The notes: generated by a model from the sequence alone, not told the origin. A DNA stretch of 64,000 nucleotides from a candidate division WOR-3 bacterium (GCA_039801085.1 JBDRTY010000002.1:381339-445338); one strand, 5' to 3'; counted from the first letter of the stretch, positions 1 through 64,000 are shown. Translations and numbers: made by a program.

Positions 1-2
1 CC

Positions 3-1343
3 GGAATTTACTTTCTGATTTATGTTTTCAGCCGGAAACTGAATTCCAGAGTGGTTGCAGCCGGGTTCACCGGTAACCTGAGCGCCGGGCTGGTGTATCT
101 TCTGCTTTATCTGACCCACCTGAAAAATATCCGCAACAGCCCGATGACCCGGTTTGCGGTTACCGGCTGGCTCAAAGAAAATTATCTCCAGCCCGGGGAA
201 AATCCGCTGGTCTTTATCGGCCGGAACACATTCGGTTTCTTCCGCTATCTCAGCGGCTCAGATGTCCTCGCCATTATTCTGCTTGTTCTGTTCATTTCCG
301 GGATTACTACGCTTGCGCTCAGCCGGTCAGGCAGACGGCAGGCACTGCTGATTGTCCTGCCCTTGCTTCTGATGATCGCCGGTGCAGTTGCCGGGCTGAT
401 GCCCTATGGCGGGACAAGACACAGCATCCTGCTCGGTCTGTTTGCCACTGCCGGTATTGCCGGTCTGGGTATGGTGGAGAAACCGGTGTTGAAACGGATG
501 TTGCCTGCTGGCTGCGGACTGCTTGCCCTGCTGAGCAATCTCCTGCTCAGTTATCGCGGCCAGCATATCAGCCGGGCTGATAACAGGCTTGACCGCATGC
601 ACCGCGCCATCGCCTATCTCCAGCTGAAGGTACCGCCCGGTGACACCCTGTTTACCGACTATCAGGGCAGTGCCCTGCTCAGCTATTATCTGGCAGATCG
701 GACACAGCCGGTTGAGTTCTTCGGCAGAATGACCGGTGATTTCCGGGAGTTTGATTACGGCGGTTATCTGGTGACAAGCATTCAGGACTGGGACTTCAAT
801 CAGCACCGGCACCGGTTCGGGGCGCTGGTTGACAGGCTTTATCAGCATTACGGCTGGCAGACGGACCGGGTGCTCTGGGTCTTTGACGGCGGCTGGGGAA
901 TGCCGCTGATGCCGCGGGAGGAGTTCGGGAGAAATCTCTCGGTGTTTGCGGTGGTGCCGGAGCTGATCCTGCCGCAAGCCAGGGCGGAAAGTCTGCTGTT
1001 TGGAGCTGCCGAGCAGGCAAAGGAGCTGGGTTATCATCAGTTGCGCACCTGGCTCATTCCCTCCCGCTACACCTCGGTCCGGCTGGTTGAAAAGCTTCGT
1101 GGTTTCGGAGTAGAGGTGCTGACCTATGATTCTCTCTACCGGCTTGTCCGGCAGGAGCGGGCGCAGTTTGATCTCCGGCTGCCGGCGCTGGCATTCTGGC
1201 TGTTCAACTGCTATGAACCTCATCCCGAATTCATGTCCTATATGGCGGACGGCGAAAGCTACATCGCCGGTGATTACCGGTTTACCCTGCTCTTGATGGA
1301 TTCAAACCGGGAGATTGCGGTTTACCGGCTGGAACGAAATTAG
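3..1343 (+). CDS. Polytopic membrane protein, glycosyltransferase 39-like C-terminal part (5' partial)
   Basis: The reading frame is open to the window edge: codons from position 3 read through without a stop into the first candidate start, a GTG at 51, so the gene begins outside the window. The visible N-terminal third has several hydrophobic membrane segments (roughly residues 1-25, 70-90, 100-120 and 150-170 counted from position 51). A soluble C-terminal half follows, with motifs typical of the periplasmic part of dolichyl-phosphate-mannose mannosyltransferase-like (GT39/ArnT-like) proteins, such as a conserved-looking DTLFTDYQG segment after the last helix. The catalytic N-terminal loop with its acidic residues is not in the window, so the assignment is by architecture only. 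It could be another multi-membrane envelope protein. Confidence 0.6.
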   Translation, partial: GIYFLIYVFSRKLNSRVVAAGFTGNLSAGLVYLLLYLTHLKNIRNSPMTRFAVTGWLKENYLQPGENPLVFIGRNTFGFFRYLSGSDVLAIILLVLFISGITTLALSRSGRRQALLIVLPLLLMIAGAVAGLMPYGGTRHSILLGLFATAGIAGLGMVEKPVLKRMLPAGCGLLALLSNLLLSYRGQHISRADNRLDRMHRAIAYLQLKVPPGDTLFTDYQGSALLSYYLADRTQPVEFFGRMTGDFREFDYGGYLVTSIQDWDFNQHRHRFGALVDRLYQHYGWQTDRVLWVFDGGWGMPLMPREEFGRNLSVFAVVPELILPQARAESLLFGAAEQAKELGYHQLRTWLIPSRYTSVRLVEKLRGFGVEVLTYDSLYRLVRQERAQFDLRLPALAFWLFNCYEPHPEFMSYMADGESYIAGDYRFTLLLMDSNREIAVYRLERN

Positions 1344-1351
1344 TCAACTGT

Positions 1352-1379
1352 TTGATTTCTGCCCTGCCGGTGTTAATAT
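1352..1379 (+). promoter_or_regulatory. Candidate promoter for the secreted protein gene at 1413
   Basis: TTGATT at 1352-1357 and TAATAT at 1374-1379 are 16 bases apart in the short gap after the preceding stop codon. Transcription from here would leave a leader of about 27 bases containing a GAAGG ribosome-binding site just before the ATG at 1413. Confidence 0.45.
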
Positions 1380-1412
1380 CCTTCCGAGAGTACCGATGAG
1401 CGAGGTTGAAGG

Positions 1413-2840
1413 ATGAGCTTTCTGCTGTCATTGATAATTACCACCAGTCTACCGGAACTCCGAGACATCTGCAACTCGGCACCGGATTCGGCGGTAACCG
1501 TCAATGTTGACTGCGTCGTTACGGATGAGGCGTTTACCAGTGTGCAACTGTTTTACTCGATCGACAACCAGCAGTCCTGGACTGGACTGGCGATGTCCCG
1601 GCTCGGCACTCCGGGTTATGAAAGCACCTGGTATGCCCGGTTTCCTCTGCCGGCTTCAGGCACGGTTTACTACTACCTCCGGGCAGAGATACCTGAGGGT
1701 GCTGCAACCCTTGCTCCCTATAATTCCGCAAACAGCTGGGTTCCGCCGCTCAATCTGCTGGCGCTCGGCAATTATGACCCGACCGGTGATGCCCGCTCGC
1801 CTGAGGGTAACTGGCTGGATCTGACCGGATTCCGGGTCGGTTATTCAGCCGACCGTTTCTATGCCCTGCTGACCAACAACTATAACTCCTGGCCTCTCTA
1901 CTCATTTCCTCAGCCCTGGTACATCTATTCGGTCGGGTTTGTCAATGCCGAGGCGCCCAGCGACTCCTATGTCTTTGCTCTCTGCTATGCTGATATTCCG
2001 GCGGTTTTCACCACCGGTCTCTACCTGATCAACCGCTACACCGGCGACTTCTCCCGGCTTGCCGGGATTGATGCCCAGACGAGCGGTAACCGGCTTTACC
2101 TCCGCGGGCTGATCGCCGATTTCACCAGCCATCCGAAGTTTGGTCCCTGGCCCAATAACTGCGGTTATCTGGCGGTGGCAGCCACTACGCAGTCGGTCTA
2201 TCCGATTGGCGGAAACTATGTCCGGGACACCACCCTGCCGGCAAACTTCTACGCCGGATTTACCCCCGGTTTTACGGTTGGCACCAATCAGCCGCCGTTG
2301 CTGAGCGCGCCCGCAGTCACGCCCCGTTCCGGCGCACCGGCAGACAGCTTTCTCTTCTCGGTGCGGTATCAGGACCCTGATAACCACCTGCCGGTTGCGC
2401 GGACGGTGGTGATTGATGATGTTCCCTTCCCGCTTGTTGCCGGCAGTCACCGCTATCAGGGCGGGGTGATTTTCCGCACCTGGCGCTCCGGCTTTACCGC
2501 AGGCTGGCACCGGTTCTACTTCCAGTTCAGCGACGGCATGGCAACGGTCAGCACTTCTGTGGACAGCTTTCTGGTAAGTCTGACCGGTATGGATGGCAAT
2601 CCTGCCGGACCGGCGGGCTTCATACCCGCAGGCTGTCCCCGGATTTTCCGGCACCAGCTGCCGGTTGCCACGAATGGACCGCTGAGGATTTATAACAGCG
2701 CTGGACAGTGCGTCCGGAACCTGCCTGCTGGCAGCCGGAGCTGGGATGGAACCGATGATCAGGGCAGAGTTCTGCCCGCCGGAGTTTATTCACTTTTCAC
2801 CCGTGACCTCTGGCAGGAACGGGTGGTAAAGGTCAGGTAG
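1413..2840 (+). CDS. Secreted protein with C-terminal FlgD-like / type IX sorting-like tail
   Basis: A 475-residue exported protein of unknown function. A short hydrophobic N-terminus serves as a probable signal peptide, and the ATG is preceded by GAAGG. The mature part looks all-beta, rich in Tyr, Trp, Pro and Gly. The last ~60 residues follow the FlgD-Ig/type A sorting pattern: a RIYNSAGQ strand, WDGTDDQGR, then LPAGVYS and a basic end (VVKVR). Such tails are known from proteins exported by the type IX system in Bacteroidetes; their use here is inferred. The gene lies 35 bases upstream of the barrel-like gene at 2876 and may share its transcript. Confidence 0.75.
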   Translation: MSFLLSLIITTSLPELRDICNSAPDSAVTVNVDCVVTDEAFTSVQLFYSIDNQQSWTGLAMSRLGTPGYESTWYARFPLPASGTVYYYLRAEIPEGAATLAPYNSANSWVPPLNLLALGNYDPTGDARSPEGNWLDLTGFRVGYSADRFYALLTNNYNSWPLYSFPQPWYIYSVGFVNAEAPSDSYVFALCYADIPAVFTTGLYLINRYTGDFSRLAGIDAQTSGNRLYLRGLIADFTSHPKFGPWPNNCGYLAVAATTQSVYPIGGNYVRDTTLPANFYAGFTPGFTVGTNQPPLLSAPAVTPRSGAPADSFLFSVRYQDPDNHLPVARTVVIDDVPFPLVAGSHRYQGGVIFRTWRSGFTAGWHRFYFQFSDGMATVSTSVDSFLVSLTGMDGNPAGPAGFIPAGCPRIFRHQLPVATNGPLRIYNSAGQCVRNLPAGSRSWDGTDDQGRVLPAGVYSLFTRDLWQERVVKVR

Positions 2841-2875
2841 GTAATTAGCAGAATGATAAACGGAAGGAGATAAAT

Positions 2876-3709
2876 ATGAAAAGGCTTCTGGTAATAATCA
2901 CCGGGCTGATGCTCACCACCGGTTATGCCCAGTTCAGCAATCCGGACGCCAGTCTTGGCTTGCGGGCGGTGGTTGAGGCAGGAGCATTAGGGTTTCAGAG
3001 CCACAAGATTCAGTTCGGACCGCAGGGCACGGTATTTGATTATGTCAGATCAGGCAGGCAGAACATCCTGTTTCCGTTTGAGCGGTATTCACTGGAGCTG
3101 GTGCTGAAACCGCGTCACACCTTCATCGCCCTGTATCAGCCGCTGGATGTGCGCACGGTCACAACCCTGACCGAAAGGCTGATTGTGGACAGCGACACCT
3201 TTGAGCCGGGCACACCGATGAGCCTGCGCTACGGATTTGATTTCTACCGGCTTTCCTGGCTTTATGATCTGTGGCCCGATCCGGAAAAGGAGTTGGGGGT
3301 TGGTCTTTCCCTCCAGCTGCGCAATGCCAGCATCTTCTTTGCGTCGCTGGACGGCGAAAAACAGCGGGTCTATCAGGACCTCGGACCGGTGCCGATTCTC
3401 AAAGCACGACTGCAACTGCCGCTCAACCGGTCGGTCTGGCTCGGGTCTGAGATTGACGGCTTTTATGCCCAGGGCTCAGTGGTTACCGGCTCCACCAATG
3501 TGGAAAGTTCCTTCAAGGGGGCGATTCTCGATGCCTCGGTCCGGCTCGGTGCCCGGTTCAACCGGTTTCTGGACGGGTTTGTCAACCTGCGCTATCTTGG
3601 CGGTGGTGCCGAAGGTTAGCAGAAAAATCCGGAAAATCCTGATGCCAGCGGTTACACCTCAAACTGGCTCAGCACTTTGTCCTTTTCACTGGGTATTATG
3701 ATGCACTGA
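2876..3709 (+). pseudogene. Outer-membrane barrel-like protein interrupted by an in-frame TAG at 3617-3619
   Basis: The first 247 codons encode a signal peptide (MKRLLVIITGLMLTTGYAQ) and alternating hydrophobic/polar strands rich in aromatic residues, as in an outer-membrane beta-barrel. A good ribosome-binding site (GGAAGGAG) precedes the ATG. The frame hits TAG at 3617-3619, but directly after it the same frame continues as plausible barrel sequence (QKNPENPDASGYTSNW..., a final amphipathic strand) to a TGA at 3707-3709. Barrel proteins need their last strand for assembly, so loss of these 29 residues should matter. The stop could be a real nonsense mutation, a sequence error (for example TCG or CAG read as TAG) or readthrough. 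Functional if the TAG is an error; otherwise broken. Confidence 0.6.
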
Positions 3710-3728
3710 GAAGCGACTTCTGGTTGGA

Positions 3729-4349
3729 CTAAAGTCCTAATAACTTATTAAGCGGATTAACAATTAACTCTTCAATGGTTTTGTTCAGTGCCTGTTCCAG
3801 TCCGATTGTTTCTTTTTTTGCTCTCTCTTCAAGTTTCTGCCGGCTGAACTCATAGAGCGGAACGAAAAAGCCTTTGAAATCACCACCTTTTAAATCGCCG
3901 GTGTCTGTATACCGACCAGAAAAGGTGGTATCATCATTTACAACAAAATTATCAAGAAAGCGTTTATCATTTATTACCACATAGTAAGCATAATGATGTT
4001 TTGCTGGTCTCGGGGTGCGGAGATGGCTCGCAATCACTATCACAGCAGGTTCTGTTATTATATTCTTTAGGGTATCGTTCTTGAACTCTGTAGCCCTATC
4101 TGGACACAATATACACACTAAACCTACTATCCACTCTGGTTTTTCTTTAAGTTTAAAAGCACAATAATATGGGTCGGGGAGTAAGGGTAGACCTTTAGAC
4201 TTGGTCTGGTAGTAAAGATCCGATACTTTCACCTTATAACGGTTACTTATTACAGTTAATAAGCCGTGGATGTCCTTGAACAACTGGTCGCACCATCTGT
4301 AGGTTTTATAAAAATTGTTTACTTTGTGCTCATCCATTCCGCTAATCAT
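3729..4349 (-). CDS. Unrecognised protein, second gene of AT-rich two-gene island
   Basis: A 206-residue, Lys- and Tyr-rich, soluble protein that I cannot assign. No signal peptide or membrane helix is visible. Its start codon at 4349 lies inside the end of the upstream nuclease-like gene (8-base overlap), so the two are almost certainly co-translated. The gene uses many more A/T-ending codons than neighbours on either side, a sign of recent acquisition together with its partner. The pairing with a PD-(D/E)XK-type protein suggests a restriction-like or defence role, but this is inference. A second in-frame ATG four codons in (MDEHKV) could be the real start. Confidence 0.7.
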   Translation of the reverse strand: MISGMDEHKVNNFYKTYRWCDQLFKDIHGLLTVISNRYKVKVSDLYYQTKSKGLPLLPDPYYCAFKLKEKPEWIVGLVCILCPDRATEFKNDTLKNIITEPAVIVIASHLRTPRPAKHHYAYYVVINDKRFLDNFVVNDDTTFSGRYTDTGDLKGGDFKGFFVPLYEFSRQKLEERAKKETIGLEQALNKTIEELIVNPLNKLLGL

Positions 4350-5094
4350 TTTTGCCTCCTTTATCTATTCCCAACTTGAAATCAGGCGGGTCTGGTATGT
4401 TTTTAAATTCAATCCCGGCAAATGCGGGCACATAAATCTGCCAGTCTGGGCATTCAGTTATTTGTTCAAAATCAAACCCTTTGAAAATCCGGTAACCGTA
4501 AAAGCCAAGGAAGTCCCGGAAATTTTCCAGGACATACCGCTCCTGCTCATTGGTGCTATATATCCGTTCCCTGGGAAAATCGCTGATAAACTTTTCTATT
4601 ACCCAGAGAACCTCACCCCAGGTTAAATCCAGCCGCCTTTTTTCTATTTCCTCATCCGTAAGCCCGAAGTAATTCTTCGCGTGTTTTATTATCTGTTCTT
4701 CAATCACCGGATTACCGCCCCTTTTGCACTCAATCAGAAAGCAATAATCTTGCTCTTTATATATCCAGGCATCGGGCGAAGAACCGCCTTCAGCATTTAT
4801 ATCTTTTGCTCCCTTTTTCTTTTCTTCTGGTGGATTGGTTGCGATAGTAACAAGATATTTGTTTGGGCAGTTTTCAGGGATATTTGTTTCAATATTGCCC
4901 TGGAGAGCGAATCCGGCATTTGGATAGTCATATTCAGGGAGTTTGCTAAAAAGCTCCTTGAGGAAATTTTTGCGGTTTTCCCCTGAAAGTATACGCAGGG
5001 TCTGAATAAAGGCACGGGTGAGATTGTCTTCAATAAGTTCAGCATCTTCGCTCAGGTTGTAAGAGTAGAAAAGGTTGAGATGCTGGTCGGTCAT
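4342..5094 (-). CDS. PD-(D/E)XK nuclease-like protein, first gene of AT-rich two-gene island
   Basis: A 250-residue soluble protein. The middle carries the hallmark of the PD-(D/E)XK fold: SSPDAWIY, eleven residues, then FLIECKRGG, giving the catalytic Asp and the Glu-x-Lys pair. A Glu/Lys-rich helical segment follows. I chose the ATG at 5094 (MTDQHLNLF): a longer frame starting at 5133 would begin inside the -35 box of the promoter at 5106-5134. The family cuts or binds DNA in restriction, repair and mobile-element systems; the specific target here is unknown. The gene and its downstream partner are clearly richer in A+T than the flanking genes. No methyltransferase is next to it, so a classic restriction-modification pair is not supported. 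Confidence 0.7.
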   Translation of the reverse strand: MTDQHLNLFYSYNLSEDAELIEDNLTRAFIQTLRILSGENRKNFLKELFSKLPEYDYPNAGFALQGNIETNIPENCPNKYLVTIATNPPEEKKKGAKDINAEGGSSPDAWIYKEQDYCFLIECKRGGNPVIEEQIIKHAKNYFGLTDEEIEKRRLDLTWGEVLWVIEKFISDFPRERIYSTNEQERYVLENFRDFLGFYGYRIFKGFDFEQITECPDWQIYVPAFAGIEFKNIPDPPDFKLGIDKGGKND

Positions 5095-5105
5095 TGAAGG
5101 AATAC

Positions 5106-5134
5106 ATATTATTGGAGAAATGGCTACTGTCAAC
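5106..5134 (-). promoter_or_regulatory. Promoter of the nuclease-like island
   Basis: On the minus strand TTGACA (5134-5129) and TAATAT (5111-5106) are separated by 17 bases. The chosen ATG at 5094 is 11 bases beyond the -10 box, so the mRNA would have almost no leader and no Shine-Dalgarno sequence. Confidence 0.65.
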
Positions 5135-5198
5135 GATTTTTAATCTGATTTGAACCGGGTATTACCCGGGTTCAGATTTCAGAGCTGAGTCTCTGTTT

Positions 5199-5858
5199 TC
5201 AACGGAACCTGCGCAGGAGCTGCCGCAGCTCCTCCAGGTCGGCTTCGTAGCCGGCACCGCCGAGCGCCTCCTCAGCAGCCGATTCCAGTTCCTGGTCCGG
5301 ACGGGAAAGCATCCGGGCAACCGCCTCCATCGCCTCTGCAGTGCCTATCCGGCGCAGGGCATAGATCGCCGCCCTGCGCACACCCGGGTCCGGGTCGTTG
5401 AGACGCTCAATCAGCGGTCTGACCGCACTGGTGGCACGCAGTCTGCCCAGTTCTCTTGCCGCCAGCAGGCGGACCGGTGCCAGTCGGGAGGTAAGCAGTG
5501 CAATTAGCGGTTCAACTGCCTTAGGACCTAGATCCCCCAGTGCCTTCGTGGCGGCAAGCATCACATCCGGACTCGGGTCATTTCCTGCCGCCTCAGCCAG
5601 AGCCGGAATCGCCTCTTTATCCCCCAGTCTTCCCAGCGCCAGCGCAGTCTCAAACCGGACGATGACCGAGGTGTCCTGCTTCAGCAGGGTTATCAGTCTG
5701 GGCACTGCACGCCGGTCGCCCAGTTCGCCGAGCCTTTTTACGGCGTCGGCGCGGACCTGCGGGTCGGATGAATCGAGCTGACGCAGCCGCTGGCTGAACT
5801 CGGAGACACAGGCGGCAATCAGGATGAATATGAGGATAAATATTCTGGCAGCAGACAC
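5199..5858 (-). CDS. Exported HEAT-repeat protein
   Basis: A 219-residue protein. An N-terminal hydrophobic segment (about residues 4-18, ending in a Cys) looks like a signal or lipoprotein signal. From residue ~25 to the end there are five to six HEAT / PBS-lyase-type repeats of ~31 residues, each with the pattern D-P-x-V-R-x-x-A-x-x-A-L-G-x-L-G-D. Such scaffolds bind proteins; the partner here is unknown. The start is GTG at 5858, six bases after a TATACT -10 box, with no ribosome-binding site, which fits leaderless translation. The gene stands alone, converging on nothing obvious. Confidence 0.8.
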   Translation of the reverse strand: MSAARIFILIFILIAACVSEFSQRLRQLDSSDPQVRADAVKRLGELGDRRAVPRLITLLKQDTSVIVRFETALALGRLGDKEAIPALAEAAGNDPSPDVMLAATKALGDLGPKAVEPLIALLTSRLAPVRLLAARELGRLRATSAVRPLIERLNDPDPGVRRAAIYALRRIGTAEAMEAVARMLSRPDQELESAAEEALGGAGYEADLEELRQLLRRFR

Positions 5859-5864
5859 AGCAGT

Positions 5865-5893
5865 AGTATAACCGGGACAGCAACATAACTCAA
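5865..5893 (-). promoter_or_regulatory. Promoter of HEAT-repeat gene, predicted leaderless start
   Basis: Minus strand TTGAGT (5893-5888) and TATACT (5870-5865) with a 17-base spacer. The GTG start at 5858 follows after only six bases. Confidence 0.55.
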
Positions 5894-5939
5894 GAAGATC
5901 TGGCAGCCTGGTTCATCATCAAGCCGGTTCCCGGCAATG

Positions 5940-6875
5940 CTACTTCAGATTCAGCTCGTCAACCATTGAGGACTCGCGGGCAGCGCTGCTCCACTGCAGA
6001 CCGCTGACAAACGGCACAACGACCAGGGGTACCGGTGAGCTCCGGAGCACCTTGTTTGTCACCCCGCCGAGAAACGGTTTGCCGATGTAGCCTCTGCCCT
6101 GGGCGCCCATGACCACCAGCGAAACATTGTCATGATTGATCTGCTTCAAAATCAGTTCCGCAACCCCGCCGTAGGGAATTTCCATCTTGATTTCCGGTTT
6201 ACCCAGGCTCTGCAGCCGGCGTGCCAGACACTTCAGCCGTTCAAGATCAATCCGGTTGAAGATTTCCAGCCGGTCCTTCAGATGTTTACCGATGATATGA
6301 TCCTGAATGTGGAGCAGGGTGATCTTGCGGGCGCCCCGTGCGGTCAACTTTTCCAGGCAGGCAAAGGCGGCGTCAGCGTTCTCGGAAAAATCGGTGACAT
6401 AGAGGACATGGTCAAGGAGGCTGGTATGCTGCTTTTCGTAGGCAGCAATGCTGGGAATTTTCACTACCATACCCGGCAGAGTCAGATTATGGAGCAGTGC
6501 GGATGCGGTGCCGCCGAGCGAGATTCTGTCCGACAGATTCCGACCATGGGAGCCGATTACGAGCAGCTGACACTTTTTTTCTTCAGCGGCATTGAGGATT
6601 TCCACCGCCGGCATACCGAACCTTATCTCGGTCTTCACCTGAAAGCCGGCATGAGTCAGCCGTGCTGCCTGGTTCTCCAGTGTCGGAATCTTGACCTCCA
6701 TTGCGTCCTTCATGATACCGTTGTCACTGATGTTGAGACAGAAGGTGAGCAGAATCTGCTCGATATTCAGGACCTTGAGATTGCGGGTGAAATCAATCAG
6801 CTGTTCGGATGCTGGCGAGAGATCGGTCGCCAGCAGCAGCTTGCACATCCCACCGTGACTTTCACTAACCTTCAT
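5940..6875 (-). CDS. Tandem universal stress protein (two UspA domains)
   Basis: A 311-residue cytoplasmic protein made of two UspA folds. Domain 1 (about residues 10-145) starts with [12 protein letters not shown] and has a degenerate nucleotide motif GSHGRNLSDR followed by GG. Domain 2 (about 150-290) has the full ATP-binding signature GAQGRGYIGKPFLGGV...SPVPLVVV. I prefer the ATG at 6875 because AGAAGGGGGGATT sits just before it; an upstream in-frame ATG at 6899 is too close to the -10 box. It is a close paralogue of the Usp protein at 14983-15837 in the arsenic operon. The role is probably nucleotide-dependent stress signalling; no partner gene is adjacent. Confidence 0.88.
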   Translation of the reverse strand: MKVSESHGGMCKLLLATDLSPASEQLIDFTRNLKVLNIEQILLTFCLNISDNGIMKDAMEVKIPTLENQAARLTHAGFQVKTEIRFGMPAVEILNAAEEKKCQLLVIGSHGRNLSDRISLGGTASALLHNLTLPGMVVKIPSIAAYEKQHTSLLDHVLYVTDFSENADAAFACLEKLTARGARKITLLHIQDHIIGKHLKDRLEIFNRIDLERLKCLARRLQSLGKPEIKMEIPYGGVAELILKQINHDNVSLVVMGAQGRGYIGKPFLGGVTNKVLRSSPVPLVVVPFVSGLQWSSAARESSMVDELNLK

Positions 6876-6901
6876 AATCCCCCCTTCTAAATTGTACATT
6901 T

Positions 6902-6929
6902 ATTATACTACCGGCACGGCTCAAGTCAA
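6902..6929 (-). promoter_or_regulatory. Promoter of tandem universal stress protein gene
   Basis: Minus strand TTGACT (6929-6924) and TATAAT (6907-6902), 16-base spacer, about 20 bases before a strong purine-rich ribosome-binding site. Confidence 0.65.
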
Positions 6930-7052
6930 TAGATTATAGGGATTACGGGACTAATTATAAAAAGAGCGTTTGAAAGTTAAGTACTAAGGGTTACTGGATA
7001 TAATTTTTAATTCGAGCAGTATCTCAAACGAGGAGTTAGAATTTCCGGTGAT

Positions 7053-7223
7053 TTATCTTGCCGCATTTGTCCGGAGCCTGAGGCACCGTTTTAAGCGTGC
7101 AAGCCAGGTTCTTCCCTTGAGCAGGAAAAATGACCCGAGCGCACCGAAAACGGCGGCGATGCCGAGCCCAACCGGGCAATTCAGAGTGGCAAGTCCCATC
7201 AGGGTTTCGCGGAGTATCCGCAT
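7053..7223 (-). CDS. Small membrane protein, truncated copy of the one at 12830-13069
   Basis: A 56-codon frame on the minus strand from ATG 7223 to TAA 7055-7053. The peptide contains NCPVGLGIAAVFGALGSFFLLK and continues WLARLKR, closely matching the C-terminal half of the small protein at 12830-13069 (GCPVGLGIAALFGALGSVLILK, then ARLKE). The DNA is also similar around 7130-7180 and 12897-12948. It lacks the Cys-rich first half of the other copy, has no clear ribosome-binding site, and is a possible remnant. The copies flank the Rrf2 operon on both sides. Function unknown; one membrane helix is predicted by eye. Confidence 0.5.
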   Translation of the reverse strand: MRILRETLMGLATLNCPVGLGIAAVFGALGSFFLLKGRTWLARLKRCLRLRTNAAR

Positions 7224-7249
7224 GGCGATGCGGCTTGGATATTAATTGT

Positions 7250-7281
7250 TTGACAATAGCCTACTTTTTTAGTAAACTATT
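7250..7281 (+). promoter_or_regulatory. Promoter and palindromic operator of the Rrf2 operon
   Basis: TTGACA (7250-7255) and TAAACT (7273-7278) are 17 bases apart, and the GTG start of the regulator is only seven bases further on. An inverted repeat with arms AATAGccTACT and AGTAaaCTATT (7255-7265 and 7271-7281, five-T centre; lower-case bases do not pair) covers the space between and over the two boxes. This placement is ideal for autorepression by the Rrf2 protein encoded next. Confidence 0.7.
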
Positions 7282-7285
7282 ATTA

Positions 7286-7708
7286 GTGCGGTTAACAACC
7301 AGAACCCGGTATGCGGTGCGCGCGCTGGCTTATCTCGGAAGTTTTTACGGCAAACGCAATGTGACGCTCAGGGAAATAGCCGAGCACGAGGGTATTACTG
7401 AGAAGTATCTGGAGCAGATTTTTTATCGCCTGACCCGTGCTGGGATTCTCAGAACCAGAAAGGGCCCGGGTGGTGGTTATGAACTTGCCCGTTCTCCTTC
7501 TCTGATCAGGCTGATTGAGATCATGTCGGCAGTCGGGGAGTCTGCGGCGCCGGTTTTCTGTGTTGCCGATGATAGGATTCAATGCTGTCCGAGGGACAAG
7601 GGGTGTCCGGCACGACCCTACTGGCGTAAACTGAAGCAGATTCAGGAGAATTTTTTAAAGCGGCATACCCTGGCTGATATCTGTGCAGGAGCAGGCAGAT
7701 ATGGCTAA
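7286..7708 (+). CDS. Rrf2-family transcriptional regulator, possibly iron-sulfur
   Basis: A 140-residue regulator. Residues 1-80 form the Rrf2 winged helix: LTTRTRYAVRAL, IAEHEGITEKYLEQI recognition helix, and GPGGGYELAR wing. A Cys-rich loop follows (one Cys, a Cys pair, then another Cys, within CVADDRIQCC...GC), the place where IscR/NsrR/RsrR-type members hold an Fe-S cluster. The spacing differs from IscR, so the ligand is unsure. I use the GTG at 7286, since upstream codons run into the promoter. The final codons overlap the ATG of the PP-loop gene at 7701. It probably senses redox state, sulfur or metal and controls the downstream operon through the palindrome at 7255-7281. Confidence 0.85.
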   Translation: MRLTTRTRYAVRALAYLGSFYGKRNVTLREIAEHEGITEKYLEQIFYRLTRAGILRTRKGPGGGYELARSPSLIRLIEIMSAVGESAAPVFCVADDRIQCCPRDKGCPARPYWRKLKQIQENFLKRHTLADICAGAGRYG

Positions 7709-8684
7709 GGCAATTGGGCTGCTTTCCGGGGGGCTGGATTCCTCACTTGCGGTAAAAGTTATTATTGAGCAGGGGATCGAGGTTGTTGCGCTGCATTTTG
7801 CTACTCCGTTCTGTACCTGCACAAGGAAAGGCTGTCAGCATGAAGCCAGAAAGGCGGCTGCGGTATTCGGCATTCAATTGCGCACCGTTAGGCTGGGTGC
7901 GGAATACATTGAGCTGGTCAGAAAGCCCCGCTACGGATATGGCAGCAATATGAATCCGTGTATCGACTGCCGGATTTTGATGTTTTCAAGGGCCCGGCAG
8001 TTTATGGAAGAGATCGGGGCGGATTTCGTATTTACCGGCGAGGTACTTAATGAAAGACCCATGTCCCAGAATTTGCAGGCACTGCGACTGATCGCCCGGG
8101 AGTCCGGGCTGGATGGCAGGCTGTTACGACCGCTTTCGGCAAAGTTTTTTGAGCCGACCATCCCGGAGATGTGCGGCATTGTCGACCGTGATAAACTGCT
8201 GGCAATCCGTGGCCGTTCCCGCCGGCCTCAGATGGCACTGGCGTCAAAAATGGGAATTTACGATTATCCCTGTCCGGCTGGCGGATGTCGGCTGACCGAT
8301 CCGAATTTTGCCCGGCGTCTGCGCGACGCATTTCAGCATGGCGATGACTCAATGACCGACATTTTTCTGCTGCGTTACGGCAGACATCTCCGACTGCCAA
8401 ACGGTATCAAGATGATTGTGGGCAGAAATGAACAGGAGAATATCGTTTTGAGAGCGGTGGCTAAGAATGGCGGTTATTTTGCTTTGGAGGCGCAGGATGT
8501 GGTCGGTCCGGTAGTGCTGGTCAAAAATACCGCAACACCAGCCGATATTGAGCTGGCAGCCCGTATCTGTCTGGCTTACAGTGATTATCGCATTCATGGT
8601 GACCAGCCGGTAGTAGTTGAACCGGGGGCGGAAATTGCTGTGTCGCCGATTTCCCGGGAACAGATCAGAGGTTATCTGATTTAG
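7701..8684 (+). CDS. PP-loop ATPase, ThiI/MnmA-like sulfurtransferase with extra C-terminal domain
   Basis: A 327-residue protein. The PP-loop SGGLDSSLA at residues 9-17 marks an adenylating enzyme of the tRNA-thiolation type (ThiI, MnmA, TtuA). Cys motifs are scattered through the first 210 residues: FCTCTRKGC, NPCIDC and YPCPAGGC. These could bind metal or carry persulfide. The last ~100 residues resemble the NFACT-R/DUF814-type domain found fused to some ThiI-like proteins. The ATG at 7701 has GGAG upstream and overlaps the end of the Rrf2 gene. The context (AIRS-like kinase, permease, TonB receptor) is not that of a housekeeping tRNA enzyme, so the substrate is uncertain. I cannot name it more exactly. 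Confidence 0.75.
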   Translation: MAKAIGLLSGGLDSSLAVKVIIEQGIEVVALHFATPFCTCTRKGCQHEARKAAAVFGIQLRTVRLGAEYIELVRKPRYGYGSNMNPCIDCRILMFSRARQFMEEIGADFVFTGEVLNERPMSQNLQALRLIARESGLDGRLLRPLSAKFFEPTIPEMCGIVDRDKLLAIRGRSRRPQMALASKMGIYDYPCPAGGCRLTDPNFARRLRDAFQHGDDSMTDIFLLRYGRHLRLPNGIKMIVGRNEQENIVLRAVAKNGGYFALEAQDVVGPVVLVKNTATPADIELAARICLAYSDYRIHGDQPVVVEPGAEIAVSPISREQIRGYLI

Positions 8685-8692
8685 GAGGTGAA

Positions 8693-9763
8693 ATGGCAAA
8701 ACTGCCGGCGATTGGCAAGATCTCGGCAGAGGTGTTTAATGAATTAATCTTTCCGCATCTTGGGGCGGCGAATGCGGATATCCTTGTCGGTCCGCAACAC
8801 GGTGTTGATGTCGGGATTGTGCACATTGGTACCAAGGCGGTGGCAATTACCACCGATCCGGTATTTATCGTGCCGGAATATGGCTGGCAGCGGGCAGCCT
8901 GGTTTGCAATTCACATCCTGGCTTCGGATGTGGTGACTTCGGGGTTGCCGCCTACCTACTTGGTGATTGACCTGAATCTGCCGATGATGATGACCGAGGA
9001 GGCGTTGAGCACGGTCTGGACAACAATTGATAATGAGTGTCGGAAAATGGGGATGGCGATTGTGAGCGGACATACCGCACGTTACGAAAACTGTAATTTC
9101 CCGATGGTGGGCGGGGCAACCGTGCTTGCAGTGGGGGACCTGGAGAGTTATGTTTCCCCGCAATTTGCCCGTGCCGGCGACAAAATCATCATTACCAAGG
9201 GGCCGGCGGTAGAGGCGAGCGGAATTCTGGCAACGATGTTCCCGAATCTTCTGGCAAGGGAATTTGGAAGGGAATTTGTCCGGAAGGCAGAGAATCTCTT
9301 TTACAAGATGTCGGTTGTTGAGGATGCGCTGACGGCGGTAGCAGTCGGCGTCCGGGATGACGGTATTTCGGCAATGCACGATGCCACGGAATGCGGGGTC
9401 TGGGGCGGGGTTTATGAGCTGGCTCAGGCAGCAGGCCTCGGGGTCCGGATAGAAAAAGAGAAGATTGTGATCGAAGATTGTGTTAATGAAATCTGTCAGT
9501 TCTTCAAAATCGACCCTTATCAGTCGATCAGCGAAGGGACATTGATAATTACCTGCCGTGAGCATAAGGCTGAAAAGGTGGTTGAAGCGCTGCGGGCAAA
9601 GCAGATAAAATCTTCCATTGTCGGCGAACTGGTGGAGCCGAGATTGGGAATGATACTGATTGATGACAATAAGGAAATGCCCCTTGAACATCCAACGGTT
9701 GACCAGTTCTGGGGAGCATTCTATGCAGCGCGGCAGAATTATGCGCAACTGGAGCAGTCGTGA
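8693..9763 (+). CDS. AIR-synthase-superfamily protein (HypE/ThiL/SelD-like)
   Basis: A 356-residue protein of the PurM/HypE/SelD/ThiL superfamily, which uses ATP to activate a substrate. Visible signatures are the early GPQHGVDVGI segment, AITTDPVFIVP, the central GHTARYENCNFP and MVGGATV, and DATECGVWGGVYELAQAAG, the Mg/ATP-binding glycine-rich region near residue 230. It lacks the N-terminal GC-x-x-K active site of SelD and the C-terminal Cys of HypE, so neither name fits. AGGAGGTG precedes the ATG eight bases after the PP-loop stop. Its stop overlaps the GTG of the permease gene (GTGA). With the PP-loop enzyme it may form a two-step phosphoryl/sulfur activation module; this is inference. 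Confidence 0.82.
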   Translation: MAKLPAIGKISAEVFNELIFPHLGAANADILVGPQHGVDVGIVHIGTKAVAITTDPVFIVPEYGWQRAAWFAIHILASDVVTSGLPPTYLVIDLNLPMMMTEEALSTVWTTIDNECRKMGMAIVSGHTARYENCNFPMVGGATVLAVGDLESYVSPQFARAGDKIIITKGPAVEASGILATMFPNLLAREFGREFVRKAENLFYKMSVVEDALTAVAVGVRDDGISAMHDATECGVWGGVYELAQAAGLGVRIEKEKIVIEDCVNEICQFFKIDPYQSISEGTLIITCREHKAEKVVEALRAKQIKSSIVGELVEPRLGMILIDDNKEMPLEHPTVDQFWGAFYAARQNYAQLEQS

Positions 9764-10686
9764 GCGGTTTCGGAGGTGTATTCTTTAGCGGTTCTCCGGC
9801 TGAGTTTCAGGGGTTCATTGCTGTACTGCTGCACTACCTGTTTGAAGTCGGTCCCGCGTTAATTATCGGCTTCCTGTTGAGCGGAATTATCAATGAATTT
9901 GTGCCGGAAAAATGGATTGAGCGGCACCTCGGGGGGAGCGGGATAAAACCGATTCTCTGGGCAACGCTCATCGGTTCAGTCTTACCGATATGCTGCTGGG
10001 GTTCACTGCCGCTGGCGGTGAGCTTTCAGAAAAAAGGGGCGCGGCTGGGTCCAGTGCTGGCATTTCTCGTTGCCACTCCAGGGACTTCAATATCGGCGGT
10101 GCTGGTAACCTGGGCGGTGCTGGGATTCAAGTTTGCCATCTTTATATTCACCGCAGTTATTATCATGGGATTGTTGATGGGAATGGTGGGCGAGCTCCTT
10201 TTTATTGAACAGAGAGGCAACCCGGATGAGCGTCCCTGTCAGTGCTGCGCGGTGCCCGGGAAGAGGAGTTTTATCCAGCGGCTCCGGGCGGTTCTGAAAT
10301 TCGCTTTCGTTGATCTGGTAAAGGATATCGGCTTGGAGACCATGGCCGGGCTGGTAATTGCGGCAATTGTTGCTTCATTTGATCCGGTGGGCAAACTGGT
10401 AAGCCTTTATCTCGGAGATTACCGCGGGTTCATATTCGCTCTGGTTTTCGGGATCCTGATGTATGTCTGCGCAACATCCAGCCCCCCCATGGTGGATGCA
10501 TTCATCATGAGGGGACTGACTCCGGGTGCCGGGATCACGATGCTGCTAGCAGGACCGATTACGAGCTACGGCACAATCCTCGTCATCAGAAAAAAGTTCG
10601 GATTCAGCGTTCTCTTCATCTTTCTGGCGGTGGTTGCTCTACTTTCGCTGGGCTTCGGGGTGGTCTTTAAATTTATTTTTCAGTGA
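9760..10686 (+). CDS. Permease, DUF318/ArsP-like family
   Basis: A 308-residue inner-membrane protein with about eight helices. It carries the paired signature of the PF03773-type permeases: SVLPICCWGSLPLAVSFQKKGA near residue 70 and VCATSSPPMVDAFIMRG near 240, each with a Cys in a helix break. A cytoplasmic loop holds a Cys cluster (CQCCAVPGK) around 160, as in the SO_0444-type subgroup linked to Cu/Zn export. Family members move arsenicals, metals or unknown thiophilic species. The start is GTG at 9760, overlapping the previous stop. Substrate unknown; a distant paralogue is encoded at 17057-18229. Confidence 0.82.
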   Translation: MSGFGGVFFSGSPAEFQGFIAVLLHYLFEVGPALIIGFLLSGIINEFVPEKWIERHLGGSGIKPILWATLIGSVLPICCWGSLPLAVSFQKKGARLGPVLAFLVATPGTSISAVLVTWAVLGFKFAIFIFTAVIIMGLLMGMVGELLFIEQRGNPDERPCQCCAVPGKRSFIQRLRAVLKFAFVDLVKDIGLETMAGLVIAAIVASFDPVGKLVSLYLGDYRGFIFALVFGILMYVCATSSPPMVDAFIMRGLTPGAGITMLLAGPITSYGTILVIRKKFGFSVLFIFLAVVALLSLGFGVVFKFIFQ

Positions 10687-10696
10687 AGGAGGATAA

Positions 10697-12844
10697 ATGA
10701 GATGGCTGGCGTTGATTTTGATTGCACTGCCTGCCTTTGCCTTTCATGGTGCGATCGCGGGCAGGGTCGTGGATGAGCAGGACCAACCGTTAGCCGGGGC
10801 ACAGGTATGGCTGAGCGGTCACCCGAGCGGGACGGCAACTGATACTACCGGGAATTATTTTCTTGAAGTCCCGATGCACGGTGAGTTTCAGGTGGTATAT
10901 CAGTTCATGGGTTTTAAATCCGAAACACTGAGGGTATTTGTGGCACATGGCGAACGGGTAAGACGGGATGTCATGCTCCATCCGGTAGCTCTTGCGGTGC
11001 CGATGGTGGAGACAAAGGAGCGCCGACAGACCATTCAGGCAGCGGAAACACCAGTACCCGCAGTGGTCATTCCCCAGTCTGTGGCGGAGCGGGCAGGAAA
11101 GTCCACTGTCGGCGAGGTGGCTACCATGGAAGCCGGGATTCAGCTGCAGAAACGGTGCAGCGCCTGTGAGGTCAGTGAGGTGTCAATTCAGGGGCTGCCC
11201 GGCAGGTTTTCACTGATTTTGTTGGAGGGAATGCCGCTCTTTGCCGGTCTTGCCTCCCGTTACATTCTTGATCTTGTTCCAGTGGAGATGGTTGACCGGC
11301 TGGAAGTGGTAAAGGGGGCATCCGGTGCGCTCTGGGGGAGCGATGCGATTGCCGGTGCGCTCAATATTCTGCTGCTTCAGCCCGTCCGTCCGCTTGAGGC
11401 AAGAGGAACATACACCCGGCGCAGTTACGGGAATGACCTTGCGGCGCAGGTGGGGAGTGCCCGCAGGTCACTGGGGTTCAGCCTGATGGGCGCCCATGGC
11501 GACCGCCAGCCGGTAGATCAGAATCTGGACGGAATTGTTGAGAATACCTTTTATCAGCGCAATATCCTGATCGGTAATCTTAGTTTTTATCCGGGTTTGG
11601 TCTGGCGGTTCAATCTCGGCGGTTCTTTTGGTGATGAAATCCGCCGAAGCGGGGTGGTGATTCCGGATACGGAATATATTAATAACCCGCTTGCTGAGAA
11701 GATCAGGACCCGGCGCTGGGATTTCTGGCAGCGTGCTGCCTATACTGCGGGCAGGAGTGAACTTTCCTGCCGGATTGCCCTGTCTGGGCAGAAGGAGACG
11801 GGTACAGTGGAAATGCGGGACTATTTCAGTCAGCAGTTCAACCTGTTCGCCGATGTCAGTGCCGAATTTCCGCATCTGCGATCCGGTATATCCTTTCTCC
11901 GTCAGCAGGTTCAGGACAGCCGTCTTTTTACTCAGCCCAGCCAGGAGGAGGATCTGGGAATCTGGATTGCGGGCAGGGAAATTGCCTTCACCGTTTTTCC
12001 AGTTGCGCATGAAATCCTGCCTGCGATCCGGCTGGATCTGAACTCGGTATACGGCACAATCCTTTCGCCTTACGGTGCAATAAAATTCTTCCCGGGTTTT
12101 GCGGAACTGAATTTTGCTGCCGGTACCGGTTTCCGGACCCCGATGGTAATATTTGAAAGCATGGAAAATCTCCCCGGAGGATTCCAGTATGCCATCCGCC
12201 GGGATCCGGACCTCAGCCGTGAAACCGGTCTGTCACTGCTCGCCGGGCTGGCAAGACGCTTTATCACTCCCTCCCTGATTGCCGATTTCCGGCTTAACCT
12301 TTTCCGACACCTGGTGCGGAATTTCATTGCGGCTGAACTTACCGGTGTGGATACTCTCAGCCGGCGTGCAGTGTTCTATTACTCCAACCGGGATGAGCCC
12401 ATTTCCTCAACCGGAATCGAATTGTCATCGATATTAAATTTCCACACTCATACCAGCCTCAGTCTTAAGTGCTTTGTTCTCCGGGCTGAAGACCATCAGC
12501 ATCGGACTATCCCCTTTGTCCGGCGCTGGGGTGTCGGTTACAATCTGAGTGTGAAGACGCCGGTCTGGAAGGTGGAGCTGAACACCGCCGGCGAACTTAA
12601 CGGTCCGATGCTGGTCCAGACTGTTCTGTCAGATGGCAGGATTTTGGAAAGTGAATCGCCGGTCTATCCGGTTTTCGACCTGCGGTTGAGTCGGCAGCTG
12701 GGTATTGTCCGATTAAGTCTCGGGGTTAACAATGTTGGCGATTATCACCAGCTGCCCCGGTCTCATCATGAGGGCAGAACTGAATATTACTGGGGTCCGA
12801 TAATCGGTCGCGAACTCTACGCGACTGTATCACTTAGCATCTGA
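10697..12844 (+). CDS. TonB-dependent receptor with carboxypeptidase-regulatory-like N-domain and Cys-pair plug
   Basis: A 715-residue outer-membrane receptor. A signal peptide (1-17) is followed by a carboxypeptidase-D-regulatory-like beta domain (about 22-95, ending PMVETKERR), a plug (about 110-240) and a barrel ending in Ile. The plug contains a CSAC pair in the position where many receptors of this subgroup have Cys-rich metal-contact loops, then LILLEGMPLF and VVKGASGALWGSDAIAGALN. AAGGAGG precedes the ATG. It is the last gene of the Rrf2 operon and would bring in, or release, the compound handled by the permease. Copper or another thiophilic metal is a fair guess. The 3' end overlaps the convergent small gene at 12830 by 15 bases. 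Confidence 0.88.
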   Translation: MRWLALILIALPAFAFHGAIAGRVVDEQDQPLAGAQVWLSGHPSGTATDTTGNYFLEVPMHGEFQVVYQFMGFKSETLRVFVAHGERVRRDVMLHPVALAVPMVETKERRQTIQAAETPVPAVVIPQSVAERAGKSTVGEVATMEAGIQLQKRCSACEVSEVSIQGLPGRFSLILLEGMPLFAGLASRYILDLVPVEMVDRLEVVKGASGALWGSDAIAGALNILLLQPVRPLEARGTYTRRSYGNDLAAQVGSARRSLGFSLMGAHGDRQPVDQNLDGIVENTFYQRNILIGNLSFYPGLVWRFNLGGSFGDEIRRSGVVIPDTEYINNPLAEKIRTRRWDFWQRAAYTAGRSELSCRIALSGQKETGTVEMRDYFSQQFNLFADVSAEFPHLRSGISFLRQQVQDSRLFTQPSQEEDLGIWIAGREIAFTVFPVAHEILPAIRLDLNSVYGTILSPYGAIKFFPGFAELNFAAGTGFRTPMVIFESMENLPGGFQYAIRRDPDLSRETGLSLLAGLARRFITPSLIADFRLNLFRHLVRNFIAAELTGVDTLSRRAVFYYSNRDEPISSTGIELSSILNFHTHTSLSLKCFVLRAEDHQHRTIPFVRRWGVGYNLSVKTPVWKVELNTAGELNGPMLVQTVLSDGRILESESPVYPVFDLRLSRQLGIVRLSLGVNNVGDYHQLPRSHHEGRTEYYWGPIIGRELYATVSLSI

Positions 12845-13069
12845 GATGACCAGTTCCTTCAAGCGGGCAGTCATGGGTTTTGCCTTAAGGATGAGAACCG
12901 ACCCGAGCGCACCGAACAGGGCGGCGATGCCCAGCCCAACCGGGCAGCCGGGTCTGCCGCAGCAGGGGCAGGTTGAGCCGAATGTAGCATAACCACCGGT
13001 TATTCCTGCCCAGAATCCCAAAAGGCGCAGGATGCCGGGCAGGAAGTGCCGGTGTTTGTTTTCCTTCAT
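12830..13069 (-). CDS. Small Cys-rich membrane protein at end of arsenic operon
   Basis: A 79-residue protein with two hydrophobic segments (about 12-30 and 42-62) and a CPCCGRPGC cluster between them. The end is basic (MTARLKELV). The Cys cluster in or near the membrane suggests metal or redox handling, and it is the last gene after a thioredoxin-fold protein. A truncated copy sits at 7053-7223. I know no named family with confidence; mercury/arsenic-type small transport proteins have a similar layout. Overlaps the end of the TonB receptor gene on the other strand. Confidence 0.65.
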   Translation of the reverse strand: MKENKHRHFLPGILRLLGFWAGITGGYATFGSTCPCCGRPGCPVGLGIAALFGALGSVLILKAKPMTARLKELVISDAK

Positions 13070-13075
13070 CTATTA

Positions 13076-13312
13076 TTACCTGGTAGTGATAAGTTTCTTC
13101 AGCTCCTCTTTTGTCGGCACCTTGCCCTGACTGACCACCTTGCCGTCAATCACGAGACCGGGAGTCATAAATACCCCCATTGCGGCAAACTTTTTGATAT
13201 CGGTTACCTTCTCAACATCTGCCGCAATCCCCAGTTCGGCAAGAGTGTCAATCACCCGCTTTTCCAATTCCTGACATCGCGGACAGCCGATGCCTAATAT
13301 CTGGATGTTCAT
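13076..13312 (-). CDS. Thioredoxin-fold redox-active disulfide protein 2
   Basis: A 78-residue minimal thioredoxin/glutaredoxin fold. The active site CPRC sits at residues 10-13 directly after the first strand, and the cis-Pro segment FMTPGLVIDGKV is near 50. This matches the small redox-active disulfide protein 2 family (archaeal MTH895/TM0996 type). In arsenic operons such proteins often reduce ArsC or permease-associated disulfides. It lies between the DGC-domain gene and the small Cys-rich membrane protein. The ATG has AAGGAGG nearby. Confidence 0.85.
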   Translation of the reverse strand: MNIQILGIGCPRCQELEKRVIDTLAELGIAADVEKVTDIKKFAAMGVFMTPGLVIDGKVVSQGKVPTKEELKKLITTR

Positions 13313-13327
13313 TTGTCCTCCTTTTTA

Positions 13328-13771
13328 TTATTCTTCAAGCGCCTGTTTGATGAGTTCTTTTGCCTTTGCCACATCCTCTGCAGAAACATATTCTGCAAGT
13401 GGGCGGGCACCTGTAGCGATGTCCTGCGCCAGAGACATTTTCTTCATCCCGATGTCCCGGGCAAGAACAATCGCCTTGCTGATTTTCACACCTGCTGTCT
13501 CAGCCACCTTGCGGCTGCACTCAAATGGACAGCCGTCAACGGTTATAACCTTCTTTGCCACCTTTGTTTTTTGCAGCACAGTCTGATTATTGACCGGTAG
13601 ACCGGGCAAACAGCCAATGCCCACCTTCTTCAGTCCTAGTTCCTTGACCACCTCAATACTGGCAAAAGCGGTGGTGAGACCGGTGTTGGAAAGCCCGCCA
13701 AAGCAGGCAAAGATAATGTTCTCATGGGTGTTCTCACCCGGGATTAACTTCGCTTCCGTCTGTTCAGCCAT
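13328..13771 (-). CDS. DGC-domain putative zinc-binding protein
   Basis: A 147-residue protein of the DGC family, named for the Asp-Gly-Cys motif seen here as VDGCPFECSRK near residue 93. Other conserved Cys lie in FACFGGLSN and GIGCLPGLP. It is predicted to bind zinc or another metal through these Cys. The start is ATG 13771 because AAAAAGGAGGGATA precedes it; it overlaps the TAA of the ProC-like gene (TAATG). DGC genes are common next to arsenic or redox permease genes; the biochemical role is not established. Confidence 0.82.
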   Translation of the reverse strand: MAEQTEAKLIPGENTHENIIFACFGGLSNTGLTTAFASIEVVKELGLKKVGIGCLPGLPVNNQTVLQKTKVAKKVITVDGCPFECSRKVAETAGVKISKAIVLARDIGMKKMSLAQDIATGARPLAEYVSAEDVAKAKELIKQALEE

Positions 13772-14577
13772 TATCCCTCCTTTTTGTTCAGATGTTCGCA
13801 ACTGGCGGTTTTTAGTTTCTGATATAGGGTAGTGAGTTTTTCCGCCACAGTTGCGGTTATTGTTTTTTCCATTTCGCTCAGCGGTTTGAGCGGAATCGTG
13901 TCCAGTACCCCATCCGGACTCAATCCGGCATTGAAAAGCAGTTGCGCCGCGCCTTCAATCATTGTCAAAAGTGCCCGATTCACAGCTTCGGGTTTGAGAC
14001 CGAACTTTTCCCCCAGTTCCGCAAGCATCTGCCACTGAAACCAGAAGTAGGTCGGTCCCATCGCGGTCAATATTGCATAGGCTTCAAGGTCTGCCTCTGA
14101 AACCTCAGGATGAGCACCCAGGGGCGCAAAGAGTGGTTCAAGAGTCTGGCGTCCAGCATAAGTAATAGCAGCTGAATAGGCGACCGGGTTAAAGCCCCTG
14201 CCAATCATTGATGGGGCATTGGGAATCATTCGCACCAGCCGCCTGTGCTCAAGCAGTTTTGTCAGTTCAGCAAAGGTAATCACCGGCGCAAGTGAGACAA
14301 CTATTGCATCTTTATTGAACGTCCCTTTGAGTTCAGGTAGTGCGGTTCTGAGCGCGGGCGGATGCAGGGCGATGAACACAACCCCTTTTTCGGCAGGAAT
14401 GCGGTTGTCAGCAACGGTTTTAATCTCGGGATAATCCTTATGTAACCGGTCAAGGGCATCAGCCGCAATATCGCTAACAACAGTGTCCGAAATGTTAACC
14501 CCAGAACGCCGCCAACCACCAAGAATAATCCGAGTGACTCTGCCGCCGCCGATAAACCCGATTGAAGTTTTATTCAT
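13771..14577 (-). CDS. Pyrroline-5-carboxylate-reductase-like NAD(P)-dependent oxidoreductase
   Basis: A 268-residue protein with an N-terminal Rossmann fold (GFIGGGRVTRIILGG at residues 7-21) and the ProC-type C-terminal half (RMIPNAPSMIGRGF near 130, then AYAILTAMGPTYFWFQ). It resembles ProC and related F420/NADP-dependent reductases, but its place inside an ars operon, ATGA-coupled to arsC upstream and TAATG-coupled to the DGC gene downstream, suggests a dedicated role rather than proline synthesis. The sequence is somewhat diverged from canonical ProC near the C-terminus. Substrate unknown. Confidence 0.75.
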   Translation of the reverse strand: MNKTSIGFIGGGRVTRIILGGWRRSGVNISDTVVSDIAADALDRLHKDYPEIKTVADNRIPAEKGVVFIALHPPALRTALPELKGTFNKDAIVVSLAPVITFAELTKLLEHRRLVRMIPNAPSMIGRGFNPVAYSAAITYAGRQTLEPLFAPLGAHPEVSEADLEAYAILTAMGPTYFWFQWQMLAELGEKFGLKPEAVNRALLTMIEGAAQLLFNAGLSPDGVLDTIPLKPLSEMEKTITATVAEKLTTLYQKLKTASCEHLNKKEG

Positions 14578-14972
14578 TTACACTTCCTTTCCAGCCGGCT
14601 TAAAAGTTCAATAACCTGCTGTTTAATCATCTCCCGGACCCGGCGGTATTCCTCAATCCCTCTGCCTTTCGGGTCTGGAATCTGCCATTCAATTCTTTTT
14701 ACACCCGGCAGAAACGGGCAAGCAACTTCACAGCCCATTGTAACAAGATAGTCAAACTTCAAATCCGGCAGGTCTGCAAACCCTTTGGGTTTTGCCTCTG
14801 ATATGTCTATTCCAACTTCCTGCATTACCGCTATTGCCTCTAGGGAGACCTCCTTTTCGGGACTGGAACCGGCAGAGGCGCACTTAACATCTTTCCCCAG
14901 TTCCCGGCAGAACGCCTCAGCCATCTGGCTCCGGCAGGAGTTGCCAACACAGGCAAAAAGGATGCGGGTCAT
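14574..14972 (-). CDS. arsC: Arsenate reductase, low-molecular-weight phosphatase type
   Basis: A 132-residue thioredoxin-coupled type ArsC. The P-loop is C8-V-G-N-S-C-R14 (CX5R) followed by S-Q-M-A-E-A. Two further Cys at 81 and 85 (TMGCEVAC) can relay the disulfide, as Cys82/Cys89 do in the Bacillus enzyme, though the spacing is shorter. The DP motif IPDPKGR near residue 100 gives the general acid Asp. The enzyme reduces arsenate to arsenite for export by Acr3. The stop overlaps the next ATG (ATGA). Confidence 0.92.
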   Translation of the reverse strand: MTRILFACVGNSCRSQMAEAFCRELGKDVKCASAGSSPEKEVSLEAIAVMQEVGIDISEAKPKGFADLPDLKFDYLVTMGCEVACPFLPGVKRIEWQIPDPKGRGIEEYRRVREMIKQQVIELLSRLERKCK

Positions 14973-14982
14973 CTTAGTTCAC

Positions 14983-15837
14983 CTATCGCACCAGTGGAAC
15001 AAGGAGAATTGGCACTGGTGAACGCCTGACCACCTTATTGCTGACACTGCCAAGAAACATTTCGCCGATATGTCCTCTTCCCTGAGCGCCCATCACCACG
15101 AGCGTGATGTCATTGTCGGTTATTCGCTTGAGAATCTCCTCGGCGACGATACCCAGGTGAATTTCAATCCCGATATCGGGTTTCCCTTTGGTGAGAAGCC
15201 GGTCGCGCAGTCTTTCCAGCCTTTCGGTATCAATCTGATTAAACTCATCCAAACGGTCTTTCAGGTGTCTTCCTAAAATCTGGTCCTGAATATGAAGGAG
15301 GGTAACCTTTTTGGCACCCAGTCCAATCAGTTGTTCAAGATAAAGAAAAGCCGCTTCGGCATTATCAGAAAAGTCGGTGGGATAAAGTATATGCTCAAGC
15401 GGGTGCCAGGCTTTGTCTTTCGGTGTGCGAGCTGGTTTCATCTTTATCACTATGACTGGCTTAGTTGCGCTGTGTAGAACCGCGGTAGCAACACCCCCAA
15501 GTAGGATTTCCTTGCTCAGGTTATAGCCGTGAGAACCGATGACAATTAGCGCACACTGTTTTTCTCTAGCGGTGCGGTTGATTTCTATTGCCGGCAGACC
15601 GAGCCGGATTTCTGCTGTGACCGCAAACCCCTGATCGGCAAGCGCCCGGGATTGTTTTTCTAGGACCGGCTTTATGAGTTGAGAGAGCATCTCCGCCAGT
15701 GACCCAACATCCCGGATGTTCAAGCAAAATAATAGCACTATTTCCTTTGTGCCTAAAGTGGACAGCCCTGAGATGTGATTGATAAGCTGCTCTGAAGCAG
15801 GGGAAAGGTCAGTGGCAACTAAAATTTTTCTAAACAT
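14983..15837 (-). CDS. Tandem universal stress protein in arsenic operon
   Basis: A 284-residue protein with two UspA domains, each with an ATP-binding-like glycine motif ([10 protein letters not shown]...GG at about 115-135, and [16 protein letters not shown] near 250). It is a clear paralogue of the protein at 5940-6875, including the same [14 protein letters not shown] start. Its ATG overlaps the last codons of acr3 by eight bases, so the two are co-translated. Usp genes accompany many transporter operons; here it might regulate Acr3 activity or signal stress, which is inference. Confidence 0.88.
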
Positions 15838-17044
15838 ATTCTACCCCTTTCATTTTATTGCTTGGCGAAAACCAGTTTCTGGTTTTCAGACAGATGCGGA
15901 CAAGTAAAAGCATTACCGGCACCTCAATTAAGACGCCAACGACTGTTGCCAGTGCTGCACCTGAGGAAAGGCCGAAGAGCATTGTTGCGGTGGCGATGGC
16001 AACCTCAAAATGGTTGGAGGCGCCAATCATCGCTGAGGGTGCGGCATCCTCATAGGTAAGTTTCAGCACTCTTGCCAGACCGTAGCCGATCCAGAAGATG
16101 AGGTTGGTCTGAATGAACAAAGGAATGGCAATGTAAAGAATAGTGAGGGGATTGGAGACAATGACATCGCCCTTGAACGAAAAGAGCAAAATGAGCGTAA
16201 TTAAAAGGGCGATGATGGTAATCGGGGTGAGGAAGTGTAGAAACCTTTCTGCAAACCAGACCGGGCCCTTTACTTTGATGATCCATTTGCGGGAGAAATA
16301 GCCGGCAACAAGCGGCAGGGCGACATAGATTGCGATTGACAAAACCAGCGCCTGCCAGGGTACCGGCAGTCTGCCGACACCAAGCAGAAAGCCGCCCAGC
16401 GGTCCGTAAAGCAGAAGCATCGTCAAGGAGTTAATGGCAACCATCACCAGAGTATGTCCGTCATTGCCTTTGGCGAGATAGCCCCAAACCAGAACCATGG
16501 CGGTGCAGGGTGCGATGCCTAAAAGAATGCAGCCGGCTAAAAATGAGCGCCAGAGCGGGACCTGAAGCATCTTGATGCCGTTATGCAGGACCACCTGTCC
16601 GATGCCGTATCTGGCGCCAATATCCAGGTCAAGGCCGAATGGCATCTTGACATAGTCAACCGCATTGACGCCGATTAAAACACGAAAGACCACCCCCAAA
16701 AAGAACAAAGCAATCGCATACATTGTAAAAGGCTTGATTGCCCAGTTGATAAACAGAGTCAGACCGACCGGCTTGGCGTTTCTGCCGGATTTGAGCACCT
16801 CGGTAAAGTCGATTTTTACCATTATCGGATACATCATAAAGAAGAGGCAGACTGCAATCGGAATGGAGATGACCGGCGCGCCGTTGGTGTAGATGGCGAT
16901 GCCGTCGAGCGTCTTTGCCAGCCCGGGCGCGAGCTTGCCGAGCAGAATACCCGCGCCGATGCAGACCAGGACCCAGAAGGTGAGGTATTTTTCAAAGACA
17001 TTGAGCCCTTTTGGCTGTCTGGTTGTAACGGATTCTGTCGCCAT
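15830..17044 (-). CDS. acr3: Acr3-family arsenite efflux permease
   Basis: A 404-residue inner-membrane protein with about ten helices. It matches Acr3: [23 protein letters not shown] at the start, an [20 protein letters not shown] helix carrying the conserved Cys near residue 175, and [19 protein letters not shown] near 350. It exports arsenite using proton motive force. It sits 12 bases after the DUF318-type permease and overlaps the Usp gene. Together with arsR and arsC it makes a complete arsenic resistance set. Confidence 0.95.
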
Positions 17045-17056
17045 TCTTGCTCTCCT

Positions 17057-18229
17057 TTATGTCAACGCACCGAAAATCAAGCCGACAATTGTTGAAAGGA
17101 CAACCACCAGCACAATATAGGTAAACCCCTTTTTGAAGCCAATGGTGCGGATGATGACAATCATTGAGGGCAGAGAGAGCGCCGGCCCGGATAAGAGCAG
17201 GGCGAGTGCCGGACCTCTGCCCATGCCTGAACCCAGCAGTCCCTGCAGAATTGGAATCTCGGTCAGGGTGGCGAAATACATCAGGGCGCCGGAGACCGAA
17301 GCAAACAGGTTGGACAAAAGCGAATTACCGCCGACCAGCCCGGCAATCACCGAATCAGGAATGATGCCCCGGTTCAGTCCCGGTCTGCCCAGCAGAAAAC
17401 CGGCAACAAATACTCCGCCCAAAAGCAGCGGCAGAATCTGTTTGGCAAAGCTCCAGGTTGAGGCAACCCATGATTTCCGCTCTTCGCCCGAGAACCAGAA
17501 AAAGACCATCAGAAGCGTCAAAAGGAGAAAAATACCGGCAAGGAACCATTTTACAGAATAAACTGCACTGAAGAGTCCAATCGGTTCTTTTGGCTTGCCC
17601 CAGTTGGCGAAGACCAGAAAGAGAATCATTCCGGCAAAGTAGAGGATATTCTGCCACAAACTCCGCCTGGTCTGTGGTGGTTCAAGGCTGAAACGGGTAA
17701 AGGCTTCTGCCCGCTGCTGTTCTGAACGGGAAAAGATTAGAGCCATCAGAAGCCCGATAATTACCGAAAACAGGACCGCGCCGATTACCCTTGCCGCCCC
17801 CAGTTCCAAGCCCAGCACCCTGCCGGTCATGATGATGGCGAGGATGTTGATTGCCGGACCGGAATAGAGAAAGGTGGTTGCGACCCCCAGCCCGGCGCCG
17901 GCATAATAGATGCCCATAAACATCGGCAGAACTGTGCAGGAGCAGACCGCCAGAATCGCGCCGGAGACCGAGGCAACCGAATAGGCAAGCACCTTGTTGC
18001 TCCTGGGCCCGAAGTATTTCAAAACCGCCTCTTTGGTGATGAAGTTCTGAATCGCACCGGCAATAAAGAAGGCTGGGACGAGGCACAGAAGCACATGGAG
18101 CCGGGCATAGTCCTGCAGCATCGCCAGCCCTTCCAGAAATGCGGTCTGAACCCGGATATGGTTAAAGGGGATAAAGTAAAACAGAAGAAACAGAGCAAGA
18201 ATAACGAGAAACTTCTGGTACTCCTTCAT
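17057..18229 (-). CDS. Permease, DUF318/ArsP-like
   Basis: A 390-residue inner-membrane protein with eight to ten helices. The family signatures are present: ILAVCSCTVLPMFMGIYYAG near residue 100 with a Cys pair, and MYFATLTEIPILQGLLGSGMGRGPALALLLSGP near 320. A soluble loop lies in the middle. Relatives include ArsP, which exports trivalent organoarsenicals, and thioredoxin-associated permeases of unknown cargo. Its location between ccdA and acr3 supports export of an arsenical or another thiol-reactive species. Distantly related to the permease at 9760-10686. Confidence 0.88.
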   Translation of the reverse strand: MKEYQKFLVILALFLLFYFIPFNHIRVQTAFLEGLAMLQDYARLHVLLCLVPAFFIAGAIQNFITKEAVLKYFGPRSNKVLAYSVASVSGAILAVCSCTVLPMFMGIYYAGAGLGVATTFLYSGPAINILAIIMTGRVLGLELGAARVIGAVLFSVIIGLLMALIFSRSEQQRAEAFTRFSLEPPQTRRSLWQNILYFAGMILFLVFANWGKPKEPIGLFSAVYSVKWFLAGIFLLLTLLMVFFWFSGEERKSWVASTWSFAKQILPLLLGGVFVAGFLLGRPGLNRGIIPDSVIAGLVGGNSLLSNLFASVSGALMYFATLTEIPILQGLLGSGMGRGPALALLLSGPALSLPSMIVIIRTIGFKKGFTYIVLVVVLSTIVGLIFGALT

Positions 18230-18243
18230 CTGCTACTCCTTTT

Positions 18244-18945
18244 CTATGCGGTCCATAAGAGATAGACTCCGCCTAAAATCACTAAGATACCGCAAACCTT
18301 CTTGACAATTGCTGCCCCTTTTGACCGGGCGTTCCAGTTGAGATAGCGCTGGACAATTTCAGTGAGCGTTCCGGCAGCAACGATTACTGAGCAGTGGCCG
18401 ATGCCATAAACTAAGAGCAAAAGTACACCGTAGAGAAACCGGGTTGAAGCAAGCGTAAACACAATCCCGAGCATTGGCGCCATATAGGCAAAGGTGCAGG
18501 GACCAAGCGCAATCCCGAAAAGAAGACCTAAAATCAGGGCAGCAAGAGCACCTTTGCGCCTGAATGCCGACTCCCTGGGGGTGCCGATAAAGGGGAGCGG
18601 TATTACCTCCAGGAGATACAAACCCACGACAAGAAAGATGACGGCAAGGATATAGTTACCATAAGGTCCGACATCGCCCAGCATTCTGCCCAAAAGAGCG
18701 GTTATGAGTCCGATGAGGCCGATTGTGGCAAGGATTCCCAGGGAAAAGAGCAGAGCAAGGACAAAAGCCCTTTTAGTTGAGGTTGTCTCCTGACCGCTGA
18801 TAAAGCCGACGATCAGGGGAATGCTGGTCAGATGGCAGGGGCTCAAGAGGATACTCAAGACACCCCAGAGAAATGAAGCGGCAATTGCCACCGCTGGTGA
18901 TGAACCTACCCCATCAGCAAGCCATTCAAGAATGGAGCGGAGCAT
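18244..18945 (-). CDS. CcdA-like thiol-disulfide transmembrane exchanger
   Basis: A 233-residue protein with six or more helices. The two reactive Cys are in the typical sites: LLSPCHLTSIP near residue 36 and IALGPCTFAY near 150. CcdA-like proteins pass electrons from cytoplasmic thioredoxin to extracytoplasmic thioredoxin-fold partners. The gene directly follows the membrane-anchored thioredoxin fusion (two-base gap), which is the obvious partner. Confidence 0.88.
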   Translation of the reverse strand: MLRSILEWLADGVGSSPAVAIAASFLWGVLSILLSPCHLTSIPLIVGFISGQETTSTKRAFVLALLFSLGILATIGLIGLITALLGRMLGDVGPYGNYILAVIFLVVGLYLLEVIPLPFIGTPRESAFRRKGALAALILGLLFGIALGPCTFAYMAPMLGIVFTLASTRFLYGVLLLLVYGIGHCSVIVAAGTLTEIVQRYLNWNARSKGAAIVKKVCGILVILGGVYLLWTA

Positions 18946-18947
18946 TG

Positions 18948-19958
18948 CTACTCCATCCCCATTTCTTTGAGCTTCCGGATGATCTCCTCCTTGGGCAGAA
19001 ACCCTTCGTGGCGCCAGAAGACATTCCCCTCTTTATCAAAGAAAATCTGGGTCGGGATAATGCGAACATTGTATTTATTGGCAAGTGCCCGATATTCACT
19101 GATCTCCAGTAGAATGATATTTGCCCGGTCACCATACTCTCGTTGCAGTTCTTCAAATATCGGTTTCATCATTCTGCACGGCACACAATGACCGGCGCCG
19201 AGGTCCAGAACTGTCGGTTTTCCACTCTTTAAGGCGCTGGTAAGCGGGTCTGCGGGTTTCTTTGCCCGCTGTTCAGAAAGCCACTGTTCATTGCGCCAGA
19301 TTCGGGCACGGGTTTTAAGACTTTCAATATAACTGTCAGCCGCTTCTCCCCGTTTCTGCTGTAAAAGAAAGCTGTGAATCTGGTCCCGCACCTGGTTTAG
19401 TGATGCGCCCGCCATCTCCGCCTGGCGTTCCTCATAAAACCGGCGGATTTCATCTTCGGTGACGGTGAGCCGGCTGGTGAGGTCTTGAAGCAGGCGTTCG
19501 ATCGCCCGGTCCTTTTTCTGTTCCGGCTCGGTGGCGCCGGCATTTTCGACCAAGCCCTGTTTTTTCGCCTCCTGATAAAGCAGTTCCCGGATGATCAGCT
19601 GCTCGAGCAGTTCTTCGAGGTCGTTTTTGTAAATGTCCTGATACTGAGCCGGCAGGGAACGAAACATCTTATCCAGGTCATTTCGGGTGAGCCGGGTATT
19701 GTTTACCACTGCCAGCACATTGCCGGTTGGAACCGGGGAGACCGTTTCTGCGACTGGTGCGGAATCAGTCTGCACAGGCTGGGAAGTCCGAACCGCAGAA
19801 TCAGTAACCGGTGCAGCGCTTAAAGTTTCAGCTGGAGCGTAAATCCCGGCTGGTGCGTTGCCGGTTTTTGCTCCCCGGCTGAGTTTTAATATCAGAACCG
19901 CTGCGACTAACACAACTACCGGAACGGCAATTGCCGGCTTATACCAGTTTTTTTTCAT
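18948..19958 (-). CDS. Fusion of SurA-like N-domain and thioredoxin, membrane anchored
   Basis: A 336-residue envelope protein. One helix (residues 7-25) anchors it, and a Pro/Ala/Thr-rich linker runs to ~80. Residues ~80-215 look like the helical SurA/PrsA-type chaperone N-domain: VVNNTRLTRNDLDKMF, LLEQLIIRELLYQEAKKQG, LTVTEDEIRRFYEE. The last ~110 residues are a thioredoxin fold with active site HCVPCRMMKP and cis-Pro RIIPTQIF. No parvulin catalytic domain is visible, so it appears that the PPIase part has been replaced by thioredoxin. It probably reduces disulfides in the periplasm with CcdA. The ATG overlaps the arsR stop (ATGA). Confidence 0.82.
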   Translation of the reverse strand: MKKNWYKPAIAVPVVVLVAAVLILKLSRGAKTGNAPAGIYAPAETLSAAPVTDSAVRTSQPVQTDSAPVAETVSPVPTGNVLAVVNNTRLTRNDLDKMFRSLPAQYQDIYKNDLEELLEQLIIRELLYQEAKKQGLVENAGATEPEQKKDRAIERLLQDLTSRLTVTEDEIRRFYEERQAEMAGASLNQVRDQIHSFLLQQKRGEAADSYIESLKTRARIWRNEQWLSEQRAKKPADPLTSALKSGKPTVLDLGAGHCVPCRMMKPIFEELQREYGDRANIILLEISEYRALANKYNVRIIPTQIFFDKEGNVFWRHEGFLPKEEIIRKLKEMGME

Positions 19959-20260
19959 TTCCGTTTCCTTCCCTTCTGTCGTTTCCTGACCATTGCCAGC
20001 GAGATATCAATCAGGTCCAGTGCCCGCGGTTCAATCAGCCGGTAAATGACCTTTCGACCCTCAGAGCGCGATTCCACAATGCCTGCCCTTTCCAGCTGGC
20101 GAAGATGCCGGCTGACCACCGAACGCTCCTGGTTAAAATGACGGGCGATTTCACAGACACACCGTTCACCACCTGCAAGCATGGCAACCGTCTCCAGCCG
20201 TACCGGATGGGAGAGCGCCGCAAAGAGCACATCCGGGGTAATTACGGCTTTTGTTCTCAT
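19955..20260 (-). CDS. arsR: ArsR-family metalloregulatory repressor
   Basis: A 101-residue winged-helix repressor. The alpha3 metal site appears as RCVCEIARHF, equivalent to the ELCVCDL As(III)/Sb(III) site, followed by the recognition helix QERSVVSRHLRQLERAGIVESR and the wing GRKVIYRL. The start is taken at ATG 20260: the longer frame from GTG 20278 would begin inside the -10 box. The ATG lies nine bases after the -10, inside the operator palindrome, so translation is probably leaderless and autorepressed. It heads an operon of about ten genes running to 12830. Confidence 0.9.
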   Translation of the reverse strand: MRTKAVITPDVLFAALSHPVRLETVAMLAGGERCVCEIARHFNQERSVVSRHLRQLERAGIVESRSEGRKVIYRLIEPRALDLIDISLAMVRKRQKGRKRK

Positions 20261-20297
20261 ATGTGCATAATTATACACATATTTATCCGGATGTCAA
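20259..20297 (-). promoter_or_regulatory. ars operon promoter with near-perfect palindromic operator
   Basis: Minus strand TTGACA (20297-20292) and TATAAT (20275-20270), 16-base spacer. A 24-base palindrome at 20259-20282 (ATATGTG-ATAATTAT-CACATAT, one mismatched pair) covers the -10 box and the ATG at 20260, the standard position for an ArsR/SmtB operator. Confidence 0.8.
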
Positions 20298-20419
20298 ATA
20301 AATTTAACTTTCTGATTCGCTGTAAGTTATAACCCTGAAAACAGTCCGGGAATTCTGAAGCGGGGTTCACTCCGGGGTCAGGGGTGGAGTGATTGCCGGA
20401 TTCATAGGTGATGTTGATA

Positions 20420-20446
20420 TTGACTTTTGCATCGGGGGTGGATAAT
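20420..20446 (+). promoter_or_regulatory. Weak promoter candidate for the lipoprotein gene at 20485
   Basis: TTGACT (20420-20425) and GATAAT (20441-20446), 15-base spacer, shorter than ideal. A seven-base-pair hairpin (20367-20392) lies further upstream. Confidence 0.35.
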
Positions 20447-20484
20447 GTCTTAATCAGCAGTTTATTCTAAACAAAGGAGCAGGT

Positions 20485-21606
20485 ATGACCGTTAAGAGGT
20501 TGTTAATACTGGGTGCTGGTCTGCTGTTGCTGGCAGGTGTCGGGTGCGATCTGTTCGGCGGTAACAAGGCACCGGTGAAGCCGGCAGCGCCCACCGGACC
20601 GGATATGAGGGCGGTCGGGTTTGCCGGCAGTTACAAGGCGGTGACGACCGACCCGGATAACGATTCAATCGCTTATCAGTTTAACTGGGGTTCGGCAAGC
20701 GATACTTCGGGCTGGAGCACCTGGGTCAGGAGCGGTGATACGGTGGTGATGAGCAAGAGCTGGAATACCGCCGGAACTTATTCAGTTACCGTTCGTGCCC
20801 GGGACATCAAGGGGAATGTTTCCGACTGGTCACCAGCACTGACGGTTACGGTGCGGATTAATCAGGTGCCGGCAACACCGGCGCTCCCGACCGGACCGGG
20901 CAGTGGAGTGAGGAACCGGCAGTACTGGTTCTATGCGACCGCAACCGATCCGGATGGCGATATGGTGCAGTTCCGTTTCTCCTGGGGTGATGGTGATACC
21001 TCGGACTGGGGCGTTTTTGTTGCCTCCGGTGGCACTGATTCCGCTGCCCACACCTTTACTACCGGCGGGGTTTTCCAGATTATGGTGCAGGCACGGGACA
21101 AGCTGGGTGGTGTCTCGTTCTGGTCCGAACCGCTGAATTTTGTCGTGACCGATACCGCCTATCCCTATACGATTGCCCTCACCTGGAATGAACATCCCCG
21201 GGACATTGATGCCCATATCTGGACTCCGGCAATTGAGGGTGACTCCTGGCATGTGTATTTCGGCCGGCACGGTTTCCTCCATGTGGCGCCTTACTGTTCG
21301 CTGGATGTGGATGATGTGAGCAGTTTCGGTCCGGAGCACATTACTATTTCTCAGGCATTCCCGGGTGAATACATCTATGCGGTGCATCACTGGGCAGGCG
21401 ATTCAACAATTTCCACCTCAGGTGCAGTGGTGCGAATCTACAATTACGGCAATCTGGTCCGGACGCTGAATGTGCCGAATACACCGGCAGGGGACAACTG
21501 GTGGTGGCATGTGTTCAAGCTGAATGCGGTGACCGGCGAGATCACGGTGCTGAATGTGATTGATCCGAATCCGCCTCTACCTTGGACGATGGACGAACGG
21601 AAATAG
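20485..21606 (+). CDS. Lipoprotein with two PKD/Ig-like domains
   Basis: A 373-residue lipoprotein: signal with lipobox LAGVGC at residues 17-22. Two repeated PKD/fibronectin-like beta domains follow (about 35-125 and 130-225), each with the DPDxD...F-WG...S-W pattern and SVTVRARD or QIMVQARD strands. The last ~150 residues are a separate beta-rich domain with IALTWNEHPRDIDAHIW, similar to domains in proteins annotated as carbohydrate- or surface-binding. ACAAAGGAG precedes the ATG. It is followed by a strong terminator, so it is a monocistronic surface protein of unknown target. Confidence 0.8.
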   Translation: MTVKRLLILGAGLLLLAGVGCDLFGGNKAPVKPAAPTGPDMRAVGFAGSYKAVTTDPDNDSIAYQFNWGSASDTSGWSTWVRSGDTVVMSKSWNTAGTYSVTVRARDIKGNVSDWSPALTVTVRINQVPATPALPTGPGSGVRNRQYWFYATATDPDGDMVQFRFSWGDGDTSDWGVFVASGGTDSAAHTFTTGGVFQIMVQARDKLGGVSFWSEPLNFVVTDTAYPYTIALTWNEHPRDIDAHIWTPAIEGDSWHVYFGRHGFLHVAPYCSLDVDDVSSFGPEHITISQAFPGEYIYAVHHWAGDSTISTSGAVVRIYNYGNLVRTLNVPNTPAGDNWWWHVFKLNAVTGEITVLNVIDPNPPLPWTMDERK

Positions 21607-21623
21607 ATGAAATGGAGAGATTG

Positions 21624-21651
21624 CGGGGGGCAGAATGCCCCCCGTTTTTTT
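21624..21651 (+). terminator. Rho-independent terminator
   Basis: Nine-base-pair perfect stem (CGGGGGGCA with TGCCCCCCG), loop GAA, then seven T. Follows the lipoprotein gene and overlaps the end of the convergent gene at 21650. Confidence 0.92.
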
Positions 21652-21958
21652 ATGCCTGACGGCTCGGTTCTGCACGCTCCATCCGGCAGGAGTGCTCCTC
21701 AAGATACATCCGGATTTCCTGTTTCAGCAGTTCCCGTTCCAAGTCGCTGCCGGAAATTGTGATCCTGCCGAGCTCGACCTCCTTATCGGGATAGGCACGG
21801 GCGATTGAGGGCAGAAGCCAGGAATAGAGCTCGACAATATCGGTGCAGGTGCCGCTGACCTCAATCCCGGTTTTTGTCTGCCAGATTTCCAGCAGTCCCT
21901 TGAATGTGCCCCAGGTTTCCAGATAGCCCAGGTCGGATTTCAGCCTGCCCCGGAGCAT
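21650..21958 (-). CDS. Small soluble protein of unknown function coupled to thioredoxin lipoprotein
   Basis: A 102-residue acidic protein with no signal peptide or helix anchor. I recognise no family; it has a beta-alpha look, with a GTCTDIVELYSWLL segment in the middle. The ATG follows the stop of the thioredoxin lipoprotein gene directly, so translation is coupled. The function may relate to that protein but cannot be stated. Confidence 0.6.
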   Translation of the reverse strand: MLRGRLKSDLGYLETWGTFKGLLEIWQTKTGIEVSGTCTDIVELYSWLLPSIARAYPDKEVELGRITISGSDLERELLKQEIRMYLEEHSCRMERAEPSRQA

Positions 21959-22465
21959 CTATTCAATGAATTTATGCTGGCGGAACCGAGCGAGGATCTC
22001 ATCTTTTGACATCAAGCCGACATTGCGGGACAGCTCTTTTCCTTCGGCGTCAAGGAAGACGAGGGTTGGGATCGCCTGAATGTTGAATTTGCGTGCCAGC
22101 TCCGGATTTTTGTCGGTGTCAATGGAAATAATCTCAATTCTGCCCGCATATTCCTTTGCCAGCTCCTCAATGATTGGTGCCTGTTTCTTGCAGGGCGGGC
22201 ACCAGGTGGCAAAGAAGTCCCAGAGTTTGGGCAGGGCAGCCGGTTTTTCTGATGGTGCCTCGGAACCGGTTGCCGGTTGTTGTTCAGTGCCGGCGGGTTG
22301 CTCCGTTTGCGCTACCGGCGGTGTTGCGGATTCCGGTGCGGGAATAGATTCGGTCTGAATTGCGGTCCGGGTCGTGTCTGCGGGTTCGGGTGTTGCAGTT
22401 TTTTTCTGCCCGCCACAGAAGGAAAACAGAAGGAGGGGTATAAACAGCAGGGTCAGTCTTTTCAT
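21959..22465 (-). CDS. Thioredoxin-like lipoprotein
   Basis: A 168-residue lipoprotein. The lipobox is LLFSFCGG at about residues 12-19, followed by a long Pro/Thr/Glu-rich linker (20-80), and then a thioredoxin domain with active site TWCPPCKK and cis-Pro AIPTLVF. The first beta strand of the fold is short, so the domain begins near residue 80. It probably acts in the periplasm as a reductant or disulfide exchanger. The promoter is divergent from the beta-helix gene. Confidence 0.88.
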   Translation of the reverse strand: MKRLTLLFIPLLLFSFCGGQKKTATPEPADTTRTAIQTESIPAPESATPPVAQTEQPAGTEQQPATGSEAPSEKPAALPKLWDFFATWCPPCKKQAPIIEELAKEYAGRIEIISIDTDKNPELARKFNIQAIPTLVFLDAEGKELSRNVGLMSKDEILARFRQHKFIE

Positions 22466-22487
22466 ACTGCTCCTTTCGATTTGTCAA

Positions 22488-22515
22488 ATTATCGGCATTT
22501 GCGGATGACAGTCAA
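22488..22515 (-). promoter_or_regulatory. Promoter of thioredoxin lipoprotein gene
   Basis: Minus strand TTGACT (22515-22510) and GATAAT (22493-22488), 16-base spacer, upstream of GAAAGGAG and the ATG at 22465. Confidence 0.55.
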
Positions 22516-22522
22516 GCGGGGT

Positions 22523-22551
22523 TTGACCTTCCGGGAATAATGGCATATTAT
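22523..22551 (+). promoter_or_regulatory. Promoter of beta-helix protein gene
   Basis: TTGACC (22523-22528) and TATTAT (22546-22551), 17-base spacer, followed by AAAGGAGG and ATG 22572. Divergent from the promoter at 22488-22515. Confidence 0.65.
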
Positions 22552-22571
22552 TTGAAAACAAAAGGAGGCGG

Positions 22572-24110
22572 ATGAGGCAGATCGGAGTAATCTGCGGTAT
22601 TTTATTCAGCATCGTTTCGGGCAGGGTGATTTTTGTGCCCGACTCCTTTCCTACGATTCAGTCGGGGCTGAATGCAGCGCTGGGTGGTGATACGGTACTG
22701 GTCAGTTCCGGTATTTATTATGAGCAGATTATCTGGCCCGGCAGGGATGGAATAAGACTTTATTCAGCTGCAGGTTCGAATTCAACAGTTATTGACGGCA
22801 ATGGTGTCGGACCGGTGATCAGTTTTCCTGCCGCCGTTTCCCGCCTGACCGAGCTGTGCGGTTTTACCATTACCGGTGGCAGGGCAAATCAGGCCGCGGG
22901 AATTTACTGTCAGGGTTCACCGGCAATTATCAGTAACCGGATTACCGGTAATGTCTGCGAGGGTGAAAGGAATTACGGCGGGGGGATTTTCTGTGATTAC
23001 CGGAGTTCGCCCCTGATCATAGGTAATGAGATAGCCGGAAACCGCTGTACGGGTAGTGCCACCTGGAATTACGGCGGGGGAATTTTTATCGGTATGAACT
23101 CTGCCCCGGAAATCGCCTTTAATCTGATTCAGGAAAATGAATGTGCTGACGGTTACTGGAATTATGGTGCTGGTATCTTCTGCGATCTGCGCTCAACCCC
23201 GTTTATTTACGGTAATGAGATCACCGGAAACCGGAGTTATGGTGGTGAGCGGGGACACGGTGCGGGAGTTGCGGTGGAAACTCAGGCAAGGGCACTGATT
23301 TTCTGCAATCTGATTGCAGGTAACCGGAATGAATGTTCTTACTGGAATTATGGCGCCGGAGTGAAGATTGCCGGAACCGCGGCGGTGATCAACAATACGA
23401 TTGTAAACAATATCTGTTCAGGCGGGACGTGGAATTATGGTGCCGGGATTTATGTGGAAAGCGGGGATTCTGCACTCGTGAAGAACAATATCATCGTTCA
23501 GAATTCGGCTTCTGCTGGTAGCGGAATTTACAATTTAGGTTATATTTACAATCTTTACAACGATATCTGGAATAACAGCGGGGGTAATTATTACGGTTGT
23601 TCAGCCGGACCGGGGGATATTTCTCTTGACCCGCTGTTTGTCACCGGTCCGCGCGGCGGCTATTATCTGAGTCAGACTGCTGCCGGACAGCCGCAGACCA
23701 GCCCGTGTGCTGATGCAGGTGATACGCTGCTCTGGACTTTCCCGGCAGATCTGGATTCAATTTTGCGGTCTCTGTCTACCCGGACCGATTCGGTGCCCGA
23801 CAGAAATCAGCCTGACATGGGTTATCATTATCAGACTGACTTGGCAAGCAGCTTAAGCACACAGTTGCACCAGAGTCGGGCCGCTGTTATTCGGATAGCG
23901 CCGACAGTCTTTCGGAAGCGGGTTATATTCGCTGCCAGCCCGGATTTGCTATTGCACATCAGGATTTTTGACCGGTTGGGCAGACTGGTGGAACAGATTT
24001 CCGGTTCCGGCACGGTAAACTGGGACGGAAGCCGGCAGACCGAAGGGGTATATTTTTATCAGATTGATACTCCGGAGGGAAGAGCAACCGGTAGGCTGAT
24101 AAAGATTTAA
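22572..24110 (+). CDS. Secreted right-handed beta-helix protein with sorting-like tail
   Basis: A 512-residue exported protein with an N-terminal signal (1-17). Residues ~25-350 form parallel beta-helix rungs, with short repeated motifs such as NYGGGIF, NYGAGIF and N-x-I-x-G-N-R, as in polysaccharide lyases and surface adhesins. The N-terminal PTIQSGLNAALGGDTVLVSSG is typical for the pectate-lyase-like Pfam families. The final ~70 residues carry the FlgD-like/type IX tail (RIFDRLGRLV, WDGSRQTEGVYFYQI, RLIKI). No catalytic set for a lyase can be seen, so a binding or structural role is as likely. Confidence 0.82.
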   Translation: MRQIGVICGILFSIVSGRVIFVPDSFPTIQSGLNAALGGDTVLVSSGIYYEQIIWPGRDGIRLYSAAGSNSTVIDGNGVGPVISFPAAVSRLTELCGFTITGGRANQAAGIYCQGSPAIISNRITGNVCEGERNYGGGIFCDYRSSPLIIGNEIAGNRCTGSATWNYGGGIFIGMNSAPEIAFNLIQENECADGYWNYGAGIFCDLRSTPFIYGNEITGNRSYGGERGHGAGVAVETQARALIFCNLIAGNRNECSYWNYGAGVKIAGTAAVINNTIVNNICSGGTWNYGAGIYVESGDSALVKNNIIVQNSASAGSGIYNLGYIYNLYNDIWNNSGGNYYGCSAGPGDISLDPLFVTGPRGGYYLSQTAAGQPQTSPCADAGDTLLWTFPADLDSILRSLSTRTDSVPDRNQPDMGYHYQTDLASSLSTQLHQSRAAVIRIAPTVFRKRVIFAASPDLLLHIRIFDRLGRLVEQISGSGTVNWDGSRQTEGVYFYQIDTPEGRATGRLIKI

Positions 24111-25696
24111 TCGGCAGCCTTAACCAGGCGGAGTGTTCCTTTGGTGGTTCGGCAGAAATAAATACCGGGTCTGACTGCTTCCGCTTCCCAGACAGTGTAA
24201 CCGTTATTCAGTTGCAGACTGGCTACCATCCGTCCGGCAGTATCAAATATTCGCAGTTCCCGGAGAGGAGGCGGGGTCTGAAGACATACGCGCAAAGTAA
24301 ACGGGTTCGGGTATGCCTGCAAACCGGCAGAAGGGCAGGTGGGAGCAGATGCCGGTTCCTTGACCGCAACACCCGGGCTTTGATATTCATACCAGCCGGT
24401 CCGGCCCGGGTCATGCTGGAGCGTAGGCCAGGTGATCGTGCCCGGGATGACCGCAGCCGTGTCAACCCGGAACCAGAAGTAACTGCCACCGCGCAGGGTC
24501 GGACCGATTAGAAATTCCATTCTGCCATCATGATTCAAATCACCACAAGTCGGGTCAGACATGGTGGTGCCAATCGTATCGTTCCAGAGCGGTTGACCCT
24601 GATAGTTGATAATCCAGACCGGCCGGTTCGGGTCAGCGGGGTTGTTCTGTTTTACTTCCGCAAAGATGATTTCCAGCCGCTGGTCGCCATCGAGATCGGC
24701 GAGTGCCGGTGAGGAGACGATATAATATCCGGAGTCAACATTGAAACTCCATCGGTCTCTGCCGTCCGGACCGGAGAAACACCGGATGGCAGGACCGAGC
24801 GCTGTCACAATTTCCAGCGTATCATCGCAGTCAATGTCAGCTATTGCCGGATAGGCGGCAGCATGCTGGGAAACAGAGCGGCGCCATTTCTCCTGACCAC
24901 GATGATTCAGGCAGACAACTCCCCAGTAATTTGCGGTAGTTACGATTTCGAGCGTGTCGTCGCCATCGAGGTCCGCGACCGCAGCTGATGCCAGCTGCCA
25001 GCCCGATATTCCGGATCCAAGGGTGTTGTAGTGCCAGAGCTCCTGTCCGGCAGCATTCAGACAGTACAGATAGCCACCGCTGATACTGTCAGCAAACTGA
25101 CCGAGGATTTCCGGTGTGCCATCAAGATTCAGGTCAGCAACGGTCGGCGTGCCAACCGCAAACCGGGGATGAGCCATTGGCTGATAGGTCCAGATGGTTT
25201 CACCGTTAACCGGGTTCAGACAGAGCAAGCGGCTGGCATAGACCTCATAGGCAAGTACTTCCAGCCGGCGGTCCTGGTTGATATCACCGAGTGCCACGGA
25301 GGAAATGCAGTTCTGCACCCCACCTTCACCGTCAAGGGGTCTTGACCAAATTACTGAACCGGTGGCAGAAAGGACGTAGACTGCTGCCGGGGTGGAGAAA
25401 ACTACTTCAATTGTACCGTTGTCGTCGATGTCGGCGGCAATTGGCGAGGAAACTGCGGGGAAATAGTGACTCAGCGGTGTAAACTGCCAGTGGAGGGAAC
25501 CGCTGGTATCATAACAGTATAACTGGGAGTTGCCAGGGATAAGGATTTCCGGAATGCTGTCGCCGTCCAGATCATAGATGCCGGTGGCAGACATGCCATG
25601 AGAACCGAGGTTGAAGATGCGTACCAGTTCCACATCCCAGGCAAAGCCGGCAGTTACAAGGATAACGGTCAGTGTGAGATTGCGCATGGTCTTCAT
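24107..25696 (-). CDS. Secreted FG-GAP/VCBS beta-propeller-like protein with sorting-like tail
   Basis: A 529-residue exported protein with signal MRNLTLTVILVTAGFAW. About seven FG-GAP/VCBS-type repeats follow, each with a calcium-loop-like D-x-D-x-D-x-x-x-E motif (YDLDGDSIPEIL, ADLDGDDTLEI, GDLNHDGRMEF). This pattern forms integrin-like propellers. The end (LRIFDTAGRMV, AVRPGIYFCRTTKG) matches the sorting-like tails of neighbours. The exact start is uncertain between ATG 25696 and 25687, because no strong ribosome-binding site precedes either. Downstream of selD. Confidence 0.82.
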   Translation of the reverse strand: MKTMRNLTLTVILVTAGFAWDVELVRIFNLGSHGMSATGIYDLDGDSIPEILIPGNSQLYCYDTSGSLHWQFTPLSHYFPAVSSPIAADIDDNGTIEVVFSTPAAVYVLSATGSVIWSRPLDGEGGVQNCISSVALGDINQDRRLEVLAYEVYASRLLCLNPVNGETIWTYQPMAHPRFAVGTPTVADLNLDGTPEILGQFADSISGGYLYCLNAAGQELWHYNTLGSGISGWQLASAAVADLDGDDTLEIVTTANYWGVVCLNHRGQEKWRRSVSQHAAAYPAIADIDCDDTLEIVTALGPAIRCFSGPDGRDRWSFNVDSGYYIVSSPALADLDGDQRLEIIFAEVKQNNPADPNRPVWIINYQGQPLWNDTIGTTMSDPTCGDLNHDGRMEFLIGPTLRGGSYFWFRVDTAAVIPGTITWPTLQHDPGRTGWYEYQSPGVAVKEPASAPTCPSAGLQAYPNPFTLRVCLQTPPPLRELRIFDTAGRMVASLQLNNGYTVWEAEAVRPGIYFCRTTKGTLRLVKAAD

Positions 25697-25758
25697 TTCA
25701 ATCGCAAGGTAATTTTGCTTTCTGAGCCGGCACAAGTCAAGGATATTTCTCCCCAAAT

Positions 25759-26796
25759 TCAGTTGACGATTATTCTTCCATTACCTTTTATCACTTTACC
25801 GATGAACCGGGCGTCGACGATTCCAGAGCGCTGGAGTAGATTCAAAAGCCGGGATGCCCTGGGTTCAGACACGGAGATCAGCAGGCCGCCTGAGGTTTGG
25901 GCATCGCAGAGGATGAGCTGCAGTGTTCTGGAAATGCCGGCACAGAAACGGGTGGATTTTTTTACAAACCGGTAGTTATTGAGTGTGCCCAGCGGGTAAA
26001 GACCCAGCTGTGCCAGTTCGACCGTGCCGGGAATCAGCGGGACGGCTGATGCTTCAATTACGAGGTTGACCCGGCTTGCCTGCGCCAGCTCCCAGGCGTG
26101 ACCCAGAAGACCGAAGCCGGTAATATCGGTTGCAGCGCTGACTCCGATTTTAACCATCAGTTCCGCCGCGGTTCGGTTAAGAGTGGACATCAGGCGGTTG
26201 GCAAGCCGGATTGATTCTGACGGCGCTCTGCCGGCTTTAAGTGCGGTGGTGATGATGCCGGTGCCGAGCGGCTTGGTCAGAATCAGCCGGTCGCCGGGGC
26301 GGGCACCGGCGTTGGTAATTACCTTCCCGGGATGAATGGTGCCGATGACCGCCAGTCCGAATTTGATCTCCTGGTCTTTGAAGGTATGACCCCCGGCAAG
26401 GACTGCACCGGCTTCACTGATTTTACTGATTGCACCGGCAAGGATTGCCCGGATACGGGTGTGTTCGATTTTGTCCGGCGGAAAACCGAGCACTGAAAGT
26501 GCCGCCAGTGGTTTGCCGCCCATGGCATAGACATCGGAGATTGAGTTGGCAGCGGCAATCTGCCCGAAGGTGAACGGGGCCTCGGCGATCGGACCGAGGA
26601 CATCAACGGTGAGGACCAGCGTCTGGTTGCGGTTGAGCCGGTAAATTCCGGCATCGTCCGCGGTATCTCCGCTGACCAGAAGGTCTGGGTGGATGGTTTT
26701 CGGCAGTTTTTTCAGGATTGCATAAAGGTCTGCCTGGCATGTCTTGCCGGCACAGCCAGCAGCGGTGGCAAATTCCAGCAGGGAGCGGGGTTTCAA
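25759..26796 (-). CDS. selD: Selenide, water dikinase (Cys form)
   Basis: A 345-residue enzyme making selenophosphate from selenide and ATP. The active site is at the N-terminus: G14-C15-A-G-K18, with the essential Cys and Lys in place and the second Cys of the E. coli GCGCK motif replaced by Gly. Next are the metal/ATP motifs SGDTADDAGIYR, TVDVLGP and FGQIAAANSISDVYAMGG. The start is TTG at 26796, three bases after the previous stop, so translation is coupled. No selA, selB, selC or ybbB homologue is visible in the window. Its position in a run of exported thioredoxin-like genes is unusual. Confidence 0.9.
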   Translation of the reverse strand: MKPRSLLEFATAAGCAGKTCQADLYAILKKLPKTIHPDLLVSGDTADDAGIYRLNRNQTLVLTVDVLGPIAEAPFTFGQIAAANSISDVYAMGGKPLAALSVLGFPPDKIEHTRIRAILAGAISKISEAGAVLAGGHTFKDQEIKFGLAVIGTIHPGKVITNAGARPGDRLILTKPLGTGIITTALKAGRAPSESIRLANRLMSTLNRTAAELMVKIGVSAATDITGFGLLGHAWELAQASRVNLVIEASAVPLIPGTVELAQLGLYPLGTLNNYRFVKKSTRFCAGISRTLQLILCDAQTSGGLLISVSEPRASRLLNLLQRSGIVDARFIGKVIKGNGRIIVN

Positions 26797-26799
26797 CCT

Positions 26800-27438
26800 T
26801 CAGAGAAGCAGTATCCGGAGGAGCCGGCTGCCGTTCCGGAGCAGATAGACGCCCGTGGGCAGACGGCGAATATCATCAGCACCCCTTTCCAGCCGCAGCA
26901 GCCGCTGACCTGTAGGTGAGTACAGTTCAGCACTCGAGTCGAAGGTCAGATACTGATGCCGTCTGATAAACCGGGTGTCAGCTTCAGGGGTTGAGACCGG
27001 GAGCGGGGGGGCTTCATTCATTCCACCACAGAGGGTGGTGATGGTGGTGATCGAGCGGCTTAACGTCGGGTCACCCTGCGAGCGGACGGTGAGAATGGCA
27101 ACCGCTTCACCGGGGGTGGTGCTGGTGTAGACCTTGATTTCCAGCGTCGTATCTGACTGCCCGGGCTCAAGGGTATCATACATCGGCATCCCCGGTTCCA
27201 GACATCTGCCCTTGAGGCAGTAGATGATCGACCAGTCGGGGACGGTCCGAGTCAGAATGCAGTTCAGTTCATAACCGTCCCGTTCGGTACCGGTATTGGT
27301 CAGGGTGAAGGTGTAATAACCCAGACTGTTGGGCTGGACCATCTGCTGGGTATCGGTCCGGCAGACGAGCCGAAACTCATAAGACCGGACCGGTACCGCG
27401 AGGCTGAGCAGCAGCCCAGTTATTAATATCATCTTCAT
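26800..27438 (-). CDS. Small exported protein with sorting-like tail
   Basis: A 212-residue protein with a signal peptide (1-19), a beta-rich middle similar to NEW3/alpha-galactosidase-type beta sandwich domains (SLGYYTFTLTNTGTERDGYEL, and TPGEAVAILTV), four Cys that may form disulfides, and a C-terminal tail (AELYSPTGQRLL, LPTGVYLLRNG, ending RILLL) like those of other secreted proteins here. GGAGGTGACAA precedes the ATG, directly after the stop of the Omp28-like lipoprotein gene. Function unknown. Confidence 0.72.
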   Translation of the reverse strand: MKMILITGLLLSLAVPVRSYEFRLVCRTDTQQMVQPNSLGYYTFTLTNTGTERDGYELNCILTRTVPDWSIIYCLKGRCLEPGMPMYDTLEPGQSDTTLEIKVYTSTTPGEAVAILTVRSQGDPTLSRSITTITTLCGGMNEAPPLPVSTPEADTRFIRRHQYLTFDSSAELYSPTGQRLLRLERGADDIRRLPTGVYLLRNGSRLLRILLL

Positions 27439-27441
27439 TTG

Positions 27442-28218
27442 TCACCTCCGGACTACTTTACATTTTGCAGTCTGTAATACCCTTTTTGTTGCCGGCTGCT
27501 GAATGAAGGCAACCGCCTTCAGCCGGTTAGGATTCAGATGACCGGGCAGATTGAAGGAAATGTCAAATCGCAGCGTTTCTGCCCGGAAGAGCCGGAGCGG
27601 TTGACCTTCAACTCCGAACAACAGCAGGCGCAGGACATTGTGAAACAGGGAATCGGTTGCCCCACTGAGGGGCGCCCGGACACTGTCCTCGGTAATTGCA
27701 ACGAACAGGCGCAGGGTTTCTGCCGGCGTTGAGTCCACACCCCAGGTATGGATCGTGATCCGGCCGGTGTCTGCCCGGCTGAACGCCTCGATCTCCAGCT
27801 GTGCCTGCGGGAAATGGCTCCGGCAGGCAAGGATGTAATTTTTATAGGTTTCGTAGTTATATTCCGGTCCGGGTGTCCGGACCACCTCGCCACCGTCAAA
27901 GACCACTGCCGGCTCACCACCGGACTCGTAATACAGCGCCCGCCGGAGTTCAACATACTCCGGTGACAGGGTGTCACCAGCAACCCGGCGGTGCCAGGCG
28001 ATGACCGCGACACTGTCATTAAATTCTCCGATAAGGCTGTCAAGGGTGTGAGCGGCATAGGGGCAGTAGACACAGCGTTGCCAGGTGAACAGTTCAGCAA
28101 GGACAATCCGGTTGGTAGGAATGAGCGGTATTTCCGGGGCCTCGGAGCAGGCTGCGATGAGCAGGGGCAGGCAGGCAAAAGTTAGCCGCCTGCCCCTAGT
28201 GCTGATGAGCGCAGTCAT
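27442..28218 (-). CDS. Omp28-like thioredoxin-fold lipoprotein
   Basis: A 258-residue lipoprotein (LLIAACSE lipobox near residues 19-26). The body begins VLAELFTWQRCVYCPYAAHTLDSL, the Omp28-type thioredoxin fold with a CxxC site and cis-Pro-like GGEPAVVFDGG. The remaining half is beta-sandwich. The start overlaps the stop of the larger paralogue upstream (TAATG). Together the pair probably handle disulfides at the cell surface; actual activity is unproven. Confidence 0.8.
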   Translation of the reverse strand: MTALISTRGRRLTFACLPLLIAACSEAPEIPLIPTNRIVLAELFTWQRCVYCPYAAHTLDSLIGEFNDSVAVIAWHRRVAGDTLSPEYVELRRALYYESGGEPAVVFDGGEVVRTPGPEYNYETYKNYILACRSHFPQAQLEIEAFSRADTGRITIHTWGVDSTPAETLRLFVAITEDSVRAPLSGATDSLFHNVLRLLLFGVEGQPLRLFRAETLRFDISFNLPGHLNPNRLKAVAFIQQPATKRVLQTAKCKVVRR

Positions 28219-29957
28219 TACCGGAGGAGAATTATCCGCCGGAGTGGTTGATCGCCGGTTCTGATAAAGTAAACCCCTGGTGCCAGACGGGAAAGATCAT
28301 TACTGCCCGGGGTCAGTTCGTATGTTTTTCTACCGGCCGCATCCACCAGCTGGCCAGGATGGTATCCCGGGACACTACCGGCCAAGTTCAGCCGGGAGCG
28401 GATAATTGTGGCGTTTCTGAGCACTCCGCTCGCTGTTTGAGGCACAGGTTCGGCAACTGCCAGTCCAGTGCCGGCGGTCAGGTCGTCAATGTACCAGCCC
28501 TCGCCAACATCACTGTAATCGCTGATCAACCGGAAGCGGAGCTGGACCGTCTGGCCCCGGAATGGTGTCAGATCCAGCTGTACCTGTTCCCAGTTACCAC
28601 TGGACCCGGTAAAACTGGCGAGTTGATACCAGAAGGGTGAACCATTATTGAGCTCAACGAGTGCAAAGTCGTAGTTTTCCTCGGTCTGATAGTAGTGCCA
28701 GAACCGGACCCAGGCTGATTCGCCGACCGTGAACAGTGGGGTCATCAGTCGAGCATCCATTTCGTTAATATATTGATGACCTGCCTCGTTACCACAGTAC
28801 CAGGAGTTGTTGGGCGAGACACTGCGATAGGTTGAAAGATGCCAGTAGTCTCTGATGCCACCATGGGTCCAGTTGCCGGTGCCGTGTTCCATGTCGTCAG
28901 CAAAACCGGGGCTGGCGGTAATGTTGAGCGGGAACAAAATGGTGTCGGTGCCGAAGTCGGTACTGGTGACAATCAGCTTCAGGGTGGCGAGATGCGGGTC
29001 TGGACAGGAGGAGCTGATCTGGATTACGAATGGCTGACTGGCAGAGACATCAGCGCCGATCGGGATACTGCCAAAGCTGGCGGTATTCTGGGTAATGGTC
29101 AGATAGGGATCGGTGGTGGACAGCATGGCACTGGCACCGGTTGCAGCAGCGGTGCCGATATTGCGCAATACCACCGTGAGGTTTATTGTACTGCCCGGTG
29201 CGGGCAGGATCGGCTGACAGCCCGAGTATTTCAGCAACGGCTTCGGCATGACCGCAGTCAGTGCCCCTTGGTACATAATCTTGGTAGCATTGTCCTGGAC
29301 GAATACGATAATCTCGCAGTTCTTCGCCACCCAGCCGGAGGCGATGGTGAAATTTCTGGTCCGGATGATGGTGTCATTTGCGGGAATGGTGACCGCCTCA
29401 CCGGCAGCGCTTGGGAGCATTGTCCGTTCAACATCATGCAGGGAGTCCATTCCCTGCCACGGGTAGTAGATGTGGCTTTCGGTGATGACCGTATGAAGCT
29501 GACCGGTGACCGGAGCGGTAGAGGTATTGCGGACGAGGATCGTCAGGGTGCCGTTGCGTGTGACTGAGTCGTAGGCAACATCAAGGTCAATTTCCAGTGG
29601 GCTGGTGATGGTTTTTCGGTAGTCAAAAATCTGACGATAGGTCGGGTACATCGTGCCGTAATGCATACCGCCCACTACCGATTGGGTGCCGTCAATCCGC
29701 ATTGTCGGGTAACCGCTCACGCCGTAATAGCTCATCCGGCTTGCCGCAGTCGCAGTGTAGAATGGATCTGAGGTTGATGAATGGTAGGCGATCACCACTA
29801 CTGAGTCAAATGCGCGGGATTTGAGTTCTTCCGCACCACGGGCGGCACCCGGGCAATAGGTGCACCAGGTAGCGGTGAAGTCCTCCATCACTACGACCCG
29901 CTGCACCGCAAAAAGTGCCGGGCACAGGGCAAGAATGAGCATCAGTAGTTTCTTCAT
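28218..29957 (-). CDS. Omp28-like thioredoxin-fold surface protein with sorting-like tail
   Basis: A 579-residue exported protein. Signal 1-17; thioredoxin-like domain with TATWCTYCPGAARG and cis-Pro VSGYPTMRIDG (20-200); a CARDB-like beta domain (about 240-340); an immune-inhibitor-A/MAM-like jelly roll (DDMEHGTGNWTHGG to GEGWYIDDL, 350-500); and a C-terminal tail (LAPGVYFIRTGD, ending RRIILLR). This large modular form occurs in FCB-type bacteria. It heads a unit of at least four coupled genes ending with selD. AAAGGAGGT lies before the ATG. Confidence 0.85.
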   Translation of the reverse strand: MKKLLMLILALCPALFAVQRVVVMEDFTATWCTYCPGAARGAEELKSRAFDSVVVIAYHSSTSDPFYTATAASRMSYYGVSGYPTMRIDGTQSVVGGMHYGTMYPTYRQIFDYRKTITSPLEIDLDVAYDSVTRNGTLTILVRNTSTAPVTGQLHTVITESHIYYPWQGMDSLHDVERTMLPSAAGEAVTIPANDTIIRTRNFTIASGWVAKNCEIIVFVQDNATKIMYQGALTAVMPKPLLKYSGCQPILPAPGSTINLTVVLRNIGTAAATGASAMLSTTDPYLTITQNTASFGSIPIGADVSASQPFVIQISSSCPDPHLATLKLIVTSTDFGTDTILFPLNITASPGFADDMEHGTGNWTHGGIRDYWHLSTYRSVSPNNSWYCGNEAGHQYINEMDARLMTPLFTVGESAWVRFWHYYQTEENYDFALVELNNGSPFWYQLASFTGSSGNWEQVQLDLTPFRGQTVQLRFRLISDYSDVGEGWYIDDLTAGTGLAVAEPVPQTASGVLRNATIIRSRLNLAGSVPGYHPGQLVDAAGRKTYELTPGSNDLSRLAPGVYFIRTGDQPLRRIILLR

Positions 29958-29969
29958 TTTACCTCCTTT

Positions 29970-30107
29970 TTAAACCAGTCCCATACAGGACAGGCAGATC
30001 TGGGTGCTGAAATAAAATATCCGGCTGAAACCGCCAGTTGGAATTCCGGTGAAAAGGAGTAGAATCCCAAGAATCACGAGCAGTAAACTTATTATGCGGT
30101 ATCTCAA
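29970..30107 (-). CDS. Small membrane protein, CD1871A-like CXXC family
   Basis: A 45-codon frame from TTG 30107 to TAA 29970-29972. The peptide has one strong hydrophobic segment (residues 6-22) and ends ICLSCMGLV, which matches the pattern IC-x-x-C-x-G of the CD1871A family of tiny CXXC membrane proteins. Those are often next to thioredoxin-like or 4Fe-4S genes, which fits its position just upstream of the Omp28-like pair. There is no strong ribosome-binding site; it starts 13 bases after the methyltransferase stop, so it may rely on coupling. Confidence 0.55.
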   Translation of the reverse strand: MRYRIISLLLVILGILLLFTGIPTGGFSRIFYFSTQICLSCMGLV

Positions 30108-30120
30108 TTAGTTCATCCGG

Positions 30121-30912
30121 CTACTTCTGACCGATATAGAATCCTCTGCCGACCTGATGCCGGTGGGCAGCATCGCGCCACATGTTCACCAGATTGACCG
30201 CAAACTGAAACAGATCCTGGCCGAAGTTCTGGAGAATCGTTGGTTTGAGCTTTTCTTCAACCATCACCTTGTATTCGTCAAAACAGCGGGCGAATTCCTC
30301 AGTCTGATCCTGAGCCTGAAGGATTTTGAAGCCGGCACGCTTGAGCACCTCCTGCCAGCCTTCAAAGGTCTCCATATAGGGAAATGCCATTGATTCGTAG
30401 AGTTTTGCCAGCAGATCCTCCTCAATTTTGCCGGTGATCACCCAGTCAGTGAATCCGATCTTGCCCCCCGGTTTCAATACCCGGTAGCATTCCCGTGCCA
30501 GCAGATCCTTGTCGGTTACATAGCACCACGCCTCCTGGCCCCAGACGATGTCAAAGGTGTTTGACTTGAACGGCATGTCCAGCGCGTTGCCTTCGACATA
30601 GGTGATCAGGTGGTCCAGTCCTGCATCTTTTGTCCGCTGCCGCGCCTTTTCCAGCATGGTCTTGGTAAAGTCCAGACCGGTTACCCGGACGCCGTACTTC
30701 TGTGCAATGTGCCGGGCAGGAGCACCCAGCGCACTGCAGACATCAAGCACATGCATCCCGGGCTTCAGTCCCAGCGCCTGAGCGAGCCGGTCGGTTGCCT
30801 CCAGTCCTCCGGAGTGAATCTGCTCACCCATGACCGCTTCCCAGAGCAGACCGCCCGGACCATCATAGACTTCCTGGACATCCTTACCGGTATAGTCGTA
30901 ACGCTTCGGCAT
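30121..30912 (-). CDS. Class I SAM-dependent methyltransferase
   Basis: A 263-residue cytoplasmic enzyme. Motif I is VLDVCSALGAPARHIA near residue 55, motif post-I VTGLDFTKTMLEKAR, motif II around MPFKSNTFDIVWGQEAWCYV, and YRVLKPGGKIGFTDW is the fourth conserved block. Its layout resembles sarcosine/dimethylglycine or phosphoethanolamine methyltransferases, which act on small amines, but substrate residues cannot be read with confidence. AAGGAGG precedes the ATG. The 5' leader of ~250 bases contains a micro-ORF and three hairpins. Confidence 0.85.
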   Translation of the reverse strand: MPKRYDYTGKDVQEVYDGPGGLLWEAVMGEQIHSGGLEATDRLAQALGLKPGMHVLDVCSALGAPARHIAQKYGVRVTGLDFTKTMLEKARQRTKDAGLDHLITYVEGNALDMPFKSNTFDIVWGQEAWCYVTDKDLLARECYRVLKPGGKIGFTDWVITGKIEEDLLAKLYESMAFPYMETFEGWQEVLKRAGFKILQAQDQTEEFARCFDEYKVMVEEKLKPTILQNFGQDLFQFAVNLVNMWRDAAHRHQVGRGFYIGQK

Positions 30913-30957
30913 GGATCCTCCTTATTATGTTTTTAGTTTTGGGGTTACTGGTGATTA

Positions 30958-31092
30958 CCCGCAGACTGCGGGAAGATAACCGGCAGTTCACTTACGCCTC
31001 CATCGCCAGCGGTCGGAACTGCCGGTTGGATATTTACCTTTTATAAAACAGAGCTGGAGTGACAGGTGATTTCGGAGCGAACTGCTCCGAAA
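30958..31092 (-). promoter_or_regulatory. Structured 5' leader of methyltransferase gene: three successive hairpins
   Basis: Perfect stems: nine base pairs at 31070-31078/31084-31092 with a five-base loop; twelve at 30978-30989/31016-31027 with a 26-base loop; six at 30958-30963/30967-30972. All lie between the micro-ORF stop and the ribosome-binding site of the methyltransferase. None is followed by a T run, so classic termination is unlikely; a translational switch or stabilised leader is possible. I do not recognise a named riboswitch. Confidence 0.6.
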
Positions 31093-31103
31093 GAGCCGGT
31101 GAT

Positions 31104-31163
31104 TCATTTCCTGCGTCTCCGTTTGTTCACCGGTTTTGCCTGCCGGTAGAAGTGCTGCTGCAT
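31104..31163 (-). CDS. Nineteen-residue basic micro-ORF in the methyltransferase leader
   Basis: The ATG at 31163 lies exactly seven bases after a TATAAT box, so it would be at or next to the transcript's 5' end. The peptide is MQQHFYRQAKPVNKRRRRK, ending in TGA at 31106-31104, twelve bases before the first hairpin of the leader. The Arg-Arg-Arg-Arg-Lys run could slow ribosomes, as in leader-peptide attenuators. No homologue is known to me. Confidence 0.5.
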   Translation of the reverse strand: MQQHFYRQAKPVNKRRRRK

Positions 31164-31170
31164 TGTATTT

Positions 31171-31198
31171 ATTATAGAAGAGCAGAGATTACTGTCAA
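31171..31198 (-). promoter_or_regulatory. Consensus promoter of the micro-ORF/methyltransferase transcript
   Basis: Minus strand TTGACA (31198-31193) and TATAAT (31176-31171) with a 16-base spacer. Both boxes are perfect. Confidence 0.8.
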
Positions 31199-31216
31199 GC
31201 GGTGGTTTGGGATATA

Positions 31217-31245
31217 TTGACTTTGCCCGTGATTTAATTAATAAT
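31217..31245 (+). promoter_or_regulatory. Candidate promoter of tRNA-Arg
   Basis: TTGACT (31217-31222) and AATAAT (31240-31245), 17-base spacer, eight bases before the mature tRNA. Confidence 0.4.
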
Positions 31246-31252
31246 GAATCAG

Positions 31253-31326
31253 GCGCCCGTAGCTCAGATGGATAGAGCGGCAGACTCCGGATCTGCAGGC
31301 CACGCGTTCGAATCGCGTCGGGCGCT
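31253..31326 (+). tRNA. tRNA-Arg (anticodon CCG)
   Basis: Seven-base-pair acceptor GCGCCCG/CGGGCGC, D arm GCTC/GAGC, anticodon stem GCAGA/TCTGC with loop CTCCGGA giving CCG, and T arm with TTCGAAT loop. No CCA is encoded. The base after the acceptor is T, an uncommon discriminator. Confidence 0.93.
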
Positions 31327-31327
31327 T

Positions 31328-31750
31328 TCAGTTTTTATTATTTTCTGAATCCGGAAAGCGGGATTCCAGATATTTTAATACCCGTGCCGGGTTGGCAGGC
31401 AGCAGGAGATGAACACCGCGGAAGTTATCCAGAAAGTTCTTCCGGCTGAACGGGCTTAACACTACTCCCCCACTGGTGAGAAAAAAGCGGCGAAACCTTG
31501 ACCATTCATAACTATAACAGAAAATTTTTTTGTCGATCGTAATACCCCGGGCATTCATTTTGTAGGTAATGGGGAGAAAATAGGTGTGAGTGGCAATGCT
31601 CAGCACGATTAGGGCGACCAGCATAAGTGTCGGTCCGAAGGAGAAAAAGGTAAAGAGCAGAAAAAGCAGGATGAAAGAGCCGATGAGCACGGTTTTCCCC
31701 GGCTGTTCCCGTGCCCGGTGTACCTGCCAGCTGATCTCCTGCTCGTCCAT
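31328..31750 (-). CDS. Small inner-membrane protein, PH-like type
   Basis: A 140-residue protein. Two adjacent hydrophobic helices (about 22-38 and 42-60) are followed by a beta-rich C-terminal part (YKMNARGITIDKKIFCYSYEWSRFRRFFLTSGGVVL) that looks like a bacterial PH-like (YdbS/DUF304-type) domain. The ATG at 31750 is taken because the longer upstream frame runs into the tRNA. Function unknown. Confidence 0.68.
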   Translation of the reverse strand: MDEQEISWQVHRAREQPGKTVLIGSFILLFLLFTFFSFGPTLMLVALIVLSIATHTYFLPITYKMNARGITIDKKIFCYSYEWSRFRRFFLTSGGVVLSPFSRKNFLDNFRGVHLLLPANPARVLKYLESRFPDSENNKN

Positions 31751-31762
31751 GGAAAAGTTGAG

Positions 31763-31836
31763 TGGGCCCGGTCCGGGTCGAACGGACGACCAACTGATTA
31801 TGAGTCAGTTGCTCTGACCAACTGAGCTACGGGCCC
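31763..31836 (-). tRNA. tRNA with CAT anticodon (Ile2 or elongator Met)
   Basis: Acceptor GGGCCCG/CGGGCCC, D arm GCTC-AGTTGGTCA-GAGC, anticodon loop CTCATAA giving CAT, T loop TTCGACC, discriminator A. The D loop without extra insertion rules out an obvious initiator. The variable loop TGGTCG recalls lysidine-modified tRNA-Ile2, but elongator tRNA-Met is not excluded without identity checks. Confidence 0.92.
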
Positions 31837-31891
31837 GAGTATTTAGATTTAGATAATGTTAGCCCTGAAAATTGCAGAAGTCAACTGTCAG

Positions 31892-32101
31892 TCACCACTC
31901 GGATTCATCAGGTTCGTCAGGGTTCAGGGGGAAGTCTTCCAGCTCGTCAATATCGATGATGTCATTTTCCATATCACTGTCGGCACCGAAAAAGGGAGAG
32001 TCCGGTTCGGTCTCGGTTTCCAGATCAAGAGGTGCTGCGGGTTCCGTGTGAGTCCTCAACCGGTTTGACCTTTTTTTCCGTGTTTTTCTCTTTGCCTTCA
32101 T
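31892..32101 (-). CDS. Small protein with basic head and acidic tail
   Basis: A 69-residue protein. The N-terminus is strongly basic (MKAKRKTRKKRSNRLR) and the C-terminal half strongly acidic (DMENDIIDIDELEDF). I chose ATG 32101 because AAGGAGGCTGAT precedes it; the longer frame has no ribosome-binding site. Low complexity, probably disordered. It may be a nucleic-acid- or ribosome-associated factor, but there is no family evidence. Confidence 0.6.
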   Translation of the reverse strand: MKAKRKTRKKRSNRLRTHTEPAAPLDLETETEPDSPFFGADSDMENDIIDIDELEDFPLNPDEPDESEW

Positions 32102-32253
32102 ATCAGCCTCCTTGAGCCAGATTTCATCCGGTTCTTGATAATATCTTCTCACCAGACTGAAATTAACAATTTTCAATCTGCTGTCAAGCAGAAGCATCTG
32201 CAGCGGACAGGGACGTGATTTGACAATCAGGCGGTTTATCGGGAAAATATACT

Positions 32254-33516
32254 GTGGACCGGTTCAGAATTCGCGGCGGCAGGCCGCTGCGGGGCGAGGT
32301 CCGGGTTGCCCGGGCGAAGAATGCAGTTCTGCCGCTGCTGGCAGCAGCCCTCCTGAGCGAAGATACCTGTGTCATTGAGGAGGTCCCCTTTCTTGATGAT
32401 GTTGCCACGATGCTCAAGCTGCTGAAATCGATCGGGGTTAGGGTGGAGATGAGGAACCGGACGGTAAGGATCAGTGCCACCGGCAGACTGAAACCCGAGG
32501 CGCCCTATGACATCGTGCGCAAGATGCGGGCAAGCTATTATGTTCTGGGTCCGCTGCTTGCCCGATTCGGGGACTGCCGGGTTTCACTGCCGGGCGGCTG
32601 TGCAATCGGGCCCCGGCCGGTAGACCTTCATCTGAAAGGCATTACCGCGCTGGGAGCGAAGGTGAAGATTGAAAAAGGCTATATTCATGCCCGTGCCCGG
32701 TTGCTGCGGGGGAATACGATGATGCTGGAAGGGCAGAAGGGTCCGAGTGTCGGAGCGACGATTAATACGATGATGGCGGCAGTGCTGGCGCGGGGGGAGA
32801 CAGTAATCGAGGGTGCTGCCTGTGAACCGGAAGTGGTAGATGTTGCCCAGTTTCTGAGCAAAATGGGGGCTGAGATTACCGGTGCCGGAACGCCGACAAT
32901 TATCATCCGGGGCGTGAAGGAACTGCGGGGCGTCCGTCATACACCGATACCGGATCGGATTGAAGCCGGAACCTTTGCGGCTGCCGCCGCCATTACCCGG
33001 GGCCGGGTCGAGATTATCGGCTGTGAACCAAGGCATTTAACGGCGGTAATTACCAAGCTGCAGGAGTCCGGTGTCAGAGTAGAAGCGGGTGCTGATCGAC
33101 TGCTGGTGGAAGCTGGTAGTCGCCCCCAGGCGGTAAAGATTTCCACCGCTCCCTATCCCGGTTTTCCTACAGACCTGCAGGCACAGTTTACCGCGCTTTT
33201 GAGTATCGCGCAGGGAACAAGCACGGTTACCGAAAATATTTTTGAGTCCAGATTTCTGCACTGTCTGGAACTCAACCGGATGGGTGCCTTAATTGACATT
33301 ACCGGCAATATGGCGGTTATTCACGGCGTAGAACAGCTGGAGGGAGCACAGGTGATGGCATCAGATCTGCGGGCATCGGCGGCACTCGTACTTGCCGGTC
33401 TGGCGGCACGGGGTCAGACGGAGATATTGCGGATTTATCACCTGGATCGCGGCTACGAGCGACTGGAAAACAAGCTGAAGCCGCTGGGAGCAGATATCAG
33501 GCGTGTCAGTTTCTGA
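32254..33516 (+). CDS. murA: UDP-N-acetylglucosamine 1-carboxyvinyltransferase
   Basis: A 420-residue cytoplasmic enzyme catalysing the first committed step of peptidoglycan synthesis (enolpyruvyl transfer from PEP to UDP-GlcNAc). It has the two inside-out alpha/beta domains of the family. Visible residues: Lys in RAKNAVLP near 22, the reactive Cys in PGGCAIGPRPVDLHL near 115, and the catalytic Asp in FPTDLQAQ near 305. The Cys makes it fosfomycin-type sensitive in principle. Starts with GTG and overlaps ispG by 14 bases. Confidence 0.95.
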   Translation: MDRFRIRGGRPLRGEVRVARAKNAVLPLLAAALLSEDTCVIEEVPFLDDVATMLKLLKSIGVRVEMRNRTVRISATGRLKPEAPYDIVRKMRASYYVLGPLLARFGDCRVSLPGGCAIGPRPVDLHLKGITALGAKVKIEKGYIHARARLLRGNTMMLEGQKGPSVGATINTMMAAVLARGETVIEGAACEPEVVDVAQFLSKMGAEITGAGTPTIIIRGVKELRGVRHTPIPDRIEAGTFAAAAAITRGRVEIIGCEPRHLTAVITKLQESGVRVEAGADRLLVEAGSRPQAVKISTAPYPGFPTDLQAQFTALLSIAQGTSTVTENIFESRFLHCLELNRMGALIDITGNMAVIHGVEQLEGAQVMASDLRASAALVLAGLAARGQTEILRIYHLDRGYERLENKLKPLGADIRRVSF

Positions 33517-34567
33517 AAAGCAGAGGCTGGCGGTTACCGTTCGCAATCTGATAATCGGCGGAGGTGCGCCGGTCCGGGTGCAGTCCATGACCAAGACCCG
33601 GACCGATGATATCCGTTCAACCGTGCGGCAGATTCGGCGGCTTGCCCGGGCCGGATGTGAGCTGGTGCGGATCGCGGTCCCGGATGAGCAGAGTGCTGCG
33701 GTGCTGCCGGCGATTCGGGCGCAGGCGGATATGCCATTGGTTGCTGATATCCATTTTGATTACCGGCTGGCGTTGAAAGCAATAGATGCCGGATTTGACA
33801 AAGTGAGAATCAACCCCGGTAATATCGGTGCCCGCTGGAAGGTGAAGGAGATCATCCGGGCAGCAATGGATCATGGTGTGGCAATCCGGGTTGGAGTTAA
33901 CTCCGGTTCGCTGCCCAAAACGGTACGACAGAAGGACGGGGTGTCGGCGCTGCTTGAGGCAATGGCAACCGGTCTGGAACCGTTTGAGCAACTGGGTTTC
34001 AAGGCAGTAGTGCTTTCCGCCAAGACTACCGAGACGCGTATGCTGATCAATGTTTATCAGGAGCTGAGCCGGCGTTACCCCTACCCGCTGCATCTCGGTC
34101 TGACCGAAGCCGGTCCGGCGTTTGAGGGTGCGATCAGGTCTGCAGCCGGAATGGCACCACTGCTGCTTCAGGGGATCGGGGATACAATCCGGATTTCACT
34201 AACCGGAGATCCGGTGCTGGAGGTGATTGCCGGTTATGAACTGCTGGCAGCGCTCGGACTGCGCCGGAAGGGACCGGTGGTGTATTCCTGTCCCGGTTGC
34301 GGGCGGACCCGAGTTGATATCAACCGTCTCGTCCGGGAAACGCGCCGGGCGCTCAGAGGAATTGATGCACCGGTGAAGATTGCGGTAATGGGATGTGTGG
34401 TCAACGGTCCTGGAGAAGCCCGTCAGGCAGATTTCGGCATTGCTGGTGGAAAAGAGCGGGGGGTAATTTTCAGCAATGGACAGGTGGTGCGCACCGTGGA
34501 TGAAAAAAATCTGGTGCTGGAGTTGATTAAGGAGATAAAACAAAAACTGGCAGGGGCGCACAATTGA
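33503..34567 (+). CDS. ispG: 4-hydroxy-3-methylbut-2-enyl diphosphate synthase
   Basis: A 354-residue Fe-S enzyme of the MEP isoprenoid pathway. The TIM-barrel start (VRVQSMTKTRTDD) and PLVADIHFDYRLAL are clear, and the three cluster Cys are in SCPGCGRTRVD and MGCVVNGPGEA near the C-terminus. The short bacterial form without the extra central domain. Starts GTG inside the murA end, so the pair is co-translated. A two-base gap precedes the next gene. Confidence 0.95.
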   Translation: MSVSEKQRLAVTVRNLIIGGGAPVRVQSMTKTRTDDIRSTVRQIRRLARAGCELVRIAVPDEQSAAVLPAIRAQADMPLVADIHFDYRLALKAIDAGFDKVRINPGNIGARWKVKEIIRAAMDHGVAIRVGVNSGSLPKTVRQKDGVSALLEAMATGLEPFEQLGFKAVVLSAKTTETRMLINVYQELSRRYPYPLHLGLTEAGPAFEGAIRSAAGMAPLLLQGIGDTIRISLTGDPVLEVIAGYELLAALGLRRKGPVVYSCPGCGRTRVDINRLVRETRRALRGIDAPVKIAVMGCVVNGPGEARQADFGIAGGKERGVIFSNGQVVRTVDEKNLVLELIKEIKQKLAGAHN

Positions 34568-34568
34568 G

Positions 34569-35927
34569 ATGAAACAGACCATTTTCTGCTGGGTGCTGTC
34601 GATCTTGGTGATGGTAAGTCATGCCTGCACCATCGGTGTTTTTGGTCCCTCGGCAACGGTTGACGGGCGGATAGTACTCTGGAAGAATCGGGATGTTACC
34701 AACCCCGACCAGGAGATGGGTGTGTTCCGGGGACCACGGTACCGGTTTGTTGCCAATGTTTATGCTGGTGAGACACTGGATGTCTGGGCCGGGATTAATG
34801 ATGCCGGTTTTGCGATTATGAACTCCAATTCCTACAACCTCAGCGGTTATGGTGTGGGCGCAGATGACGGAAATATCATGCGGCAGGCACTGGGAAGTTG
34901 TGCGACGGTTGAGGATTTTGCAAAACTGATGGATTCACTGAATACAGTCGGGCGGGAAACACCGGCAAATTATGGTGTTTTTGATGCTACGGGCGCAGCG
35001 GCGATCTTTGAAGCCAGCAATACTTATTATTACCGGTTTGATGTTGATCGGGACTCATTGGGGTTTCAGCTCCGGGCAAATTTCTCCCTTGCCGGCGGTC
35101 CCAGCAGACTGCTCGGCAAAAACCGTTTTGAACGGGCGATGGAGCTCTGTACCGCCCGACTGAGGGAAAGCAGAATCTCGATGGACTTTATTATCCGGGT
35201 TCTGAGCCGGGATCTGGGGCAGGTCGGGTTTGAACCTTATCCCCTGCCGTTTCTGGGCAGAATGGATCCACTGCCTTACGGTTATCTGCCGATCGACACA
35301 ACTATCGCCCGGGTAACTACCCGTTCGGTTGAAATCATGGTCGGACCCCAACCTGGTGCCAGCCCGAATACTGGAATGATGTGGGTTCTGCTCGGATCGC
35401 CACTGGCGACAATACCCGTTCCATTATGGATACAGGGGGGTGCGTTGCCGAAGGAGCTGAACGGGGCTAATACCGCACTGCTGTGTGATGAAGCAAAGCG
35501 GCTGTTCAGCTGGCTCTGTCCGGACCCGGACTTTCCCAAGGCGGTTAATACTTTCCGGCTTGCCCGCTGGCTGGATTATATTGCCCCCCGGGAATCGATC
35601 ATACTCCAGCTGGTTGCGGAAAAAGAGCAGGAGTGGGGACCGGATGGCCCGGATTCACTGGCAGCAGCACAGCTGACCCGGTATGTATGTCAACTGGCTG
35701 TAGCTGCCTACCAAGAGTTCTGGCAGGAGAATGATCCGAAATTTGATGCGGAAAGCGAGCGGGCAAGATTGACGGTGCAGCGGTCAGGACGCACCGAAAC
35801 ACTGCACCGCCTGCCACCCCGTATCAGACTGTTTGATGTTGCCGGTCGCCGGGTTTTTCAATATCAGCCGGGTGTGATGATCATTTGTGATGACAGCACC
35901 CGGCAGAAACTGCTGATTATCAATTAA
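34569..35927 (+). CDS. Exported C45/choloylglycine-hydrolase-like Ntn hydrolase
   Basis: A 452-residue exported protein with signal peptide to ~19 and Cys next (SHA|CTIGVFGPSA). The mature N-terminal Cys followed by DGRIVLWKNRD is the catalytic arrangement of the Ntn-hydrolase class (acyl-CoA:6-APA acyltransferase/C45 or linear amide hydrolases). GINDAGFAIMNSNSYN and a later N-x-F region match. The tail (RIRLFDVAGRRVFQYQPG, ending KLLIIN) is a weak version of the sorting-like tails seen elsewhere in the window. Substrate unknown; amide or peptide hydrolysis at the surface is likely. Confidence 0.8.
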   Translation: MKQTIFCWVLSILVMVSHACTIGVFGPSATVDGRIVLWKNRDVTNPDQEMGVFRGPRYRFVANVYAGETLDVWAGINDAGFAIMNSNSYNLSGYGVGADDGNIMRQALGSCATVEDFAKLMDSLNTVGRETPANYGVFDATGAAAIFEASNTYYYRFDVDRDSLGFQLRANFSLAGGPSRLLGKNRFERAMELCTARLRESRISMDFIIRVLSRDLGQVGFEPYPLPFLGRMDPLPYGYLPIDTTIARVTTRSVEIMVGPQPGASPNTGMMWVLLGSPLATIPVPLWIQGGALPKELNGANTALLCDEAKRLFSWLCPDPDFPKAVNTFRLARWLDYIAPRESIILQLVAEKEQEWGPDGPDSLAAAQLTRYVCQLAVAAYQEFWQENDPKFDAESERARLTVQRSGRTETLHRLPPRIRLFDVAGRRVFQYQPGVMIICDDSTRQKLLIIN

Positions 35928-36694
35928 GCGGAAAGAGTGGCACCGAAGGCGGCTGCCAACAGAGGGAACTGTGCGGTCTGAACCGGCAGGTTGAGCGTCT
36001 TTGTCAGAGCGGACTGCATGCCAGAATTTAATGCGGTCCCACCGGTGAAGATTATTTCCGCGGTAATAGAGAGCCGGGCAGCCATTGCGGCAATCCGGCT
36101 GGCGAGCGCGAGATGCAGTCCGGCAATGATATCCTCCGCCGGTGTGTCAGCGGCGACCATGGAAAGAATCTCAGTTTCTGCCATGACGACACACAGACTT
36201 GAGAGAGTAACCGGTTTCTGGGAACGGGTGCTCAGTTCACCGAACTGTTCAATCGGAATGTCCAGCGCCCGGGCGATGAATTCCAGAAAACTGCCGGTGC
36301 CGGCGGCACAGCGGTCATTCATCACAAAGTCCTGAATCTGGCCTTCGCTGTTCAGGCTGATGACTTTGGAGTCCTGACCGCCGATGTCAATGATTGTCCG
36401 GCACCCGGGATGCCAGTGCCGGATGCCCCGGGCGGTTGCGGTGATTTCGGTAACGGTCGCATGGGCAAAATTGACACTGTGCCGGGCATAGCCGGTGGCG
36501 ATGATCCGGAAGAGGTCATGCTGGCTCAGTTGTGCCTGTTCCAGCGCAGTGGTCAGTGTCTTTACCGCTGTCTGGCGCGGGTACATGCCGGTTCGGCTGA
36601 CAGCGGTGGCGGCGATCCGGTCCTGTTCCGGTTCATAGATGACTACCTTGGTGTTTGCCGAACCGACGTCAATACCAGCGATGTACATTGTCAT
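35924..36694 (-). CDS. 2-hydroxyacyl-CoA dehydratase activase-type ATPase (BadF/HgdC family)
   Basis: A 256-residue ASKHA ATPase that reduces its partner with ATP. GIDVGSANTKVVIYE at the N-terminus is the phosphate-1 motif. Two cluster Cys are in NDRCAAGTGSFLE near 130 and LSSLCVVMAETEI near 165, so the dimer can hold the bridging [4Fe-4S]. The last gene of the corrinoid operon; its start overlaps the stop before it (ATGA). It likely energises the HgdB-like proteins encoded upstream at 37767 and 39146. Confidence 0.92.
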   Translation of the reverse strand: MTMYIAGIDVGSANTKVVIYEPEQDRIAATAVSRTGMYPRQTAVKTLTTALEQAQLSQHDLFRIIATGYARHSVNFAHATVTEITATARGIRHWHPGCRTIIDIGGQDSKVISLNSEGQIQDFVMNDRCAAGTGSFLEFIARALDIPIEQFGELSTRSQKPVTLSSLCVVMAETEILSMVAADTPAEDIIAGLHLALASRIAAMAARLSITAEIIFTGGTALNSGMQSALTKTLNLPVQTAQFPLLAAAFGATLSA

Positions 36695-37770
36695 TGCCTC
36701 CGTGCCGGTTTGGGAGGAAATTCATAGCCACCGGCAATTTTAGCGGTCCGGACAAAGGTGGCAAGATTTTCGGGCGGGGTTGCCAGCGGGACTTCACAGC
36801 CGGTGGCGCAGACATAGCCGCGGGGACAGGTCTTTCCGAGCCGGACCATGGCTTCGACCCCGGAGTCGATTTCGGCCGGGGTGGCAAGCCAGAGAGTGGT
36901 GGTGTCAAAGTTGCCGATGAGCCGGACCTGATGACCTACCGTTGCCAGCGCCCGCTCAAGCGGAATCCGGTCAATACTCACCAGATCAGCACCGGTCTGA
37001 GGTATGAGCGGGATGATGCCGGTGGTGTCGCCGCAGATGTGCAGGACCACATCCAGATCATACCGGTGCCAGAAGCTGATTACCGCTCTCTCATAGGGCA
37101 GGGCAAACTCCGCATACTGCTGGGGACTGAGGACGCTGCCGGAGGCAAGTGGATCAACAAGGATTGGCAGGGCACCGGCACGGATGATCGACCGGGAGAA
37201 GGCGATGACTGCCCGGGTTGCATAGTCCAGAAGGTGTTTTACGGCGTCGGGATTTTCAATCAGCCCGATCAGAAACGCCTCCGGATCAACAAGCTGCTGG
37301 GCGGTGGTAAATGGCGCCGGAATGTATGCCAGTACCGGTATCCGGTCAGCCACCGCCTCGTAGGCATAGTTAATGGCATCCAGATAGACACCGAGCCGGC
37401 CGAATCCGCGGCTGAAAAGTGCCGGCAGGGAAGGAGCGGTGCCGATCTCCTCTAGCGCCTGTTCCAGATCCGGCCAGCGGGGTTGGGCAAGGACCGGCAG
37501 TTCCGATTCCGGATAGTAATACCGGGAGCCGAGCCCTTCGGCGATAATTCCGACCTCGGAGAATACCGAGATGAAATCGGTCTGGAAATGGTCCTGAGCC
37601 CGGAGCTGACATTTTGCCATGACCGTGCCGTCCGTATAGTAGTCCCGCAGGGAGACGCCGCAGAAGCCGGCCGCATAGGAGGTGAGCAGGGGGAAAACCG
37701 GAACCCGGTCCTGAGGTTCGTCAATGACCAGCAGTCCGAACCGTTCGCGCGGGTTCAGTAGTTCACTCAT
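36691..37770 (-). CDS. UroD-family corrinoid methyltransferase (MtaA-like), copy 2
   Basis: A 359-residue TIM-barrel of the uroporphyrinogen decarboxylase superfamily, in the methyltransferase branch (MtaA/MtbA/CmuA). The zinc set H-x-C...C appears in VVLHICGDTTG and YVCATGCEVP. PVLAYIPAPFTTAQQL and LVDPLASGSVLSPQQYAEFALPY are typical of substrate-side blocks. Overlaps the HgdB-like gene upstream and activase downstream by four bases each (ATGA). It transfers a methyl group to or from a corrinoid protein; the substrate is not known. Confidence 0.85.
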   Translation of the reverse strand: MSELLNPRERFGLLVIDEPQDRVPVFPLLTSYAAGFCGVSLRDYYTDGTVMAKCQLRAQDHFQTDFISVFSEVGIIAEGLGSRYYYPESELPVLAQPRWPDLEQALEEIGTAPSLPALFSRGFGRLGVYLDAINYAYEAVADRIPVLAYIPAPFTTAQQLVDPEAFLIGLIENPDAVKHLLDYATRAVIAFSRSIIRAGALPILVDPLASGSVLSPQQYAEFALPYERAVISFWHRYDLDVVLHICGDTTGIIPLIPQTGADLVSIDRIPLERALATVGHQVRLIGNFDTTTLWLATPAEIDSGVEAMVRLGKTCPRGYVCATGCEVPLATPPENLATFVRTAKIAGGYEFPPKPARRQ

Positions 37771-39149
37771 CGCCGGCTCCGCAGCAGTTCCAGAAAGGCA
37801 TCAATTCTGGTTTTTGTCTGGCGGTCGATTTCCCGGTTGGGCGGGGCAACATCAAACTCCAGCACCGGAATCTGCAGCTGTTCACGGACGAGACTGCCAA
37901 TCAATCGGGACTCCATGGCACAGTGAGAACCACCCAGGATTCCGGAGATAATCAGTCCTTCGGCCCGGTTTGCCTGCGCCTGCCGGATGAGCATTTCTGC
38001 CCGTTCCCGGGATGTGCCGTTAAGCGAACCGTCAATATGGGAGCGGGCAATTGCGGTCAGTGGCGGCTGGGACTGATCGATCAGGGTCAGCGCCTGATTG
38101 ATCACATATTCGGTGGCAACAATCCGGGCGCCCTGATCCTCGGCATAGGTGAGCAGCAGCGGATCAGCCGGGGGTGTAAGCCAGGCGAGCCGCAGTGCCT
38201 CCGGAGGGACAACCGGCTGGCGGGTTTGCCGGCGGTATTCAGCAGTTGCCAGCAGATGTCTGAGGATTGCGGTCCATTCCGCAATGTCCGAATAGTAATG
38301 AAGACAGCCGAATTCAATGACCATTATCTCCAGCGCCGGCAGGACCGCATCCTGGTAGGCAAGCTGGCGCAGCCGGGCGGTCATGGTCCGGACCGCATTT
38401 GCCTGAGCAATGCTTTGAGCAAGAGCAGATTCAGTCAGGTGAGTGCCGGTCAGTTCCTCAAGGGCCGAAATCACCCGGTGGTACTCCGCCACCAGCAGAT
38501 CGCTGAGCGGCTCAATGTTTTCCGGCTGGCGGAGCGGGGTTTCAACCCAGAGGCAGCTGCCGGTGAGCCGGGCGACAAGGTTCTCAACACCGGAATAGTC
38601 ATCGCAGGATGCGCCGGTAGCAGCGATGATCAGATCCGGGTCCGGGAAATAGCTGTGCTTGGCAAAGGCACCAAGGGCAGCCCGGGAGTAGCAGGTGGCC
38701 TCGCCGATCCCGAGCCGGGCCGCAGTCTCAAGTAGAACTTTGCTTTCCATGACAAAGGGTGTCCACCACCAGCAGTCCGGGTAAAAGGGAACACAGTCTG
38801 GAAAGGCGTTTACCAGCACCGCCAGCGGTCCGAGATCGCCCATGACCGCGATTACTCTCCTGCCGATCTGCCGGGCACGGAACAGCCGTTCCGATTCGTT
38901 ATTGACAAAGCCCCAGAGCCGGAGGGCGGCGAGGGAGTTGTCAAATTTGAGCCGGCGCAGGTGCCGGGCGCCATAAATGGCAAATACCTGCGGTGGAAAC
39001 AGGTACTTGGACCAGGCATCCTGATTGGGCGGAAAATAGTGAAATTTTTCAATCAGCTCATCCGGAATCTGCTGAAAGAGGTCATCCCACTCCTCAAAGG
39101 TGATCCGTGCCGGGACCGGGTCCTGATAGCCGAAGTTAAATCCGGTCAT
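37767..39149 (-). CDS. 2-hydroxyacyl-CoA dehydratase-family protein (HgdB/BcrC-like), larger copy
   Basis: A 460-residue protein of the HgdB/BcrB/BcrC superfamily, which binds Fe-S clusters and does ATP-driven low-potential reduction. Cys in DCVPFYPDCWWW, EATCYSRAALGAF, GASCDDYSG and GGSHCAMESRLIG occupy plausible ligand sites. The C-terminal block (IPVLEFDVAPPNREIDRQTKTRIDAFLELL) matches the family end. It pairs with the smaller copy encoded just upstream. ATGA overlap with both neighbours. In the absence of a CoA ligase or transferase here, a true hydroxyacyl-CoA dehydratase role is doubtful. Confidence 0.82.
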   Translation of the reverse strand: MTGFNFGYQDPVPARITFEEWDDLFQQIPDELIEKFHYFPPNQDAWSKYLFPPQVFAIYGARHLRRLKFDNSLAALRLWGFVNNESERLFRARQIGRRVIAVMGDLGPLAVLVNAFPDCVPFYPDCWWWTPFVMESKVLLETAARLGIGEATCYSRAALGAFAKHSYFPDPDLIIAATGASCDDYSGVENLVARLTGSCLWVETPLRQPENIEPLSDLLVAEYHRVISALEELTGTHLTESALAQSIAQANAVRTMTARLRQLAYQDAVLPALEIMVIEFGCLHYYSDIAEWTAILRHLLATAEYRRQTRQPVVPPEALRLAWLTPPADPLLLTYAEDQGARIVATEYVINQALTLIDQSQPPLTAIARSHIDGSLNGTSRERAEMLIRQAQANRAEGLIISGILGGSHCAMESRLIGSLVREQLQIPVLEFDVAPPNREIDRQTKTRIDAFLELLRSRR

Positions 39150-40270
39150 TTTCCTGCTCCGGTCAGGATTTCAACAAACGCCTCAATCCGGGTGCGCAGC
39201 TGTTCAAAATGCTGGCGGGAGTAGTCATGGTCGATCTCCAGCATCGGCAGGCCGGTTGCCCGGCGGAGGTCCCGGGCCTCGAAACGCCAGGGGTCGCAGT
39301 AGAGCAGGGTCTGAAACACGATCCCCTGAACCTGGCGTTCGGCAATCAGCTGCCGGATGTGCTGAAAGAGTGCGGTGTTCGGGCGCCGGCAGGGACAGGG
39401 GATGCGGTTGAAGTAGTATTCGGCAAGCGCGCGGAAAGGATCGGAACCGGTGGTAATATCTCCTTCAATAAACCGGGCGCCGGTGCAGATCACATCGGCG
39501 ACAATCGCCGCCCGCTCCTCAAGCAGACTGATTACCTCCCGTTCCTCCTCGGCAATGATGCTGCCGGCAAGCAGAAGCCGGGGAGGTGTTGGTTGCCGGT
39601 TGAAGACCTGGTTCGTAGCCCGATTTTTTATTTGCGCAATCAGCGGAAGTAGATCTGCCGGTTCAAGCAGAGTTGCCAGGCTGATCAGGTCAAACAGCTC
39701 TCCGGTAGTCAGCAGGGGAACTGGCGAGACCCGCAGAGCTTCAATACTGCGCAGGGCGGAGCGGAGCCGGTTGCCAATTTCAATTTCATTCTGGAGGTGC
39801 TGGTCATCAATGGCGGTGCCGGTAAGGCGGGTGACAAAGTCGGCGAGTCGGCGCAGCTGGTGTTCAAATTCGGCAATCCGGGCCGGGAAGGGCTCGGCAG
39901 TGCGGGGGAGATAAAGCTGAAATACGGGGATTGAAACCCGGGTACCAACCAGTTCCGGCAGGCGGCGCATCATATCGCAGGTATTGACAAAAATCAGCAT
40001 GTCCATGAGCCGGTAGAGCGGGTCCGAGAGGAGTTTTTCCAGACTGCTCTTGCAGAAGGGGCAGGCATCGGCCCGGAGATGTCGCTCACCGAGCTGGGAT
40101 GACGGATAATCAGCCCGGGCAAGCCGGATTGGAACTGCGCCGGCTGCCCGCAGCAGCTCCACCGGCACATAGAGGCAGAAGTAGCCGGCAAGCTTCCTGC
40201 CCCGGGCTTTGAGCTCCTGAAGTTCATTCAGGCGCCGGGCGGCCAGATCCTGCCGGTTGATCAGCTCCAT
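39146..40270 (-). CDS. 2-hydroxyacyl-CoA dehydratase-family protein (HgdB-like), smaller copy
   Basis: A 374-residue protein. GRKLAGYFCLYVPVELLRAAGAVPIRLA is the typical N-terminal block of HgdB/BcrC/double-cubane proteins. Cys ligands can be placed at ADACPFCKSSLEKLL, FVNTCDMMRRL, RIPCPCRRPN and FQTLLYCDPWRFE, then LPMLEIDHDYSRQHFEQLRTRIEAF at the end. I chose ATG 40270 since GGAGCTCAAACC precedes it; ATG 40288 is also possible. The start lies inside the end of the activator gene. Together with the larger copy it likely forms the heterodimer, or two related reductases, energised by the BadF-type ATPase at 35924. Confidence 0.85.
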   Translation of the reverse strand: MELINRQDLAARRLNELQELKARGRKLAGYFCLYVPVELLRAAGAVPIRLARADYPSSQLGERHLRADACPFCKSSLEKLLSDPLYRLMDMLIFVNTCDMMRRLPELVGTRVSIPVFQLYLPRTAEPFPARIAEFEHQLRRLADFVTRLTGTAIDDQHLQNEIEIGNRLRSALRSIEALRVSPVPLLTTGELFDLISLATLLEPADLLPLIAQIKNRATNQVFNRQPTPPRLLLAGSIIAEEEREVISLLEERAAIVADVICTGARFIEGDITTGSDPFRALAEYYFNRIPCPCRRPNTALFQHIRQLIAERQVQGIVFQTLLYCDPWRFEARDLRRATGLPMLEIDHDYSRQHFEQLRTRIEAFVEILTGAGK

Positions 40271-41655
40271 GGTTTGAGCTCCATGCATTCAATAAACAGC
40301 TCTTCAAACTCCGGTTCCTCGGCGAGCATGATTTCCTCACACCTGTCGGCGATGGCGGTGGCGGTCTCCAGCAGTTCCGGATTAATTGTTGCCCGGACCG
40401 CACCGGCGAGCGCCAGGTCAGGGTGCTGGCGGATCCGTTTTGTCTCCATGTGCGGCAGTAGGCCGATGGTGAAGGCGGAGTCAGGGTTGATCCGGTTGCC
40501 GAATCTGCCGGTAATGAAGATCCGGTCGAGCATGGTGGATTCAGGCCGGTCGGTGCCGAACCACCGTCGCAGCAGAATCCGGATGCCGGCGGCGATTGCC
40601 GCCTTTGCCAGTTGAATTTCCCGAAGGTCGGACTGGGATAGATAGACCGGATTCTGCTCATCAGGGTGGAGGAGCAGCCGGTCGCCGGTTCGGAGCCGGC
40701 CCGAGGGCATAATCAGACCTGCCTTCAGTCCCTCAGCAACCGCATCCAGAACCCCGGAGCCGCAGATGGCAACCGGTGGACGATTACGGACCGTAATCAG
40801 TTTCCAGCCTTCAGGACGGTAGCGGCAGGCACGGATCGCACCGGACCGGGCAAAACTGCCGCACTCCAGTGTCGCTCCTTCAAATGCCGGACCGGCAGCG
40901 GTGGAGCAGGCAATGAGACGCTCGCGATTGCCCAGCACCAGTTCACCGTTGGTTCCGGCGTCAATCAGCAGGCATGGTCGGCGGCTTTGATAGAGACCGC
41001 TGGCAAGAATCGCCGCGGTGCAGTCACTGCCGATAAAGGAGCCGAGCAGGGGCAGGGTTCTGATGAGCAGACTCTCGCACCGGACAGAAATTACCTTTTT
41101 CAGTGGCAGGCAGGAGCGGTAAGGATAGATGCCGAGGGAAGCGGGATTTTCCCCGAAGAGGAAGTGCATCATTACCGTGTTGCCGACCGCAATTATAGGG
41201 TGACGCCGGTCCAAGCCGATTTCTTCGCCGTACCGGGCAAGCAGTTCGGCAAGCCGGATCTTTTTTACATTTGCTGCCTGGACGATCCGGCTGAGTACAT
41301 CCGCTCCGTATCTTGTCTGAGGATTGAGCATCGTCTCCTGCCGCTGTATCCTTTTTCTTAACCGGTCAACCGCTGCCAGAGCGATTGTGGTTGTGCCGAT
41401 GTCCGCTGCCAGCCACAGCTGTGCCGATTTCGGACGGCGGGGTGGAGGAGTTTCTCCTGCCCCCGTGAGATCGACCGCCACCGGCACCGGTTTCTGAGGA
41501 ATGAACTGGCAGGCGAGCACCGGACTGCCGTCTACGAGTACCCGGCACTTGCCGCAGCTGCCATTGCCGCCGCAGTCGCCCGGAACCGGAATGCCAGCCT
41601 GAAGCAGCAGATCACGCAGGTTCTGTCCTTGCCGGGGCCGGACCTTTATGACCAC
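40261..41655 (-). CDS. Reductive activator of corrinoid protein (RACE/RamA-like, DUF4445)
   Basis: A 464-residue redox ATPase. The N-terminal 2Fe-2S ferredoxin domain has CGGNGSCGKC...LAC near residues 27-50; the middle and C-terminal part is the DUF4445/ASKHA fold (LAADIGTTTIALAAVD, LIDAGTNGELVLGN, CSTAAGPAFEGATLECG, ICGSGVLDAVAE). These proteins reduce Co(II) corrinoid to Co(I) using ATP. I use GTG 41655, with GGAGGTGGCA before it; the longer open frame to 41766 is antifunctional because it overlaps the previous gene and lacks domain sequence. Overlaps both neighbours slightly. Confidence 0.92.
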   Translation of the reverse strand: MVIKVRPRQGQNLRDLLLQAGIPVPGDCGGNGSCGKCRVLVDGSPVLACQFIPQKPVPVAVDLTGAGETPPPRRPKSAQLWLAADIGTTTIALAAVDRLRKRIQRQETMLNPQTRYGADVLSRIVQAANVKKIRLAELLARYGEEIGLDRRHPIIAVGNTVMMHFLFGENPASLGIYPYRSCLPLKKVISVRCESLLIRTLPLLGSFIGSDCTAAILASGLYQSRRPCLLIDAGTNGELVLGNRERLIACSTAAGPAFEGATLECGSFARSGAIRACRYRPEGWKLITVRNRPPVAICGSGVLDAVAEGLKAGLIMPSGRLRTGDRLLLHPDEQNPVYLSQSDLREIQLAKAAIAAGIRILLRRWFGTDRPESTMLDRIFITGRFGNRINPDSAFTIGLLPHMETKRIRQHPDLALAGAVRATINPELLETATAIADRCEEIMLAEEPEFEELFIECMELKPWS

Positions 41656-42659
41656 TGCCACCTCCGGGCGGTCTGAATCAGCGTCTGAATATTGGCAGGC
41701 GGTGTTGAAGGTGGGACATCGCAGGCACTGGCGAGGATCAGCTTGGGCAAGGCGGTGGCAAGACATTTTTCGGCTGCGCTTTGGACTTCTGCCGGCGTGC
41801 CGTCTGCCAGCAGGGTGGTGGAGACATTGCCCATGATTATCTGTTCCGGGCCCAGCCGGTTCCGAACGAGTTCCATGCTGATGTCGTCAATACTCAGGAT
41901 CTCGGCACCGGAAGCTGCCAGCAGATCAAGAATAGTGGTGGTATCACCGCAGATGTGCAGGCCGGTCCAGAGACCAAGGGCATGAATTTCAGCAACCAGC
42001 TCTCTGAGGCAGGGCAGGGCAAACCGGGCAAAGTGCTCGCGACTGATGAGGCTGCCCGAAGCCATCGGATCACCGATAAAGGGAATTCCGCCCGCCTGAA
42101 TAATTGCCCGGGCAAAATGTTTCTGGTTTTCCGTTGCCAGCCGGAGAAAATGGTCAGCCTGCTCCGGCGCCTCAACCAGCAGGGCGAGGAACTCCTCCGG
42201 TCCGGCAAGAAAGCTGGCAAGGGAGAAGGGTCCTTTCAGTGAGCCGAGAATGAAAACCTCATCGGCCGTCAGCTGCCGGAGCTTGCAGATCGCCGCCAGA
42301 ATTACCGGCATTCTCTCCGACCGCTGGGGGTCGGCAATGCGGGCATGATTCCCCGCAGGTGTCAACAGCACCGGCGGTTCATCCTCCGGTATGTCAATCT
42401 GACAGCCCATCGCCTCTGCCTCCACGAGCACATCGGCAAAAACCATCACCAGATCGTAGTCAAACAGCCGGTAGGAGTGGTCCAGGACTGCACTCAGTAA
42501 TTCGGCATCGGTCAGCACCCGGTAGAGCTTTTCGCCGGCAAGCCGGGCAGCGCAATTGGCAACGACGATTGGAAACACTGCCGGTTCAATCTGCTGCTTA
42601 ATCAGTTCCGCCGCGGACCGATCAAGAAGCCGGGTAATCCTTGTTAGCTTGGTTTTCAC
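41646..42659 (-). CDS. UroD-family corrinoid methyltransferase (MtaA-like), copy 1
   Basis: A 337-residue methyltransferase of the same branch as the protein at 36691. Zinc site LHICGDTTTILDL and the later ASACDVPPSTPPANI supply His, Cys and Cys. FIGDPMASGSLISREHFARFALP aligns with the paralogue's DPLASGS block. It overlaps the corrinoid protein gene by four bases (ATGA). One copy may demethylate the substrate and the other methylate the acceptor, as in MT1/MT2 pairs, although both belong to the MtaA type. Confidence 0.88.
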   Translation of the reverse strand: MKTKLTRITRLLDRSAAELIKQQIEPAVFPIVVANCAARLAGEKLYRVLTDAELLSAVLDHSYRLFDYDLVMVFADVLVEAEAMGCQIDIPEDEPPVLLTPAGNHARIADPQRSERMPVILAAICKLRQLTADEVFILGSLKGPFSLASFLAGPEEFLALLVEAPEQADHFLRLATENQKHFARAIIQAGGIPFIGDPMASGSLISREHFARFALPCLRELVAEIHALGLWTGLHICGDTTTILDLLAASGAEILSIDDISMELVRNRLGPEQIIMGNVSTTLLADGTPAEVQSAAEKCLATALPKLILASACDVPPSTPPANIQTLIQTARRWQWS

Positions 42660-43291
42660 TCGGTCAGACGCCGGATTTCCCGGACCGCATTATGGGCATC
42701 CGGGGCATAGCCGTCCGCACCGATCTTCTCGGCAAAGAGCCGGTTAACCGGTGCCCCGCCCACGAGCACCTTCACCTGGTCGCGCAATCCTGCCCGCTTC
42801 AGCGCCTCAATGACCTTCGCCATGTTCGGCATGGTGGTGGTCATCAGGGCGGACATGCCGATGGCGGCAACTCCATCCCGGACCGCATTGACAAACTGCT
42901 CGATGGGAACATTTCTGCCGAGATCTATCACCTCGTAACCGGCTGCCTGCGCCATCACCTTGACGATATTCTTACCGATGTCATGGATATCGCCCTGGAC
43001 CACTCCCAGTGCGATCCGGGACCGGCGGGCAGGGGTGCGGGGAAGGTGTTCTCTGAGAATATCAAAACCGGCATACATCGCCTTGGCGGCGGCAAGCACC
43101 TCGGGGACAAAATACTCCTGACAGGCAAACTTTTCGCCGACCAGCCGCATTCCCCGTGCCAGTCCCTGCTCGAGGGCAATGTCGGCAGCGATTCCCTGCG
43201 CCAGCGCCTGCTCACAGAGCTGGAGCACCTCATCCTTTGCCATCCGGAGGACCGCATCTGCCATCCGGTCAAGAATATCCGTGGGATTCAT
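42656..43291 (-). CDS. Corrinoid protein, MtaC/MtbC-like
   Basis: A 211-residue methyl carrier. Residues ~5-85 form the helical cap (MAKDEVLQLCEQALAQGI, FVPEVLAAAKAMYAG); from ~90 the B12-binding Rossmann fold has GDIHDIGKNIVKVMAQAAG with the Co-ligating His, then VLVGGAPV and GADGYAPDAHNAV. The start is ATG 43291 (MNPTDILDRMA); the upstream extension is AT-rich and unlike the family. First gene of the seven-gene operon. Confidence 0.93.
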   Translation of the reverse strand: MNPTDILDRMADAVLRMAKDEVLQLCEQALAQGIAADIALEQGLARGMRLVGEKFACQEYFVPEVLAAAKAMYAGFDILREHLPRTPARRSRIALGVVQGDIHDIGKNIVKVMAQAAGYEVIDLGRNVPIEQFVNAVRDGVAAIGMSALMTTTMPNMAKVIEALKRAGLRDQVKVLVGGAPVNRLFAEKIGADGYAPDAHNAVREIRRLTE

Positions 43292-43350
43292 CAGTAAGTT
43301 TAATGATATCGATAAAAAAACAACGGGCAAGCACAGTCGGACTCGGGTTG

Positions 43351-43384
43351 AAGAATAAAAATCCGGTACACTCCGTACTGCCGG
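43351..43384 (-). terminator. Weak terminator candidate after the repeat-rich surface protein gene
   Basis: Imperfect hairpin at 43363-43384 (CCGG...GTAC arms with a small bulge), followed on the minus strand by ATTTTTATTC. It would separate the surface protein gene from the corrinoid operon. Confidence 0.4.
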
Positions 43385-43424
43385 TTAAAAGATAAAGATA
43401 TCCTGTGCGCTTACCGATTCTCCG

Positions 43425-45569
43425 TTATCTTTCCGGTACCGGCGGATTTTTCAGCTGCTGATAACGTTTTCTGCCTTCAGGGGTGCGGAAGTCAATGCCT
43501 GCTGCCCTGCCTTCCCGTTCCAGCTGCTCCATGCAGCCGGCGAGGAAGTCATCATCCAGCATCCTGCCGGCAAGGTCACCGGTCTTTTTCTGTTCCACCG
43601 GCATCAATCTTCTTGTTGCTTCAGCCGAGACATCCTGCCGTTCGCCGGTTACCAGCCAGTAGACCTCAGTGCCGGGTCTGCCTCCGATCACAAACCGGTT
43701 GCCCGATATCTTTTCCGCTACATACACATCGGAAGTTCCAACACCGGTCAACTGAATATGGGGGTTCCGGTTGAGTGCAGAAAAATAGTCCGGCAGTCTC
43801 ACTTCAGCCCGGCCCTGCTCATCAAGGATGACACTGCCCTCATAAATGTTTCTCATCTCCGGTCCTTCAATAAAATAGTGATTGAGAATTTTGCCATACG
43901 GGTCAAGCGGATGGTCGATGGTAAATGAACCACCGGCTTTGGACAGGATCCCACAGCGCAGCTGGTTTGATGCGGTGGCGACTGTTCCGTTTAATGCCAC
44001 AGCGTTGGTGTAACCAGCTGGGACGACCGAGTGGTAATTGGCAGCCAGACTGTAGTCTGCCGCAGCAGTATCGGCACAACCGCCGGCTACCGTGGCAAAA
44101 TAATGATTGGCCAGATTATTAGCACCCCCACTGATTGTGGTTAGCGATGATTCCGCCCGGTTATTGTAACCGCCACTGATTGTTGCGGCAGAGCCAGTAG
44201 CCCGATTTCCGATTCCGCCCATGGCAGTGGCGCAGTATCCGCTGGCGATGTTAAAATAGCCACCGGCAACCGTGGTGTAGGCAGAATCGGCAAAATTATC
44301 GTAGCCACCACCGATTGTAGAATACAATCCTCTTGCAAAGTTAAATTTGCCGCCGCCTACAAAAGCATACCGGGCACGTGCCCCATTGTTAGTACCACCG
44401 ACAACTGTGGCTGCAGTGTCAGTAGAGGTGACGCCGGCGGTGTTGCAGTACCCCCCCAGCACACTGCCAAAAGTCGCTTTGGCAGAATCACACAAACCGC
44501 CGGCAACGGTGGCAGCCAAATCGCCTGCCAGGTTTTGCCCGCCACCCGCCACAGTGGAAATGACGGAACCCGCAGTATTGTATTGACCACCGCCGACGGT
44601 TGCGTAGTTTGATAACGCCTGGTTATAGCCACCGCCGCAGACCGTTGCGTGTTCCCATCCAGCTCGGTTATATACACCACCGCCGACGGTAGTTCCTTTT
44701 GCCCTAGCAATGTTGCGATACCCCCCGTTTACTGTGCAGAAGGAATCTTCTCCGCTGCTGGCTATTCCGGTCGTGCAGCTGATTCCAAGATTGATCTGGG
44801 TATGACGGGCAAACCCTAAAAGTCCGTTCTGGGCACCGCCCCGGGCAATACCCAGTGATCTTATTGTAAAAAGGACAGAATCGGGTGTGCCGCGGACCCA
44901 GGCATTGTCTCCTGTCCCTACCTCATCATTTGCCGGACTCCACTGTGTTCCATTCCACTTGAGCACCTGTCCGGTATTGGCACCCATCTGGTTCAGATCT
45001 GCTGCCATGATCGCACCGTCCTGAATCTTGGCACTGGTAACAGCACTGGAGGCAATTACCGGATTGGGATAGGTGCCGGTCAAGTCGCCACCAGCATTAC
45101 CAGCCGGTGAAGCGTAATTGGCGCTGTCCGCCTTGAATGCATAGGCAGTGGATACAATCCGTAGTCTCGGCGTCAATTCTGTGCCCGCGCCAATCTGCAG
45201 GGAAAGATACAAACCACCCTGGTCAGGAACATAGGGGATTGGATTGACCGAGCCGAGGAGCACCGAAAACAGACCGCTTTTTACCGGTACGGTCTGGGTT
45301 TCGTTCCAGAATGCGGTTCCACCGGATTGCTGAGTATAGAGCCGGAAGGTCAGCTGATAGCTGCTGTCCGGGACCGGATTGCCGAGGCTGTCGGTCAGTT
45401 TTCCCTGATAGGAGAGCATTCTGGGAATCGTAATTGCATCAGCAGCGGTCGGGTTGTCAGTTACGGGTGCTGTGACTGCACCCGGAGCTGGTAGAAAAAG
45501 CGCATCCTCAGCTGCCAAAAGCATGGCAATGAGGATCGTTACACAGGACAGAATCATCCTGCGTTTCAT
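43425..45569 (-). CDS. Large exported surface protein with YadA-head-like GGG-N-A repeats
   Basis: A 714-residue exported protein with signal MKRRMILSCVTILIAMLLAAEDA. Residues ~45-230 are a phage-tail-fibre-like start (ISYQGKLTDSLGNPVPDSSYQLTFRLYT, then a GDLTGTYPNPVIAS repeat). From ~265 to ~520 lie about a dozen repeats of ~23 residues with the pattern TVGGGxxNxAxxxxA, like the left-handed head repeats of trimeric adhesins. The C-terminal part (IDHPLDPYGKILNHYFIEGPE, RLPDYFSALN) is a conserved-looking chaperone-like or capping domain. No sorting-like tail and no YadA anchor are visible. Probably an adhesin or fibre. Confidence 0.82.
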   Translation of the reverse strand: MKRRMILSCVTILIAMLLAAEDALFLPAPGAVTAPVTDNPTAADAITIPRMLSYQGKLTDSLGNPVPDSSYQLTFRLYTQQSGGTAFWNETQTVPVKSGLFSVLLGSVNPIPYVPDQGGLYLSLQIGAGTELTPRLRIVSTAYAFKADSANYASPAGNAGGDLTGTYPNPVIASSAVTSAKIQDGAIMAADLNQMGANTGQVLKWNGTQWSPANDEVGTGDNAWVRGTPDSVLFTIRSLGIARGGAQNGLLGFARHTQINLGISCTTGIASSGEDSFCTVNGGYRNIARAKGTTVGGGVYNRAGWEHATVCGGGYNQALSNYATVGGGQYNTAGSVISTVAGGGQNLAGDLAATVAGGLCDSAKATFGSVLGGYCNTAGVTSTDTAATVVGGTNNGARARYAFVGGGKFNFARGLYSTIGGGYDNFADSAYTTVAGGYFNIASGYCATAMGGIGNRATGSAATISGGYNNRAESSLTTISGGANNLANHYFATVAGGCADTAAADYSLAANYHSVVPAGYTNAVALNGTVATASNQLRCGILSKAGGSFTIDHPLDPYGKILNHYFIEGPEMRNIYEGSVILDEQGRAEVRLPDYFSALNRNPHIQLTGVGTSDVYVAEKISGNRFVIGGRPGTEVYWLVTGERQDVSAEATRRLMPVEQKKTGDLAGRMLDDDFLAGCMEQLEREGRAAGIDFRTPEGRKRYQQLKNPPVPER

Positions 45570-45643
45570 GTTAACCTCCTTGATAATTTATGTGCACAAG
45601 CCCTCGCCACTAAGGGTAGATCATAAGCCCTGGTGGCTGGTTA

Positions 45644-45672
45644 ATTATTGCTGAAATTGTTTTTTATGTCAA
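45644..45672 (-). promoter_or_regulatory. Promoter of the repeat-rich surface protein gene
   Basis: Minus strand TTGACA (45672-45667) and AATAAT (45649-45644), 17-base spacer. The -35 box lies within the last codons of recX. An AAGGAGGTTAAC site precedes the ATG at 45569. Confidence 0.6.
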
Positions 45673-46302
45673 CAGGTTTTGGGAGGTGTCCTGCCGGTAT
45701 TGCCGGAGTACCTGGTCAATGGTATCAGCGGCAAATCCCCGGCGCGCCAGCAGGCCATAGAGCCGGCGCAGCCGGGTCTGCGGATCAAGTCGGCGGTAGC
45801 GGGGCAGGTGATGCTCAAGCACCATCCTTGCCGCCGCCAGTTCGGAGGGTGCTGTCTGCAGGGCGGTAAGGACGGTTTCCGGAGCAATGCCCTTTTTCAG
45901 CAGTTCCTGTTTTACCCGGAATTTCCCCTTGTGACCGACAGTGATCCGTGCCTCAACATAGTCCCGGGCGAGCTTCTCATCATCAACAATACCCAGTTCC
46001 CGGAGTCGGGCAAGCACCTTTTCAACTATTTCCGGCGAATAGCCCTTTTTGTCGAGCCGTTCCCTTAACTCCTTTTCACTGCGCGCCCGGTAGGAGAGGA
46101 GCCGGAAGGCATCGTCCCGGCAGTGGCGGAACTGTTCCTCAAGGACAATCTGTTCCAGCAGCTTGGGGTCAACCCGGGTGCCGGCTTTGAGCCGGAACTG
46201 GGCTACCGTCTCCCGGTCAAGCGAGAAGGCGTACTCACCGTCAACAAATACCGAGAGCCGTTTCTTACTTCTTCTTTGTGGCTTGAGGGCGGATATCCTC
46301 AT
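45664..46302 (-). CDS. recX: Regulatory protein RecX
   Basis: A 212-residue helical protein of three-helix repeats, e.g. [52 protein letters not shown], the classic RecX pattern. It inhibits or tunes RecA filaments. Start ATG 46302 lies 38 bases inside the recA 3' end. The N-terminal ~60 residues ([20 protein letters not shown]) are the extension common in RecX proteins of this size. Confidence 0.93.
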
Positions 46303-47311
46303 CCCGGACTCTGAGCCTGGGCAGTTTCAGTTTCTCCCGCAGCGCCGCCTCGATCTTCTGGGCGACATCCTTATGGCTTTTAAGGAACTCAATTGCCGCT
46401 TCCCGTCCCTGACCGAGCCGGACATTGCCGAAGGAGAAGTAGGCGCCGGATTTGTCAATGATGCCCTGTTCGGTGCCGAGGTCAATCAGTTCGCCGGCAT
46501 GGGAGATGCCTTCGCCGTAGATGATGTCAAACTCCACCTCGCGGAACGGCGGGGCGATCTTGTTCTTGACCACCCGGACCTTGGTGCGCGAGCCGATCAC
46601 CTGTTCACCCCTTTTGATCGCTGCCACCCGGCGGACATCAAGCCGGACAGTCGCATAGAACTTGAGCGCCAGACCGCCGGTGGTCGTCTCCGGGTTGCCG
46701 AACATGACCCCGATTTTCTGCCGGATCTGGTTGGTGAAGATGGCGCAGGTTTTGGACTTGGAGATGACGCCGGCAAGTTTGCGCAGTGCCTGGGACATGA
46801 GCCGTGCCTGAACCCCGACAAAGGAGTCGCCGATTTCACCCTCAATCTCTGCCCGGGGCACGAGCGCTGCCACTGAGTCAATGACAAACAGGTCCAGACC
46901 GCCGGAGCGGGTCAGTGTTTCCGCGATTTCGAGCGCCTGTTCGCCGGAGTCGGGCTGAGATACCAGCAGCTCACGGAGATTGACTCCGAGCTTCTCCGCA
47001 TACTTCGGGTCCAGGGCATGCTCGGCATCAATGAAGGCGGCGGTGCCGCCCTGGCGCTGACACTGGGCAATAATCTCCAGGGCAAGTGTGGTCTTGCCTG
47101 AGGACTCCGGACCGAAGATTTCAACAATTCTGCCCTTGGGTACACCGCCGACCCCCAGAATTGAATCCAGACCGATGGAACCGGTGGGAATGGCTTCAAT
47201 TTCCACTACCGCGCCTTCTTCGCCGAGCTTCATGATCGCACCCTTGCCGAACTGTTTTTCAATCTGTCCCAGGGCATTGCTCAACGCCTTGAATTTCTCT
47301 TCCTTTGCCAT
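46265..47311 (-). CDS. recA: Recombinase RecA
   Basis: A 348-residue recombinase. Walker [11 protein letters not shown] at about 65-74, [45 protein letters not shown] (Walker B), loop L2 [21 protein letters not shown] and a short C-terminal domain. All catalytic elements are present. It handles strand exchange and SOS activation. No LexA-like site is evident upstream. Forms a unit with recX. Confidence 0.98.
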
Positions 47312-47373
47312 AGCTCCTCCATTTGATTTTATCCTGCGCCGCTTTCAGAAGTATAGAACTCCACACCCTGAAG

Positions 47374-47826
47374 TCAAGCCCGCAGTTGCTCCAGCCGGGC
47401 AAGTGCGCGTTTTTCCAGTGAATAAAGTGTAAACCGGAGCTGCTTGAAGAAGGAGGCATATCGCCGGCGGTCTTTGGTGTATTCCAGTTTAAGCATTTCC
47501 TCCAGTACCCGTGCTGCTTCCTCGGACCGCTTGAAATTGGCGGTGAGCACATCCTCCAGACCTCGGCGTTTCATCCGGTCAAACCGGTCGGACCTGCCCG
47601 GGTCGTTTTCACTGGAACGAGAAGAAATCACTGCCCGACGCAATGGTGCAATTTTTTTGCTGAGCCGGATGCGCAGATTCCGGATCCGCGCAAGTAGCGG
47701 TTCATCCTCCAGTCCGAACCGGATGATATCTTCAATCACCCGTAATCCTTCAGTCAGCCGGTTGATATTGGCATCGATGATTCTTGCCTGTTTGGAACTT
47801 AGTTCCGGCTGGCAGTTCTGCCGCAT
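47374..47826 (-). CDS. Stand-alone ThiD2-domain protein
   Basis: A 150-residue helical protein. ARIIDANINRLTEGLRVIEDIIRFGL is the signature of the ThiD2 domain, normally the N-terminal half of ThiE fusions in thiamine synthesis, where it phosphorylates HMP-P. Here no ThiE half follows. The rest (RNLRIRLSKKIAPLRR, EDVLTANFKRSEEAARVLEEMLKL) fits the same fold. Lies 62 bases upstream of recA, without obvious functional tie. Whether it still has kinase activity is not visible. Confidence 0.75.
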   Translation of the reverse strand: MRQNCQPELSSKQARIIDANINRLTEGLRVIEDIIRFGLEDEPLLARIRNLRIRLSKKIAPLRRAVISSRSSENDPGRSDRFDRMKRRGLEDVLTANFKRSEEAARVLEEMLKLEYTKDRRRYASFFKQLRFTLYSLEKRALARLEQLRA

Positions 47827-47860
47827 TCGGTTCAGGTTAACTTCTATGCCGGAAAGGTCA

Positions 47861-47898
47861 ATTAAATAAAAACGCCCGGTGCTCGATCACCGGGCGTT
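47861..47898 (-). terminator. Rho-independent terminator after zinc-ribbon gene
   Basis: Eleven-base-pair perfect stem (AACGCCCGGTG and CACCGGGCGTT, loop of six at 47882-47887), followed on the minus strand by TTTATTTAATT. Confidence 0.85.
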
Positions 47899-47913
47899 AT
47901 CGGGGTTTTCGTT

Positions 47914-48090
47914 TCAGAATCCGCCGCCGCAGCAGCCACCGTAGCGCTTCGGCTCTTCCTTCTCCTTCTTCTTCATCGGTTTATCACAGCAGTAGATCTC
48001 GCACTGCTCATAGCCGCATTCCTTGGTGACCATCACTTCAACGCCGCACTTTTCACAGTACAGGACATCGCCACTTTTCTTTTTTGCCAT
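47914..48090 (-). CDS. Small zinc-ribbon-like protein, Cys-rich C-terminus
   Basis: A 58-residue protein, too short to be noticed in long-frame searches. It has YCEKCGVEVMVTKECGYEQC, a probable zinc or desulforedoxin-like ribbon, then a second Cys cluster CCD and a GGCCGGGF end. AAGGAGGAAAA precedes the ATG, 23 bases after the kelch gene stop, and a strong terminator follows. Cytoplasmic; perhaps a rubredoxin-like or metal-delivery protein. Confidence 0.78.
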   Translation of the reverse strand: MAKKKSGDVLYCEKCGVEVMVTKECGYEQCEIYCCDKPMKKKEKEEPKRYGGCCGGGF

Positions 48091-48112
48091 TTTTCCTCCT
48101 TATTTATTAGAC

Positions 48113-50347
48113 TCATTTCATCAGAATCAGTTTCCGGGTGCTGACGGTTGTACCGTTCTCCAGCTGCACCACATACACCCCGGCCGGGAGGTGCTTCAGG
48201 TTCAGTCTGCGGGCACATTCAACCGTTTTGACCACTCCGCCGTGAACATCGTAGATGGTGACCCGTCCGTGATGAAACTCTGCCGGTAATTTCAGTTCGC
48301 GACCGGCAAGAATTGACGGCAGTTTGCTTACGCTGACTGCCGGTGATGTCGTTTCTTCGGTTCCCAGATACGGCGGATAATAGAAGATGATCGCCACCGA
48401 GTCGTCAACGATGTGGTGTGCCGGCACACCGTTATAGAGATACTGATGATACCAGTTGTTGCTGCCGTTCAGCCCCTGAATGCCGACGGTGCTGGAGTTG
48501 AGTGTTCCATTCATGGACAGGTAATTGTACCGGATTACCCCGTTGGGGTAGAGGACAATTTCAAAGGTCTGGGTTTCAGCCGGGGCATTGTAGCGCGGGA
48601 CATTCACCCAGGCAAACACCACATACTGGCCCGCAGGGTCGTTATACTGATAGACCGTGCCGGCACTGCGCAGGTCCAAGTCATCCCACCAGCCGGCGAT
48701 GTGGTTGGTGATTGCGGTCGGAAAGGAGGTGTTGCTGAAACTGGTCAGGGTGCTGGTCTCCAGAAAGCCGTTGGTGCAGATGTTAATGGTGTTCAGGTAC
48801 TGGTCGTAATACCGGAAGGTGAAGGGCAGACTCCGGACCGAATAGCCGTCATCCGCATTCGGACTCCAGTCGGTAACCGGTGTGCCCGCGGTCGGATCAA
48901 TCCAGAAGAACCGCACCGTATCCCCGGGTTCCTGCGTAGACTCGTAAATATAGCCGAACCCGTCCGGGTCACTGCCGAGCCGGACCTCAACCCGGGTGCG
49001 CAGGGTGTCGTTAGCCGGGTTCTCGTCTCCGGTCAGAGTGACGCTCGCGGTTACCAGATACACATTACCAGTTACCGGTGTCAGCGAATCAAACACCACC
49101 CACAGCGAGTCACCAGGTCCCAGTCCGGTCACCGGTTTTTCATCTTCAATCACATTATTACCGGCGATGGAATCATACACCGCCATCCGCACGGTAAAAT
49201 CCTCATTGGCTTCACCATAATTCTTCACCAGCATCCTGAAGACCGCCCGCTGATTTGGCGGGGTGCGATTGGCGGGCGACAGACGGGCAACCCCGACATC
49301 GTGCTGCAGAAATCGCGCCATTTCGTTGACCGTCAGATAGGTCGGAGTGCTGCAGTCCGAACCGAGACTGGCATAGATCGCATCACCAACCTGGTTTGCC
49401 ATCAGCCAGCCCCGGCTGGTGGGCATCGGCGTCATTATGCGCCAGGTGTTGCTCGGCACATGGTAGCAGTAGACCAGACTGTCACCATAGCCGGCTCCGT
49501 CATTTGCGCCGCCGATGACAAAAATCAGTGTGTCGTTGTAAGTCACCGCCGAATGATAGATGCGCGGTCCGGGCATTGCTGCCTTCTGGGTCCAGGTGTT
49601 GTTTGCGGGATTGAACTCCCAGCAGTCGCTCAGGGTGTTGCCGGCAGCATCACTGCCGCCAAACACATAAACCCTGCCCTGAGCACCGGCAGCCGCTGCC
49701 CAGCCTCTGCCTGCAGGCAGTGACGCCTTGGTATACCACTGGTTCGCTGCCGGGTCATATTCATAGGTGTTGCCGGAGTTGTTTTCATCGCCGATGATAT
49801 AGAGCTTATTACCTGCAACCGCCGAGGCACACGCCCAGCAGCCAGCACCGGGCATGCTTGCCTTTGAGGTTACCGTCTTGGTGTCAACATCAAACTCCTC
49901 GCAGGTGTTCAGGGTAGTATGGGTTGAATCTCTGCCACCGGCAACATAGATTTTGTTGCCGATTCTGCCACCACCGCCTGCCCGACGGGGCACGAGCAGG
50001 GTCGGCAGACCGGTGGTAATCCAGCTGTTGGTTGCCGGCACATATGCCCAGATGGTTCGTGTGGAGTTGGTGTTGCCGCCGCCGTAATCAATTCTGCCGC
50101 CGAGGAAGTAAACTGTATCCCGCACTACGCCTGTTCCCGGACACCAGTATCTGCCCGGCGGTGGTGAGCTCTGACGGCTCGTCCAGACCATGCCGAAGGC
50201 GCCGCCATCGTTGCCCGGCTGAGTGGCGGATTTTGTGCCCTTGCCCATTAACCGGTTTCCGGTCCTGGTGTCGGCATCGCTGGCGCTCAGGTTCAGCGCC
50301 ACTGTTGCACCGATTAACAGACACAAGATTACCGCATAGCGGTTCAC
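48113..50347 (-). CDS. Secreted kelch-repeat propeller protein with sorting-like tail
   Basis: A 744-residue exported protein. Signal 1-17. Residues ~70-340 contain six kelch repeats with paired Gly and a WxxxxxMP or Y-x-F-GG pattern (KIYVAGGRD, KLYIIGDEN, RVYVFGGSDAAGN, IFVIGGAND). A CARDB/beta-sandwich domain (350-450) and a lectin-like domain (ICTNGFLETS, IAGWWDDLDLRSAGTVYQY) follow, then a tail VTIYDVHGGVVK, LPAGVYVVQLENG, RKLILMK. Surface binding protein of unknown ligand. AGGAGGC precedes the ATG. Confidence 0.85.
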   Translation of the reverse strand: MNRYAVILCLLIGATVALNLSASDADTRTGNRLMGKGTKSATQPGNDGGAFGMVWTSRQSSPPPGRYWCPGTGVVRDTVYFLGGRIDYGGGNTNSTRTIWAYVPATNSWITTGLPTLLVPRRAGGGGRIGNKIYVAGGRDSTHTTLNTCEEFDVDTKTVTSKASMPGAGCWACASAVAGNKLYIIGDENNSGNTYEYDPAANQWYTKASLPAGRGWAAAAGAQGRVYVFGGSDAAGNTLSDCWEFNPANNTWTQKAAMPGPRIYHSAVTYNDTLIFVIGGANDGAGYGDSLVYCYHVPSNTWRIMTPMPTSRGWLMANQVGDAIYASLGSDCSTPTYLTVNEMARFLQHDVGVARLSPANRTPPNQRAVFRMLVKNYGEANEDFTVRMAVYDSIAGNNVIEDEKPVTGLGPGDSLWVVFDSLTPVTGNVYLVTASVTLTGDENPANDTLRTRVEVRLGSDPDGFGYIYESTQEPGDTVRFFWIDPTAGTPVTDWSPNADDGYSVRSLPFTFRYYDQYLNTINICTNGFLETSTLTSFSNTSFPTAITNHIAGWWDDLDLRSAGTVYQYNDPAGQYVVFAWVNVPRYNAPAETQTFEIVLYPNGVIRYNYLSMNGTLNSSTVGIQGLNGSNNWYHQYLYNGVPAHHIVDDSVAIIFYYPPYLGTEETTSPAVSVSKLPSILAGRELKLPAEFHHGRVTIYDVHGGVVKTVECARRLNLKHLPAGVYVVQLENGTTVSTRKLILMK

Positions 50348-50418
50348 GGCTGCCTCCTTTTCAGGCTGACTTTAACCCTGTAACTTAAAATACGCCGGTT
50401 AAAACCGGTGTCAATCTT

Positions 50419-51252
50419 TTAAGGCACAGTTACCCAGACATCCAGTCCGGGATAAAAGTCTGCCAGACCGCCACCTTTGCACAGCGGTTTGAGTGGCAGT
50501 GCCACCTTCGGCCGGATCGTCAGCATCGGCAGCGGCTTCCAGATCAGCAGGGCATGGAAGAAGCTCCGGTTCAGCTCGGAATTGGGAACTGCGATCCCAC
50601 TGACCTGCTGCCGGTCCTGCGTATAGCCGGAAAGTGCCAGTTCCGGAGTCAGGCCGGGCAGGACGCCCAAATCCAGCACCGCCACATACTCCAGCAGATT
50701 GCCATACTTGACATCACCATTCTTGCCGTTGAGCCAGTAGGCACCACGCAGATGGCCGGTGACAAACGGGATATTGGCGGTGATCAGCGAAACGCCGAAT
50801 CCGAGGTCGGTTGAGCCGTCGCCCAGCGCCGGGGTCGCATCCTTTTTGCCCGTTGGCAGGTAAAGACCCATGCCCAGCGCTGCCCGCAGCGGCAGGATTG
50901 AACCCTGAAACAGCCCGTAGCGCGCCATGAGCATCATATCCCCGATACCGCTGGAATTGAGATTACCGTAGGTTTTGCTTGTTACCGGCATCACAAGATT
51001 GAGGTCAATGTTACCCGGCAGACCGATACCGGCCATCAGATCGGCATTGAAGACCTTCAGCGGGGTTGACACCCGGTCAAACCGGTCTTGGGTCCAGTCG
51101 TAGAGCTGATTGTGCTCGTAATAGGTGGCGGTCACCCAGCCCAGCAGCTGAAACGGCTTGTTGACATTACCGGTCCGGACAATCAGCGGTGTGCCCTGCA
51201 TCTCGGCACACAGCAGAAACAGGGCCACAAACAATGCTTTTACCAGCTTCAT
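50419..51252 (-). CDS. Outer-membrane protein, phenol MetA-deg/transporter-like barrel
   Basis: A 277-residue exported protein with signal MKLVKALFVALFLLCAEMQG. The body is alternating-strand sequence (GIGDMMLMARYGL, ALGMGLYLPTGKKDATPALGDGSTDLGFGVSL) like the MetA-pathway-of-phenol-degradation outer-membrane family. The end (GLDVWVTVP) suits a terminal strand poorly, as aromatic C-terminal residues are missing. I used ATG 51252 (GAAAGGAGC upstream) rather than 51306. Confidence 0.72.
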   Translation of the reverse strand: MKLVKALFVALFLLCAEMQGTPLIVRTGNVNKPFQLLGWVTATYYEHNQLYDWTQDRFDRVSTPLKVFNADLMAGIGLPGNIDLNLVMPVTSKTYGNLNSSGIGDMMLMARYGLFQGSILPLRAALGMGLYLPTGKKDATPALGDGSTDLGFGVSLITANIPFVTGHLRGAYWLNGKNGDVKYGNLLEYVAVLDLGVLPGLTPELALSGYTQDRQQVSGIAVPNSELNRSFFHALLIWKPLPMLTIRPKVALPLKPLCKGGGLADFYPGLDVWVTVP

Positions 51253-51333
51253 ATATGCTCCTTTCTTTATCTGATTAAAGAATAGACCCTTAACCGTTTT
51301 CGTCAAGTATTGCTAACCGGCGGAGAGTTTGCG

Positions 51334-51925
51334 GTGGTGAAGTAATTGATCTCTCCACTTCGCTCCGCCTCCGGCTTCGCTCCGGTCGAAATGACCGAAG
51401 AAATACGCGCCTGTGGCTGTCGTTGAAATGATTTTGCCCCCTTGGTCATTCCGGGCGAGCCGAGGAATCGCTTTCACAATGCAAGGTGCAAAATGAAAAA
51501 TGTAAAATGCAGGGTAGGATTTCTCGACTCCGCCTCGCTATCGCTCGGCGTCGCTCGAAATGACGAAAAGAGGTGTCATTCCGAGCGAGGCGAAGCCGAG
51601 GCATTCCTTTTCCACAATGCAGAATTAAGCAAGGGATTTCTCCGCTTCGGTCGAAATGACGGGAGGAAAGGTCATTCCGAGCGGAGTCGAGGAATCGCTT
51701 TCACAATGCAAAGTGCAAAGTGCAAAATGTGCAGAGAGGGATTTCTCCATTCCGCTTCGCTTCAGTCGAAATGACAGAAGGCGAGGTCATTCCGAGCGAG
51801 GCGTCAGCCGAGTCGAGGAATCGCTTGTCCCTTCAGGTCATTCCGAGCGGAGTGGAACGGAGCCGAGGAGCCCCGTCTACAATGCAAAGTGCAAAATGAA
51901 AACAGGGGAGCAGACCGCTTGACAG
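51334..51925 (+). repeat. Left block of dispersed GTCATTCCGAGCG-type repeats
   Basis: No gene can be supported between 51253 and 52005. The stretch holds at least five copies of a module that reads GTCATTCCGAGCG..GTCGAGGAATCGC (near 51445, 51577, 51670, 51786, 51838) and four related inverse modules (GATTTCTC..CTCCGC..TCGAAATGAC). The two types are imperfect inverted complements and so can fold as long hairpins. At 51334-51345 the block starts with GTGGTGAAGTAA, the same 12 bases that end the gene at 54032. The segment to ~51570 (GACCGAAGAAATACGCGCCTG and on) recurs in the right block, giving flanking direct repeats. Confidence 0.8.
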
Positions 51926-52005
51926 AAGGCGGGGGACGGGTTATTATTTTCAGGTGGCAGAGCCACCAAGAACAGCAGGCAGAAGGCTGCAAAAAGGAGG
52001 TAAGC

Positions 52006-52612
52006 ATGAACTGTAAGAACACCAGCCTGCTTTTGGTCACCGCCCTGCTTTTCGCCCCCCCTGCTGGTAGCGCAGGGCACCAGCACCGTGCATTACTATC
52101 TGTATGAGTATACCGGCGCTGAGGGCTATCCACAGGCAATTATCTTTGAAGATTACAGTGAAGATAGCGAGACACCCGGTGCTGAGTTCGTTGAAGTAAC
52201 ATTGGAACAGCTGCATCAGCGAGGATATCTGACCGCTACCGAACAGCTGGTTCAGCATCCTACCGCTACAATTGATATTCATAGCGACGGTGGGTTTAGG
52301 GCTGAATCGTGGCTTACAACTTGGGTTGATAATAACGGCTGGAAATGGTATGACGGTGGAGGGAAGACTATCCGGCCTGATCGGGGTCAACTTTATCTGG
52401 ACATGTGGTATCAGATATTAAACGCTGATGGACAGTTGGTTAATCTGCTGGACCCGGGTCCGAAAAGAAGACGACACTCGGATTCGTTATCATGGCATCA
52501 TACTGGATATCACGGTCCTAATGTCACCCATTCTCACTTTGTTAAAGGCGAGCATGCTTTTCAGGTGCCCCCCGAAGCAATTATCTACACCCATGCTGAA
52601 GGCAAGTGGTAA
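52006..52612 (+). pseudogene. Small exported protein gene with frameshift in a seven-C run
   Basis: A strong site (AAAAAGGAGG) precedes ATG 52006, which encodes a good signal peptide (MNCKNTSLLLVTALLFAP). At 52055-52061 there are seven C. As written the frame then reads PPAGSAG and stops at 52107. With six C it continues LLVAQGTSTVHYYLYEYTG and joins the open frame 52088-52612 without a break. The joined protein would have ~201 residues, be rich in His, Tyr and Asp, and resemble no family I recognise. The C run may be a sequence error, a mutation or a phase-variable switch. Confidence 0.7.
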
Positions 52613-52634
52613 AACCGGTTCAGCTGGACATACA

Positions 52635-52668
52635 GGGGGAGAAGCGGTGGGGTTTCTGCTTCTCCCCC
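52635..52668 (+). promoter_or_regulatory. Hairpin hiding the start of the next gene
   Basis: Perfect 11-base-pair stem: GGGGGAGAAGC (52635-52645) with GCTTCTCCCCC (52658-52668), 12-base loop. The left arm is the probable ribosome-binding site and the loop contains the GTG start at 52647, so the whole initiation region is sequestered. It may double as a partial terminator for the gene before it, though only a short T run follows. Confidence 0.6.
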
Positions 52669-54032
52669 TTCTATCTCTCATTTTGTTAAAACCAGTTTAT
52701 GCTCTGGATACGCTCTGGACACGGCGATTTGATTATGCTGATGAGACTTGGGCACTGGGTGGCGTTGATCCCCATACGCAAGAGGCGATTCTGGTTGGCG
52801 AAGCATATGCAGATTCCAATCCGGTCTTTGTGCTCATCCGTTATAACCGTGACGGCGATACGGTCTGGACCCGGGTGTTTGACAGTCCTTATCTGGACTG
52901 GCTTCACGGCTGTGCGGTTGACCGGGCAGGGAATGTTATCATTGCGGGCTCAATGACTTCGGGTGGCGGAGTGGTTAAATATGACCGGAACGGCAATCTG
53001 TGCTGGTATCGGCGGGTGTATCCGCGGCAGACAAATTACTTCTCCGGGGTGACGAGCGATGAATCACTGAACATTTATGTCGCCGGTGGACGCGGGAGTA
53101 ATGCACAGCTGATGAAACTTTCACCCGCTGGTGAATCGCTGTGGCTGAAGGTGTATGATTTCGGTTATCCGGAGGAGCATATAGTATCACTTTCCTGTTC
53201 TGACGATGGCAGTATTATCGGCGCCGGCAAGGTGGGGCTGGGTGCAGAGCAGTATGATTTTCTGATTGTGAAGTGGAGTATTGATGGAGGTGTGCTCTGG
53301 TATCAGACTTTTGACTTCCAAGCCCAGGACGAGGCATCCGAGCTGATATCCACTAATTATGGTATTTACCTTGTTGGCAGTGCCGGTAGTTACAGCACAC
53401 CGCCCAGGACTCCATTTTCCACGGTGCTGTTGAAATACAGTCAGGACGGGCAATTACAATGGGTAAAAACATTTCGTTTTGGGGAGCATTACTGGACTCT
53501 GGGTAACGGATTGACGATTGACTGGCAGGGCAATTTGCTGGTGCTTACAGTTATTAGTGATACCGCCGTCGAGCAGAGTTCGGTGATTTTATTTCAATGT
53601 TCTTATGATGGCGACACCAACTGGACTTGGTGTTATCATCAGGACACTATTAATTGTGCCTACAGGGTGAGATTTGCCGATTCCGCCAGTCTTTATGTTT
53701 TTGGCACAGCAATGACGAATGGACAGGATTGTTTTCTGCTTGTTAAACTTGCTTACCCTCAAGGAATTGAAGAGGGAAAATGGCGCGCAATTTTAATGAG
53801 CACATCAAATACCGTCATGACCGGTGCAGGACTGCATTTTTCTTTGCCCGGTGCTGGTGATTACCGGCTGGTGGTGCGGGATGTGAGCGGGCAGGAGCGG
53901 CTGGTTTATGCGGGTTATCTGCCGGCAGGCGAGAACCGCATCAGCCTGCCCTCGCTGCCTGCGGGTGTGTATTTTCTTGAGCTTGCGGGTGCAGGGGTGC
54001 AGAGCCGGCGCCGGCTGGTGGTGGTGAAGTAA
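52647..54032 (+). CDS. Secreted propeller-like protein with sorting-like tail
   Basis: A 461-residue exported protein. With GTG 52647 the signal peptide reads MGFLLLPLLSLILLKPVYA, directly followed by LDTLWTRRFDYADE; the longer frame from 52428 lacks a signal and overlaps the gene before it. The body has seven or so SBBP-like repeats with the pattern W-x-R-x-Y...G-x-x-x-D-x-x-G-N-x-x-V-x-G (DGDTVWTRVF, NLCWYRRVY, GESLWLKVYDF), forming a beta-propeller. The tail has YRLVVRDVSGQERLV, LPAGVYFLELAG, RRRLVVVK. Function unknown. Confidence 0.8.
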   Translation: MGFLLLPLLSLILLKPVYALDTLWTRRFDYADETWALGGVDPHTQEAILVGEAYADSNPVFVLIRYNRDGDTVWTRVFDSPYLDWLHGCAVDRAGNVIIAGSMTSGGGVVKYDRNGNLCWYRRVYPRQTNYFSGVTSDESLNIYVAGGRGSNAQLMKLSPAGESLWLKVYDFGYPEEHIVSLSCSDDGSIIGAGKVGLGAEQYDFLIVKWSIDGGVLWYQTFDFQAQDEASELISTNYGIYLVGSAGSYSTPPRTPFSTVLLKYSQDGQLQWVKTFRFGEHYWTLGNGLTIDWQGNLLVLTVISDTAVEQSSVILFQCSYDGDTNWTWCYHQDTINCAYRVRFADSASLYVFGTAMTNGQDCFLLVKLAYPQGIEEGKWRAILMSTSNTVMTGAGLHFSLPGAGDYRLVVRDVSGQERLVYAGYLPAGENRISLPSLPAGVYFLELAGAGVQSRRRLVVVK

Positions 54033-54480
54033 GGGATTTCTCCACTCCACTCCGCTCCGCCTCCGGCTTCGCTCCGGTCGAAATGACCGAAGAAATACGC
54101 GCCTGCGGCTGTCGTTGAAATGACTTTGCCCCCTTGTCATTCCGAGCGAGCCGAGGAATCCCTTTCCACAATGCAAAATGTGCAGAGAGGGATTTCTCCA
54201 TTCCGCTTCGCTTCAGTCGAAATGACAGAAGGCGAGGTCATTCCGGGCGAGCCGAAGGCGAGTCGAGGAATCGCTTTCACAATGCAAGGTGCAAAATGAA
54301 AAATGTAAAATGCAGGGTAGAGATTTCTCGACTCCGCCTCGCTATCGCTCGGCGTCGCTCGAAATGACGGAAAGGGCGGCAGTGGTCCGGTCGAGATGAC
54401 TTTAACCTTGCGGTCGTGCCGTGCCTTTTCTTTTTTGTCATTCCGAGCGGAGTGAAACGGAGTCGAGGAATCGCTTTAAT
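54033..54480 (+). repeat. Right block of dispersed GTCATTCCGAGCG-type repeats
   Basis: At least three GTCATTCCGAGCG modules (near 54137, 54238, 54438) and three TCGAAATGAC inverse modules. Parts are almost identical to the left block: GACCGAAGAAATACGCGCCTG with its follow-on to CCCCCTTG, and CACAATGCAAGGTGCAAAATG on to CGCTCGAAATGACG. The blocks are ~2.7 kb apart and flank the two secreted-protein genes. Confidence 0.8.
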
Positions 54481-54724
54481 TCAAAACGCAAAATTTCACA
54501 AATTGGGCACAAACGGGTAACGATTCGCCATCCTGCTGAAAAACAGTAAGTTAGAGCTGATTGTGGATTGCTGATTGACCCGTTTTTATATGTAATGATT
54601 ATTCAATAACTTACTGAATTGTACCCTGAGAAACCCTGACCACCGGGCAGTTCCCCCTACCGCTGTCGGCAGAGCTGGTGCTTTTGCCCGGTCCTGTCCG
54701 GACAGCGGGCGTCTGTCTTTGCTG
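54481..54724. other. Non-coding gap between repeat block and rtcB promoter
   Basis: No open frame of note. A perfect ten-base inverted repeat (CAGTAAGTTA at 54544-54553 and TAACTTACTG at 54607-54616) is present, 53 bases apart. Nothing else is recognised. Confidence 0.5.
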
Positions 54725-54753
54725 TTGACCTGGCAGTGATCCGGAATTATAAT
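54725..54753 (+). promoter_or_regulatory. Promoter of rtcB with predicted leaderless start
   Basis: TTGACC (54725-54730) and TATAAT (54748-54753), 17-base spacer, with the rtcB ATG only seven bases after the -10 box and no ribosome-binding site. Confidence 0.75.
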
Positions 54754-54760
54754 TTAATGT

Positions 54761-56218
54761 ATGGCTGGCTGGAACGGACCTCTGGAGAAACTTGACGAGA
54801 CCCGGTTCCGGATTCCGAAGTCCTACAAGCCGGAAATGCGGGTTGACGGCATCATCTATGCGGATGACCGGATGATTGAGACGGTGAAGCAGGACATGGC
54901 GCCGGAGCAGGTTGCCAATGTTGCCACTCTGCCCGGAATTGTCTGCTCTTCACTGGCGATGCCGGATATTCACTGGGGTTACGGGTTTGCGATCGGCGGG
55001 GTGGCGGCGTTTGATGTTTCCGGTGGTATCATTTCGCCGGGCGGGGTCGGCTATGACATCAACTGCGGGGTGCGGCTGCTGCGCACCAGTCTAGAAAGGA
55101 AGGACCTGAAGCCCGAGCTGCTGGAGAGGCTGGTGCGGGCGATCTTTCACAATGTGCCCTCCGGGGTCGGTTCTACCGGCAAGATCCGGATCTCCAGGGA
55201 TACGGTGGCGCAGGTTTTGACCCGGGGTGCACGCTGGGCGGTAGAGCAGGGTTACGGCACGCCTGAGGACCTGGAGTATACTGAGGAGCATGGCGAGATG
55301 GCGGGTGCGGACCTTGCCGGAGTTTCGCAGCGGGCGCTGGAACGGGGGATGCCCCAGCTGGGCACGCTGGGGGCGGGTAATCACTTTCTGGAGATTCAGG
55401 AGGTAATTGAGGTTTATGACCCGAAGGCGGCTGAGGCGCTGGGGATTCATCAGGGTCAGATTACGGTGATGATTCACACCGGCTCGAGAGGCCTGGGCTA
55501 TCAGATCTGCGATGACAATGTGAAGTCGCTGGTTGCCGCAGCCCGGAAATACGGGATTACGCTGGTGGACCGGCAGCTGGCATGCGCACCGCTCGATTCG
55601 CCGGAGGGGAAGCGGTATTTCGGCGCCATGGTGGCGGCGGCAAATTATGCCTGGGCGAACCGGCAGGCGATTACCCACTGGGTCCGGGAGGCGTTCGCTC
55701 AGGTGCTGGGGATGCCGATTGAGCGGCTGGGCATGACCCAGGTGTATGATGTTGCCCATAATATCGCCAAGATTGAGGAGCATGAAATAAACGGCAAAAA
55801 GGTGAAGGTGTGTGTCCACCGGAAGGGTGCAACCCGGGCGTTCGCACCCGGACATCCGGCACTGCCGGCAAAATACCGGCATCTGGGTCAGCCGGTGCTG
55901 ATTCCGGGTGACATGGGCACAAGCTCTTATCTTTTGCTCGGAACCGAGACCGCAATGAAACAGACCTTCGGCTCCGCCTGTCATGGTGCAGGCAGAGTCT
56001 GGTCCCGGACCAGGGCGCTGGAGGCGACCAAGCGCCGGGATGTTGCCGCGGAGCTGCGGGCAAAGGGAATCGTGGTGATGGCGGCAAGCCGGGAGGTGCT
56101 CAATGAGGAGGTGCCGGATGCGTACAAGGATGTGGATCAGGTGGTTGAAGTCTGCCACCGCGCCGGCATCGCCCGCAAGGTTGCCCGGATGAGGCCGCTG
56201 GGTGTGGTCAAGGGCTGA
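54761..56218 (+). CDS. rtcB: RNA-splicing ligase RtcB
   Basis: A 485-residue archaeal-length RtcB. Metal and GMP-site motifs are complete: PGGVGYDINCGVRLL, LGTLGAGNHFLEIQ, MIHTGSRGLGYQIC, DVAHNIAKIEEHE, IPGDMGTSSYLL, and FGSACHGAGRVWSR with the guanylylated His. It ligates 3'-phosphate or cyclic-phosphate RNA to 5'-OH ends for RNA repair or tRNA splicing. No archease gene is adjacent. Followed by uvrC after 35 bases. Confidence 0.96.
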   Translation: MAGWNGPLEKLDETRFRIPKSYKPEMRVDGIIYADDRMIETVKQDMAPEQVANVATLPGIVCSSLAMPDIHWGYGFAIGGVAAFDVSGGIISPGGVGYDINCGVRLLRTSLERKDLKPELLERLVRAIFHNVPSGVGSTGKIRISRDTVAQVLTRGARWAVEQGYGTPEDLEYTEEHGEMAGADLAGVSQRALERGMPQLGTLGAGNHFLEIQEVIEVYDPKAAEALGIHQGQITVMIHTGSRGLGYQICDDNVKSLVAAARKYGITLVDRQLACAPLDSPEGKRYFGAMVAAANYAWANRQAITHWVREAFAQVLGMPIERLGMTQVYDVAHNIAKIEEHEINGKKVKVCVHRKGATRAFAPGHPALPAKYRHLGQPVLIPGDMGTSSYLLLGTETAMKQTFGSACHGAGRVWSRTRALEATKRRDVAAELRAKGIVVMAASREVLNEEVPDAYKDVDQVVEVCHRAGIARKVARMRPLGVVKG

Positions 56219-56253
56219 GGCTGGCGGCAACCTTTTTATTCTGAATAAATTTC

Positions 56254-58059
56254 ATGGGCGCTCCTGATTCGCAGTTGATCGCTCAGGTGCAGGCGGCACC
56301 AGCCGAACCCGGTGTCTATTTACTCAAGGACCACAGCGGTAAAATCCTTTATATCGGCAAGGCGCGGAGCCTGCGCGACCGGCTGCGCGCCTATCTTCAG
56401 CCCCAGTCCGATCCCCGGCTGGCAGCACTGGTGGCACGGGTGCAGACGGTTGAGACAATTATCACCCGCTCCGAGGCCGAGGCGCTGCTGCTGGAGGAGA
56501 GCCTGATCAAGATCAAGAAGCCGCGCTACAATGTCCGGCTCCGGGATGACAAGAAGTATCCCTATCTCAAGATCACAGTGCAGGAGCAGTTTCCCCGGAT
56601 CTTCATCACCCGGAATATCAAGCCCGACGGCTCGGTGCTCTTCGGACCGTATACGAGTGCGCGTGAGCTCCGCCGGGCACTGCGGGCGGTGCGCCGGATC
56701 TTCCGTCTGCGGACCTGCAAGCGGGAACTCCCGGAATCCGATCCGAGGCCGCCCTGCCTCAATTTTCAGGTAAAACGGTGCCTCGGTCCCTGCACCGGCG
56801 GTATCAGCCCGGAGCAGTACCGTCAGCTCGTCCGGGATGTGATTGAGTTTCTCGCCGGCCGGTCAGAAAAACTGATTGCGGAGCTGGAACGGCGGATGTG
56901 GCAGGAGGCGGAAGCCCAGCGCTACGAGCAGGCGGCAGTTCTCCGTGATCAGCTGCTGGCGCTGCGCGAGATCGTCCGGCATCAGGAGGTGGTCTCTCCC
57001 GACCGGACAAGCCGGGATGTGGTCGGGCTGGCAAAGGGGAAAAGGGCGGCGGTAGCGGTAGTATTCCGGATCCGGGAGGGCAGGATCGTTGCCCGCGAGC
57101 AGTATCCGCTGTCCGCGGATGAAACGGTCAGTGACGCTGAAATTCTGGAAGGGGTGCTGCGCTCGGTGTTCACCCATACCGCGGATCTGCCCGAGGAGAT
57201 CGTGCTGCCGGCAGCAGTGCCCGGTGCGGAGCTGTTTGAGCAGGTGCTGAGCAAGCGGGCGGGCAGGAAGGTGCGGATTGTTGCTCCGGAGCGGGGTGCA
57301 AAACTGAGTCTGCTCGAGCTGGCACAGCGGAATGCGGAGAAGGCGCTGGTCGAGCTTCTGCCGCCGGCAAGGCGGATACCGAAGGCAAATGAAGAGCTGG
57401 CAGTGATTCTCAATCTGCCCGCACCGCCCCGGGTGATTGAAGGAGTTGACATCTCCAATACCCAGGGCACGAATGCGGTCGGCTCGGTGGTGGTGTTCCG
57501 GGATGACCGGCCGGTCAAGAGCCAGTACCGCCGGTTCAAAATCCGCACGGTCAGCGGTCCGAACGACTTTGCGATGATTGAGGAGGTGCTGGCACGGCGG
57601 ATACGGGGACTGCTGGAAAAGGGGCTGCCGCTGCCGGATCTGGTGCTGGTGGACGGCGGCAAGGGACAGCTTTCTGCTGCCCTCCGCGCCTATCATCAGT
57701 TTGACCGGGAGATTCCGATTCTCGGGCTGGCAAAGCGGACCGATACCCTTTACTACCTTGACGGCCGGGAGATTTCGATTCCGGTGACCTCGCCGGCGCT
57801 CAAACTGCTGAAGCGGATCCGGGACGAGTCGCACCGGTTTGCGATCACCTTTCACCGCAGGCTGCGGGGCAGGAGGCTGCTGGAGTCGGAGCTGGATGCG
57901 ATTTCGGGGATCGGTCCGGCACGGCGTCAGGCACTGCTTACCCACTTCGGTTCGCTTGCCCGGCTGCGCGGCGCCGGCATCGCCGAGATCGCCCGCGTGC
58001 CGGGAATCGGCGCCAGCCTGGCGGAGAAGATTTACCGCCAGCTGCACCCTGAAGCCTGA
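56254..58059 (+). CDS. uvrC: Excinuclease ABC subunit C
   Basis: A 601-residue nucleotide-excision repair nuclease. GIY-YIG domain at the N-terminus (PGVYLLKDHSGKILYIGKARSLRDRL, 15-95), zinc/Fe-S-like Cys near 150-180 (CKRELPES...PPCLNFQVKRCLGPCTG), UVR domain (about 205-240), RNase H-like endonuclease (EGVDISNTQGTNAVGSVVVF, LVDGGKGQL, 390-480), and helix-hairpin-helix motifs at the end (ISGIGPARRQALLTHFGS, VPGIGASLAEKIYRQL). All domains are in order. Confidence 0.97.
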   Translation: MGAPDSQLIAQVQAAPAEPGVYLLKDHSGKILYIGKARSLRDRLRAYLQPQSDPRLAALVARVQTVETIITRSEAEALLLEESLIKIKKPRYNVRLRDDKKYPYLKITVQEQFPRIFITRNIKPDGSVLFGPYTSARELRRALRAVRRIFRLRTCKRELPESDPRPPCLNFQVKRCLGPCTGGISPEQYRQLVRDVIEFLAGRSEKLIAELERRMWQEAEAQRYEQAAVLRDQLLALREIVRHQEVVSPDRTSRDVVGLAKGKRAAVAVVFRIREGRIVAREQYPLSADETVSDAEILEGVLRSVFTHTADLPEEIVLPAAVPGAELFEQVLSKRAGRKVRIVAPERGAKLSLLELAQRNAEKALVELLPPARRIPKANEELAVILNLPAPPRVIEGVDISNTQGTNAVGSVVVFRDDRPVKSQYRRFKIRTVSGPNDFAMIEEVLARRIRGLLEKGLPLPDLVLVDGGKGQLSAALRAYHQFDREIPILGLAKRTDTLYYLDGREISIPVTSPALKLLKRIRDESHRFAITFHRRLRGRRLLESELDAISGIGPARRQALLTHFGSLARLRGAGIAEIARVPGIGASLAEKIYRQLHPEA

Positions 58060-58078
58060 ACCATTATATCGGATTTTC

Positions 58079-58106
58079 TTGACCGGCAGACTCTGCGTGC
58101 TACAAT
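58079..58106 (+). promoter_or_regulatory. Promoter of NikR-linked metal uptake operon
   Basis: TTGACC (58079-58084) and TACAAT (58101-58106), 16-base spacer, followed by AAAGGAGG and ATG 58136. Confidence 0.65.
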
Positions 58107-58135
58107 TTTTTAAAAAGTAACACAAAGGAGGTAAC

Positions 58136-58468
58136 ATGGCGTGCTTTCTTGTCCCGGCAGGTGCCGGGGTGGTAACCACACTACTGCGCCGCAGACTGCC
58201 CGCTGCGAGCCATCCGGAGCGGCTCAGCGCCCTGCTCTTGGGCGGATCGGCGATGCTGGCGGTTGAGCATGTGAGTAACGGCGAGGTCGTCCCTTGGCCA
58301 CCGTTTCTGACGGCGATGCGTTCACCAGCGGAAACCGCACAGATGCTGCGGGAGATGTTTACGGTGGGTGGGACGATGACCGCCGTTCTCATCCTCGTCT
58401 GGCTGCTGATGCTGGCACTTGAACAGAAGTTACAACTTCAGCCACAGGGGAGGCGGCGATGTGGCTGA
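58136..58468 (+). CDS. Small membrane protein, first of a paralogous pair
   Basis: A 110-residue protein with about three hydrophobic helices. The middle has LLLGGSAMLAVEHVSNGEVVPWPP, closely matching LMLWGGTVMILVDHIMGYEGGPF in the next gene. The conserved His and Glu in or next to a helix could bind metal. No named family is known to me. It leads the operon with NikR and the metal transporter, so an accessory metal-transport or sensing role is inferred. Confidence 0.7.
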   Translation: MACFLVPAGAGVVTTLLRRRLPAASHPERLSALLLGGSAMLAVEHVSNGEVVPWPPFLTAMRSPAETAQMLREMFTVGGTMTAVLILVWLLMLALEQKLQLQPQGRRRCG

Positions 58469-58728
58469 TTCCGGCAGCGCTTGCCGCCCTGATTGTTACT
58501 GTCCTCGGGCGTGTTTTGCGCTGGCGCTACCGGCTCGGGCTGTTGAGTCTGATGCTCTGGGGCGGAACGGTGATGATTCTGGTGGATCACATCATGGGCT
58601 ATGAGGGCGGTCCGTTTCTTGAGGCGAGAACCGGCGGGCTGATTACCAGCGGCTGGCTGCTTGGGCTGGCGATGCTTACGCCGGTGGTTGTTATCTGGCT
58701 TGTGGCACTGCTCATCCGGAGGTCATAG
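58459..58728 (+). CDS. Small membrane protein, second of a paralogous pair
   Basis: An 89-residue protein with three hydrophobic helices (5-18, 27-44, 62-86). It shares the D/E-H-x-x-x-G/Y-E-x-x-P-F motif with the product at 58136, whose 3' end it overlaps by ten bases. An AGGGGAGGCGG site precedes the ATG. The pair look like halves of one ancestral unit. Function unknown. Confidence 0.7.
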   Translation: MWLIPAALAALIVTVLGRVLRWRYRLGLLSLMLWGGTVMILVDHIMGYEGGPFLEARTGGLITSGWLLGLAMLTPVVVIWLVALLIRRS

Positions 58729-58731
58729 GGC

Positions 58732-59187
58732 GTGGGCAGAAACGGGACAAGAATCGAACGGTTCGGGGTTTCGTTTGAGCCCGGGCTTTTTGCCGAGTTT
58801 GACCGGGAGATTCGGGCGGCCGGCTACACCTGCCGGTCCGAGGCGCTGCGGGATCTGGTGCGGCGCTGGCTGGCGGAACGGCGGCTGCGGCAGGGCAGCG
58901 GTCCGGCGGTAGCGGCGCTGGCGCTGGTCTATGAGCATGACCGCCGGGATGTGGTGCGCCGGCTCACCCGGCTTGGTCACGAGCATTATACCGAAATCAT
59001 CTCCACGATTCATATTCACCTTGATCCTGATCACTGCCTTGAGGTTCTGCTTTTGCGCGGTCCGGTGCGCCGGATTCAGGCGCTTGCCGACCGGCTGAGC
59101 GCGCTCAAGGGGGTGGAACAGGGCATGGTCAGTATGATTGCGCTCAATAAAATTAAACCTTTAAACCACAGGAGGGCAGAAAAATGA
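58732..59187 (+). CDS. nikR: NikR-type nickel-responsive regulator
   Basis: A 151-residue regulator. Residues 1-50 are a ribbon-helix-helix DNA-binding domain (RFGVSFEPGLFAEFDREIRAAGYTCRSEALRDLVR), and 58-140 the ACT-like sensor. The nickel site is intact: His83, His94, His96 and Cys102, with exactly the spacing of E. coli His76, His87, His89 and Cys95. It begins GTG. It probably controls this operon in response to nickel. The last codons overlap the TonB receptor start (ATGA). Confidence 0.93.
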   Translation: MGRNGTRIERFGVSFEPGLFAEFDREIRAAGYTCRSEALRDLVRRWLAERRLRQGSGPAVAALALVYEHDRRDVVRRLTRLGHEHYTEIISTIHIHLDPDHCLEVLLLRGPVRRIQALADRLSALKGVEQGMVSMIALNKIKPLNHRRAEK

Positions 59188-61028
59188 ACCGGAATATGAT
59201 TTCAATTCCGGGCAGTCTTATTTTAATCATCAGCGCCGTTTGGGCAGAGATACCGGCGGGACACCGGGATTCGGTGGTGCTGCAGCTGCCGGATGTGGTG
59301 GTGACCGCCGAACGGCTCCGCCATCACCGCCGGGATGTGGCGGCAGCGGTCAGTGTCATCACCGGTGAGGAACTCCGGCGCTCGCTTGCCCGGACCGCAA
59401 CCGATGCACTCGCCTTTCTGCCTGGCGTCTTCATCCAGCGCACCGGGCAGTTCGGCCGGACCGATATCGATATCCGCGGTCTTGGTGCCCGGGGCACGCA
59501 GGTGGCGGTGCTGGTTGATGGCCGGCCCGAGAAGATGAGCCTCTTCTCCTGCACGATCACCCACTCACTGCCACTGAACAATGTGGAACGGATTGAGCTT
59601 GTCCGCGGTCCGCTTTCCGCGCTTTACGGCTCGGATGCGCTCGGCGGTGTGATCAACATCGTTACCCGGCAGGCAGCGAAGCCGCTCGACCTCGGTGCCC
59701 GGCTCTATTATGGTTCGTTCAATACCGCCGGGCTCCGGCTGAGCGCCGGCACCCGCCAGCAGCGGTTCCACAGCCTTATCTCCTTTGACAAGGCGCTCTC
59801 TGCCGGCCATCTCCCCAACTCCCAGTATAACGGCAATGATCTGAACCTCAGGGCAGGCTGGCAGGTTTCACCCGTGCTGGAGCTGGATTTTACGGGTAAA
59901 TACTTCAGCGGGGTCAAGCATGAGCCGAAGCGGGCGACCGACCCGGAAACACTGGTGGCGACCGGCTGGAACCGTTATGACCGGGGCGGGCTCGACCTGA
60001 CCGGCAGTTTCCGGACCGGCCTGGGTGAGGGCACGATTAAACTCTACCGCCTGTTCGGCGAACACATCTTTGATCCCCGCGACGGCTGGCACTCAACCGA
60101 CTTTACCAACGGCAGCCTTATCCATCTGCACCGGCAGATTGCGGGCGGAAATCTGATGCAGGCCGGAGTGGAGATCAGAAATCTTGGCGGCAGCTGGATA
60201 AAATCGGACACGAGCCGGCCCTCCTGGTCGCGGAATCAGTTTGACCTGTTTGCTCAGGATGAGCAGCGGCTCGGACCGGTCACAGTCAATGCCGGGTTGC
60301 GGTTCGCCCGGGACAATATCAGCGGTAATGTGCTGGCACCAAAGGCGGGGATGGTAGTAAGTCCGCTCAGCGCCACCCGGCTCCGGCTGAGTGTCAATCG
60401 GGGCTTCCGCTATCCACCTCTGAACTATACCCACATCTTTCCGCCCAGCAACCCTGAGCTCAAGCCGGAGATCGCCTGGAACTACGAAGCCGGAATCAAT
60501 CAGCAGCTGGGTGAATGGGCAGAGGTTGATCTCAGCGGTTATCTTCTCCGGGGCGAGAATCTGATCGAACTGGTGCCCAACCCTAACCCGCCACCGCCGA
60601 GGAAATATCAGAACCGGGGCAGCTTCCGGTTCCGCGGGCTGGAGACCGCCATCCGGCTCCGGTTTGAGCCATTTGTGCTCCGGGGTGCGGGCACCTTCAG
60701 TGACTTCGGTGTCCATACCCGGGGCCGGGCTGAAACCAAGCTGGACTTCAGCCTCGGCTTCAACCGCTCCCGGCTTGACGCCAATGCCGGCTTGCATTAT
60801 GTCGGCAACTACTTTGCTGCCGACTCCAGTCGTCAGCCCATACCCGCCTACTGGACCGCCGACCTCCGTGCCGGTTACCGGCTGTTTAAGGAACTGAGGC
60901 TGTTTGCGGCGGTGGAAAACATCTTCAACCGCCAGTATCAGATTTATGCCGATCTGCCCGGCACCGCCGCCGGACTGTATCTGATGCCGGGCCGGGCGTT
61001 CACCGTCGGAGTGGACTATGGCGATTAG
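59184..61028 (+). CDS. TonB-dependent receptor for metal chelates
   Basis: A 614-residue outer-membrane receptor. Signal to ~22; TonB box-like VVLQLPDVVVTAERLRHHRR; plug 45-165 (DALAFLPGVFIQRTG, LVDGRPEKMSLF, GPLSALYGSDALGGVINIVTR); barrel to the end (GRAFTVGVDYGD). Resembles vitamin B12/siderophore-type BtuB-like receptors. Sits between nikR and the ABC transporter genes and would import a nickel or other metal complex over the outer membrane. Overlaps the next gene by 11 bases. Confidence 0.9.
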   Translation: MNRNMISIPGSLILIISAVWAEIPAGHRDSVVLQLPDVVVTAERLRHHRRDVAAAVSVITGEELRRSLARTATDALAFLPGVFIQRTGQFGRTDIDIRGLGARGTQVAVLVDGRPEKMSLFSCTITHSLPLNNVERIELVRGPLSALYGSDALGGVINIVTRQAAKPLDLGARLYYGSFNTAGLRLSAGTRQQRFHSLISFDKALSAGHLPNSQYNGNDLNLRAGWQVSPVLELDFTGKYFSGVKHEPKRATDPETLVATGWNRYDRGGLDLTGSFRTGLGEGTIKLYRLFGEHIFDPRDGWHSTDFTNGSLIHLHRQIAGGNLMQAGVEIRNLGGSWIKSDTSRPSWSRNQFDLFAQDEQRLGPVTVNAGLRFARDNISGNVLAPKAGMVVSPLSATRLRLSVNRGFRYPPLNYTHIFPPSNPELKPEIAWNYEAGINQQLGEWAEVDLSGYLLRGENLIELVPNPNPPPPRKYQNRGSFRFRGLETAIRLRFEPFVLRGAGTFSDFGVHTRGRAETKLDFSLGFNRSRLDANAGLHYVGNYFAADSSRQPIPAYWTADLRAGYRLFKELRLFAAVENIFNRQYQIYADLPGTAAGLYLMPGRAFTVGVDYGD

Positions 61029-61836
61029 CAGGCGGGCGGTCTTTTACCGGCTGGTACTGACGCTGACCTTTTTTCTGCTCGCTGCCGGCTGCCGGCACAA
61101 GGCACCGGCAAGGATCAAGGTGGTTGCCACCACCAGTCTGATTTCAAGCATCGTCAGTGCGGTGGGTGGTGAACGGGTGGCGGTCACAACTCTTGCGCCT
61201 CCAGGATTCTGCCCGGGCCATTTTGACCTTCAGCCTTCAGCACTGGTGGCGGCAAATGAAGCCCGGCTCATCCTCAATCACGGCTGGGAGGGATGGTTTG
61301 CAAAACTGAAGGAGCAGCTCCGGAATCCGGGGGCACGCATCGTTACACTTAAAACCGCGGGCAACTGGATGATTCCGGAGGTTCACCGGCAGGCGGTGGG
61401 CGAGATCCTCCAGCTCCTGATTGAGATCGATCCGGCTGAAAGCCTGGTTTATCAGCAGAATGCCAACCGCTATCTCCAGGAGCTCGACTCAATGAGCCGG
61501 CAGATAAAGGCGGAGTTTGCCGGCAGAAACCTGCCCCAGGTTCTCGCGGCTGAGCACCAGGCGCCGTTTCTTGTCTGGCTCGGGTTCAGGGTGGTCGGCA
61601 CCTACGGCCGGGCTGAAGACTGGACCGCCCGCGAGCTTTCACGACTGGCGCGGGTGATTGTTGATTCCGGAGTCGGGCTGATTGTGGACAATCTTCAGTC
61701 CGGGCCGGATGCGGGCCGGGAGCTTGCCCGCGCTGCCGGGATCGGGCATGTCACGCTGAGCAACTTTCCGCTTGAAGGTTCCTATTTTCAGACTCTCTCG
61801 GATAATACCCGCCGGCTGGCTGAGGTCATCAGGTGA
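61018..61836 (+). CDS. Metal ABC transporter substrate-binding lipoprotein (ZnuA/TroA-like)
   Basis: A 272-residue lipoprotein (lipobox LLAAGC near residue 20-25). The cluster A-I fold: VVATTSLISSIVSAVGGERVAVTTLAPPGFCPGHFDLQPS, where His in PGHFD is a typical metal ligand; ILNHGWEGWF; and AEHQAPFLVWLGFRVVG with the second His. It lacks the His-rich loop of zinc-specific members. Binds Zn, Mn or, given NikR, possibly Ni. Confidence 0.88.
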   Translation: MAISRRAVFYRLVLTLTFFLLAAGCRHKAPARIKVVATTSLISSIVSAVGGERVAVTTLAPPGFCPGHFDLQPSALVAANEARLILNHGWEGWFAKLKEQLRNPGARIVTLKTAGNWMIPEVHRQAVGEILQLLIEIDPAESLVYQQNANRYLQELDSMSRQIKAEFAGRNLPQVLAAEHQAPFLVWLGFRVVGTYGRAEDWTARELSRLARVIVDSGVGLIVDNLQSGPDAGRELARAAGIGHVTLSNFPLEGSYFQTLSDNTRRLAEVIR

Positions 61837-62561
61837 CGCCAGCGATTGAGATCAGCAATGTCACGGTAAGCTATTTTGAACACATCGCACTGCGGAGTAT
61901 CTCATTGCAGATCAACCCCGGTGAATTTGTCGGCATTCTCGGTCCGAACGGTGCCGGCAAGACCACCCTGCTGACCGTAATCAACGGGCTGGGCAGAATA
62001 CATTCCGGCACCGTCCGTCTCTTCGGAGAGCTGGTAACTTCCCGTACTATCAGGCATTGGCGCAGTCAGATCGGCTATGTTCCGCAGAACCTCGTTCTTG
62101 ACCCGCGGCTGCCGTTTGACTGTCAGGAGGCGATCCTGCTCGGGCTTTACGGCCGGCTCGGACTCTTCCGCAATCCGGCTCCGGCGGACCGTCAGCGGGC
62201 AGCCGAGCTGATGCACTACTTCCGGATTGTGCACCTGAGCCACCGGCCGGTCGGACAGATCTCGGGTGGTGAACAGCAGAAGGTGGCGCTCGCCCGCGCC
62301 CTGCTTCAGGAGCCGAAAATCCTGCTGCTCGATGAGCCGACCACCAGTCTGGACCGGCGTTCGGTCCAGGAGCTGCTTGAGCTCATCGCCGAAATCTATG
62401 TCCGTTTCCGCCTGACCGTGGTCATGGTCACCCATCTGCCTGAACATCTGCCTTCAGTCTGCAGTCAGGTGGTGCTGATGAAGGCGGGCAGGATCGTCTG
62501 GCAGGGGGAAAGGACGGACGGACTGGCACCGGACCGGCTGGAGAGGTTTTTCAATGAGTGA
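61833..62561 (+). CDS. Metal ABC transporter ATPase (ZnuC-like)
   Basis: A 242-residue ABC ATPase. Walker A GPNGAGKTTLL near 38, Q-loop GYVPQNLVLDPRLPF, signature ISGGEQQKVALARALL and Walker B ILLLDEPTTSLD, then the H-loop VMVTHLPEHL. Begins GTG four bases inside the previous gene. Typical of the Zn/Mn group. Confidence 0.95.
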   Translation: MTPAIEISNVTVSYFEHIALRSISLQINPGEFVGILGPNGAGKTTLLTVINGLGRIHSGTVRLFGELVTSRTIRHWRSQIGYVPQNLVLDPRLPFDCQEAILLGLYGRLGLFRNPAPADRQRAAELMHYFRIVHLSHRPVGQISGGEQQKVALARALLQEPKILLLDEPTTSLDRRSVQELLELIAEIYVRFRLTVVMVTHLPEHLPSVCSQVVLMKAGRIVWQGERTDGLAPDRLERFFNE

Positions 62562-63363
62562 ATTTCAGCTCCTGGTCAAGCCCCTGCTCGCAGCAGTATT
62601 TGGCAGTATCGCCTGCGGGATTGTCGGGGTCTGGGTAGTGCTGCTGAACATCCCCTTTGTCGGAGTTGCCATGTCCCATGCGGCATTTGCCGGTGCGGTC
62701 TGCGGACTGCTGCTCGGCATCAATCCGCTCCTGACCGGTCTGCTCTTTGCCGGCGGCGCCGCTCTGCTCATCGGACCGGTGGCGGAACGGGCGGATCTGG
62801 AACCCGGAGTTTCGCTCGGGGTGATCTTCTCGCTCATGCTCGGGCTGGCGTTTCTGGGCATCGGTCTGCTCAAGGGTCCGCGCACTGAGGCGCTGCGCTT
62901 TATCTGGGGCAACATTCTGCTCGTCAGCCGGACTGATCTTATTCTGCTCGGCTTAAACACACTGGTAGTCATTATGTTTCTGCTGGTGCTGAACAAGGAG
63001 ACCCGGGCGGTCCTGTTTCACCGGGAGCTCGCCCGGGCGGTCGGGGTACCGGAGCGGACGATCTTCTTTTCGCTGCTGGTGCTCTGTGCCCTGACGGTTA
63101 CCGCGAACCTGAATACGATCGGCGGACTTCTGATCTTCAGCCTGGTGGTCAGTCCGGCGTCGGCTGCCTATCAGCTCACCTACCGGCTCAATACCATGTA
63201 TCTGCTCTCATCCGGTTTCGCCCTGCTTGCCAGCCTCTCCGGCCTGGCACTCTCCTGGTTCTTCAATCTGCCCAGCGGTGCCGCCATCATCTGCAGCGCC
63301 AGCCTGATCTTTACCTTTGCTCTGATCTTTTCGCCCAAGCGCAGAATGAGACCGCGGGGCTGA
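62554..63363 (+). CDS. Metal ABC transporter permease (ZnuB-like)
   Basis: A 269-residue inner-membrane protein with eight or more helices. Family blocks: SIACGIVGVWVVLLNIPFVGVAMSHAAFAGAVCG near 20-50, EPGVSLGVIFSLMLGLAFLGIGLL, and NLNTIGGLLIFSLVVSPASAAYQLT near 190-210. Overlaps the ATPase gene by eight bases. Converges on the PEP carboxykinase gene two bases further on. Confidence 0.93.
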   Translation: MSEFQLLVKPLLAAVFGSIACGIVGVWVVLLNIPFVGVAMSHAAFAGAVCGLLLGINPLLTGLLFAGGAALLIGPVAERADLEPGVSLGVIFSLMLGLAFLGIGLLKGPRTEALRFIWGNILLVSRTDLILLGLNTLVVIMFLLVLNKETRAVLFHRELARAVGVPERTIFFSLLVLCALTVTANLNTIGGLLIFSLVVSPASAAYQLTYRLNTMYLLSSGFALLASLSGLALSWFFNLPSGAAIICSASLIFTFALIFSPKRRMRPRG

Positions 63364-63365
63364 AC

Positions 63366-64000
63366 CTACTTGCCCGGACAGGCACGGGCGATCGCCGGGT
63401 CAATTCCCTTGTTCCCGTAGTTGTGCTGGAATACGGTCAGGAACTCGCCGGCAAGTTTCCTTGCCCGCTCCTCATAGGCGGCCCGGTCCTGCCAGGTATT
63501 TCTCGGGTTGAGAATGGTGCTGTCCGGCACATTGGGGCAGGATTTCGGGATCGCCAGCTGAAATACCGGTTCAATCTCATAATCCACCTGTTCGAGACTG
63601 CCGTCAATCACCGCCTGCACGATCTCGCGGGTGAGCCGGAGTTCAATCCGCTGCCCCTTGCCATAGGGCCCGCCGGTCCAGCCGGTATTGACGAGATAGA
63701 CCCGGGTCTTGTGCCGGTCCAGCTTCTCACCCAGCAGCCGGGCATAGACATCCGGGTTCCGGGGCATGAACGGCTGGCCGAAGAAGCGGGAATAGGTGCT
63801 TTTGGGCTGAATGATCCCGGTTTCAGTGCCGGCGAGTTTTGAGGTGTAGCCGAGCAGAAACCAGAGCATCGCCTGTTCCCGGCTCAGCCGGGCAACCGGC
63901 GGCAGGACGCCGTTGGCGTCCGCGGTCAGAAAGATGATCGTCTGGGGATGGCTGCCGACCGGCGGGGTCTTGATGTTGGAGAGGAAGGAGAGCGGATAGG
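63366..64000 (-). CDS. pckA: Phosphoenolpyruvate carboxykinase (ATP), C-terminal part (5' partial)
   Basis: The frame runs from TAG-side stop at 63366 to the window edge at 64000 without a stop, so the N-terminal portion lies outside. Visible: IIFLTADANGVLPPVARLSREQAMLWFLLGYTSKLAGTETG, with the conserved aromatic-nucleotide block, VYLVNTGWTGGPYGKGQRI, and the C-terminal ILNPRNTWQDRAAYEERARKLAGEF. This is the bacterial ATP-dependent enzyme of gluconeogenesis (oxaloacetate plus ATP to PEP). An internal ATG at 63869 is not the start, since the family sequence continues upstream of it. Confidence 0.95.
   Translation of the reverse strand, partial: YPLSFLSNIKTPPVGSHPQTIIFLTADANGVLPPVARLSREQAMLWFLLGYTSKLAGTETGIIQPKSTYSRFFGQPFMPRNPDVYARLLGEKLDRHKTRVYLVNTGWTGGPYGKGQRIELRLTREIVQAVIDGSLEQVDYEIEPVFQLAIPKSCPNVPDSTILNPRNTWQDRAAYEERARKLAGEFLTVFQHNYGNKGIDPAIARACPGK

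Follow-up and report, generated by a model that had tools for sequence, protein, structure and literature searches.

Methyl-selenium metabolism has been assigned to the type 1 mlp gene clusters, some of which have a double-cubane protein (DCCP) and its reductase nearby (Kountz and Balskus 2023, PMC10418091). These clusters, found mostly in Firmicutes, comprise a corrinoid protein, a Ram/RACE activator and several SCMT-like methyltransferases with His-Cys-Cys zinc sites; no tetrahydrofolate methyltransferase is part of the cluster, selenium genes accompany it, most hosts have the selenocysteine trait, and the clusters are noted to lack conserved synteny (PMC10418091). The His-Cys-Cys set marks S/Se methyltransferases, whereas O-methyltransferases use carboxylates or other residues, and ClMlp2 demethylates methylcobalamin with selenide (PMC10418091). 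The non-selenium mlp clusters are accompanied by the nitrogenase-like methylthio-alkane reductase MarHDK (PMC10418091). In Methanococcus, the SdmABC genes are described as serving dimethylselenide use (Niess and Klein 2004, cited in PMC11097638); they provide two methyltransferases and a corrinoid protein with which methyl-selenide is used when selenium is limiting, and the account in PMC11097638 mentions no HGD-D pair or activase.

Two reductases of the HGD-D type are relevant for comparison. DCCP, which acts with DCCP-R (PDB 6eno, 7yyl), holds a double cubane in each homologous subunit, and the biological function of double-cubane proteins has been described as unknown (PMC11971306). In the class I benzoyl-CoA reductase BzdNO, the double cubane of BzdN is bound by Cys36/73/100/263/293/327, and BzdO has a three-Cys [4Fe-4S] site (PMC11971306).

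The window, meaning the whole 64,000-nucleotide stretch of DNA that was analysed, belongs to a 1.9-Mb genome of a candidate division WOR-3 bacterium assembled in 7 contigs, for which the genome-wide statements were obtained from family searches. The operon in it consists of the following genes, in the order of their direction:

42656..43291, minus strand: corrinoid (B12-binding) methyl-carrier protein (corr); Pfam B12-binding and B12-binding_2, with DIHDIG as the DxHxxG cobalt-ligand motif
41646..42659, minus strand: UroD-type corrinoid methyltransferase A (uroA); PF01208, zinc site His235-x-Cys...Cys313
40261..41766, minus strand: RACo/RACE-type ATP-dependent corrinoid activator with a 2Fe-2S domain; PF14574, PF17651, PF00111
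39146..40288, minus strand: HGD-D subunit hgd1 (HGD-D-1); PF06050 at 264 bits, six double-cubane Cys
37767..39149, minus strand: divergent HGD-D subunit hgd2 (HGD-D-2); PF06050 at 129 bits, four invariant Cys
36691..37770, minus strand: UroD-type corrinoid methyltransferase B (uroB); PF01208, zinc site His244-x-Cys...Cys325
35924..36694, minus strand: BadF/HgdC-type ATP-dependent activase for the HGD-D pair (badF); PF01869, TIGR00241

The seven same-direction genes and their families were as given by the sequence-only reading, all on the minus strand from 35924 to 43291, and the mostly four-base ATGA overlaps that it described were found as four 4-base junctions (ATGA at three, GTGA at one). 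The annotated RACo start at 41766 overlaps uroA by 121 bases; judged from a nearby GGAGG sequence, the true start is probably the GTG at 41655 or 41661. The last gene, badF, lies tail to tail with an unrelated plus-strand gene. The nearest NCBIfam models for corr were of the MtbC/MtgC type, with scores under their cut-offs. The Rfam scan of the window for a cobalamin riboswitch returned two tRNAs only and no riboswitch. Selenocysteine in hgd2 was considered from in-frame TGA codons and rejected, as these are terminal stops, and the tblastn check of the operon core genes gave no convincing Sec codon.

Among known systems, the operon is closest to the type 1 mlp clusters, with which it shares the corrinoid protein, the activator, several methyltransferases with His-Cys-Cys zinc sites, the lack of a tetrahydrofolate methyltransferase, the selenium genes and, in some cases, a nearby DCCP; it differs from them by its fixed gene order and by a predicted heterodimeric reductase. 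Its order is kept across phyla, the HGD-D pair and activase are built into it, and it is carried by WOR-3/Stahlbacteria and other uncultured phyla. A clostridial cluster in Acetoanaerobium (L102) contains three methyltransferases together with RACE and a corrinoid protein; an HGD-D gene is absent from it. The combination is not without precedent, because the work of 2023 already described a double-cubane protein with some type 1 mlp clusters (PMC10418091).

Conservation was followed with hgd2, the most divergent gene of the operon, as the probe for relatives. Of 120 relatives, 42 gave matches, which comprised 38 clear orthologues and otherwise weak or partial ones. The order corr-uroA-raco-hgd1-hgd2-uroB-badF, with all seven genes, was intact in 13 of the 18 fetched neighbourhoods (~30-74% identity). 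The earlier view of the corrinoid and reductase modules as one coupled unit was supported. Among the other five neighbourhoods, L035 ends at a contig edge, L043 and L046 are without RACo in the operon, L042 has no recognisable activase at the operon, and L034 has corr-hgd1-hgd2-uroB only. Several relatives overall have no RACo gene within the operon. The seven-gene set is no chance array. A scan of named genome contigs gave 35 loci, most of them labelled candidate division WOR-3/Stahlbacteria and others Calditrichaeota, Zixibacteriota, LCP-89, Tariuqbacter and one Planctomycetia bin; the sequence from this bin is 65% identical to the WOR-3 form, so it may have been wrongly binned or named. The plasmid search for hgd2 homologues found none. 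In the tree, the two UroD proteins formed separate clades (support 99/97 and 100/99), each of which spans the sampled lineages, which suggests an ancient pair with a shared line of inheritance. Type 1 mlp clusters encode Mlp2 as well as Mlp3 orthologues; here, the uroB clade adjoins two Acetoanaerobium Mlps (support 95/92), and uroA showed no clear orthology to any named Mlp in a tree from which the Mlp sequences of PMC10418091 were absent.

The best model for hgd1 was double_cubane NF040772 (219 bits, under the cut-off of 350), which gave 65 bits for hgd2. DCCP is thus the nearest model for hgd1, and it is also the nearest solved fold and has the same class of activase. The predicted fold of hgd1 (mean pLDDT 92) matched DCCP and BzdN with TM-scores of ~0.87, and that of hgd2 (mean pLDDT 82) matched HadB, BzdO and DCCP. 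In the ligand mapping that the sequence-only reading had proposed, C38/76/104/268/298/331 of hgd1 aligned with the BzdN ligands C36/73/100/263/293/327, and 15 of the 17 sequences in the alignment have the complete set, the exceptions being L034 and L039. The alignment of hgd2 showed four invariant Cys (C126, C153, C182 and C410), and two of the six double-cubane ligand Cys are missing. On our reading of the Pfam alignment and motifs, C153, C182 and C410 fit a proximal [4Fe-4S] site like the three-Cys site of BzdO; C126, an extra invariant Cys relative to BzdO, fits the position of BzdN C36 in a region modelled with low confidence. In this mapping, hgd1 is the predicted double-cubane subunit and hgd2 its putative divergent partner, in contrast to DCCP, where the homologous subunits each carry the double cubane.

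In line with the sequence-only reading, the pair is not a known hydroxyacyl-CoA dehydratase, for it scored below every NCBIfam cut-off and hgd1 has the six double-cubane Cys. The HadC model gave 90 bits against a cut-off of 700, and the benzoyl-CoA reductase models were also far under theirs (BzdN 94 bits vs 454; BcrC 52 vs 421). Unlike the BzdNO system, the operon has no CoA pathway genes, and a single activase subunit takes the place of BzdPQ. The activase badF scored 237 bits with TIGR00241, over the cut-off of 125, and its relatives are MbdQ, HadI, HgdC and DCCP-R. The description of two separate ATP-dependent activators with no CoA ligase or dehydrogenase was confirmed for the operon.

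The selenium context of the locus had been overlooked in the sequence-only reading, including a selD inside the same window. Two further genes of the window are relevant here:

25759..26796, minus strand: Cys-type selD (selenide, water dikinase); TIGR00476 at 348 bits, cut-off 125
30121..30912, minus strand: SAM-dependent methyltransferase (cluster c5); assigned with Pfam/NCBIfam

Among the genomes with the operon, 37 of 38 contained selD and/or selB, compared with 28 of 82 among those without it (Fisher p ~5e-12, for relatives that are not independent). Within the class, the counts were 37/38 with and 15/27 without the operon (p ~4e-5, the relatives again not being phylogenetically independent). 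As these 15 genomes combine selD or selB with the absence of the operon, selenium use does not depend on it. In 21 of the 38 genomes, selD or selB lay <15 kb from the operon, at varying distances and on varying sides, and many of the operons are on short contigs. In the sister genera L030 and L031, corr is immediately preceded by selD, ~45 bp upstream. In other families (L038-L040, L043, L044 and L046), the genes next after badF are selA and selB, although an additional gene call intervenes in L044. Of the 21 neighbourhoods with a homologue of the SAM-dependent methyltransferase, most have it directly upstream of corr or one small gene off. In the window, selD is ~9 kb from the operon with unrelated genes in between, and murA/ispG-type genes split the block of selD and the SAM methyltransferase from the operon, apparently by a rearrangement. 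The operon neighbours also resembled selenium-linked families, namely a SaoA/P/X-like transporter, the FtrB double-selenoprotein family, the Omp28-seleno family and canonical DCCP. Taken together, the genomic context suggests a link between the operon and selenium.

The genome itself encodes selA, selB, tRNA-Sec (74 bits) and two selD genes, the second with an in-frame TGA at the catalytic position in the active-site motif; hence it very probably makes selenoproteins. The Cys-form selD of the window could act when too little selenium is available to make the Sec form. A literature search, mostly outside subscription journals, retrieved nothing on WOR-3 with selenocysteine, nor on this gene combination.

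The best solved relative of both uroA and uroB was MtaA (4ay7), with an alignment running through the zinc ligands, and the His-x-Cys...Cys zinc site was invariant in all 24 sequences (uroA 12/12, uroB 12/12). These residues bear on whether the operon feeds methyl groups from aryl methyl ethers, methanol, methylamines or betaine into one-carbon metabolism. Such catabolic O-/N-demethylation uses the same module, made up of a corrinoid protein, a methyltransferase and an activator of the RACE type, but the zinc ligands are of the S/Se type and not the O-demethylase carboxylate type, and among the PDB matches the O-demethylase-type CdmB appeared at E=0.0003 compared with 1e-20 for MtaA. O-demethylation is unlikely because both methyltransferases keep the thiol/selenol-type site, and its catabolic form was rejected on these ligands. 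The genome also has only a single pterin-binding protein, presumably the dihydropteroate synthase, so the methyl group would go to a thiol and not to tetrahydrofolate. Overall, a catabolic O-/N-demethylation pathway is very improbable.

The same zinc sites suit sulfur as well as selenium, and an operon for methyl-sulfur or methionine salvage would demethylate methylthio compounds, with the HGD-D pair in place of the nitrogenase-like methylthio-alkane reductase. The methyltransferases are accompanied by an ATP-driven low-potential reductase, in parallel with MarHDK in the non-selenium clusters, and the place of MarHDK is vacant here, because the search for nitrogenase-like (MarHDK-type) reductases found none over the cut-off in 61 genomes of relatives, nor in the genome of the window. 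Against this, selD, selB and selA are strong in both proximity and co-occurrence, and the recurrent neighbours of the operon include no genes for methionine or sulfur, which leaves a purely sulfur-directed function unlikely, though less so than the handling of organometals or organometalloids such as methylated arsenic or mercury by a SAO-like transporter, an ArsM-like methyltransferase and the corrinoid enzymes. For the latter, the transporter neighbours matched best SaoA and SaoP and weakly SaoX, and an arsenic cluster (ACR3, ArsC-like, ArsP permease) is present at 13-20 kb of the window. However, the transporter scores were all under the cut-offs (SaoA 260/360, SaoP 150/295, SaoX 40/300) and come from neighbours of relatives only, the arsenic genes are at least ~16 kb away and are not recurrent neighbours, and the SAM methyltransferase scored higher with the sarcosine/dimethylglycine methyltransferase than with ArsM. 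We regard this metalloid function as improbable.

The operon therefore seems best read as a system for corrinoid-dependent salvage of methylated selenium compounds, and probably also methylated sulfur compounds, with selenide passed to SelD; we consider this the probable function. One methyltransferase would load Co(I) with the CH3 of a methyl-Se/S donor, and the other would pass this group to a thiol acceptor, which is proposed because no pterin-dependent acceptor enzyme was found. RACo would rescue Co(II), and the selenide from demethylation would be delivered to SelD. The earlier guess of a single pathway for a heteroatom-substituted substrate fits the His-Cys-Cys methyltransferases; the reductive demethylation that it also named had been an inference and was not supported as the pathway.

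The least certain steps are those of the reductase. BadF may drive electrons through the double cubane of Hgd1 to Hgd2, which might reductively open the selenium substrate (C-Se or Se-Se) or reduce the product, freeing selenide. As RACo already reactivates the cobalt, the presence of a second ATP-driven reductant points to a separate hard reduction, for example C-Se or Se-Se cleavage. It is tentatively conceivable that Hgd1-Hgd2 and BadF form a dedicated ATP-driven organoselenium reductase, in which the double cubane would relay super-reduced electrons to a partner subunit that breaks a C-Se or Se-Se bond, the selenium being handed to SelD and the methyls removed by the corrinoid enzymes. If true, the BCR/HAD/DCCP superfamily would gain a new activity, with a physiological role suggested for DCCPs. 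On the salvage reading, corrinoid-linked recovery of selenium would also take place in lineages of which little but metagenomes is available. In several lineages, synteny ties a double-cubane subunit to selenium genes and to corrinoid demethylation, which provides one concrete testable hypothesis. In some relatives, a canonical DCCP (460 bits) adjoins the operon.

Since the selD of the window is of the Cys type, the genome carries both a Cys-form and a TGA-bearing copy of this gene.

G000:C1:518924-521764 (own genome), second selD, directly 3' of selB, its catalytic Cys/Sec position being encoded by an in-frame TGA
28218-29957 (window), relative of the Omp28 selenoprotein family near the window selD, 75 bits (cut-off 200)

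The product of the second selD is probably a selenoprotein SelD. The Omp28-related protein apparently has Cys where the family has Sec, and its homologues repeatedly adjoin selD in the sister genera.

In some relatives, canonical-type double-cubane protein genes were located close to the operon or to selD.

L043:3493-5598, 460 bits, above the cut-off
L037:607-2766
L083:2773-4821
L088:1864-3135

These genes, most of which have their own activase, are distinct from hgd1-hgd2, the HGD-D subunit pair of the operon. Transporter genes were also detected beside the operon in relatives.

L036:95-3936 and similar loci, 5' of the operon, SaoX/SaoP/SaoA-like ABC transporter (scores below the cut-off), FtrB-like protein and uncharacterised 279-aa protein
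L066:5329-5751, and also L051, L071, L073 and L074, EamA-type small half transporter

The half transporter sits between the SAM methyltransferase and corrinoid genes at these five loci, which carry a label other than WOR-3.

The window also contains an arsenic-type cluster.

13328-19958, ACR3 efflux transporter (above the cut-off), ArsC-like reductase, ArsP-type permease, ArsG/DsbD-like membrane protein, and thioredoxin-like and universal-stress-like proteins

Consecutive genes at 7683-10686 encode a ThiI/MnmA-like protein bearing an NFACT-R_2 domain, a protein of the SelD/PurM type that resembles AIR synthase, and a permease of the ArsP type.
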